From NCBI GenBank assembly GCA_014238965.1, contig JABAAC010000073.1, positions 1 to 35,517 on the forward strand: a stretch of DNA of 35,517 nucleotides, read 5' to 3'. Under the pieces are notes generated by a model. It saw only the letters and a program-made list of their open reading frames with translations. It had not been told where the DNA came from and did no database searches. Shown piece by piece: positions 1-35,517 of this stretch. The translations under genes and the position numbers were made by a program. Source of the stretch: Phycisphaerales bacterium (lineage in GTDB: Bacteria; Planctomycetota; Phycisphaerae; Phycisphaerales; SM1A02). How positions within the stretch are numbered: the first letter of the stretch is position 1; each line of letters opens with the position of its first letter.

Positions 1-2
1 AC

Positions 3-221
3 GATCGAACACGGTTGGAGTTGACGCCCCGGACCGGCCGAAGCCACCAAATTCGACTGCACCTGTTGCACATCGGACACCCCATTCTGGGTGATGACCT
101 GTACGCACCGCCCAGCGCATTGGCGATGTCTGACCGATTGTGCTTACACGCAACGTCGCTCACCTTCAGACATCCAGTAACCAACGCTGATGTCACGTTT
201 ACCTCACCAGCGCCATTCTGA
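3..221 (+). CDS. RluA-family 23S rRNA/tRNA pseudouridine synthase, C-terminal fragment
   Basis: Only the last 72 codons are in the window; the frame is open to the left edge. The visible residues R-L-E-L-T-P-R-T-G-R-S-H-Q-I-R-L-H match the conserved RluA/RluC/RluD block in which the TGR(S/T)HQ(I/L)R motif follows the catalytic core. It is followed by the usual G-x-P-I-L-G-D-x-x-Y segment. The family isomerises uridine to pseudouridine in structured RNA. The target cannot be told from this fragment. The stop at 219-221 converges on the end of the squalene-hopene cyclase gene 21 bases away. Confidence 0.9.
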   Translation, partial: DRTRLELTPRTGRSHQIRLHLLHIGHPILGDDLYAPPSALAMSDRLCLHATSLTFRHPVTNADVTFTSPAPF

Positions 222-242
222 TCCTCTCCAGTGACAGCTGCA

Positions 243-2246
243 TCAGCAGGAGGAATGCTTGAATGTGGCGATTGCCATCACAGGGAAGTACAAGCGATAC
301 AAGTGATACCGCAGGTAAAACACACGTGGAAAACCAGTGCCCGTGTACTCCTCTTCGCACCATGAACCCGCTGGGTCGCCATCAGGGTTCTTGGCCGGAT
401 CGGCTGCATGAGCTTTAGACAATTGCGTATCAACAAGCCACTTGATCGCCCGCTCAACATGCGTGTCGCTGGTGCCAAAAATGGCCATCAGCGTCATCGC
501 TGCCCAGGCTGTCTGCGACGCGGTACTCCGACCAATGCCCTTTGTGGCAGGATCGATGTACGAGTGAGCCGACTCGCCGAACGACCCATCGGGGTGCTGA
601 ATGGAATGCAACCATCGCCCCGCCTCCTGAACCCAGGGGGCTTCTGGATGCACGCCGCACTTCAACGGACCAACCAGAGACTGCCACGTACCGTAGATGT
701 AGTTCACACCCCACCGACCAATGAACGCCCCATCTGCTGTTTGCTGCGACTGAATGTACGCAACGCCGCGTTGCACGGGCAGATCATCGATGGAATATCC
801 AAACCGTGACAAGCACTCAAGAACGCGCCCGGTAATGTCCGGACACGATGGATCCTGCATGGCATTGTGATCCGCAAACGGCACGTACTCCAGTACCTGT
901 CGATGCCTCGTCCGATCGAACGCCGCCCAACCTCCATCCTCATTTTGCATCGCCAACAACCACTGCACACCCCGCTCGCCCGCAGCAATTGCGCGATCAT
1001 CACCAGTTTGTTGCAAGGCCATAGCCACCTGCGCCGTGTCATCCACATCTGGATACCACGCATTCTCGTATTCGAAATACCAACTGCTCGCATTGCCTAG
1101 TGTGCGCACCGTGCTGGCCCAGTCACCGCGGAATGTGCACTCTTTAGCCAACAACCAATCGACTGCTGCGTCTACCGATTCATCCCCGGCTCGAAGGCCG
1201 CACGCACCCAAGGTGTACAGGGCGTAGCCCGTGTCCCACACAGGTGAAAAACACGGTTGAATCATGATGTGATCGCCTTTATCAACCATGAAATCATCGA
1301 GGTCATGTTCCGCTCGCTTCAACACAGGATGGTCCCGAGACCACCCCATGGCATGTAACGCGATCTGGAGGTAGACCATGGGCGGGAAAATGGCACCAAG
1401 TCCGATTGTTGCCGCCGAGCCGTCCTGTGAGGCACGATCAAGCATCCACTCTCGACACCGATCAAGCGATGCCTTTCGAAAGGGTGTTCCGCCAAACCTA
1501 TGAAGCGTTTTCATGCACCGGTCGGCAAAGCCGAAGAATGCCGCCCAACCCGGTGGCGCATCAACGGTTTGGCCAAGCGTGTTCCTTGCATGTTCGTTGA
1601 CGTACAACTCATCAATGCCGCTGGCCTGTGGCAACGACCGCGTGGGCCGCAAGGTTGTAACAATGGCAAGTGGAACGATCATCGTTCGGGTCCACGCACT
1701 AACCTTGCTTATGTGAAACGTGGACCACCGCGGCAGCAGCATGATTTCTGGTGGAATCGCTGGAATGGCATCCCAGGACACCTGCCCAAGACACGCAAGG
1801 TAGAAGTTGCTGAATGTATTGACACCCTCGGCCCCGCCCGCACTGAGTACTGCGCCGCGCGCTGCGGCCATATGTGGCGCATCGGGATCATCCCCCATCA
1901 GCTTCAATGCAAAGTAGCCCTTGACCGTTGCGCTGAGATCCATATCGGCATCGGGATACTGCCCCCATGTGCCATCTGGTCGCTGTTGCAGTCGTAGCCC
2001 TGCAGCGATTCGATCGAGCGTCTCCCGACCGGATCCGTCCATCGAGTCCGCATCCTCTTGGCCGAGGATGAACTTCATAAGCAGGTATTCGCTCTCTAGG
2101 ATGGAGTCCCCTTGCAGCAGGCCACACCAGTGGCCGTCCGTTCGCTGAACCTGCCCAAGTGCCCTCATCCCCGCATTCAGAGCAGTTGAGAGCTTTCGAG
2201 GTGAAACACCTGTACTAGGCTTGCCTTGTGCTGAAGTCGACGCCAT
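243..2246 (-). CDS. shc: Squalene-hopene cyclase
   Basis: This 667-residue protein has the normal length for bacterial squalene-hopene cyclases, which fold squalene into pentacyclic hopene, the hopanoid precursor, at the inner face of the membrane. The catalytic acid motif D-V-D-D is at residues 400-403. Several QW-type repeats are visible, including D-G-T-W-G near 91, D-G-G-W-A-A-F-D and D-G-S-F-G-E in the C-terminal half, and the ending G-T-G-F-P-R-V-F-Y-L-R-Y-H is typical. The ATG at 2246 is a reasonable start. No squalene-synthesis genes (hpnCDE) and no hpnH/G lie beside it, so it is a solitary hopanoid gene here. It diverges from the FIST gene with about 60 bases between the starts. Confidence 0.96.
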   Translation of the reverse strand: MASTSAQGKPSTGVSPRKLSTALNAGMRALGQVQRTDGHWCGLLQGDSILESEYLLMKFILGQEDADSMDGSGRETLDRIAAGLRLQQRPDGTWGQYPDADMDLSATVKGYFALKLMGDDPDAPHMAAARGAVLSAGGAEGVNTFSNFYLACLGQVSWDAIPAIPPEIMLLPRWSTFHISKVSAWTRTMIVPLAIVTTLRPTRSLPQASGIDELYVNEHARNTLGQTVDAPPGWAAFFGFADRCMKTLHRFGGTPFRKASLDRCREWMLDRASQDGSAATIGLGAIFPPMVYLQIALHAMGWSRDHPVLKRAEHDLDDFMVDKGDHIMIQPCFSPVWDTGYALYTLGACGLRAGDESVDAAVDWLLAKECTFRGDWASTVRTLGNASSWYFEYENAWYPDVDDTAQVAMALQQTGDDRAIAAGERGVQWLLAMQNEDGGWAAFDRTRHRQVLEYVPFADHNAMQDPSCPDITGRVLECLSRFGYSIDDLPVQRGVAYIQSQQTADGAFIGRWGVNYIYGTWQSLVGPLKCGVHPEAPWVQEAGRWLHSIQHPDGSFGESAHSYIDPATKGIGRSTASQTAWAAMTLMAIFGTSDTHVERAIKWLVDTQLSKAHAADPAKNPDGDPAGSWCEEEYTGTGFPRVFYLRYHLYRLYFPVMAIATFKHSSC

Positions 2247-2308
2247 TGGGGCACAGTGTAAATATCGCCGCCACGCGACGGGGCCAAATCCGGATACGCT
2301 TGCGAACC

Positions 2309-3511
2309 ATGCTTACCGGAACACGACGAACACAGGGCAACGCCGTCGCGGTGTCTGCGCTCAGCGAGCACCCGGACGGGCGTACGTCAATTGCTGAAGT
2401 CGCTGACACCCTTCATGAAGGCCTTCGCGGTGTTGCGCCAGACCTCGTTGTGCTCATGGCGAGCTTTCAGCACACCCGCATTCTTCCAGCTGCCGCAGCG
2501 GACCTTCGACGAACGCTCGGTGCAGGTCATCTCATTGGCGGGACAGCTGACACCGTCATGGGCGATTCCCGCGCACCAGAAGGCCGCCCCGCCGCTGTTG
2601 CCCTAGCGCTGCATCTGCCCAGCGCATCTGTTCGAGCATGGCGATCAACCCCTCGCAACCCCTTGCCACTATCTCGGCCCGATGACCTTCCTGGCACGGT
2701 TGGACTGAACGAGGAGACAGCTGGCGTACTGGTCATGGGCGACCCGTACACAACCCCCGCAAGTCGCATGGTGCCACTGCTGTCCACCTGCGCGGGTCGC
2801 CCAATTCCAATATTTGGCGGCTTGCTTTCAGGCGCTTCTCAGCCCGGTGGCAATTGTGTTCTGCTTGATGACCTTGTCCTCAACGAAGGATATGCCGGCA
2901 TAACGCTTGGCAACCTCGACATCGACGTCATCTCAAGTGAAGGCTGCAAGCCTATTGGCGAGCCAGTGGTCATTACCAAGTGCGATGAGAATGTCATTCA
3001 AGAGTTAGGTGGACATCCCGCAGTTGAATCGCTGCAGAACATTGTCGATGGACTCTCCGAATCAGACCAAAACCTCGCTCGCAGTGGACTGCTCGTCGGC
3101 CAGGCGATGGACTCCAACAAAGTCCGATTCGGACGAAACGACTTTGAACTTCGCGCGGTCATGGGCGTGCATCCTGAGAAAGGTATTGCCATTGCCGCTG
3201 TGCCGCGTGTGGGCCGAACCATTCAGTTTCACGTTCGTGAACCGCGTGCCGCCGATGAAGATCTTCGGCTACTGCTCGATGCTCAATCACTGGACGATGC
3301 GCCGCCGCTTGCGGTACTTGCCACGAGCTGCAACGCTCGTGGTCAGTCGTTCTTCGGTCACGAGGGACATGACGCGGGTGTGCTTCGGGAACGCCTAGAC
3401 AAGCCGCCGCTGGCTGGTTTTTACGCAGTGGGTGAATTTGGCCCTGTTGGGGACTCATCGATGGTGCATGGACAGAGCATCGTCGCTGCCATGCTCCGCA
3501 CTCGAAGTTGA
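2309..3511 (+). CDS. FIST-domain signal transduction protein
   Basis: About 400 residues. The N-terminal half (A-D-T-L-H-E-G-L-R-G, then D-L-V-V-L-M-A-S-F, G-A-G-H-L-I-G-G-T-A) matches the FIST_N domain. The C-terminal half (G-L-L-V-G-Q-A-M-D, F-x-L-R-A-V-M-G, and the ending G-F-Y-A-V-G-E-F-G-P-V-G) matches FIST_C. FIST proteins are thought to sense small ligands and often accompany chemotaxis or cyclic-nucleotide proteins, but no such partner is next to it here. I chose the ATG at 2309 because the in-frame GTG at 2228 would overlap the start of the divergent cyclase gene and adds an Arg-rich, poorly conserved leader. Its ligand is unknown. Confidence 0.85.
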   Translation: MLTGTRRTQGNAVAVSALSEHPDGRTSIAEVADTLHEGLRGVAPDLVVLMASFQHTRILPAAAADLRRTLGAGHLIGGTADTVMGDSRAPEGRPAAVALALHLPSASVRAWRSTPRNPLPLSRPDDLPGTVGLNEETAGVLVMGDPYTTPASRMVPLLSTCAGRPIPIFGGLLSGASQPGGNCVLLDDLVLNEGYAGITLGNLDIDVISSEGCKPIGEPVVITKCDENVIQELGGHPAVESLQNIVDGLSESDQNLARSGLLVGQAMDSNKVRFGRNDFELRAVMGVHPEKGIAIAAVPRVGRTIQFHVREPRAADEDLRLLLDAQSLDDAPPLAVLATSCNARGQSFFGHEGHDAGVLRERLDKPPLAGFYAVGEFGPVGDSSMVHGQSIVAAMLRTRS

Positions 3512-3521
3512 ACGGGTGATT

Positions 3522-3550
3522 TTGAGCTTGAATCCATCTTTGTGTTAAAT
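3522..3550 (+). promoter_or_regulatory. Possible sigma-70-like promoter upstream of the secreted dockerin-tailed gene
   Basis: TTGAGC (3522-3527) and TTAAAT (3545-3550) are separated by 17 bases, about 90 bases before the ATG at 3643. Each box matches 4 of 6 consensus positions. The gene stands apart from the FIST gene and needs its own promoter, but the match is weak. Confidence 0.25.
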
Positions 3551-3642
3551 CGCGTTGGGCAAATCCCAAATTCTGATTGCCTTGGTTTGAGGCCCGCTCT
3601 ACGCTGAAGTGCTCACGATTCAGGAAAGAGGAGTATTTGAGC

Positions 3643-4782
3643 ATGTATGGGAAGACAGGAATCGCTTTGGCTGCCGCTGCCATGACAAGCCCCCTAGTTT
3701 GGGCTGGTGGCGTTGTTGTAGATGGCACCCGAGAGGCCGCGTACGGACCTCCCGCATCCACTCAGAACAACAGCACTGGCTTTGGCAACAATGACAATGA
3801 TCACATTGGCTACGCAGCGGGGTCTGAGCTCGATGGTGGCAGTGTCATTATTGATAACGGCAGCCTCTTCATCCACCTTGGCGGCAACCTTGAGAGTAAC
3901 TACAACAAGATTGAACTCTTCATCGATGCACGTGCTGGTGGCCAGAACCGAATTCTGGGCATCAATCCAGATGTCAGTTATGGCGCCCTGCAACGCATGG
4001 GAGACGATGGCTCTGGAAACGGCCTGACCTTCGATCTCGGTTTCGAGGCAGACTTCTACTTGGACATCACCTGTGGGGACAACGGCGCTGGCAACGGTAT
4101 TTACTCGTTTGTCAACTTCGCTGAACTACGCACCTTGGGTGACGGTATCGGCGGCTACGCTGGCAGCGGCAGCTCTTACAACCTCGACAATGTCGACTAC
4201 GTTGAAGCTTCCATTGGCGACTACGGAATTGCCGTGGCGATCAACAACAGTAATATCGCGGGGGTTATTGGCGGCGATGGCACTGACTGCGGCGCTCCAG
4301 ATGACCTGACGGTTACGACGGGAATCGAAATTGAAATCCCGCTGTACCTGCTGGACTGGGACTTCAAAGGCATCCCATTTGATGATGTCAAAGTGTGCGC
4401 GTTTGTGAATGCCGCTGACCACAACTGGGTTTCGAACCAAGTGCTCAATGGGCTCGGTGGCAGTGCCAACATTGGTGAGCCACGCCTCGTGAACTTTGCT
4501 GAGATTGATGGCAACCAATACTTCTCCATAGGCGATATTGCGGATCCATGTGTTCCAGCGACGGTAGGCGCGTGTTGCTTCGCCAACGGTGAATGCTGGG
4601 AAGGCGTCACTGCCGTGCATTGTGATACCAGCCGTGGCCTGTGGATTGGTGAAGACATGACATGTGCCGACTGCGATCTCGGTGGTGGTGATAACTGCCC
4701 AACAGATACCAACGGCGATGGGACAACGAACGTCGACGATTTACTTGACGTAATCAGTCACTTCAATGAATTGTGCCCCTGA
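3643..4782 (+). CDS. Secreted protein with cysteine module and dockerin-like C-terminal tail
   Basis: This is a 379-residue exported protein. The ATG at 3643 follows a strong GGAAAGAGGAG ribosome site and starts a signal peptide (MYGKTGIALAAAA...), with probable cleavage after V-W-A near residue 21. The body (about 24-305) is a beta-rich, Asn/Gly/Asp-rich domain with the phrases G-N-L-E-S-N-Y-N-K-I-E-L-F-I-D and G-G-Q-N. I associate these with uncharacterised planctomycete surface proteins. Residues 308-351 are a cysteine module starting G-A-C-C and containing six cysteines. The last 28 residues contain one Ca-binding loop, D-T-N-G-D-G-T-T-N-V-D-D, then L-L-x-x-I-x-x-F-N and a final Cys-Pro. 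This is the same tail as on the next gene. The tail probably sorts or anchors the protein outside the cell. A real terminator follows, so it is a single-gene unit. Confidence 0.8.
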   Translation: MYGKTGIALAAAAMTSPLVWAGGVVVDGTREAAYGPPASTQNNSTGFGNNDNDHIGYAAGSELDGGSVIIDNGSLFIHLGGNLESNYNKIELFIDARAGGQNRILGINPDVSYGALQRMGDDGSGNGLTFDLGFEADFYLDITCGDNGAGNGIYSFVNFAELRTLGDGIGGYAGSGSSYNLDNVDYVEASIGDYGIAVAINNSNIAGVIGGDGTDCGAPDDLTVTTGIEIEIPLYLLDWDFKGIPFDDVKVCAFVNAADHNWVSNQVLNGLGGSANIGEPRLVNFAEIDGNQYFSIGDIADPCVPATVGACCFANGECWEGVTAVHCDTSRGLWIGEDMTCADCDLGGGDNCPTDTNGDGTTNVDDLLDVISHFNELCP

Positions 4783-4801
4783 CCCTTAACGTGTACGACA
4801 T

Positions 4802-4848
4802 CTGCGGCTCCCGCTGCCACCGCAGGCAGAGGGGGCCGCAGCTTTTTT
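4802..4848 (+). terminator. Rho-independent terminator
   Basis: CTGCGGC (4802-4808) pairs with GCCGCAG (4835-4841). An inner CTGCC/GGCAG arm lies inside it, and the run CTTTTTT follows at 4842-4848. It lies 20 bases after the stop of the secreted dockerin-tailed protein and separates it from the GH13 gene. It is the clearest intrinsic terminator in the window. Confidence 0.88.
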
Positions 4849-4900
4849 AGGCTGATGCTGCGATTCAAGAGAATGAAGCCCCCATACGCACAAGATTCCA

Positions 4901-6961
4901 TTGTCGCTGAAAAAGCACGGGATATACTTGGCCGTTGTGAATCACATAGTTGAACATTGCATCTTGGCCAGCGTGGCAACAGTTGCTGCGTCATTGCACG
5001 GTGCGGCAACGGCCCAATCGTCACACGAGGGCATGGGGGCCAACGTCTGGATTGATGACGGTGGCTGGGGCACGTCCTTTCGCACATGGGCACCTCATGC
5101 TGACGTCGTCTACATCACGGGCGACTTCAACGATTGGACAACCAACACGCACCCCCTCGTGCACGAAGGTGATGGCATCTGGAGTTTGGACGTCCCTTCA
5201 GTTTGGGCTGGCACGCAGTATCAATTCGTCATGCTCAACGAGGGCAACACCTACTGGCGAAACGACCCGCGAGCCCGCAGCATGACGTCGAGCGATGGCA
5301 AGAGTGTTGTTGTCAATCCAAACCAATACTCCTGGCAACACGAATTCAGCATGCCCAACTGGAATGAGCTTGTCATTTATGAACTGCATCCCGGAACGTT
5401 CGGAGTCACGGATAACGGCATATTCCCAGGCACCTTTGACGGCATCGACGCGCATTTGGACCACATTTCCAACCTTGGTGTTAACGCGATCGAACTCATG
5501 CCGGTGGGAGAGTTTCCCGGCGATCAATCGTGGGGCTACAACCCGAGCCACATCTTCGCTATCGAGTCGCACTACGGCGGTCCTGATGGACTAAAGCGAC
5601 TCGTGGATGCTTGCCATGAACGCGGCATTGCGGTCCTCGTCGACGTCGTTTACAACCACCTGGGACCCAACGATCTCGCGGCGTGGCAGTTTGACGGATG
5701 GCAAGAGAACGAACTCGGCGGCATTTACTTCTACAACGATGACCGTGCATACACACCTTGGGGGGATACGCGGCCGGACTTTGGACGCGAGGAAGTGCGC
5801 AGATGGTTGCGCGATAGCGTCTTCAGTTGGTTTGACGAATATCACGTCGATGGCCTTCGGGTAGATGGTTGCCATTGGATCGAATGGACCGATGTTGGCG
5901 TGAATCCCGATGGCTGGTCGTGGATGCAGTGGATCAATGACGAACTTGATGCGGCGTACCCTGGCCGATTCATCTCCGCAGAGGATATGAGTGACAACCA
6001 TTGGATCACGAAGTCGACCGGCGAAGGCGGCGCTGGCTTTGACAGCCAGTGGGATCCCCACTTTGTGCATCCCATTCGAGAAGCTGTTGAAGGTGGTAGT
6101 GACGACTGGCGAAACATGTGGGCCGTGCACGACGCGATCATGTTTGCCTACAACGATGCCCCGATGCAACGCATCATTTTCACCGAGTCGCACGACGAAG
6201 TGGCCAATGGACGCCAGCGTGTTCCAGAGGCAATTTGGCCCGGCAACGCGGACTCGTGGTACTCGAAGAAGCGATCCACACTTGCTGCGGCAGTGCTCTT
6301 CACATCACCAGGCGTACCGATGCTCTTTCAGGGGCAAGAATTTCTAGAAGATGGCTGGTTCTCAGATGAGATCCCCCTCGATTGGGAACGTGCAGACCTC
6401 TATTCAGGCATCTCACGTCTCTACCGCGACCTGATTCACCTGCGGCGAAATCTAGCTGGGAACACCCGAGGGCTTACAGGCGAACATGTCAATGTGTACC
6501 ACGTGAACGACTGGGACAAAGTTATTGCATGGCACCGCTGGTTCAACGGCGGGGCTGGTGACGATGTCATTGCGATTGCAAACTTCAAGAACGAGACGTG
6601 GGATAGCTATCGCATCGGCTTGCCCTCAGCAGGCACCTGGCATTGTCGTTTCAACAGCGATTGGGTTGGCTACGACGACTCTTACGACGACCACCCAACG
6701 TGGACGGTAGAAGCCCAAAGCGTGCCTTGGAATGACATGCCCTTCAGTGCCGAAATCTCACTCGGCGCATACACCGCTTCGATCTTCTCACAGTCGCCCC
6801 CATGCATGTGGGACCTCAATGACGATGGCATCGTCGGTGTAGATGATTTGCTGCTGATCATTGCCCATTGGGGCACGGATGGCGGTGACATTGATGGCGA
6901 TGGAACAACCGACGTAGACGATCTACTATCTATCATCAATGCTTGGGGGAACTGCCCATGA
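4901..6961 (+). CDS. Exported GH13 alpha-glucan branching-enzyme-like protein with dockerin-like tail
   Basis: 686 residues from the TTG at 4901; GTG 4937 is an alternative, as no ATG is available in frame. A signal-peptide-like stretch ends at A-T-A-Q near residue 39. Residues 50-140 look like a CBM48 module (F-R-T-W-A-P, G-D-F-N-D-W). The GH13 barrel shows all four family regions: D-V-V-Y-N-H (248-253), G-L-R-V-D-G with nucleophile D322, I-S-A-E-D with acid E361, and T-E-S-H-D-E-V with D432. This pattern resembles 1,4-alpha-glucan branching enzymes or TreZ-like enzymes acting on alpha-1,4/1,6-glucans. Branching enzymes are normally cytoplasmic, so the signal peptide is unusual. The tail (about 635-686) has two Ca loops (D-L-N-D-D-G and D-I-D-G-D-G) and ends W-G-N-C-P. 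The exact reaction (branching, hydrolysis or transfer) is unknown. Confidence 0.85.
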   Translation: MSLKKHGIYLAVVNHIVEHCILASVATVAASLHGAATAQSSHEGMGANVWIDDGGWGTSFRTWAPHADVVYITGDFNDWTTNTHPLVHEGDGIWSLDVPSVWAGTQYQFVMLNEGNTYWRNDPRARSMTSSDGKSVVVNPNQYSWQHEFSMPNWNELVIYELHPGTFGVTDNGIFPGTFDGIDAHLDHISNLGVNAIELMPVGEFPGDQSWGYNPSHIFAIESHYGGPDGLKRLVDACHERGIAVLVDVVYNHLGPNDLAAWQFDGWQENELGGIYFYNDDRAYTPWGDTRPDFGREEVRRWLRDSVFSWFDEYHVDGLRVDGCHWIEWTDVGVNPDGWSWMQWINDELDAAYPGRFISAEDMSDNHWITKSTGEGGAGFDSQWDPHFVHPIREAVEGGSDDWRNMWAVHDAIMFAYNDAPMQRIIFTESHDEVANGRQRVPEAIWPGNADSWYSKKRSTLAAAVLFTSPGVPMLFQGQEFLEDGWFSDEIPLDWERADLYSGISRLYRDLIHLRRNLAGNTRGLTGEHVNVYHVNDWDKVIAWHRWFNGGAGDDVIAIANFKNETWDSYRIGLPSAGTWHCRFNSDWVGYDDSYDDHPTWTVEAQSVPWNDMPFSAEISLGAYTASIFSQSPPCMWDLNDDGIVGVDDLLLIIAHWGTDGGDIDGDGTTDVDDLLSIINAWGNCP

Positions 6962-7938
6962 CCCTTGCGCGATGGACAACCCATTCTCGCAAAGGCTTCT
7001 CATTGGTTGAGCTGATGGTGGTCGTAGCGATCATCGGTATTCTGGCGTCGCTCCTCCTTGTCAGCATTTCCAAGATGGAAACGTCGGCCTACATGTCAAC
7101 TGACTTGTCGCATCACCGCATGATAGCTAAGGCCAGTGCCACCCATGCAACTGACAACGAAAATCGATTGCTGCACCCGCGCACTGAAGAAACCAACCAG
7201 AATCAGATTAATGACATGGTCGGTCATCAATTTGTGCGGGAGATCATCGACAACGAAATGATTGATCAGGCGGTGATTGACGCCAATAAACGACTTTGGG
7301 TCAGAGCATATGACGAGAGCGGGATCATTCGACTCACTGACGCGGACACTGGACTGCCTGAGACGAGCCGCCAAGAGTTAACCCGCGCGTTGTCTGACGG
7401 TGCTGCATGGCAGTACATGGATGGTGATCCGTCAATCTACCGTTCACCGCTGGACCCAACGAAGATCACGCGGTCCTATTCGTTGAATGCCTTTGTCGGC
7501 ACGGAACTTTGCCCTGATGAATGGTTTGGTACTGGCTATACCGACCCCTTTTATAATGAGTTCGCCATGTACGCCGTGGGAACACCCACGCTGTCGCGTA
7601 TTCCCCAGCCCTCGAACACGTTCTTCTCGATTACCGAATGGGATCCAGGGCACAACTCCAGTGTGCCACCTGGTCGCAACCACCTCGGCTTCATGTTGCA
7701 CCCCAATCAGGCCACGGGATATGCCAACTACCAAATCTGGCACGATATCCCGGGCTTCTGGTACGACGGCAATTACACCATTTCCATGGTGGATGGATCA
7801 ACGAAATCCGTACCGGTCACTGACCCAAATCTAGTGGATGAGCTCGATGAACATCGCGTGGTCTATGACGGCGCAGATCTGAGACAGATTCAAGGGTGGA
7901 TGCTGCCGGGCGTGCTTGAGTACCGATTCGACAACTGA
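6958..7938 (+). CDS. Prepilin-type N-terminal cleavage/methylation domain protein
   Basis: 326 residues. The ATG at 6958 overlaps the stop of the GH13 gene (ATGA), so translation is probably coupled. A short basic leader ends at R-K-G; the prepilin peptidase site is G13/F14, with the conserved Glu at mature position 5 (F-S-L-V-E). A hydrophobic helix (L-M-V-V-V-A-I-I-G-I-L-A-S-L-L-L) follows. The rest is a pseudopilin-like globular domain with a late D-G-S strand motif (I-S-M-V-D-G-S). Planctomycetes carry large families of such proteins, of mostly unknown function, thought to be exported through a type II secretion/type IV pilus-like machine. The GspE-type ATPase at 9387 could belong to that machine. 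The gene converges on lysine transaminase, with 15 bases between stops. Confidence 0.88.
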   Translation: MTLARWTTHSRKGFSLVELMVVVAIIGILASLLLVSISKMETSAYMSTDLSHHRMIAKASATHATDNENRLLHPRTEETNQNQINDMVGHQFVREIIDNEMIDQAVIDANKRLWVRAYDESGIIRLTDADTGLPETSRQELTRALSDGAAWQYMDGDPSIYRSPLDPTKITRSYSLNAFVGTELCPDEWFGTGYTDPFYNEFAMYAVGTPTLSRIPQPSNTFFSITEWDPGHNSSVPPGRNHLGFMLHPNQATGYANYQIWHDIPGFWYDGNYTISMVDGSTKSVPVTDPNLVDELDEHRVVYDGADLRQIQGWMLPGVLEYRFDN

Positions 7939-7953
7939 CAATTCACAAAGCGC

Positions 7954-9291
7954 TTACACCGACGCGGTCGCTGCAGCAGCCTTCACAGATGCTTCGAATC
8001 GATCGAGTAATTCATCTGCTTCGCTGGTAGTCATAATCATCGGCAGACGGAATCGAAGCGATTCCACACCACATGGTAGCGCGATCGCCTTGCGTTCAAA
8101 CAGTGCTTTAAGCACTTTGTTGCGGCGATCAGCATTGTCAAACGTGCACGCAAGGATGGTGCCCATGCCGCGCACGCTTGTGAATTGGCCTGTCTCGCGA
8201 CTGATTCGACGCATGCCCGCTTTAACGTGCTCACCCAGAGCGGTCACCTTGGCCATAAGGCCGCCTTCGATGATCAACTCGATAAAGCGCTGGCTTCGAA
8301 CCATGTCCACCAAATTGCCGCCCCAAGTTGAATTGATTCGACTCGATGTGGTGAACACGTTGTGCTCAACTTCGTCTACACGGCTGCCAGCATAGATGCC
8401 GCAGACTTGGGCCTTCTTGCCAAAGGCCACGACGTCTGGAGCGACGCCGGCATGTTGCCAGATCCATGGCTTTCCAGAACCGAAGAAGCCAGTTTGGACC
8501 TCGTCAAAGCACAAGAGGCAGTCAAACTCATCTGCATAGCCCCGAAGCGCCCGCATGAATTCTGGCCGGAAGTGATTGTCGCCACCTTCGCCTTGCATGG
8601 GCTCGATCAGAATGCCTGCGACATGGCCGTGTGTGCCATCATCGTTACGCAGTACATGCTCGATTTCGCTGCACGCTCGCGCTTCCTCAGCCTCAATGTC
8701 ATTGCACACTTCACCATCGAGATCGAACACACAATATGGATTGTGTACCCGCGGCCATTTAAACTTCGGGAACAGCCCGACCTTGTCCGGAAGGGTATTG
8801 GTGACACTCATCGTGTACCCAGTTCGACCGTGGAACGCTTGCTTGAAATGCAAGATCGACAAATCAGAACAATCCGCCAAATAATCACTTCGACCAAGCC
8901 GCCGCGCTTTCCAATCGAACGCCGTCTTCATCGCGTTCTCAACGGCTAATCCACCACCGGCTACCCAAAAGTGATGTGAAAATCCCTCTGGGGTCACGTG
9001 TGTTGCAAAGGTGTCTACAAACTCCGCGAGTTCTGCTGTGTACACGTCGGAGTTGGACAAATTGTGCTTCGCGGCTCGTTCAAGTGAGGCCACGAATGAG
9101 GCATCTTCAAAACCAGGGTGGTTATAGCCAAGGGGCCATGACGCAAAACAAGTGAACGCGTCGAGGTACTGCTCGTTGGTCACCGCATCGTGAATCCAAC
9201 AGCCTTTGGACTGCTCCAGATCAACCACCAGTGGATAGCCATCCACAAGTTGGTGTCGAGCGAGATTGGCAAGTACCTCTGTGGGATGCAT
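7954..9291 (-). CDS. lat: L-lysine 6-transaminase
   Basis: 445 residues, a class III PLP-dependent aminotransferase. It matches the lysine epsilon-aminotransferase family, which transfers the 6-amino group of L-lysine to 2-oxoglutarate to give allysine/piperideine-6-carboxylate and glutamate. Diagnostic segments are F-T-C-F-A-S-W-P-L-G-Y-N-H-P, C-F-D-E-V-Q-T-G, the PLP-lysine block A-F-G-K-K-A-Q-V-C-G (K292 the likely Schiff-base residue) and R-I-N-S-T-W-G-G-N-L-x-D-M-V-R. I chose the ATG at 9291 because AAGGAG sits about six bases upstream; the longer frame from 9330 has no such site. The product could feed lysine catabolism, an osmolyte or a secondary metabolite. No partner dehydrogenase is adjacent. 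Confidence 0.92.
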   Translation of the reverse strand: MHPTEVLANLARHQLVDGYPLVVDLEQSKGCWIHDAVTNEQYLDAFTCFASWPLGYNHPGFEDASFVASLERAAKHNLSNSDVYTAELAEFVDTFATHVTPEGFSHHFWVAGGGLAVENAMKTAFDWKARRLGRSDYLADCSDLSILHFKQAFHGRTGYTMSVTNTLPDKVGLFPKFKWPRVHNPYCVFDLDGEVCNDIEAEEARACSEIEHVLRNDDGTHGHVAGILIEPMQGEGGDNHFRPEFMRALRGYADEFDCLLCFDEVQTGFFGSGKPWIWQHAGVAPDVVAFGKKAQVCGIYAGSRVDEVEHNVFTTSSRINSTWGGNLVDMVRSQRFIELIIEGGLMAKVTALGEHVKAGMRRISRETGQFTSVRGMGTILACTFDNADRRNKVLKALFERKAIALPCGVESLRFRLPMIMTTSEADELLDRFEASVKAAAATASV

Positions 9292-9386
9292 GTGGGCTCC
9301 TTGGGCTGAAAATGCGGCTCCTTGAGCCACCTAGACCGTGCATCCTACCGACTTCTGATGCCGATCCGGCGGTCCTGAGCTGTAGG

Positions 9387-10985
9387 ATGGAAGACATGGG
9401 CATGGACACCCTTTTGCTGGACTCCGGGGCTGTTACCGAGACGCAAGTCGAGGCTGCGCGGGAGGAAACTATCCGCACGGGCGAGCGAATCGACCGAGCG
9501 CTGGTCCGAATGGGGCATGTGTCCCCCCGAGCAGTGCTCGAAGCGCTCGCGGGCCAACTAGCTATGGACATCGTTGATGTGTCGGAGATCCAACTCACCG
9601 ACACGATTGCAGAACGTATCCCGTCTCGATTGGTGTTTCGTCTGCAATGTGTTCCGCTCTCAGATGACGGAGAGCGACTGCGTATCGCAACGAGCGACCC
9701 ACTGCAGCTTGCCGAGCTCGATGAACTCAGGCTGCTCACTGGGCGAGACATAGAGCTTGTGCTCGCAGACGACGATGAACTTCGAAGCCTAATCCGGCGA
9801 CACTATGGCGTGGCTGGAGACACGCTTGAAGCGCTGGGCAGCGGCCAAGTTGTTGCACAACCAACGGAGTCATCAGAAGACGAAGCGCAGGAAGCGAGTG
9901 TCATCAAACTCGTTCGAGATCTGCTCGTGGAAGCAATCCGCGAGCGTGCCACGGATGTCCATATTGAGCCATATGAACATAGCCTGTCTATTCGATATCG
10001 CATCGACGGCGTACTCTCGCCCGCAGGCGTCCCATCGACAGTCAATCGATTTCGAGATGCCATTACCAGCCGATTAAAAATCATGGCCGGACTGAACGTC
10101 GCCGAACGCCGACGTAGCCAAGATGGCCGCCTCGCTTTCCGCCATGAAGGTCGCGAATTCGACCTGCGTGTATCCGTCATTCCCATGGTGCACGGTGAGG
10201 GCATTGTGCTTCGGTTGCTTGAATCATCAGTAGCGCTCATGGGGTTGGAGCAATTGGGCATGGAGCCCGACACGCTGTTGCGATGGGATGATCTCATCGC
10301 ACGGCCCCACGGCATTTTGCTTGTCACGGGCCCCACGGGGTCGGGCAAATCAACAACGCTGTACGCTTCGCTCAACCGAGTCGTCAGCGAATCAGTCAAA
10401 GCCATCACCATCGAGGACCCCGTGGAGTACCAACTTCAAGGTGTCAATCAGATTCCAGTGTCTCCAGATACGCTAGATTTCGCCGATGGCGTTCGGGCCA
10501 TCCTCCGACATGACCCTGACATTGTCATGGTGGGTGAAATCCGCGATCGCGAGACCGCTGAAGCGGCCATTCAGGCCTCATTGACGGGCCACCTCGTCTT
10601 TTCCACGCTCCACACCAATGATGCCCCCTCCGCCATGCCACGGCTTCTTGACATGGGTGTGGAGCCCTTCTTGGTTGCATCAAGTGTCGAAGGTGTCTTG
10701 GCTCAGCGGCTCGTGCGTCGTATCTGCACCCAATGCAGGGCTCCTGGGACTGGGTGCCGCGACTGTCGGCATACGGGTTTCAGAGGCCGCGTAGGCCTAT
10801 ATGAGCTGCTTGAACCCGATGAGCAACTGCGTGATCTCGTCTTGGCCCGCTCAGCGTCCCCTGTGCTAGCCAAAGCTGCCTTACAAGCCCAACGGCTCAT
10901 TCCATTGAAGTCGTCTGGACGTCAGAAAATCGATGCTGGCCTCACCACAGAGCAAGAAGTCGCCCGAGTCTCTTACGGGGGTTGA
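9387..10985 (+). CDS. GspE/PilB-family type II secretion or type IV pilus assembly ATPase
   Basis: 532 residues from ATG 9387 (ATG 9396, better spaced from the TAGGATGGAAG stretch, is equally possible). Residues 1-140 form the T2SSE_N/MshEN-like domain. The ATPase follows with Walker A G-P-T-G-S-G-K-S (315-322), the Asp box around T-I-E-D-P-V-E-Y, Walker B D-I-V-M-V-G-E-I-R-D and the His box S-T-L-H-T-N-D-A. A four-cysteine zinc site (C447, C450, C457, C460) precedes the G-F-R-G-R-x-G-L-Y-E-L-L end motif. The spacer between the cysteine pairs is only six residues, much shorter than in typical GspE. The enzyme powers pseudopilus or pilus assembly from the inner face of the membrane, and the prepilin-like genes in this window are candidate clients. 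No GspF/G or secretin gene is next to it. Confidence 0.92.
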   Translation: MEDMGMDTLLLDSGAVTETQVEAAREETIRTGERIDRALVRMGHVSPRAVLEALAGQLAMDIVDVSEIQLTDTIAERIPSRLVFRLQCVPLSDDGERLRIATSDPLQLAELDELRLLTGRDIELVLADDDELRSLIRRHYGVAGDTLEALGSGQVVAQPTESSEDEAQEASVIKLVRDLLVEAIRERATDVHIEPYEHSLSIRYRIDGVLSPAGVPSTVNRFRDAITSRLKIMAGLNVAERRRSQDGRLAFRHEGREFDLRVSVIPMVHGEGIVLRLLESSVALMGLEQLGMEPDTLLRWDDLIARPHGILLVTGPTGSGKSTTLYASLNRVVSESVKAITIEDPVEYQLQGVNQIPVSPDTLDFADGVRAILRHDPDIVMVGEIRDRETAEAAIQASLTGHLVFSTLHTNDAPSAMPRLLDMGVEPFLVASSVEGVLAQRLVRRICTQCRAPGTGCRDCRHTGFRGRVGLYELLEPDEQLRDLVLARSASPVLAKAALQAQRLIPLKSSGRQKIDAGLTTEQEVARVSYGG

Positions 10986-11062
10986 CCTCATTGCACTGCA
11001 AGGCCCGCCGGCACGCACACGTCGAGGGGCAATGCCTGTATCTTGACGCGACTATTAGATCT

Positions 11063-11084
11063 GGGGAAGACTGCTTGATTCCCC
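11063..11084 (+). other. Small stem-loop between gspE-like gene and the coiled-coil gene
   Basis: GGGGAA (11063-11068) and TTCCCC (11079-11084) form a six-base-pair stem with a 10-base loop, about 27 bases before the ATG at 11112. There is no T-run after it, so it is not a clear terminator. It may be chance or a processing or attenuation element within the transcript. Confidence 0.25.
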
Positions 11085-11111
11085 GCGCCACGCTCACTCG
11101 GAGATTTCCAA

Positions 11112-12485
11112 ATGGCCATTCGCACATCGGCTGGTACAGGCGTCATCGTCTCACTTGTCGTATTCGTTCTGCTTACCGTGCTACTCGCTGTGCTGTCGAT
11201 ACTGCTCTGGGGGCGGCTACGAGAAGCCCAGCAGTCTGTCGACACGGCCGATCAACACCTTGGTGAGTACGCATCAGCATCCGAGCGAACCGCTGACTGG
11301 ATGGACCAGATCAAGAACAGCAGCGGCCGAAGTTCAGTCGTGGGTTTCTTACATGATGAAAATGGGGACCTCAAGGGCCTGCTCGGCGGCACTGCTAGCG
11401 AGTCAACCGACTCCATCCGCACACGCCTGACCACGCTTGGCCTGTCAACGGACAGTACCGCGTTCGACCAGATCTCCATGTTGTCTCGCAAACTCGCTGA
11501 AACGAAGACTGCTCGAAGTGAGTTAGATCGGCGTGTCATCACGGCCGAAGGCGCCGTGTCTGATTTGCAAGGGCGCTTGGCGGATGTTGAAGCCCAGCAC
11601 GAAGCAGTTGCCCAAGCCGCGGCACGTGAGCTCGAACCATTCAGAGATGCCGAATCGCGTCACGATGCTCGGCTCAGTGAAGCCATCGATGCATTTAAGC
11701 AAGCCGAAGCGCGCACGAAAGATCGTCTTTCCGAAGATAAGGCAGACCTTGAAGATGAAAACGATGAAATTCGTCGACGAAATACGATTCTCACGTCACG
11801 GCTCACGGATCTTGAGTCACTGTATGCACGTGACCGCATCGAGCCAACGGACCCGAGCCTACTGAGCGACGGCCGTGTCATCGAAATTGTCGGAAGCGAC
11901 CGCGTCTACATCGACCGTGGTCGTCAGGACCACGTCGTCTTGGGCATGACCTTTGAAATCTATAATGATGCAGCGCAGATTCGTCCCGACGAAGAAGGTC
12001 GAATGCCACGAGGCAAGGCCAGCGTTCAGGTGCTCAAGGTGGGCGAAACCACCTCGACGGCCAAGATCACTCGATCGGATCTTCGGCAACCAGTGTTGGC
12101 CAACGACGTCATCGCTAACGCCATTTACGACCCGAATTACACGTTCAAATTCATGGTGCATGGCAAATTCGATTTGAATCAGGATGAAGCCGCCACAGAT
12201 GAAGAGGCTGGCTACTTACGTGACCGCATTCAACGCTGGGGCGCAGAAGTCGTTGAGGGCGACGCATTGCCCGGCGACTTGGACTTCTTAGTGCTGGGAC
12301 AGCAGCCTGTCGAGCCAGATCGTCCACAAGGCGCATCACTTTCGCCTCAGGAGTGGCAAGACTACACGCGCAAACGACAGGTCTACGAGACCTATCAGAA
12401 CCTGCTCGATTCGGCGCGTGAAGCTCGAGTACCAGTGCTCAATCAACACCGATTGGATATTCTCACTGGCCGCGCTGGTCACTGA
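11112..12485 (+). CDS. Membrane-anchored coiled-coil protein with BRCT-like C-terminal domain
   Basis: 457 residues, with GGAG about nine bases before the ATG. One transmembrane helix (about 11-33) is followed by a long charged, Ala/Glu/Arg-rich coiled coil (about 120-240). Residues 252-338 look like a small beta domain (D-G-R-V-I-E-I-V, V-Y-I-D-R-G, V-V-L-G-M-T-F-E-I-Y). Residues 345-453 follow the BRCT pattern: a strand F-M-V-H-G-K-F, a helix, G-A-E-V-V, then D-F-L-V-L-G-Q-Q-P, a further helix, and R-V-P-V-L-N-Q-H-R-L-D-I-L. BRCT-like domains usually bind phosphopeptides or DNA ends. One behind a membrane anchor is unusual, and the assignment rests on pattern only. I cannot name the protein. 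It lies in a co-directional run with the GspE-like and LpxL-like genes. Confidence 0.75.
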   Translation: MAIRTSAGTGVIVSLVVFVLLTVLLAVLSILLWGRLREAQQSVDTADQHLGEYASASERTADWMDQIKNSSGRSSVVGFLHDENGDLKGLLGGTASESTDSIRTRLTTLGLSTDSTAFDQISMLSRKLAETKTARSELDRRVITAEGAVSDLQGRLADVEAQHEAVAQAAARELEPFRDAESRHDARLSEAIDAFKQAEARTKDRLSEDKADLEDENDEIRRRNTILTSRLTDLESLYARDRIEPTDPSLLSDGRVIEIVGSDRVYIDRGRQDHVVLGMTFEIYNDAAQIRPDEEGRMPRGKASVQVLKVGETTSTAKITRSDLRQPVLANDVIANAIYDPNYTFKFMVHGKFDLNQDEAATDEEAGYLRDRIQRWGAEVVEGDALPGDLDFLVLGQQPVEPDRPQGASLSPQEWQDYTRKRQVYETYQNLLDSAREARVPVLNQHRLDILTGRAGH

Positions 12486-12516
12486 GCGGCCGCAGCGCCC
12501 CAACGGGGTTCTTCGC

Positions 12517-13560
12517 ATGGCTGGAACACGATCGCTTACTCGAGATCTTGCTGAGTACATCCCGGCACGAATTGTTGCCTCGGTCATCAAGTGCTTTCCC
12601 CCGGAACGCAATCAGGCCACGGCTGATGCTGCGGCGTTGGTGTACGCGCGACTTTCACCCCGACGCGTGGCACGAGCCCGCGACAACGTCAACCGATCGT
12701 TCCCCGAGTGGACACCTGAGCAGTCACATCACATCGCCATAGATTCGATCAAACACCTATTTCGCCTGGCGTTAGTAGACGCCATGCAGATGGATCGGTT
12801 CATTCATCCGGATCAATGGTGGAAACATGTCGACATGCGAGATGCCCGTTCAGCACACCAAACGCTCATTGGTGAGCAGCCCGCCATCATGGTGACGGGC
12901 CATCTAGGAAACTGGGAGCTGATGGGGTATACCCTTTCGATGCTTGGTGTTCGCCTGAACGCTATTGCTCGGCCGCTTGATAATCGGCTACTGAATCGCT
13001 GGTTGTTGGGTATTCGTGAAGCATGGGGGCTACGCGTGCTTACCAAGTTTGGCGCGTCTCAAGAGATGCAGTCCATACTTCAACGTGGCGAACACCTCGG
13101 CTTTATCGCTGACCAGAACGCCGGTGATCGCGGTACGTTTGTTCCCTTTTTTGGTCGCTTGGCATCCGCCTACAAATCCATTGCGCTTCTTGCAATCACG
13201 CAAAATCTTCCGGTTGTGGTGGCTGCTGCTTTCCGAACTGCCCCAGGACTGCACTATCAATGGCGTGTGCAAGAGGTCATTGAGCCGCACCAGTGGGCTG
13301 ATGTAGACAACCCCGTGTACTGGCTCACCGCACGCTATACGTGGGGACTGGAGCAATTGGTTCGCAGTGAGCCCAGCCAGTTCTTGTGGCTGCATCGACG
13401 GTGGAAGAGCCGGCCCCGCCATGAGCAAGAGGGTGCCACCATGCCTCCGCTGCTTGAGCGTCAAATTCAAGGACTCAATTGGTTGTCAGATGACCAAAGG
13501 CTCGCAATCATCGAGCAGTCCAACGCAGAAGCCTTTGACCAGCCTAAGGCCAAACCCTGA
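12517..13560 (+). CDS. LpxL/HtrB-family lipid A (Kdo2-lipid IVA) acyltransferase-like protein
   Basis: 347 residues. The catalytic H-x4-E motif appears as H129-L-G-N-W-E134 (T-G-H-L-G-N-W-E-L-M-G). It is followed by the family blocks R-P-L-D-N-R-L-L, F-I-A-D-Q-N-A-G-D-R-G, V-P-F-F-G-R-L-A-S and, near the end, F-L-W-L-H-R-R-W-K-S-R-P. Members transfer acyl chains to lipid A or related glycolipids at the inner membrane, so the gene supports a Gram-negative-type outer membrane. The start at ATG 12517 lies 31 bases after the preceding stop; the frame is open further upstream but would overlap that gene. The enzyme could also act on a different saccharolipid, as the substrate cannot be read from the sequence. 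Confidence 0.88.
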   Translation: MAGTRSLTRDLAEYIPARIVASVIKCFPPERNQATADAAALVYARLSPRRVARARDNVNRSFPEWTPEQSHHIAIDSIKHLFRLALVDAMQMDRFIHPDQWWKHVDMRDARSAHQTLIGEQPAIMVTGHLGNWELMGYTLSMLGVRLNAIARPLDNRLLNRWLLGIREAWGLRVLTKFGASQEMQSILQRGEHLGFIADQNAGDRGTFVPFFGRLASAYKSIALLAITQNLPVVVAAAFRTAPGLHYQWRVQEVIEPHQWADVDNPVYWLTARYTWGLEQLVRSEPSQFLWLHRRWKSRPRHEQEGATMPPLLERQIQGLNWLSDDQRLAIIEQSNAEAFDQPKAKP

Positions 13561-13571
13561 GACTCCCCCAC

Positions 13572-13958
13572 ATGGACGCGACACTTCACAATCGCAGAGT
13601 TCTCGTCGTTGATGATGATGATGATATTCGTGCAGCAATTGTGCTGGCACTTGGGATTGATGGGGCATTGGTCACTGAAGCGGCCGATGGAAACGCAGCT
13701 GTAGCGGCCTTGTTGAACGATCCACCCGAGGCCATTGTGCTGGATCTGATGCTGCCTGGCCGCAGTGGCTTCTTGGTGCTGGACGAGGCCAAATTGCTCC
13801 AACCTCCGCCCATAGTCATCATGGTGACCGCAAATGAGGGCCGACGACACGAGTCGTATGCTCGGACGCAGGGTGTAGATGATTACTTCGTCAAGCCAGT
13901 ACCCCTTGCAATGCTCTCCAAAAGGCTGGCAGACTTGCTCGCCGATCGGTCCTGCTAG
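13572..13958 (+). CDS. Stand-alone response regulator receiver protein
   Basis: 128 residues and nothing but a CheY-like receiver domain. It shows the acidic cluster D14-D18, phospho-acceptor D58 in V-L-D-L-M-L-P-G, the switch Thr86 in M-V-T-A-N and Lys108 in V-K-P. There is no output domain, so it probably acts by protein contact, as CheY or Spo0F-like relays do. It begins 11 bases after the acyltransferase and is followed 13 bases later by the 99-residue unknown gene, so these genes are probably co-transcribed. No histidine kinase is in the window. Confidence 0.93.
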   Translation: MDATLHNRRVLVVDDDDDIRAAIVLALGIDGALVTEAADGNAAVAALLNDPPEAIVLDLMLPGRSGFLVLDEAKLLQPPPIVIMVTANEGRRHESYARTQGVDDYFVKPVPLAMLSKRLADLLADRSC

Positions 13959-13971
13959 GATTGGCAGATTC

Positions 13972-14271
13972 ATGGCACAACAATTTGTCATCATGGCTCG
14001 AGAGGGAGACGGCGCCACGCCTCTAGGCACGCGTGGGGAAGTTATCGATCGACTCGCCTCCATGAACACCATGGCTGAAGAGGCCGGTGAAGATGTGCTC
14101 TGGGGCCCGGGAATTCGAATTGATCTTCCGCCGGAACAAGACCCAGTGACCCAAATGCTCTTGGGGATTGTTGAAGAGGAAATCGCTTGGCTGGTCATCA
14201 TGCGGCTCGGTCGCGAGTGCAATTGGCGCATTATCGACATGGAGACCGGTCAGGAACTGGAACCTGAATGA
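13972..14271 (+). CDS. Conserved-looking small protein of unknown function (99 aa)
   Basis: The ATG at 13972 is preceded by a TAGGA-containing leader and starts M-A-Q-Q-F-V-I-M-A-R-E-G-D-G. The protein is acidic, with no membrane segment or signal peptide. It contains a helix with many Glu and Ala (V-E-E-E-I-A-W-L-V-I-M-R-L-G-R-E) and ends Q-E-L-E-P-E. Its last four bases overlap the next gene's start (ATGA). The tight spacing after the response regulator suggests a shared transcript and perhaps a shared pathway. I do not recognise a domain. Confidence 0.7.
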   Translation: MAQQFVIMAREGDGATPLGTRGEVIDRLASMNTMAEEAGEDVLWGPGIRIDLPPEQDPVTQMLLGIVEEEIAWLVIMRLGRECNWRIIDMETGQELEPE

Positions 14272-14633
14272 CCCACGCCGCTGAGCAAGCGGACCACAGC
14301 CCGACACAAGGCCTGTGTGTCACGCGCAAACACGGCGACGAGGCGCTTCATCGAGCAGCAGTCATGGCCGTGGACTATCGAGGCGATGTCACACTGGAGC
14401 TCATAACCGGTGACCCGATTGCGTGCTTCGTCTTCGACTGCACGCACAAGAGTGTTCGGTACATGACCGCTAATGGTGACCGAGAACAACGTGCAATAGA
14501 CCAGATCCATGCGGTTCGATTCAGTGGCAAGGACACCGCTGCGGGCATGACATTCGATCGGTGGATTGAGCGATACGTGGAGCGCACACTTGCGGGCGAT
14601 GACGCCTCACTGCACGAGTCAGAAGACGGTTAA
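14268..14633 (+). CDS. Small soluble protein of unknown function (121 aa)
   Basis: Starts within the stop of the preceding gene (ATGA overlap, 14268-14271), so it is translationally coupled. After a polar leader, residues 30-95 look like a compact beta-sheet: D-Y-R-G-D-V-T-L-E-L-I-T-G-D-P-I, F-V-F-D-C, S-V-R-Y-M, I-D-Q-I-H-A-V-R-F-S-G. A segment D-T-A-A-G-M-T-F-D-R-W-I-E-R-Y-V-E follows. No export signal is visible. The fold could be a small barrel used for protein contact, but that is inference. It is the last plus-strand gene of this run and converges on the gene ending at 14661. Confidence 0.7.
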   Translation: MTHAAEQADHSPTQGLCVTRKHGDEALHRAAVMAVDYRGDVTLELITGDPIACFVFDCTHKSVRYMTANGDREQRAIDQIHAVRFSGKDTAAGMTFDRWIERYVERTLAGDDASLHESEDG

Positions 14634-14660
14634 AGCCTCCGAAGGGAACGTTCTGGGGCA

Positions 14661-15383
14661 CTATGCAGCGAGGCGATCTCGCAAAGCTACGTCGATAGCG
14701 ATCCACTGGCCACCGCCTGGGCCATCAAAGACAACCGACTCAACACCCTGTCCACGCAAGCGAAGCAGTATGGCGCGAAGATCCTCTGGCTCTAGGGCAA
14801 CGACACATGCATCTGGATCGCTCACGAGCCGTGGGCCCATCGTCGAAGCGCGAGCAGTCGCTCGGTGCATGTCCGTGAACAAACGCAAACAAGGTTGATC
14901 GTTGACAATTTCAACCAATGGGGCTGATGGGGAAACAGGGTCTCGGAGCACAAAAAGCTGGCCAATTGGCTGGACATTGGTCACCTCCCCGGCCTGCCGG
15001 AGCGCACCGGCGACCGCTTCAAGCGGTAGCCGAACACTGTCTGGTCCATGATTGATACGGACCCAGTTGAGTCCTCGCCCGGCAAGTCGCGTCAGCAGTG
15101 CCGCCATATGGGATGGTGAACAACTTGCGGAGCAGACGTCCGTGTCAAGCGCCCCGGCAATCCACCCATGGACGGCTTGATTGGCCTTTCGCCGAGTAGT
15201 GAAGATCAAAAGGACTGGCACGTCGTCTTCGAGCACGAGGTAGGGCATTGGGTCACCGTCGCAACCAAGCACCGGCAGATGCCATCGCGCATGGGCTGCG
15301 CATCGCTCCACAGCCATTCGAGGGCCCGTGGCATTGCTGATTCGAGGGGCGGCATTCAGACGATCATTGTCGTGCTTGGGCAT
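14661..15383 (-). CDS. Unknown protein with an internally duplicated SseB-like domain
   Basis: 240 residues, cytoplasmic, not recognised by name. Two halves align to one another. Residues 47-124 have the order strand P-Y-L-V-L-E-D-D-V-P-V-L-L-I-F-T, then L-L-T-R-L-A-G-R-G-L-N-W-V-R-I. Residues 155-233 have P-L-V-E-I-V-N-D-Q-P-C-L-R-L-F-T, then I-L-L-R-L-R-G-Q-G-V-E-S-V-V-F. The pattern (short strands with a V/L-F-T turn, then a helix and a V-x-F strand) resembles SseB N-terminal-type domains, but this is a weak resemblance. It lies 66 bases downstream of the ABC transporter ATPase on the same strand and may share its transcript. Nothing ties it to transport. Confidence 0.6.
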   Translation of the reverse strand: MPKHDNDRLNAAPRISNATGPRMAVERCAAHARWHLPVLGCDGDPMPYLVLEDDVPVLLIFTTRRKANQAVHGWIAGALDTDVCSASCSPSHMAALLTRLAGRGLNWVRINHGPDSVRLPLEAVAGALRQAGEVTNVQPIGQLFVLRDPVSPSAPLVEIVNDQPCLRLFTDMHRATARASTMGPRLVSDPDACVVALEPEDLRAILLRLRGQGVESVVFDGPGGGQWIAIDVALRDRLAA

Positions 15384-15449
15384 CTTTGATTCTCCGGGAG
15401 AGCGCTGTAAGGGCCTCCTGTCCGAGAATCAACAACGTGCCTCACCCAT

Positions 15450-16376
15450 TCACGGTTCGGCAGAAACTGCAATTCGATGTCCCTCACCGAGGTCGGCAAG
15501 CTGATATCCGGGCCGTCCAGGCCACCAGGGCACTGCTCCAATGGCACTTTTTTCCTCCATCGCCGCCTGATCAACCATCGCTTCAAGCTCTACGAGTCGC
15601 CCAGTGCCCCAAATGGTAGGCACGCAGGCAAGAAGCCCCCGCGTATAGGGATGCGACGGATGATCAAAGACCAATCGAGCCGGGCCGCTCTCGCAAATAT
15701 GGCCACTTCGCATGACGATGACATAATCTGCCCACGTGGCAACACATGAAACGTCGTGTGTCACCAACAGCACTCCTGCCCCCTGCGTTGCCGCAAGAGA
15801 AAGCCGGTCCAACACAATGCGCCTTGTGACAGGATCAAGCGCTGTCGTGGGCTCGTCCGCCAAGACGAGCCCTGGACCAGCAGCGAGCGCCATAGCGACG
15901 AGGACCCGCTGCCGCATGCCGCCGCTGAGTTGATGCGGCCATGCCCTCAACAGCGATCGAGCATCAGGCAATCCCATTTCTTGCAGTGAGGCTTCGCACC
16001 ACTGCGTAGACGTATCTGCACCTGTGCGACGCGCTCTTGCCTCGATAAGTTGAGCCCCAATTCGAAGCACCGGATTCAAGGCTGTCATTGGTTCTTGGAA
16101 GATCATGCCAATATCGATGCCGCAGCGGCTTCGGCGATCGGCAGCGGACAACTCACTGACGAGTTGCCCATCAAGCCTGATGTGGCCGCCCCTCTGCCCA
16201 ACTCCCGGAGGAAGCAATCCAGCAACCGCCAGAAGACTCAATGACTTGCCGCTGCCACTCTCGCCAACAAGCGCCGTCCGGCTGCCTGCGGGCACATCGA
16301 ATGAAACGCACTGCACAAGGTCGTCTCCGCTCTGCGACACCAGATGAAGCGACTCGATGGACAGTCGGGGCATCAT
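15450..16376 (-). CDS. Peptide/nickel-type ABC transporter ATP-binding protein (OppD/DppD-like)
   Basis: 308 residues. Walker A is G-E-S-G-S-G-K-S (38-45), the Q-loop is F-Q-E-P-M-T-A-L-N-P, the signature is L-S-G-G-M-R-Q-R (149-156), and Walker B runs into D-E-P-T-T-A-L-D near 174-181. The H-loop is T-H-D. The C-terminal H-P-Y-T-R-G-L-L-A-C-V-P element is characteristic of the OppD/DppD group that drives uptake of di- and oligopeptides or nickel. Its start overlaps the permease stop (16373-16376), so the two are coupled. Only one ATPase is present, where Opp/Dpp systems usually carry two. Confidence 0.93.
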   Translation of the reverse strand: MMPRLSIESLHLVSQSGDDLVQCVSFDVPAGSRTALVGESGSGKSLSLLAVAGLLPPGVGQRGGHIRLDGQLVSELSAADRRSRCGIDIGMIFQEPMTALNPVLRIGAQLIEARARRTGADTSTQWCEASLQEMGLPDARSLLRAWPHQLSGGMRQRVLVAMALAAGPGLVLADEPTTALDPVTRRIVLDRLSLAATQGAGVLLVTHDVSCVATWADYVIVMRSGHICESGPARLVFDHPSHPYTRGLLACVPTIWGTGRLVELEAMVDQAAMEEKSAIGAVPWWPGRPGYQLADLGEGHRIAVSAEP

Positions 16377-17284
16377 GCTTGCGAATCCGCATATCGAGGA
16401 TCAGTGCGAGCACGTAAAGATTCGCCCATGATGGTCAACGCCACCAGCGTCCCAGCGATGAGCATGCACGGTGGCACGAGGAGCCACCATCTGAATCGCA
16501 CTGGATTCAGTTCCGAAAGGCCGTTGGCTGCAAGTGCACCCCAACTTGGCAGTGGCTCGCGGACACCGATCCCCAGAAATGAGAGAAAGGCCTCTGCCAA
16601 CATCGCAGTAGGCACAATGAGCGCCGTATAGGCCAGCACCGGTCCCGCCAGCCAGGGTAAGTAGTAGCGACGAAGTAGCCGCCAACGACCCACCCCCGCA
16701 ACCTGGGCAGCATCAATAAACGGACGAACCTTCAAGCTTAATACTTGCCCACGAACAACACGCGCCAGTGTCAGCCAACCAACCGCCCCGATGGCAATGA
16801 ACAACGCAAACAGATCAAGGGCTAAGCGTGCTGTGCCCGATTCGATGCCCAATCGTTCACGCACCCCATCAAATGCAACCGCTAAAACAACAACCAGCAA
16901 CACCGAAGGTAGCCCGTACAGCACATCGACGATGCGCATCAGTAGTGCATCGACTCGGCCACCGGCAAGCCCCGCAACAATCCCCCATGCCGTACCCAAC
17001 ACCAGAGCAATGCCCGCTGCGCACAGGCCCACGAGTAAGGAAATGCCGCCTCCTAATAAAAGTCGCGAGCATAGATCCCGGCCGAGTCGATCTGTACCCA
17101 GTACTGCCTCAGGAGAGGGAGCCTGCAACGCAAGCGCTGGATGCGTTGCTTCAAATCTGCGGGGCGATGATGCATCCGTACCGATGCGGGCCAACGTCCA
17201 AGGAAGCGATAGCACAGTGGCTAAGGCAATGAAGGCCAGAAAGCCCCCAGCCAGCCAGTGTCCAAAGTGTCCGGATTGGCTCAT
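16373..17284 (-). CDS. Peptide/nickel-type ABC transporter permease (OppC/DppC-like)
   Basis: 303 residues with about six hydrophobic segments, an N-terminal membrane helix and the OppC hallmark H/L-G-T-D-R-L-G-R-D before the first core helix. The cytoplasmic EAA loop reads A-E-A-F-L-S-F-L-G-I-G-V, followed by P-S-W-G-A-L. This is an inner-membrane permease for a peptide-type substrate. The partner permease (OppB-like) and the binding protein are absent from both sides: upstream lies the sigma-factor module, 70 bases away. They must be encoded elsewhere if the system is complete. Confidence 0.92.
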   Translation of the reverse strand: MSQSGHFGHWLAGGFLAFIALATVLSLPWTLARIGTDASSPRRFEATHPALALQAPSPEAVLGTDRLGRDLCSRLLLGGGISLLVGLCAAGIALVLGTAWGIVAGLAGGRVDALLMRIVDVLYGLPSVLLVVVLAVAFDGVRERLGIESGTARLALDLFALFIAIGAVGWLTLARVVRGQVLSLKVRPFIDAAQVAGVGRWRLLRRYYLPWLAGPVLAYTALIVPTAMLAEAFLSFLGIGVREPLPSWGALAANGLSELNPVRFRWWLLVPPCMLIAGTLVALTIMGESLRARTDPRYADSQA

Positions 17285-17354
17285 GGCCGATGCAGGCTAC
17301 CCCGCTTGGCATGGAAAAGATGCCAGGCACCTTGGCCACGTCACGTAGAGGTCA

Positions 17355-17948
17355 CTATTGTCCGGTGAGTGATTCGATGCGATCTTGAACGATTGCGTCC
17401 AGATTGGCCTGATCAACCTCGATCTCAAGATCCAATTGCTCAAGATGCTCATGCAGCCGTTGCGCAAAGAGCACGCGATTATCGAGGTTGGTCATGACCT
17501 GTGCACGCACCATCGCTTCCAGTTGGGCCCGAAGCGAGTCACGCATCACGGCATTCTGTGGGCTGGCATCCATCGCTGCACGACGGGCTTCAACGGCCAG
17601 AGCTGCCACAGTTGCTTCCAGATGCAGCTCTCGGATCTTGTGTTGATACAGCTCGGGGTCATCGCCCCGAAGGTCAGCCAAACCAGACAACATGGGGCCA
17701 AGTCGCCGAAGCACGATTTCAAAGCCCTCTGGGTCGAGCTGGCACATGGACCGAAGTTGCCCCGCAAGCGATGGATCGATTTGATCGGCAACATCCAAAT
17801 AGCGATCAATGAAGGCTGACTTATCGGTATTGGCTGCATCGCTGGCATCAACTTGGACACTGCTACGAACGCCCATAAGGAGCGAGCCAACAACAGCAAC
17901 TGTCATCCACAACCCCAATGGGTGAGCCTGTCGTTTCAATTGGGTCAT
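17355..17948 (-). CDS. Exported or membrane-anchored alpha-helical protein of unknown function
   Basis: 197 residues. A hydrophobic segment at about 12-27 (L-W-M-T-V-A-V-V-G-S-L-L-M-G-V) acts as signal or anchor. The rest is almost wholly helical and charged, with many Leu, Gln and Arg (for example L-H-L-E-A-T-V-A-A-L-A-V-E-A-R-R). Its size and helicity recall periplasmic stress sensors of the CpxP/ZraP kind, but the L-T-x-x-Q motif is not evident. The ATG overlaps the stop of the preceding membrane protein gene (17945-17948), placing it third in the ECF sigma operon. It is therefore a candidate sensor or target of that sigma module. Confidence 0.7.
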   Translation of the reverse strand: MTQLKRQAHPLGLWMTVAVVGSLLMGVRSSVQVDASDAANTDKSAFIDRYLDVADQIDPSLAGQLRSMCQLDPEGFEIVLRRLGPMLSGLADLRGDDPELYQHKIRELHLEATVAALAVEARRAAMDASPQNAVMRDSLRAQLEAMVRAQVMTNLDNRVLFAQRLHEHLEQLDLEIEVDQANLDAIVQDRIESLTGQ

Positions 17949-18499
17949 GAAGCACCTCCAGCAATGTGGGTCACGGTGAGTAATTCAGATTCGACGCGAT
18001 CGAGCGGGCTTGTATCGCCAACCAAACCAAGCATGCCTGATCGGCCAGTGCCAACCGTATGGACGACCGTCTCGAGATCCCCTACTGCGTCGTCCCAACC
18101 TATGTCGCGAACCTGCAACAGGGTCAACATCGCATCATCACGCCAACGAAATGGACCTGATGCGACCAGCATGCCACTAGGCCGATCGCCTGGAGCTAGT
18201 GCAATTGGCAAACCCGAAGGACTGATGGGCTTTGGCCCGGGCATACTCCAGAACACTGCGATAAGTGCCACGGCGAGCATTGCTGCAACAGCCACCCGAG
18301 ACAGCACAACAGACAATCGCAAGCGATGGGCCTCACGGGCCCGACCCGATGCCAATAAGGGCATACTGGCAGCAATGACACGCTCGACGAGGCCCTCGGG
18401 GACCGGCGTTGGTGGCGTGCTATCCAAATGCCCTGTAACTCGACGATCAGCGTCGGTCATTCGGGAATCGCTCTGTGCGTTGTGATCAGATTTGTGCAT
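17945..18499 (-). CDS. Single-pass membrane protein, putative anti-sigma factor
   Basis: 184 residues with one membrane helix at about 65-86 (S-R-V-A-V-A-A-M-L-A-V-A-L-I-A-V-F-W). A roughly 60-residue polar N-terminal region faces the cytoplasm and an approximately 95-residue domain lies outside. It follows the ECF sigma factor by 32 bases, the usual place and topology for an anti-sigma factor. It lacks the H-x3-C-x2-C zinc motif of the common ZAS-type anti-sigma domain, so the function is inferred from position. The N-terminal segment D-S-T-P-P-T-P-V-P-E-G-L-V-E-R-V resembles the short linkers common in planctomycete anti-sigma-like proteins. The start may instead be the Met at residue 14. 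Confidence 0.65.
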   Translation of the reverse strand: MHKSDHNAQSDSRMTDADRRVTGHLDSTPPTPVPEGLVERVIAASMPLLASGRAREAHRLRLSVVLSRVAVAAMLAVALIAVFWSMPGPKPISPSGLPIALAPGDRPSGMLVASGPFRWRDDAMLTLLQVRDIGWDDAVGDLETVVHTVGTGRSGMLGLVGDTSPLDRVESELLTVTHIAGGAS

Positions 18500-18531
18500 G
18501 CGTCAGTACTCCAACGTCAAGGAATAGTCGA

Positions 18532-19116
18532 TTATTGCTCGTCTTGTGGCCCCAAAGCGGATTCTCCCAATTCATCACCCAATTCCTCTCGAAGTCGCCG
18601 CACAGCCCTGAAATGGCGTGCCAGCAGTGTGCCCACAGGTGCATCAAGTAACTCGGCAATCTCTTTGAAACCCAATCCTGCAACATGCCGCAGGTGCAAG
18701 ATCTCCTGATCTTGCTCAGAGAGGTCCCTTACGGCATCCCAGAGCGACGCGGCGGTATCTGGGTCAACCTTGCTGTAAGCAGCACGATCTTCACGCCCTG
18801 AGCGCTGGGCTTGGGGAAACCCAACATCGCCAACTGGCCGCGCCTGCCGCCCACGCCTGCGCATTTCATCTCGCAACTTGTTCATGGCGATTCGGAAGAC
18901 CCAGGCCTCAAATCGTCCCTGCTCGACGTAATCGTTGATCCGAGCTGCGATCGTGCAAAACACCACTTGCGTGATCTCTTGGGCCAATTCGTCATCGCGA
19001 GTGTTGGCAGCGATTAAACCATGAACCCGAGGGCCCAACTTGGCCACGATGGTGGCCCACGCCTGGTCGTCACCCGCGGCGGCCTGCTCCAGCAAATTGG
19101 AATACTCGTTGGACAA
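18532..19116 (-). CDS. ECF-type RNA polymerase sigma factor
   Basis: 194 residues with sigma region 2 at about 20-90 (D-E-L-A-Q-E-I-T-Q-V-V-F, F-E-A-W-V-F-R-I-A-M-N-K-L-R-D) and region 4 at about 128-185. Region 4 shows L-S-E-Q-D-Q-E-I-L-H-L-R-H and the helix-turn-helix G-F-K-E-I-A-E-L-L-D-A-P-V-G-T-L-L-A-R-H-F-R-A. It has no region 3, which fits the extracytoplasmic-function group. These proteins redirect RNA polymerase after a membrane signal. It heads an operon with a membrane protein and an exported helical protein. Its start faces the cation exchanger across a 74-base intergenic stretch, where self-regulated promoters would be expected. Confidence 0.93.
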   Translation of the reverse strand: MSNEYSNLLEQAAAGDDQAWATIVAKLGPRVHGLIAANTRDDELAQEITQVVFCTIAARINDYVEQGRFEAWVFRIAMNKLRDEMRRRGRQARPVGDVGFPQAQRSGREDRAAYSKVDPDTAASLWDAVRDLSEQDQEILHLRHVAGLGFKEIAELLDAPVGTLLARHFRAVRRLREELGDELGESALGPQDEQ

Positions 19117-19190
19117 GGTTCCGTCGCCGATGAATGAATGGGCCTAGATCTCAATTCGAGCATCGCTGGAGGTCTACACTGCCGACATCC

Positions 19191-20219
19191 ATGCTCAACC
19201 TGCTGCAGGATACGGTCGCGACCCATGTTCCCGTCGGCATCCCCCTTGCAATCGCCCTCTTGTTGGGTGGCTTGGTGGCGCTGCTGGCCGGCGGACACGC
19301 GCTGGTTGAGGGTGCTGCTGCCTTAGCTCGGCGGCTGGGAGTCAGTCCGCTGATGATCGGCCTAACGATCGTGGCCTTTGGCACGAGCGCTCCAGAATTG
19401 GCTTTGAATGTCATCGCCGTGGCAGGCTCCCCTGAGGGTGCGGCACTGGCCTGGGGCAACGTCGTGGGGTCGAACATGGCCAACATCGCTCTGGTGCTGG
19501 GCCTTGCCTGCCTGCTGAAGCCACTGCGTGTGAAAGGCAAAGCACTCCGACGAGACATACCGTTGCTGCAAGTGGTCACGATCGGCTTCATCGTGCTCCT
19601 CTTGGTGACACCCCACGTCTCAGGCCACCAGGGGCTCTCTCGCATCGATGGTGGACTTTTGCTTGCAGGCTTCATCGCTGTGACTGTTGTGTGGTACGTC
19701 TCCGGTCGACGCGCAAAGGATGGGCCACTCGTCCACGAGATAACTGACCACCTCCCCGAAGCTCAGCAATCACTCTTGGTTTCAATCAGCTTGGTGGTTG
19801 GAGGACTTGTCTTTCTGCTTTGCGGCGCGTGGGCGGGCAAAACGGGGGCGGTCGATCTGGCAACGCACTTGGGCGTGCCTGAAGTCATCATCGGACTGAC
19901 CATTGTGGCGGTGGGGACCAGCCTTCCAGAGGTTGCTACGGCCATCATTGCCACCCGTCGAGATGAAACGGATCTTGCCGTAGGCACTGTCATTGGATCA
20001 AATTTGTTCAATCTCGTGCTTGTGATGGGCGCCAGCGCCCTGATACGTCCAATTCCCCTCCCCCCCGGAGGCATATTCTCCTTGGGGGCGATGTTCGCAT
20101 TCACGCTCTCGCTGTTGGTGGTCTATACACCCCGTAGGCGACTTGGCCGAGCTTGGGGCATGACCATGCTCATAGCTTGGGTTGGCGTGATCAGCTGGCT
20201 TGCGTTCGGCACCATCTAA
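19191..20219 (+). CDS. Calcium/sodium antiporter of the CaCA (YrbG-like) family
   Basis: 342 residues from the ATG at 19191, with about ten hydrophobic helices arranged as two inverted halves. Each half carries the alpha-repeat ion-binding motif: G-T-S-A-P-E (64-69) with G-S-N-M-A-N-I, and G-T-S-L-P-E (242-247) with G-S-N-L-F-N-L. This is the typical YrbG/MaX1 pattern for Na+/Ca2+ or K+-dependent exchange at the inner membrane, and the conserved Glu and Asn residues are intact. The frame continues upstream to 19134 but would begin in the sigma-factor leader. It diverges from the sigma gene and converges on dnaB. Confidence 0.93.
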   Translation: MLNLLQDTVATHVPVGIPLAIALLLGGLVALLAGGHALVEGAAALARRLGVSPLMIGLTIVAFGTSAPELALNVIAVAGSPEGAALAWGNVVGSNMANIALVLGLACLLKPLRVKGKALRRDIPLLQVVTIGFIVLLLVTPHVSGHQGLSRIDGGLLLAGFIAVTVVWYVSGRRAKDGPLVHEITDHLPEAQQSLLVSISLVVGGLVFLLCGAWAGKTGAVDLATHLGVPEVIIGLTIVAVGTSLPEVATAIIATRRDETDLAVGTVIGSNLFNLVLVMGASALIRPIPLPPGGIFSLGAMFAFTLSLLVVYTPRRRLGRAWGMTMLIAWVGVISWLAFGTI

Positions 20220-20264
20220 TCAAAGCGGATCGAGCGTCTGGACCACACACAAACATGGGCCGCC

Positions 20265-21818
20265 TTAGGCGGGCAAGTCATCCCATCCACCATCACCCAC
20301 TGGAGCTGGTGGAGGCCCTGGGTCCATGTGTGCCGGACCAGGGTCTGACCAAGACGGCGATGGGGTTCCCATGCCCGGCCCTGATCCCAGCTCAACAAAG
20401 TTCTGGAATCGAGTGCTCGAGGATTCCCACGACAAACGAATACGCCCAGTTGGACCATTACGTTGCTTGGCGATGATGATGTCCGCCACATTCAGCATGT
20501 CGGGGTGTTCTTCCTTCCACTCGTCATCTGTGTGGTAATACGCCTCGCGATGCAGCAACAATACGACGTCGGCGTCCTGCTCGATTGCACCGGACTCGCG
20601 TAGATCACTCAACCGCGGCTCGTGGTTTTCTCGCTGCGTCGCGGCACGGTTGAGCTGACTCAAACACACCACTGGCACATGCAACTCACGAGCAAGTGCC
20701 TTCACACCGCGGCTGATCTCACTGACCTCTTGTTGTCGTGACTCCGTACGGCCGCCGGTGTGCATCAACTGCAGGTAATCGATCATGATGGCCTTGATGC
20801 CATGCTGTTGGTGCATACGACGCGCCTTGGCGCGAAGTTGCAACAACGTCAGGGACGGCGCATCGTCGATATACAGCGGCGCAGCTTCGAGTTCACCACA
20901 TGCTGCAAACAGCGCGGTGTACTCTTCTTTGCGAAGTGCTCTTGATCGCATACGCTCGCCGCTGATCCCAGCACGTGCACACAGCAGACGTTGCACGAGT
21001 TGTTGGGCGCCCATCTCCAAACTGAACACCCCGACAGCCTGATTGGATGTCGCCATGTTCTCGGCAATGTTGAGTGCAAGAGCCGTATTGCCCATCGAAG
21101 GCCGGGCTGCAAGAACCAACATCTCGCCAGGCTGCATGCCACCGAGAATGGTGTCGAGGTCGCCAAAGCCTGTGGAAACACCTGAGAGCGCCTGGCCATC
21201 GGTATTTTCTAGCCGCTCCACTGTTTCGCGAATGAGCGTTTTAAGATCCGCCGTTCGCCGAGTATCAGCCTGCTGTGCAATTTCAAATATTCGGCGTTCA
21301 GCTTCATCGAGCAATTTGCCCGCTTCATCTGGCCGCTCGTGTGCATCACGAAGAATGTCGCGCGCTGCCGCGATGAGTTGCCGCAACATCGACTTCTCAC
21401 GCACAATTTTTGCGTAGTGCGTGGCGTGTGCCGCTGTGGGCGTGCCCTCAACCAACCGCATGAGGTAGTCGGTACCGCCAACTTCCTCAAGCGTGCCGCG
21501 ATCGGACAGCACCTGTTGCAACTGCACCAGGTCAACGCCTTGCCGCTCATCGTAGAGTGCGACCATGGTCTCATACAGTTCGCCATGGCCAGGCCGAGAG
21601 AAGTCTTTACGCCCACTGAGCATCTGTACGACTTCACCGCATGCATGCGGCTCGAGCAGGATCGCGCCTAGTACGCTCATCTCTGCTTCGATTGATATGG
21701 GAGGCGGCATTTCCGACAGCATGGTCGCAACTGCGCGGCCTCGACGCTGCTCTCCCGAGGAGCCCTGCTTGGAAGGCCGCTCCCGGTTGGGGCTCTGCCC
21801 TTGATTTAAACCCGTCAT
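20265..21818 (-). CDS. dnaB: Replicative DNA helicase, DnaB family, with altered Walker A
   Basis: 517 residues from ATG 21818, which has GGAAGAG just upstream; a GTG at 21854 would add 12 residues. The N-terminal DnaB domain (I-E-A-E-M-S-V-L-G-A-I-L-L) and RecA-like domain are complete: Walker B I-M-I-D-Y-L-Q-L-M, motif H3 L-S-Q-L-N-R and H4 L-R-E-S-G-A-I-E-Q-D-A-D-V-V-L-L-L-H-R. The P-loop reads A-R-P-S-M-G-N-T-A-L-A-L-N, with Asn (codon complement of 21087-21089) where DnaB normally has the ATP-binding Lys. The last 35 residues are a Pro/Gly-rich tail. The protein unwinds DNA at the fork as a ring hexamer. It is co-oriented with the HU gene, about 45 bases away. Confidence 0.93.
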   Translation of the reverse strand: MTGLNQGQSPNRERPSKQGSSGEQRRGRAVATMLSEMPPPISIEAEMSVLGAILLEPHACGEVVQMLSGRKDFSRPGHGELYETMVALYDERQGVDLVQLQQVLSDRGTLEEVGGTDYLMRLVEGTPTAAHATHYAKIVREKSMLRQLIAAARDILRDAHERPDEAGKLLDEAERRIFEIAQQADTRRTADLKTLIRETVERLENTDGQALSGVSTGFGDLDTILGGMQPGEMLVLAARPSMGNTALALNIAENMATSNQAVGVFSLEMGAQQLVQRLLCARAGISGERMRSRALRKEEYTALFAACGELEAAPLYIDDAPSLTLLQLRAKARRMHQQHGIKAIMIDYLQLMHTGGRTESRQQEVSEISRGVKALARELHVPVVCLSQLNRAATQRENHEPRLSDLRESGAIEQDADVVLLLHREAYYHTDDEWKEEHPDMLNVADIIIAKQRNGPTGRIRLSWESSSTRFQNFVELGSGPGMGTPSPSWSDPGPAHMDPGPPPAPVGDGGWDDLPA

Positions 21819-21863
21819 CTGCTCTTCCGCCGCCAAACTACGCTTGGCGGCCACAGGGGATGA

Positions 21864-22202
21864 TTAGCCGTGGGGCATCTCGTCCGTGCCCATGAAGGAC
21901 GCTTCCAACTCTATCTCATCGGTATCAACTGCTCTTCGCATCAACCGACCTACTTTGAATTTGACCGTCTTGCGTGCTGGTACCGGAACACGTTCAAGTG
22001 TTCTTGGGTTCTGCGCCATTCTTGCAGCTCGCTCGCGAATCTCGAACACGCCAAAGTCTCGGAATTCCAGCCTGTTGCCGTCGCCGAGTTCATTGATGAC
22101 ATTGTCTAGAAACGATTGAATGACATCTCGCACTTCCGATCGCTTTAGATCGGTCTGATTTGCAATGCGGTCAACGAGATCCTTTTTCGTGATGGTCCCC
22201 AT
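21864..22202 (-). CDS. HU/IHF-family DNA-binding protein
   Basis: 112 residues from the ATG at 22202, preceded by GGAG. The first 92 residues are a typical HU/IHF subunit: T-K-K-D-L-V-D-R-I-A, F-L-D-N-V-I-N-E-L, then F-R-D-F-G-V-F and the DNA-clasping arm R-A-A-R-M-A-Q-N-P-R-T with the intercalating Pro. This is followed by P-A-R-K-T-V-K-F-K-V-G. About 18 acidic residues extend beyond the usual end (D-T-D-E-I-E-L-E-A). The family bends DNA in replication, recombination and nucleoid packing. Its place immediately before dnaB fits a replication-linked transcript. Confidence 0.92.
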   Translation of the reverse strand: MGTITKKDLVDRIANQTDLKRSEVRDVIQSFLDNVINELGDGNRLEFRDFGVFEIRERAARMAQNPRTLERVPVPARKTVKFKVGRLMRRAVDTDEIELEASFMGTDEMPHG

Positions 22203-22242
22203 CGGTACTCCAGCTCCCACTGTCGAATTCCTAGAGCTCAGC

Positions 22243-22262
22243 AGAACGACGTGCGCCGTTCT
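22243..22262. promoter_or_regulatory. Inverted repeat between the HU and trkA genes
   Basis: AGAACG (22243-22248) and CGTTCT (22257-22262) form a perfect six-base inverted repeat, about 40 bases upstream of the HU start in the 230-base divergent region. It could be an operator or chance. This region (22203-22432) holds no gene that I can support. Confidence 0.25.
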
Positions 22263-22366
22263 CGGCTCCTTTGCTCCCGAGTCCAGTATGAGCCGCCAAG
22301 TGGGTCTGCGTCAAGGATGACTGCCCCTAATCCACCAGAGGATTCCGCCTTCTGGGAAAATAGTGC

Positions 22367-22394
22367 ACCTGAGCAGGTAGACTGGCCATATAAG
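22367..22394 (+). promoter_or_regulatory. Possible trkA promoter with overlapping palindrome
   Basis: ACCTG-AG-CAGGT (22367-22378) is a short palindrome, and TATAAG at 22389-22394 could be a -10 box about 40 bases before the trkA ATG. The palindrome would lie across the -35/spacer, the position of a repressor site. No good -35 box is visible, so this is tentative. Confidence 0.25.
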
Positions 22395-22432
22395 GCAGCC
22401 TCCATCCCCTAGCTGTCCACGAAGCATCCAAC

Positions 22433-23779
22433 ATGGACGTCATTATTTGCGGCGGAGGAGATATCGGTGGTTCTGCAGCAGAAGTGCTTGCAGCCGCTGG
22501 TGATGCAGTCACGATCATCGAGTCGGATGATCATCGAGCTTCGGATCTCGCTGACAACCTAGACGTTGCGATCGTTCATGGCTCTGGCAGCACAGCTGAC
22601 ACCTTGCGGGCAGCTGGGGTTGCGCACGCTGACGCAGTCATCGCCACCACAGCAACGGATGAAGTGAATCTTGTCATCTCAGCAGTGGCCCATGCACTTG
22701 GTGCTGCCAGCACGATGGCACGCGTGGACCACAGCGGATTGTTGCGAGATGCCTCTCTTGATTACGCTGGGATCTTTGGCGGCGGTCGACTCTTTTCTCC
22801 GGACCGTGCCTTGGCACGAAGCATGGCGGCTCGAATCCGGCACCCCGAGGCAAGTGCGATTGAGCACTTTGGTGGCGGCATTGAGATGCAGCAGTTTGAG
22901 GTTGCCCAAGGCGCCTCCGCATGTGGAAAGAAACTGATGGATATCAGCATGCCACCAGGTACCCGGCTGGCAGCCTTGACGCGTGAAGATCGAACACGAT
23001 TGCCCACTGGCGACACCCGGGTGCTCGCGGGTGATCTTGTCTTGCTCGCTGCTGAACAAGATGCCATGCAGAATGCGTGCGATCTGCTTGGTACTGGATC
23101 ATTTGGTCGACGAAGAATCGCGATCCACGGCAGTGGCCCGGCAGCGATTTGGCTCTGTCGAATGCTTGGCCCAGCAGCATTTGACGTTCGACTTTTTGAG
23201 CCCTGTCGCGAACGTGCGGAATACATTGCCGAACAACTCGAACACGTCACTGTGCTCTGCAGCGATCCCGCTCGGCCAGAGGTGTTTGACGAAGAGCATC
23301 TGGAACAAATCGATGCCTTCGTTTCAACTGGTACCGATGAACAAAATCTATTGGCGTGCGGCCACGCTGCCCGTATGGGGGTACCGCAAGTCATGCCTGT
23401 GCTGCGTCGGGGCGAGTTTGCCCCGCTTCTTGAGCGATTGGGCATTGGGGAGTCGTTCAGCCCCCGAGTGGCAGCAGTTCGAGAAATCACACGATTTCTT
23501 CGATCCACCTCCTTTGAACGCATGGGGGAATTTGTCGGAGGATCGCTGCTCCTTGCGCGATGCCCACTGGGTAAAAACTCCCCTCTGGCCAAGGGCATGC
23601 TCAAAGATGTCCACATTCAACCGCCAGTCGTCATTGCAGCGGCTGAACGACATGACGGCACCGCATTCGTGCCCGGGCCTGACACTCAATTGGAAGCAGG
23701 CCGCCGGGTCATGGCTATTGCGGACCCCGATGATGAAGCGCACTTGCGGACACTGCTTGATGCAGGAGGCAGCACGTGA
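22433..23779 (+). CDS. trkA: Trk potassium uptake regulatory NAD-binding protein TrkA
   Basis: 448 residues arranged as two RCK_N/RCK_C repeats, as expected of full-length TrkA. The first nucleotide fold starts at residue 1 (M-D-V-I-I-C-G-G-G-D-I-G-G) with the acidic residue of V-T-I-I-E-S. The second begins near 224 (I-A-I-H-G-S-G-P-A-A) and lacks the classic third glycine, so it may bind nucleotide poorly or not at all. TrkA gates the TrkH channel at the cytoplasmic face in response to NAD(H) or ATP. Its stop overlaps the trkH start, so the two are coupled. Confidence 0.93.
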   Translation: MDVIICGGGDIGGSAAEVLAAAGDAVTIIESDDHRASDLADNLDVAIVHGSGSTADTLRAAGVAHADAVIATTATDEVNLVISAVAHALGAASTMARVDHSGLLRDASLDYAGIFGGGRLFSPDRALARSMAARIRHPEASAIEHFGGGIEMQQFEVAQGASACGKKLMDISMPPGTRLAALTREDRTRLPTGDTRVLAGDLVLLAAEQDAMQNACDLLGTGSFGRRRIAIHGSGPAAIWLCRMLGPAAFDVRLFEPCRERAEYIAEQLEHVTVLCSDPARPEVFDEEHLEQIDAFVSTGTDEQNLLACGHAARMGVPQVMPVLRRGEFAPLLERLGIGESFSPRVAAVREITRFLRSTSFERMGEFVGGSLLLARCPLGKNSPLAKGMLKDVHIQPPVVIAAAERHDGTAFVPGPDTQLEAGRRVMAIADPDDEAHLRTLLDAGGST

Positions 23780-25368
23780 ATACGCGCTTTCTCGCGGCGC
23801 AACTTGGCCGTGTTGCGCAACTTCTTGGCGCTGTACTGAGCAGTATTGCCGTGCTCTTTGTCATCGTCCCTGGGGAGGGCATGACCTTCATCGATGTCGG
23901 CGAGTTGTGCTTGTTGGCCACTGGCGCTGGATCACTGATGCTGGGCACTGGACTGTGGCTCTATGGGCGAAGTGCACTACAGATTCGAACCACAGACCTC
24001 CAAGGTGATGCCTTGGTTCGGCCCTATCGAATGTCGAGGCGCGAAGCAGCGTTGCTGACGACTGTTACGTGGGTGGTGGGCGGATTGATCGCAGCCACAC
24101 CATTCCTACTGTGGGCAGCATTTGCGACAGATGTGCCCAGCGACCACCCATTTCACAGCAGCATCAACTGCTTCTTTGAATCCATCAGTGGGCTGACGAC
24201 AACAGGCGCAACTGTGCTTACAGACATCGAATCGCTCCCCCGCTCGTTGTTGTTTTGGCGGTCGATCATCCAGTGGCTTGGTGGCCTGGGCATTCTGGTG
24301 TTGTTCGTTGCGATTCTCCCTGGCCTTGGCATCGGTGCAAAGCGCCTGTTCCGAATTGAGTCACCAGGGCCAACGCCCGATGGTCCACGGCCATCCGTGC
24401 GAGATGCAGCTCGAACGCTATGGCGGATCTACGTCGGATTGACAGTCGTGATGTTCCTGCTGCTAATGATTGGCGGCATGGGTTGGTTTGATTCAGCCAA
24501 TCACACGTTTACCACGCTGGCAACGGGTGGTTTCAGCACACGTAATGCCAGCATCGCCCGACCCGAAACCATGTTTGTAGAAGCGGTCATCGTCGTCTTC
24601 ATGGTGCTGGCGGGTTCGAATTTCGGCGTGCTGCATGCGGTCTTCAAAGGTCGATGGCGATCCATGCTTCAAGACACCGAATTTCGCGTGTATTTGGGGC
24701 TACTTGCCATCGGGAGCATCGTGACAACCATTGCCTTGGTGACGGCCGGGGACGGAGTTGTGCTCTCCAATGGCGACACTATGGCCGCGACCACTGGGGA
24801 GTCCGCCCGGGCCGCGGTGTTCACGGTCGTCTCCCAACAGACCACAACTGGATTCAGTACCTACAACTGGGACTTGTGGCCCTTCGCGGCCAAGGCATTC
24901 ATCGTATTGCTCATGTTTGTCGGTGGATCGGCCGGGTCAACCGCCGGCGGCGTGAAGGTCATCCGAGTGTGGATTGCATTTCGCGTGTTGTGGGCGGAAC
25001 TGGAGCGATTCTTCCGGCCAGATGTTGTGCGGCCGCTACGCGTGGGCGGGCAGATTGTTGACGATCGGCAGCAATTAATGGTGATTGTCTACGTCTTGGG
25101 CACGGTTGCGCTGCTCGGACTGGGTGCGGTTGCATTGATGGCCCTGGAATCCGAGGCGACCGACATCACGTTCGCCACGGCAGCGACGGCGAGCTTGGCG
25201 ACCATTTGCACGGTGGGCCCTGGCATGGAGGCCGTGGGCGCTATTCGGAATTATGCCTGGTTCAGCGATGCATCAAAGCTGCTGCTGTGCCTGTTAATGC
25301 TCATCGGCCGCTTGGAAGTATTTGTCATCTTGGCGTTGTTGCAGCCCAAGTTCTGGCGGAGCCAGTAA
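23776..25368 (+). CDS. trkH: Trk potassium uptake channel protein TrkH
   Basis: 530 residues, highly hydrophobic, starting with GTG inside the trkA stop (GTGA). The four pore segments of the SKT family are visible: S-G-L-T-T-T-G-A-T, T-L-A-T-G-G-F-S-T, Q-Q-T-T-T-G-F-S-T, and a fourth, looser A-T-I-C-T-V-G-P-G. The glycine in each selectivity position is present or replaceable. With TrkA it forms the inner-membrane K+ uptake system used in osmotic balance. It converges on nuoI, with 22 bases between stops and no obvious terminator. Confidence 0.95.
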   Translation: MNTRFLAAQLGRVAQLLGAVLSSIAVLFVIVPGEGMTFIDVGELCLLATGAGSLMLGTGLWLYGRSALQIRTTDLQGDALVRPYRMSRREAALLTTVTWVVGGLIAATPFLLWAAFATDVPSDHPFHSSINCFFESISGLTTTGATVLTDIESLPRSLLFWRSIIQWLGGLGILVLFVAILPGLGIGAKRLFRIESPGPTPDGPRPSVRDAARTLWRIYVGLTVVMFLLLMIGGMGWFDSANHTFTTLATGGFSTRNASIARPETMFVEAVIVVFMVLAGSNFGVLHAVFKGRWRSMLQDTEFRVYLGLLAIGSIVTTIALVTAGDGVVLSNGDTMAATTGESARAAVFTVVSQQTTTGFSTYNWDLWPFAAKAFIVLLMFVGGSAGSTAGGVKVIRVWIAFRVLWAELERFFRPDVVRPLRVGGQIVDDRQQLMVIVYVLGTVALLGLGAVALMALESEATDITFATAATASLATICTVGPGMEAVGAIRNYAWFSDASKLLLCLLMLIGRLEVFVILALLQPKFWRSQ

Positions 25369-25390
25369 CTCGAACGCCAATCTCTGCAAG

Positions 25391-25948
25391 TCACATAGGC
25401 TTTTCGTCGCAGGTCTGGTCGTAGACCTCAAGCAACTTGGCCTTGTCGAAGACCATTTCATTCCGAGTAAGCCCCACCACTTCATACCGCGGGGTGAGCT
25501 CGATTGCATCGACCGGGCAAGCTTCCTCGCACATCCCACAGAAAATACACCGCAACTCGTCGATGTCGAATTGCTTGGGATACTTCTCGCGATCTTCCCA
25601 CGGGGAAGGCTCGCCAACGATGTGAATGCAATTTGCCGGGCAAGCCGTAGCGCACATAAAGCAGGCCACACACCGAACACGGCCGTCCTCATCTCGATTA
25701 AGCCGATGAACCCCGCGAAAGGTCTCGCGGCACTGACCACCATCCTCCACGTCGCGGTCATCCCGTTTCTGTTCCGGATACTGCACGACGTGGATGTTCT
25801 TGGTGTTGGTGCCGTCGCGGCCCACATTGCCAAGCAAGTGCCGGAAGGTCGTTCCAAGCCCCTGGAAGATGGCCGGCAAAAACAATCGCTCTGCTCGGGT
25901 CAAGGGCGCGGGGGAAACGTCGACGATGTCACTGGGATCAATGGCCAT
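25391..25948 (-). CDS. nuoI: NADH-quinone oxidoreductase subunit I (ferredoxin-type)
   Basis: 185 residues with two complete [4Fe-4S] motifs: C93-x2-C96-x2-C99-x3-C103 and C134-x2-C137-x2-C140-x3-C144. The intervening R-E-K-Y-P-K-Q-F-D-I-D-E-L-R-C-I-F-C-G segment is typical of NuoI/NDUFS8. The subunit carries electrons from the peripheral arm of complex I to the quinone site. The first 90 residues include the amphipathic part (F-L-P-A-I-F-Q-G-L-G-T-T-F-R-H) that lies along the membrane. No other nuo gene is near, so the complex I genes are split. It diverges from the ATP synthase cluster across 88 bases. Confidence 0.94.
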   Translation of the reverse strand: MAIDPSDIVDVSPAPLTRAERLFLPAIFQGLGTTFRHLLGNVGRDGTNTKNIHVVQYPEQKRDDRDVEDGGQCRETFRGVHRLNRDEDGRVRCVACFMCATACPANCIHIVGEPSPWEDREKYPKQFDIDELRCIFCGMCEEACPVDAIELTPRYEVVGLTRNEMVFDKAKLLEVYDQTCDEKPM

Positions 25949-26036
25949 GAGGCGTACATGATATCGATTTGAGCATCACTCCTGAACCAGTCGTTGAATT
26001 TCACCTGAGTTGCAGCCTGAGGGGTACCATCGAGTG

Positions 26037-26300
26037 ATGCTTCCACGCAGTGATGGTTCCAAAGCATCTGGAACAGATAATGCCCACTTTCTCCGTTCGG
26101 CAACGATGGGCTGGACGCTGGTATGCGAGATTATCGCGGGCGTTTTGCTGGGCATGGGGGTTGACTGGCTTGCCGGCACGAACCGAGTGTTCTTGATCAT
26201 CGGCGCTATCGCTGGGCTCATCGTCGGTATGACCTCATTTATCAGATCGGCAATGAGAGAAAATCGTCGTCTGGCACGAGAGCAAAAGCGGCGATCATGA
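26037..26300 (+). CDS. atpZ: AtpZ/AtpI-like small membrane protein of the ATP synthase cluster
   Basis: 87 residues from ATG 26037 (an upstream in-frame TTG at 26010 is less likely). Two membrane helices are visible: M-G-W-T-L-V-C-E-I-I-A-G-V-L-L-G-M-G-V-D-W-L and V-F-L-I-I-G-A-I-A-G-L-I-V-G-M. A basic C-terminus follows. The G-x-x-x-D-x-L pattern between the helices is that of the AtpZ family, found at the head of many F-ATPase operons and linked to assembly or Mg2+/Ca2+ movement. Its stop overlaps the next start (26297-26300). Confidence 0.8.
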   Translation: MLPRSDGSKASGTDNAHFLRSATMGWTLVCEIIAGVLLGMGVDWLAGTNRVFLIIGAIAGLIVGMTSFIRSAMRENRRLAREQKRRS

Positions 26301-26746
26301 CAGACGTTCCAGCCCCTCAGCCTCTGGTGAGCCTCCCGCAAATCGCGTTGGTGAGAGCGAATTGCGCCAGTGCAGCAGTTGCCGCTGCGATAGCCTCCCT
26401 AGGTGCCTTGGTGGTTGGACAGGGCATCACGGCAGCTGGAGAAGCTGCTCTTGGAGCCACTATCGCCGGGGGCGTTGCCCTAGGTGGGACGATGCTCCTG
26501 CGGCCCCGCCGCCAAAGGCCAATTCTGACGTGGGCCTCGCTGCTGATTGTGCTGGCAACTGGACGCTTGATCGTGTCCGGCGGGCTCTGCCTGTTGCTAT
26601 ACTTCGCGGCTCAATTGCCGGTGGCTCCGCTGCTCATCGGCATGCTTCTGACCCTTGCAATCGTGCTGTTTACAGAAACTCGAATCGCCGCCAATTGCTT
26701 CAAGCAAGTGACCCCGACAGCGACTACCAGCGAACCGGAAGCCTGA
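26297..26746 (+). CDS. atpI: ATP synthase protein I-like membrane protein
   Basis: 149 residues with about four membrane helices (for example A-V-A-A-A-I-A-S-L-G-A-L-V-V-G and L-L-I-V-L-A-T-G-R-L-I-V-S-G). The start overlaps the atpZ stop (ATGA), and atpB follows seven bases after its stop. Sequence similarity within the AtpI/UncI group is always low. The call rests on position, length and helix number. AtpI is thought to help assemble the c-ring. Confidence 0.7.
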   Translation: MTDVPAPQPLVSLPQIALVRANCASAAVAAAIASLGALVVGQGITAAGEAALGATIAGGVALGGTMLLRPRRQRPILTWASLLIVLATGRLIVSGGLCLLLYFAAQLPVAPLLIGMLLTLAIVLFTETRIAANCFKQVTPTATTSEPEA

Positions 26747-26753
26747 AGAACCA

Positions 26754-27671
26754 ATGATCGAACTGCTCGCTTCAGCCAACCCAGTCGAACACGTCATGGA
26801 CAAGCCCGTGATCTCTTGGGTCACGCTGCACATGACCAGTTTGCTCGCCGCTGCAATCATCGCAATGGTCATGTTGCTCTGGGCTGCAAAGTCCATCAGC
26901 ACCGGCACCGAATCACTGGGCATACCTCGGTACTTGACGCGTGGAAGATTGCCGCAACTGATCGAGGTAATCACGCTCTACCTGCTAGAGAACGCTATTC
27001 GACCAATCTTGCGGGAAGATGCTGATCGATACACCCCATTTCTACTGTCGCTGTTCTTCTTCATTCTGTCATGCAACCTGTTTGGACTGGTCCCCTTTGG
27101 AGACTTGCAACACACTGCTGGCTTACTGATGGGCTCGGAAGACAAATGGGCTCTGTTCGGCGGTACGGCAACGGCGAATCTGGCGGTAACAGGCGGCCTT
27201 GCCCTGTTCTCATTCATCGCTATTCAGTACCAGGGATTCCGCTCGCTGGGCATCAAAGGTTGGCTCGGCCACCTCACCGGTGGCGCACCGTTGTATTTGC
27301 TACCCATCATGCTGCCTGTGGAATTGCTTGGGCTGGTCATCAAGCCCGTGGCATTGTCCATCCGTCTATTCGCAAACATGCTCGCAGGACACACGCTGAT
27401 GGCTGTGCTGGCCTCCTTTGGCATGATGGCCTGGTTGGGCACCGAAAATTACTTCATGGCAGGTTCGATCGAACTGGTTTCGATCATCGCCGCAATTCCG
27501 ATTTCGTTCCTTGAATTGTTCGTCGCCTTTCTGCAGGCGTTCATCTTTATGTTCCTCACATCAGTGTTCATCGGACAGATGACCCACTTCCATGATGAGG
27601 CGCACGACGACGACCATGAGTCACCTGTCACCACCATGGAGAAGGCCTCCACGAATCTGGCGACAGCCTAA
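26754..27671 (+). CDS. atpB: ATP synthase F0 subunit a
   Basis: 305 residues with five to six membrane helices. The essential arginine lies in the conserved block K-P-V-A-L-S-I-R-L-F-A-N-M-L-A-G-H, where subunit a passes protons to the c-ring. The N-terminal portion, with V-E-H-V-M-D-K-P-V, matches the usual subunit a leader. The C-terminal end (after L-Q-A-F-I-F-M-F-L-T) carries an extra hydrophilic His/Asp-rich tail of about 25 residues. It is followed by a 122-base spacer with a hairpin before atpE. Confidence 0.95.
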   Translation: MIELLASANPVEHVMDKPVISWVTLHMTSLLAAAIIAMVMLLWAAKSISTGTESLGIPRYLTRGRLPQLIEVITLYLLENAIRPILREDADRYTPFLLSLFFFILSCNLFGLVPFGDLQHTAGLLMGSEDKWALFGGTATANLAVTGGLALFSFIAIQYQGFRSLGIKGWLGHLTGGAPLYLLPIMLPVELLGLVIKPVALSIRLFANMLAGHTLMAVLASFGMMAWLGTENYFMAGSIELVSIIAAIPISFLELFVAFLQAFIFMFLTSVFIGQMTHFHDEAHDDDHESPVTTMEKASTNLATA

Positions 27672-27686
27672 GTTTCAGCTATTCAT

Positions 27687-27712
27687 GGGAGCCGTGCAGT
27701 GGGCCGGCTCCC
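27687..27712 (+). other. Intercistronic stem-loop upstream of atpE
   Basis: GGGAGCCG (27687-27694) pairs with CGGCTCCC (27705-27712), giving an eight-pair stem with a 10-base loop. It is followed by a pyrimidine run TCTTCCTTCTC but no T-tract. It lies between atpB and atpE, in the only long spacer of the cluster apart from the one after atpE. Confidence 0.6.
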
Positions 27713-27793
27713 TCTTCCTTCTCAGGCAACGCACCCACGGCGTTGAAACAGGGCCAACTCGGCCCACACTGCAAAGCACTTCGAAAGACAGCC

Positions 27794-28114
27794 ATGAAGA
27801 ACATTGTCATGACCGCACTGGCGCTCCTTGGAATCGCGATTATCGCAGACCCTGCGATGGCAGCAGAAGGGGCCGCCGCCGTCACTGGAACTGGCTCCGG
27901 CCTTAAGGGCATTGGTGGCGGCCTCGCTGCCGGCCTCGCCGCCGTTGGCGCTGGTATCGGCATCGGCCTCATCGGTGGCAACGCCGTGCAAGCCATTGCC
28001 CGCCAGCCCGAAATGGTGGGTTCCATCGGAACAAACATGATCATCACCGCAGCCCTCGTCGAAGGTGTCGCACTCTTCGCCGTGGTCGTTGGCCTGTTGG
28101 CCATCCTCGGCTGA
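27794..28114 (+). CDS. atpE: ATP synthase F0 subunit c with N-terminal leader
   Basis: 106 residues, about 25 more than most bacterial c subunits. The extra part is a signal-peptide-like leader (M-K-N-I-V-M-T-A-L-A-L-L-G-I) ending A-M-A-A near residue 24. The mature hairpin has the first helix (G-A-G-I-G-I-G-L-I-G-G-N-A-V-Q), the polar loop A-R-Q-P-E (R70-Q71-P72) and the second helix with the ion-binding carboxylate E90 in L-V-E-G. The Na+ ligand set (Gln in helix one, E-S/T in helix two) is absent, so the ring should carry protons. The ATG at 27794 was chosen over an upstream in-frame ATG at 27743, which would add a polar leader. Confidence 0.93.
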   Translation: MKNIVMTALALLGIAIIADPAMAAEGAAAVTGTGSGLKGIGGGLAAGLAAVGAGIGIGLIGGNAVQAIARQPEMVGSIGTNMIITAALVEGVALFAVVVGLLAILG

Positions 28115-28130
28115 TCTGAGATACGTCGTC

Positions 28131-28161
28131 ATCCGGGGCCCTGCTCTTCAGGGCCCCGGAT
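28131..28161 (+). other. Perfect 13-bp stem-loop between atpE and atpF
   Basis: ATCCGGGGCCCTG (28131-28143) and CAGGGCCCCGGAT (28149-28161) are exact reverse complements around a five-base loop, CTCTT. There is no T-run after it and atpF starts 28 bases later. It is therefore better read as a transcript-stabilising or processing hairpin, or a partial attenuator, than as a full terminator. Confidence 0.85.
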
Positions 28162-28188
28162 CGCACGGCCCTTTCCCGGAGCAACACG

Positions 28189-28719
28189 ATGCTGCATTTC
28201 ATCGCAGCCGACGCAGCCGCCAACCCGGTCAACGTCGAGCTCATTTCGCTGATTACCACAATCGCGATCTTTCTGATCTTCTTCCTCGCCGCTGCGTGGC
28301 TGGTCTGGCCAAAGATCCTTGCGGGTCTCGATGACCGCGAGCGAAAGATCCTGAAGGAAATCGAGTCGGCCGAAGCCGCTCGCACCGAAGCCGCGGAATC
28401 TCTGGCCCGGCAGGAAGCAGCGTTACATGAAGCTCGCCGAGAGGCCAAGGCCATGCGTGAGCAAGCTAAGACTGACGCGGAGACCTATGCCCGTGATCTG
28501 CGGACGCACGCTGAAGCAGAACTCGAAGCACTACGCAAGCAGGCTCATCGAGAAATCGACTCTGCTCGCGAAGCAGCCCTCAGCGACTTGTCAACGCATG
28601 CCGCCTCGCTTGCCACAGCTGTGGCGGGACGCATTATTGAGCGTGAGTTAACTGCTGCTGACCAGCAAGATCTTGTCACATCGTCGTTAAAGGAGATGGC
28701 CGCAGCCTCTGTAGGCTGA
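28189..28719 (+). CDS. atpF: ATP synthase F0 subunit b
   Basis: 176 residues. A single membrane helix (about 18-42: L-I-S-L-I-T-T-I-A-I-F-L-I-F-F-L) precedes the L-V-W-P-K-I-L segment. A long charged helix of Ala/Glu/Arg/Lys heptads follows (about 45-150), then the conserved end V-A-G-R-I-I-E-R-E-L. The subunit is the peripheral stalk joining F0 to F1 through delta. Only one b-type gene is present. The spacing to atpH is 10 bases. Confidence 0.94.
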   Translation: MLHFIAADAAANPVNVELISLITTIAIFLIFFLAAAWLVWPKILAGLDDRERKILKEIESAEAARTEAAESLARQEAALHEARREAKAMREQAKTDAETYARDLRTHAEAELEALRKQAHREIDSAREAALSDLSTHAASLATAVAGRIIERELTAADQQDLVTSSLKEMAAASVG

Positions 28720-28729
28720 GCCAGAACCA

Positions 28730-29376
28730 ATGTCCGCAACTGCCGACAATATCGCTCGAGTCTACGCCCGAAGCCTCTTCGAGTTGGCCCACGCAGCCCA
28801 AGGGCAGGACAAGATCCTTGAGGTGACGGATGAACTAGAGCAGATCCTGCAGTTAGCGAGATCTGACAAACAGTTTGCCCAATTCATGAAATCACCGGTC
28901 GTAGACACACAACGACGAGGCGCGGCCCTTCGGGTCATCCTTCAAGACCGGGTCACCGATCTGACGCTTCGGTTTCTCCTTGTGCTCAACGACAAGCAAC
29001 GTCTGAATCACTTGGACGCTATCCACACCGCATTGCTTGACCTTGTCAATGAAGCGATGGGGCGTGTTGAAGTGGATGTATGGACCGCAGTGGCCATGAA
29101 TGAAGCCACTATGCAGACGCTCAGCGACGGCCTTCGCACCATGTTGGGCAAGGAGCCAGTGGTCCACGCACAGGTGGATGCTTCTATTCTTGGCGGCCTA
29201 AAATTGAGAGTCGGCGATCGACTCATTGACAACTCCGTCGCAGCCCAACTGCGACAACTGGATCTCTCCATTAAACGCGGCGCAGCCCATCGAATTGCCG
29301 GTTCGGTTGATTCGTTCATCGAGGGTTCGCCCTCAAGTACCCCGGAGACGGGAACAAAGACCACAGGATTAGAGTC

Positions 29377-29380
<4 letters not shown>
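28730..29380 (+). CDS. atpH: ATP synthase F1 subunit delta (OSCP)
   Basis: 216 residues. The N-terminal six-helix domain ([12 protein letters not shown]) and the C-terminal strand motif [16 protein letters not shown] are those of OSCP/delta. About 35 polar residues extend past the normal end ([13 protein letters not shown]). It links the b stalk to the top of F1. Its stop overlaps the atpA start (GTGA, 29377-29380). Confidence 0.94.
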
Positions 29381-30924
<1,544 letters not shown>

Positions 30925-30961
30925 TTGACGAGCCAGAGTCTCCCCAGATGTAGCAACCTTC

Positions 30962-30991
30962 CAGCCGGCGGCATTTCGATGTCGCCGGCTG
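30962..30991 (+). terminator. UUCG-loop hairpin after atpA, probable end of the ATP synthase transcript
   Basis: A 13-pair stem (30962-30974 with 30979-30991, one G-U pair) closes on a TTCG tetraloop at 30975-30978. It begins 37 bases after the atpA stop. The sequence after it (TCGTTTCTC) has only three consecutive Ts, so termination could be partial, but the stem is very stable. Confidence 0.6.
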
Positions 30992-31032
30992 TCGTTTCTC
31001 AAAGGCCATCGAGCCGATACTCAGGACACGTC

Positions 31033-32064
31033 ATGCTTCAAGAACTGCTGCCAATCGCGATTGAAGCCGTTGCCTCGGCGATGTCGATCACCCGTGCCGT
31101 TCAGCACAGGGGCACGGATGTCGCAAGTCATCTCAAGGATGATCGTAGCCCCGTCACTGTGGCAGATTACGCCGCGCAGGCCATTATCAGCATGACGCTC
31201 AGGGAAGCCATTGCGGATCCACCGCTGCAACGCATTGTCGGTGAAGAAGATGGCGCCGATCTCACTCGGCCTGAACAGGCCGCCGTACTCAATGCGGTGA
31301 CTATTGCAGTGCAATCGTGGCGGCCTGGAGTGTCACAATCTGACGTGCTGCATGCCATTGACGCATGCAACCACGATGCAACGGGTGACTGCTGGTGGAC
31401 GCTAGACCCTGTTGATGGCACCAAGGGCTTTCTCAGAGGCGGCCAATACGCCATCGCTCTAGGACTCGTGCACAACGGCGTGGTTGAGGCTGGCATTCTC
31501 GGGTGCCCGAACTTGTCAATCGACCCTGCCAAGGACCCGGCGATTGCCGATCGAACTGGTTGTGGCTTGTTGTACGCAGCTGAGCGTGGGAAGGGATCTT
31601 GGGAGTTCCCCGATGGAGATCCAACGGCAACACCGCTGCGTATCACTTGCCCTGAGTGGTCGACACACAAGGCAATCCGATGCTGCGCTTCGGTGGAATC
31701 GCACCACTCCAACAAGGGCCAGACCAGCACGTTGCTCGACCGCTTCACAAACGAAAAGGTCATGGTCCGACTCGACAGCCAAACAAAGTACGCCGTGCTC
31801 GCCCGTGGGCAAGCGGATGCCTATCTCCGGCTTCCAACGCAAAATGACTACCGCGAGCGTATTTGGGACCATGCTGGAGGCATGCTCATTGCGCAAGAAG
31901 CTGGTGCAGTGGTGACAGATGTTCGCGGTCAGCCACTGGACTTCACACACGGTTCTAGGTTGGAACACAATCGAGGTGTCATTGCGGCCGCATCAGGTCT
32001 GCACGCGCCTCTTGTGGAGGGCGCCATCGCCATGAGTATCGGCGACGGAGAAACCTCGACATGA
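31033..32064 (+). CDS. 3'(2'),5'-bisphosphate nucleotidase-like inositol monophosphatase family enzyme (HAL2/CysQ type)
   Basis: 343 residues from ATG 31033; the frame is open to 30925 but runs through the post-atpA hairpin. The lithium-sensitive phosphatase motifs are intact: S-P-V-T-V-A-D (39-45), V-G-E-E-D (69-73), W-T-L-D-P-V-D-G-T-K-G-F (122-133), and the late W-D-H-A-G-G-M-L-I-A-Q-E-A-G metal motif. The G-T-K-G-F-L-R-G-G-Q-Y segment is typical of the HAL2/SAL1 group. That group removes the 3'-phosphate from PAP (and PAPS), waste of sulfate assimilation and sulfotransferases. Its stop overlaps the SLC13 permease start, supporting a sulfur link. Confidence 0.9.
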   Translation: MLQELLPIAIEAVASAMSITRAVQHRGTDVASHLKDDRSPVTVADYAAQAIISMTLREAIADPPLQRIVGEEDGADLTRPEQAAVLNAVTIAVQSWRPGVSQSDVLHAIDACNHDATGDCWWTLDPVDGTKGFLRGGQYAIALGLVHNGVVEAGILGCPNLSIDPAKDPAIADRTGCGLLYAAERGKGSWEFPDGDPTATPLRITCPEWSTHKAIRCCASVESHHSNKGQTSTLLDRFTNEKVMVRLDSQTKYAVLARGQADAYLRLPTQNDYRERIWDHAGGMLIAQEAGAVVTDVRGQPLDFTHGSRLEHNRGVIAAASGLHAPLVEGAIAMSIGDGETST

Positions 32065-33851
32065 CTGGCGATGCATGGATCACATTAGGTGTGTTGATTG
32101 TGGTCGTCATCGGCTTGATGTCCAGCAGAATTGGTATCGATGTCGTCATGGCGGGTGGACTTGCGGTCCTCATGACACTTGGCGTGGTTGACTTCGATCA
32201 AGCGTCCGCTGGCTTTGCATCCCCAGCGGTCTTGATGATCGGCGGGCTGTTTGTGGTCGCAGCTGGACTAGAACACACTGGCGCCATTCGATTCGTTGCG
32301 GCGAAGATGCTTGGCAAGCCCCGTGGCGTTCGTGTGGCCCAACTTCGCATGATGGCGCCAGTTGCACTGTTCAGCGGCTTCATGAGCAACACAACGGTGG
32401 TCGCCATTGGCCTTCCGATTGTGAGAGATTGGGCACGCCGACTTCGGGTGAGCCCCTCCGCCTTGTTCCTTCCGTTGAGTTTCGCCGCCATGCTTGGTGG
32501 CAAACTCACGTTAATCGGATCAGCCTCGAACTTAATCATCATGGAAGAATTTGTCGAGTATGCCGAACACTCGGAAACGATGGCAACGAGCTTGAGTCCG
32601 GCTTGGATGTTCTTTGGCATAGCAGCAATTGGGCTGCCCTGCTCGATCGTTGGCATTTTGTTCATCACACTCACTGCCCGCAAGTTGATCCCTGATCGTC
32701 GACCCGTGTGTGACCTCAATGATGATGCCCGCCGGTACAGGACTGAGGTCGTCGTCGCCACGGACTCGCCAGTCATCGGTAAAACAATCGAACAAGCAGA
32801 CCTGCGAAGTCTCCCTGGGCTATTCCTGAGCGAGATTGAACGTGGTGGACGAATCTTGCCTGCAGTCTCCCCCGATGAAGTGCTTCAGGATGGCGATCGG
32901 CTCGCCTTCGTGGGCGTGCTTGAGTCGGTCATTGATCTGCGTCGAATCAAAGGTCTGGAACTTGACGACCAACAAGCTCAAAAGTTGCCAGTCAAAGTCA
33001 CACAACGACGACTGGTAGAGGCTGTTGTGTCATCGAATTCACCCTTAATCGACCGAAGCGTTCGGGAGTCGCGATTCCGCACGCGGTACAACGCAGTCAT
33101 CGTCGCCGTACATCGCCAAGGCAGGCAGGTCCAAGGCAAAATTGGCGACATCGAACTTCGCCCTGGCGACACACTGCTCTTGGAAACACACCACAACTTC
33201 GTCCAGTCTTGGCGAAGCAGCGATGAGTTCTTTCTGGTCTCTGAAATCGAAGGTGAGCGGCCGATTCGGCACAATCGAGCGGCCATTGCTCTTGGCATTC
33301 TGGCAACCATGGTTGTTCTGTTGACCATAGGTATTGTGGATCGAGTCGCTGCGATCTGGATCTGCGCTCTGGCGATGGTGCTCAGCCGATGTGTCACGGG
33401 CACGGAAGCGCGTCGCATGATTAACTGGCAAGTCCTTATCGTCGTGGCTTCGTCGCTAGGGATAGCCGCCGCAATGGAAACGACAGGACTCGCAAGCCAT
33501 GCGGTCGATCTTGTCAACCCTGGAGCGGATGTTGGACTTACGTGGGTGCTTTTCTTAGTGTTTGTCCTTGGCACATGCATCTCGCAACTTGTCACTCCGT
33601 ATGCCGCTGCAGTGCTGCTATTTCCATTCACAATGGAACTCGCTGCCACTGCCCAGGCAAACCCAATTCCATTCGTGTTTGTCTTGACCATGGGCGTTGG
33701 CGCCGCCTTCATCAACCCAATGGGCTATCAAACCAATCTCATGGTCATTGGTCCCGGGGGCTACCGCTTCTTTGATTTTGCCCGCATCGGCATTCCCCTA
33801 ACTGTGCTCATTGGCATAGTTGCCGCAGTGCTTGCCCCACTGGTGTATTAA
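32061..33851 (+). CDS. SLC13/DASS-family permease with two RCK_C domains
   Basis: 596 residues starting within the nucleotidase stop (ATGA). Hydrophobic helices fill about 1-210 and 400-596. Between them are two soluble TrkA_C/RCK_C domains at about 229-305 (V-V-V-A-T-D-S-P-V-I-G-K-T-I, G-D-R-L-A-F-V-G) and about 315-395 (A-V-V-S-S-N-S-P-L-I-D-R, P-G-D-T-L-L-L-E). The helices carry S-N-T-T-V and I-G-S-A-S-N-L-I, typical of the divalent anion/Na+ symporters. This layout is shared by several bacterial and algal sulfate transporters. The coupling to the PAP phosphatase makes sulfate a reasonable guess, but dicarboxylates are possible. Confidence 0.9.
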   Translation: MTGDAWITLGVLIVVVIGLMSSRIGIDVVMAGGLAVLMTLGVVDFDQASAGFASPAVLMIGGLFVVAAGLEHTGAIRFVAAKMLGKPRGVRVAQLRMMAPVALFSGFMSNTTVVAIGLPIVRDWARRLRVSPSALFLPLSFAAMLGGKLTLIGSASNLIIMEEFVEYAEHSETMATSLSPAWMFFGIAAIGLPCSIVGILFITLTARKLIPDRRPVCDLNDDARRYRTEVVVATDSPVIGKTIEQADLRSLPGLFLSEIERGGRILPAVSPDEVLQDGDRLAFVGVLESVIDLRRIKGLELDDQQAQKLPVKVTQRRLVEAVVSSNSPLIDRSVRESRFRTRYNAVIVAVHRQGRQVQGKIGDIELRPGDTLLLETHHNFVQSWRSSDEFFLVSEIEGERPIRHNRAAIALGILATMVVLLTIGIVDRVAAIWICALAMVLSRCVTGTEARRMINWQVLIVVASSLGIAAAMETTGLASHAVDLVNPGADVGLTWVLFLVFVLGTCISQLVTPYAAAVLLFPFTMELAATAQANPIPFVFVLTMGVGAAFINPMGYQTNLMVIGPGGYRFFDFARIGIPLTVLIGIVAAVLAPLVY

Positions 33852-33873
33852 CGCACAGACGCAGGCGTCCGTA

Positions 33874-33898
33874 TTGGCCTGAGCAACGGGCCGGCCAA
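33874..33898. repeat. Short inverted repeat between the SLC13 and EEP-fold genes
   Basis: TTGGCC (33874-33879) and GGCCAA (33893-33898) pair across a 13-base loop in the 67-base spacer. There is no T-run. This may be a weak processing site or chance. Confidence 0.2.
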
Positions 33899-33918
33899 CC
33901 TCAACCTGGCAAATCCCC

Positions 33919-34899
33919 ATGTCCGATCAACACGAATCTCGCTCCACTCACAACCAAAGTCGTGGGTTGCCAAGCCGCATCTTGGCAATTGTCTTCATTG
34001 TTGCCGGCAGTACTTTGCTCTTGGGTTGGATTGTCGGGCGAATCTGCTCCGACCAATGGACGTGGTCGCAGTGGCTGCTGTGGCTACCGTCTCTGATCTT
34101 AGTTCCTGGATTTTTGATGCTGGCATGTGGCACATGGTTATTGCGTCTGCGGCGGTGGGCAACCATGACACTTTGCATTGCCTCAGCATTGGGCCTAGTT
34201 GTCGAATTTGCCACCTTGTGGCGGCCGGGCGAATTATCCCCCGCCACAACGCAGTCGCTGCGGATCTTGCACTGGACAGCGGGGCCGCAGATGCGCAGCA
34301 CACCAGTGCTGTTGAGCGTCATTGAACAAGTCCAACCAGATGTCATCGTCGTACTGGGTGCTCATCGCGCTGCTAATGGCGAGTCGCTTGCCCAGTGGGG
34401 TGTGGTGCCCGGCCCCATGCCACGGGGCGAATTCATGATCTTCAGCCGTATTCCTGTTGTCAGTTGCCGAAGTCTGGCCCGCAGCAATGACATTCAATTG
34501 GTGCAATTGATTGTCCAACCTCAAGGTGCTGAGGCTATTGAGTGCTTGCTTATGGACTTGCCTTCTGATCCATCGCGCAGCCGATGGACGATTGCCCAAA
34601 CAACGAAAGCTTTACTTCGCAGAACGTTACACAACACTCCCTCGATCGCGCTAGGCGACTTCAACATGACACAACACAGCCGAGCGCTCCGATCAATACT
34701 GCCAAGTTGGAGTGTCGCTTGGCCCGCAGGGGGCCGTGGCTGGGGCGGGACATGGCCCCGCAGCATGCCGTTGTGGCGTATTGACCATGTGCTGGTGCCC
34801 CAAGGCAATCCTATTCCGCGAGTCATGACAGTTGACCCCGGAGCCGGACGTCACCGCGCGCAGGTGATCGACCTCGCCTTGAAACCTGTGTCCAAGTGA
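33919..34899 (+). CDS. Endonuclease/exonuclease/phosphatase-fold membrane protein, active site degenerate
   Basis: 326 residues. Three membrane helices (about 20-42, 52-74, 80-100) precede a domain with the EEP layout. It keeps G-D-F-N (246-249), W-R-I-D-H-V (286-291) and a late R-H-R (311-313) block. Several metal-site residues differ: the first motif reads L-H-W-T where the family has W-N, the usual L-Q-E is V-L-G-A, and the final S-D-H is G-R-H. So the fold is probable but catalysis is doubtful. Related three-helix EEP proteins are common in marine bacteria. It follows the SLC13 gene by 67 bases in the same direction; the link to sulfur metabolism is uncertain. Confidence 0.75.
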   Translation: MSDQHESRSTHNQSRGLPSRILAIVFIVAGSTLLLGWIVGRICSDQWTWSQWLLWLPSLILVPGFLMLACGTWLLRLRRWATMTLCIASALGLVVEFATLWRPGELSPATTQSLRILHWTAGPQMRSTPVLLSVIEQVQPDVIVVLGAHRAANGESLAQWGVVPGPMPRGEFMIFSRIPVVSCRSLARSNDIQLVQLIVQPQGAEAIECLLMDLPSDPSRSRWTIAQTTKALLRRTLHNTPSIALGDFNMTQHSRALRSILPSWSVAWPAGGRGWGGTWPRSMPLWRIDHVLVPQGNPIPRVMTVDPGAGRHRAQVIDLALKPVSK

Positions 34900-34950
34900 T
34901 CTGCGGCCTCGCCATCGTTGTGTAAACGAGCTGAGTCTGCTCGCAATCTG

Positions 34951-35517
34951 CTACGTGTTGGGGTCGAATTGATACTCTTTCAACTGCTCGACAAGCCTGC
35001 CGTTAAAGATGCTTCGAATGATGTCATTCTGCTTCCTCTTTGGAGGCTGATCTGCACCACGGGGCCTGATCGACAAGTGCTTGAACAACGCAGGACACGA
35101 GAACCAATGCACTGAGTTGTCTGCCCACAGCAGGTTCAGACCGTGATTGTGATTCATATCCTGGCGAGTACGCAGACCATCAGCAATGATCACTCGCTCT
35201 GGATTTCGATCAAGCTTGATGTCACGCCCGGATTCGTCACGATCACCGACATAATGAAAGTTGGAGTAGATCGTCTGCTCGGGCAGGCGGCCAGAGTCCG
35301 GGTGCATCCACTGGTCTTTGATGTCCTCATACTGGTGATCCCCGCTATGCGCAGGGCTGTAGAACACCTTTGGTTCACTGATGAAATTGCCGCGGAACAA
35401 GTGCCCAAGCCCATCCCAGCCAAAGTCAGTGTTACCCAACTGGAGTTGTGCCATGTACCGCTCACCTGGCGTCAGCGAATTGTGTGCGAACTTGCCTGAG
35501 AAACCACCATTGTGGCC
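34951..35517 (-). CDS. Prepilin-type (DUF1559-like) protein, C-terminal part
   Basis: 188 codons are visible and the frame runs open to the right edge, so the N-terminal prepilin leader lies outside the window. The ending N-H-N-H-G-L-N-L-L-W-A-D-N-S-V-H-W-F fits the H-x-G-x-N-x-L-x-x-D-G-x-V-x-W element of planctomycete prepilin-like proteins; here Asn replaces the Gly after Asp. Upstream parts read like a date/report-style surface domain (Y-S-N-F-H-Y-V-G-D-R-D-E-S-G-R). It belongs to the same broad group as the protein at 6958-7938 and is a candidate client of the GspE-like ATPase. It converges on the EEP-fold gene. Confidence 0.75.
   Translation of the reverse strand, partial: GHNGGFSGKFAHNSLTPGERYMAQLQLGNTDFGWDGLGHLFRGNFISEPKVFYSPAHSGDHQYEDIKDQWMHPDSGRLPEQTIYSNFHYVGDRDESGRDIKLDRNPERVIIADGLRTRQDMNHNHGLNLLWADNSVHWFSCPALFKHLSIRPRGADQPPKRKQNDIIRSIFNGRLVEQLKEYQFDPNT

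Follow-up and report, generated by a model that had tools for sequence, protein, structure and literature searches.

A membrane-anchored protein with four parts

The window analysed here, a stretch of 35,517 nucleotides, is one entire contig of the 2.6 Mb draft genome of a Phycisphaerales bacterium. On its forward strand lies a gene whose product would lead from a membrane anchor through a coiled coil and a beta domain into a putative BRCT domain at the C-terminus (Table 1). An earlier note on this DNA had described a membrane helix and a long coiled coil ahead of a BRCT-like domain, and this layout is borne out by the open reading frame, by the hydropathy of the N-terminal helix, which is strongly hydrophobic, and by the profile matches. 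The D-F-L-V-L-G and V-P-V-L motifs that the note had singled out are indeed present. The base given for the start of the BRCT-like domain, 12145, is one off the codon of residue 345, which begins at 12144. The middle beta domain and the DxDxDG-type loop were absent from that description.

Table 1. Features of the family gene and its immediate neighbours, in window positions
Feature	Position	Strand	Basis
GspE/MshE-type secretion/pilus ATPase, upstream	9231-10985	+	PF00437, E 3.7e-118
Family gene, 457 aa, coding for the four parts below	11112-12485	+	Open reading frame
Single N-terminal membrane helix, about residues 10-33, predicted N-in/C-out	11139-11210	+	Hydropathy, charge count
Coiled-coil-type stretch, about residues 120-239	11469-11828	+	Mostly coiled-coil-type Pfam/NCBIfam matches, all weak
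FlgT_C/TsaP-type beta domain, residues 263-334	11898-12113	+	PF16538 and TsaP matches
Putative BRCT domain, residues 336-457	12117-12482	+	hhalign to LigA BRCT; PF00533 in relatives
Loop of DxDxDG type, EF-hand-like, between BRCT beta1 and alpha1 (residues 354-365)	12171-12206	+	Pattern in relatives
D-F-L-V-L-G, BRCT beta3, residues 391-396	12282-12299	+	D391 and G396 identical in all 58 aligned relatives
V-P-V-L, BRCT beta4, residues 440-443	12429-12440	+	P441 identical in all 58 aligned relatives
LpxL-type lipid A acyltransferase, directly downstream	12517-13560	+	PF03279, E 1.4e-35

The boundaries of the BRCT elements were set by visual comparison with aligned LigA BRCT domains and do not come from a structure; they place beta1 at residues 345-351, alpha1 at about 362-376, beta2 at 379-381, beta3 at 391-396, alpha2 at about 425-437, beta4 at 440-444 and alpha3 at 446-452. 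MreC also follows a plan of membrane helix, coiled coil and beta domains. Only this general layout is common to MreC and the window protein, and no MreC profile is among the Pfam matches of the window protein at E<=10.

The start codon of the LpxL-type gene, 12517, was chosen by eye, and the Pfam run covered 12508-13560. Farther upstream of the family gene, a pseudopilin-type gene (N_methyl) occupies 6943-7938, and an aminotransferase gene lies on the other strand between it and the ATPase gene. The region 243-3511 holds a squalene-hopene cyclase frame on the reverse strand and a FIST-domain frame on the forward strand, which overlap by 19 bases (2228-2246) when each is read at its longest. 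Four further frames of 197-401 residues (3577-4782, 14661-15383, 17355-17948 and 25322-25972) have no Pfam match at E<=1e-5.

Relatives throughout the Planctomycetota

A search with the window protein alone matched 60 of 61 genomes, its own included. Of the others, 2 belong to its genus, 33 to its family (34 searched, G033 being the exception) and 24 to its order (24 searched). Scanned with the same single protein, genome contigs gave one relative, 69% identical, from a Phycisphaerales bacterium; viral contig scans found no further usable relatives. The 61 family proteins extracted from the first genome set comprise 60 distinct ones (L001 is identical to L003). After exclusion of L001, of L026, which is cut by a contig end, and of L037, a fused frame, 58 relatives remained, whose C-terminal domains form set A1 and whose full lengths form set A2. 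A second set of 40 more loci, 21 of them from outside class Phycisphaerae, contributed 41 family proteins. We divided their domains into A6, 16 outside-class domains that do not carry the calcium-type loop, and A7, the 25 others (19 in-class domains and 6 loop-bearing ones from outside the class). A8 is a profile of the beta domain plus the BRCT domain, built from 47 hand-chosen diverse rows, of which 11 come from the 58 relatives and 36 from the second set of 41 proteins.

The family is present in nearly all sampled Planctomycetota genomes. The A2 profile matches all 150 genomes of the class (G159 only at 7.7e-4) and, with weak matches included, 240 of 246 genomes of the phylum. Some of these weak phylum matches may reflect the coiled coil, and we prefer the A8 count, which is 243 of 246 genomes at E<=1e-5 and 223 at E<=1e-10 (the latter by hand), counted per genome from matches that may cover one domain or both, and with some of the searched genomes also supplying A8 rows. 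Every one of the 133 genomes with at least 90% completeness and at most 5% contamination has an A8 match. The A1 profile by itself finds 23 of 149 phylum genomes, and the claim of a wider spread therefore rests on A2 and A8.

Many outside-class genomes contain more than one family match, often two that are neighbours; closely placed matches occur, for example, at G283:C64, G408:C144, G355:C66 and G298:C42. The f94 genomes, together with G238, G258, G275 and other f66 genomes, have weak A8 matches only (about 1e-6 to 1e-11); these otherwise complete genomes may carry divergent or partial versions of the family.

A far-drifted BRCT domain

Taken singly, the window copy is silent. Its C-terminal domain has no Pfam match at E<=10 and so lies below the curated cut-off of PF00533, the full-length protein matches none of the BRCT models of Pfam and NCBIfam, and a single-sequence search of the PDB returned only weak malate dehydrogenase matches (E 1.4-1.5). 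The case for a BRCT domain therefore rests on the relatives. When the 58 A1 domains were scanned one by one, 16 matched PF00533 at E<=10 (best 9.6e-6), 3 matched BRCT_2 and 2 matched PTCB-BRCT. Fifteen other families matched one to three members each, and we take these matches as noise except for Dockerin_1 (2 members), which, like the EF-hand models, is of a calcium-loop type. Against PDB sequences, the best matches of the A1 profile are a DNA ligase chain (0.067) and RFC1 (0.092 and 0.10), with EF-hand proteins next, from 0.15, an order that is suggestive and not significant.

To compare profiles directly, we used 27 LigA BRCT domains from 27 of 31 loci in Phycisphaerae genomes, picked by a pattern that demands Ser/Thr-Gly. 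Aligned to these by hhalign, A1 reached a probability of 95.3% with a score of 48.9 over 63 columns, and an E of 2.4e-8 that refers to one pairwise comparison. The maximum among 100 column shuffles was a probability of 1.9% and a score of 17.3; the reversed alignment reached 0.15%, three other parts of the protein at most 0.72% against BRCT, and A1 at most 1.7% against six other 100-residue slices of LigA. Fifty shuffles in blocks of 10 columns, a size at which motifs stay whole, climbed as high as 87.4% (E 3.7e-6, score 37.6).

The loop-less A6 domains resemble plain BRCT domains. PF00533 matches 15 of the 16 (best 2.1e-11), and the outside-class member L108 passes the curated cut-off of 21.3 with 24.7 bits. 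Searched against the PDB, the A6 profile returns DNA ligase chains, namely 2owo (which we take to be E. coli DNA ligase) at 1.3e-9, 1l7b at 2.1e-8 and 1dgs at 4.7e-8, as well as RFC1 at 9.5e-8, and A1 aligns with A6 at a probability of 98.6% (E 8.6e-16). Among the A7 domains, 17 of 25 match PF00533. When 79 phylum genomes were scanned with PF00533, 77 gave matches above the cut-off. By hand count, such a match lies inside a family protein in at least 34 of the 74 genomes from outside the class; in the five in-class genomes the single match is LigA, a sign of how far the Phycisphaerae version has drifted. NCBIfam LigA models touch 13 of the 47 beta-plus-BRCT stretches, as expected if the BRCT part alone is common to both. 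AlphaFold runs with a two-sequence input (the window protein and L001) gave low-confidence models, with pLDDT values of 38.9 for residues 229-457 and 56.6 for the BRCT domain alone.

The earlier note had read a BRCT-like domain here and had proposed a comparison with BRCT profiles. Homology is strongly supported by that comparison with LigA and by the Pfam and PDB matches of the relatives, some of which exceed the PF00533 cut-off, and we regard the C-terminal domain of the window protein as almost certainly homologous to BRCT domains. An unrelated alpha/beta domain with a look-alike order of motifs would account for the silence of the window copy and for the high probability still reached by block-shuffled columns; it is highly improbable in view of the profile-profile match with its controls, the above-cut-off matches of the relatives, the A6 match to a DNA ligase structure and the link between A1 and A6.

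With the LigA BRCT domain (PF00533; 2owo, 1l7b), the family has in common the order of strands and helices, the beta1 glycine, the glycine pair before beta2, the D-F/Y-x-V-x-G of beta3, the alanine of alpha2, and the hydrophobic beta4 and last helix. In the family, by contrast, an insert of about 25-30 residues separates beta3 from alpha2, a DxDxDG-type loop follows beta1, the pocket Ser/Thr is mostly missing, and the domain sits on a membrane-anchored protein instead of a ligase.

The phosphate pocket is mostly lost

Phosphate-binding BRCT domains use a serine or threonine in front of the beta1 glycine. In A1 this position is held by His, Phe or Tyr in 57 of 58 domains, by Ser in one and never by Thr; the window protein has His. 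Ser/Thr occurs in 2 of 16 A6 domains and in 3 of 25 A7 domains, one of the three without the glycine, which leaves 93 of 99 domains overall without it. In LigA, Thr or Ser fills the position in 32 of 32 BRCT stretches at 30 of 31 loci (L091 was unmatched), as recounted with a profile built from the 27 pattern-picked domains. Within those 27 domains themselves the figure of 26 holds by construction, because the selection pattern demands Ser/Thr-Gly. The GSK-type stretch of LigA also has no counterpart in the family alignment.

Because the pocket Ser/Thr is lost, canonical binding of phosphoproteins or DNA ends by the family's BRCT domain seems unlikely, and the earlier note's idea that the protein could tether chromosome or phosphoproteins is unsupported where the usual pocket is concerned. 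A receptor for phosphopeptides or 5'-phosphate DNA that works through this pocket would be in keeping with membership of the BRCT family, and 6 of the 99 members do retain the residue. Set against the 93 that do not, the full retention in LigA and the unmatched GSK-type stretch, we consider such a receptor very improbable.

An EF-hand-like loop in the first turn of the domain

In the alignment, most class members and six outside-class members carry a DxDxDG-type stretch after beta1. Across A1, its position 1 is Asp in 58 of 58 domains, position 6 is Gly in 50 and position 12 is Glu or Asp in 54; 40 of the 58 show the full pattern D.[DN].[DN]G.....[DE], which is shared with EF-hand and other DxDxDG loops (PF13202, PF00036). 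The shorter pattern D.[DN].[DN]G falls within residues 11-40 in 43 of the 58, where residue shuffling expects 0.135 per 58, and it occurs in 18 of 25 A7 domains, 0 of 16 A6 domains and 0 of 27 LigA BRCT domains. Four EF-hand models match one to four A1 members each in single scans, among them EF-hand_5 with 4 of 58 (best E 4.6e-4).

Unlike EF-hands, which form helix-loop-helix pairs, the family has a single loop, set into a turn of the BRCT domain. EF-hands nearly always have glycine at position 6. The window copy, D-L-N-Q-D-E-A-A-T-D-E-E, keeps D1, N3, D5 and E12 and differs from them in its glutamate at position 6. The conservation of this pattern makes it fairly probable that the loop binds Ca2+.

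The middle beta domain resembles FlgT and TsaP

FlgT is an extracytoplasmic protein. The FlgT_C model (PF16538) matches the window protein at E 4.3e-4 with 21.1 bits, below its cut-off of 27, and it matches 43 of the 58 relatives at E<=1 (best 2e-8) and 9 of 47 in the wider diverse set at E<=0.01. Searched against the PDB, the A8 profile finds TsaP (3jc8) at E 3.3e-7 in two stretches, the second being the stronger. The beta domain is thus related in sequence to the C-terminal region of TsaP and to the C-terminal domain of FlgT; to this the family adds a membrane anchor, a coiled coil and the BRCT domain. Unlike TsaP, the window protein has no LysM domain (none at E<=10 in Pfam). According to one paper, TsaP binds peptidoglycan and belongs to the secretin sub-complex of the pilus (PMC4471445).

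The likeness raises the possibility that the protein is a planctomycete counterpart of TsaP and FlgT, a periplasmic ring or collar of a type 4 pilus, a type II secretion system or a flagellar machine, to which the BRCT domain was added as a docking module. In line with this, the pseudopilin-type gene and the GspE/MshE-type ATPase gene lie upstream of the family gene in the window, and such an ATPase gene precedes the family gene on its own strand at 10 of 100 loci, the window's included (directly upstream in the nine others). At one further locus it lies downstream on the other strand, so that it adjoins the family gene in only 11 of 100 loci. Together with the missing LysM domain and the lack of any secretin match at E<=1e-5 among the 20 other window proteins scanned, this low count speaks against the collar, which we hold to be possible but doubtful. 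It is the sharpest rival to a periplasmic scaffold and really a special case of one.

Membrane topology and neighbouring genes

One hydrophobic helix near the N-terminus was found in 100 of 101 proteins, the exception being L119, whose start is uncertain. The earlier note had proposed a topology prediction for this helix. With the N-terminal amine counted, the charge rule assigns 95 of 101 members as N-in, 6 as ties and 0 as N-out, in agreement with an exported C-terminal part; without the amine the agreement weakens to 71 N-in, with 24 ties and 6 N-out. The margin in the window protein is one charge, and we treat the charge rule as support and not as proof. Cysteines are absent after residue 40 in 34 of the 60 distinct members of the first set and in 22 of the 41 proteins of the second.

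Because of the helix charge, the TsaP-like domain and the few cysteines, we place the BRCT domain on the periplasmic side, where it probably resides. Our confidence is not higher because the charge rule leans on the N-terminal amine. Reuse of the fold outside the cytoplasm, which the earlier note had raised as one option, would thus be the likeliest placement.

The reverse topology would leave the coiled coil and the BRCT domain in the cytoplasm, tethering DNA or repair proteins to the membrane. Bacterial BRCT proteins known hitherto are cytoplasmic DNA enzymes, and the neighbourhood offers this arrangement something as well: polA is a divergent neighbour at 10 of the 100 loci, and among the 21 from outside the class, 11 have polA, coaE or rho upstream in divergent orientation (identified by Pfam on five representatives). 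These neighbours fit a cytoplasmic, DNA-linked role, although they may be there by descent only. The six N-out assignments made without the amine point the same way. With the amine counted there are none among 101, and the beta domain belongs to an extracytoplasmic family; the DxDxDG-type loop, the scarcity of cysteines and the lost pocket Ser/Thr likewise argue against a cytoplasmic BRCT domain, and we judge the reverse topology unlikely.

Across the family, an LpxL-type gene directly follows in the same orientation at 36 of 100 loci, with a median gap of 55 bases, and at none of the 21 outside the class. In the gap at L032-L035, a GC-rich hairpin followed by T's can be seen by eye, and a common transcript is therefore not assured at those loci. 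Since the neighbours differ between classes, they do not fix the function.

One frame, the fused 831-residue frame of L037 (G059), was set aside as a hint to topology. It crosses a terminator-like hairpin, recognised by eye, into a downstream acyltransferase-like gene. Nine relatives compared with it have a stop codon at the end of the gene, whereas L037 has none; it is either a real fusion or an assembly effect.

A possible docking scaffold in the periplasm

Starting from what was computed, namely the domain order, the BRCT homology, the spread, the loop pattern and the missing pocket residue, we propose a model whose inferred elements are the periplasmic side, Ca2+ binding, multimerisation, a partner and a scaffold role. 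The N-terminal helix would anchor the protein in the inner membrane, and the coiled coil would span the periplasm, giving length and multimerising. The beta domain would dock to, or pack into, an envelope assembly. The BRCT domain would take hold of a partner protein elsewhere than at the phosphate pocket, and where the loop is present, as in the Phycisphaerae and some lineages outside them, bound Ca2+ would stabilise the beta1-alpha1 turn.

We lean slightly towards a protein-docking scaffold as the role of the family. The more specific proposal, an inner-membrane-anchored periplasmic scaffold in which the BRCT domain is a Ca2+-stabilised docking module, is to our minds the best explanation overall, and we are evenly divided on whether it is correct. 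More tentatively still, a near-universal periplasmic BRCT protein of the Planctomycetota that has lost its pocket, has a calcium loop in some lineages and carries a TsaP/FlgT-type ring domain might be a calcium-responsive tether that organises the phylum's unusual envelope or its pilus and secretion machines.

To our knowledge, BRCT domains have been described only inside the cytoplasm or the nucleus. Each domain type of the protein is already known, and what would be new is the combination, the predicted location and the spread. None of these is described among the matches listed from an open-access collection, and a term search finds no 'BRCT' in the main texts of two planctomycete papers (PMC10632474, PMC8567305). 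Some members may already carry a BRCT label in public databases. A periplasmic BRCT domain throughout the phylum, if true, would mean that the fold serves as a general protein-docking module, and planctomycete cell biology would gain a concrete, widely conserved envelope protein for study.

P441 and R447, which bound residues 441-447, are invariant in the 58 relatives of the window protein. Proline and arginine of this kind are, as far as we know, atypical for BRCT domains, and the two residues may mark a partner-binding face.
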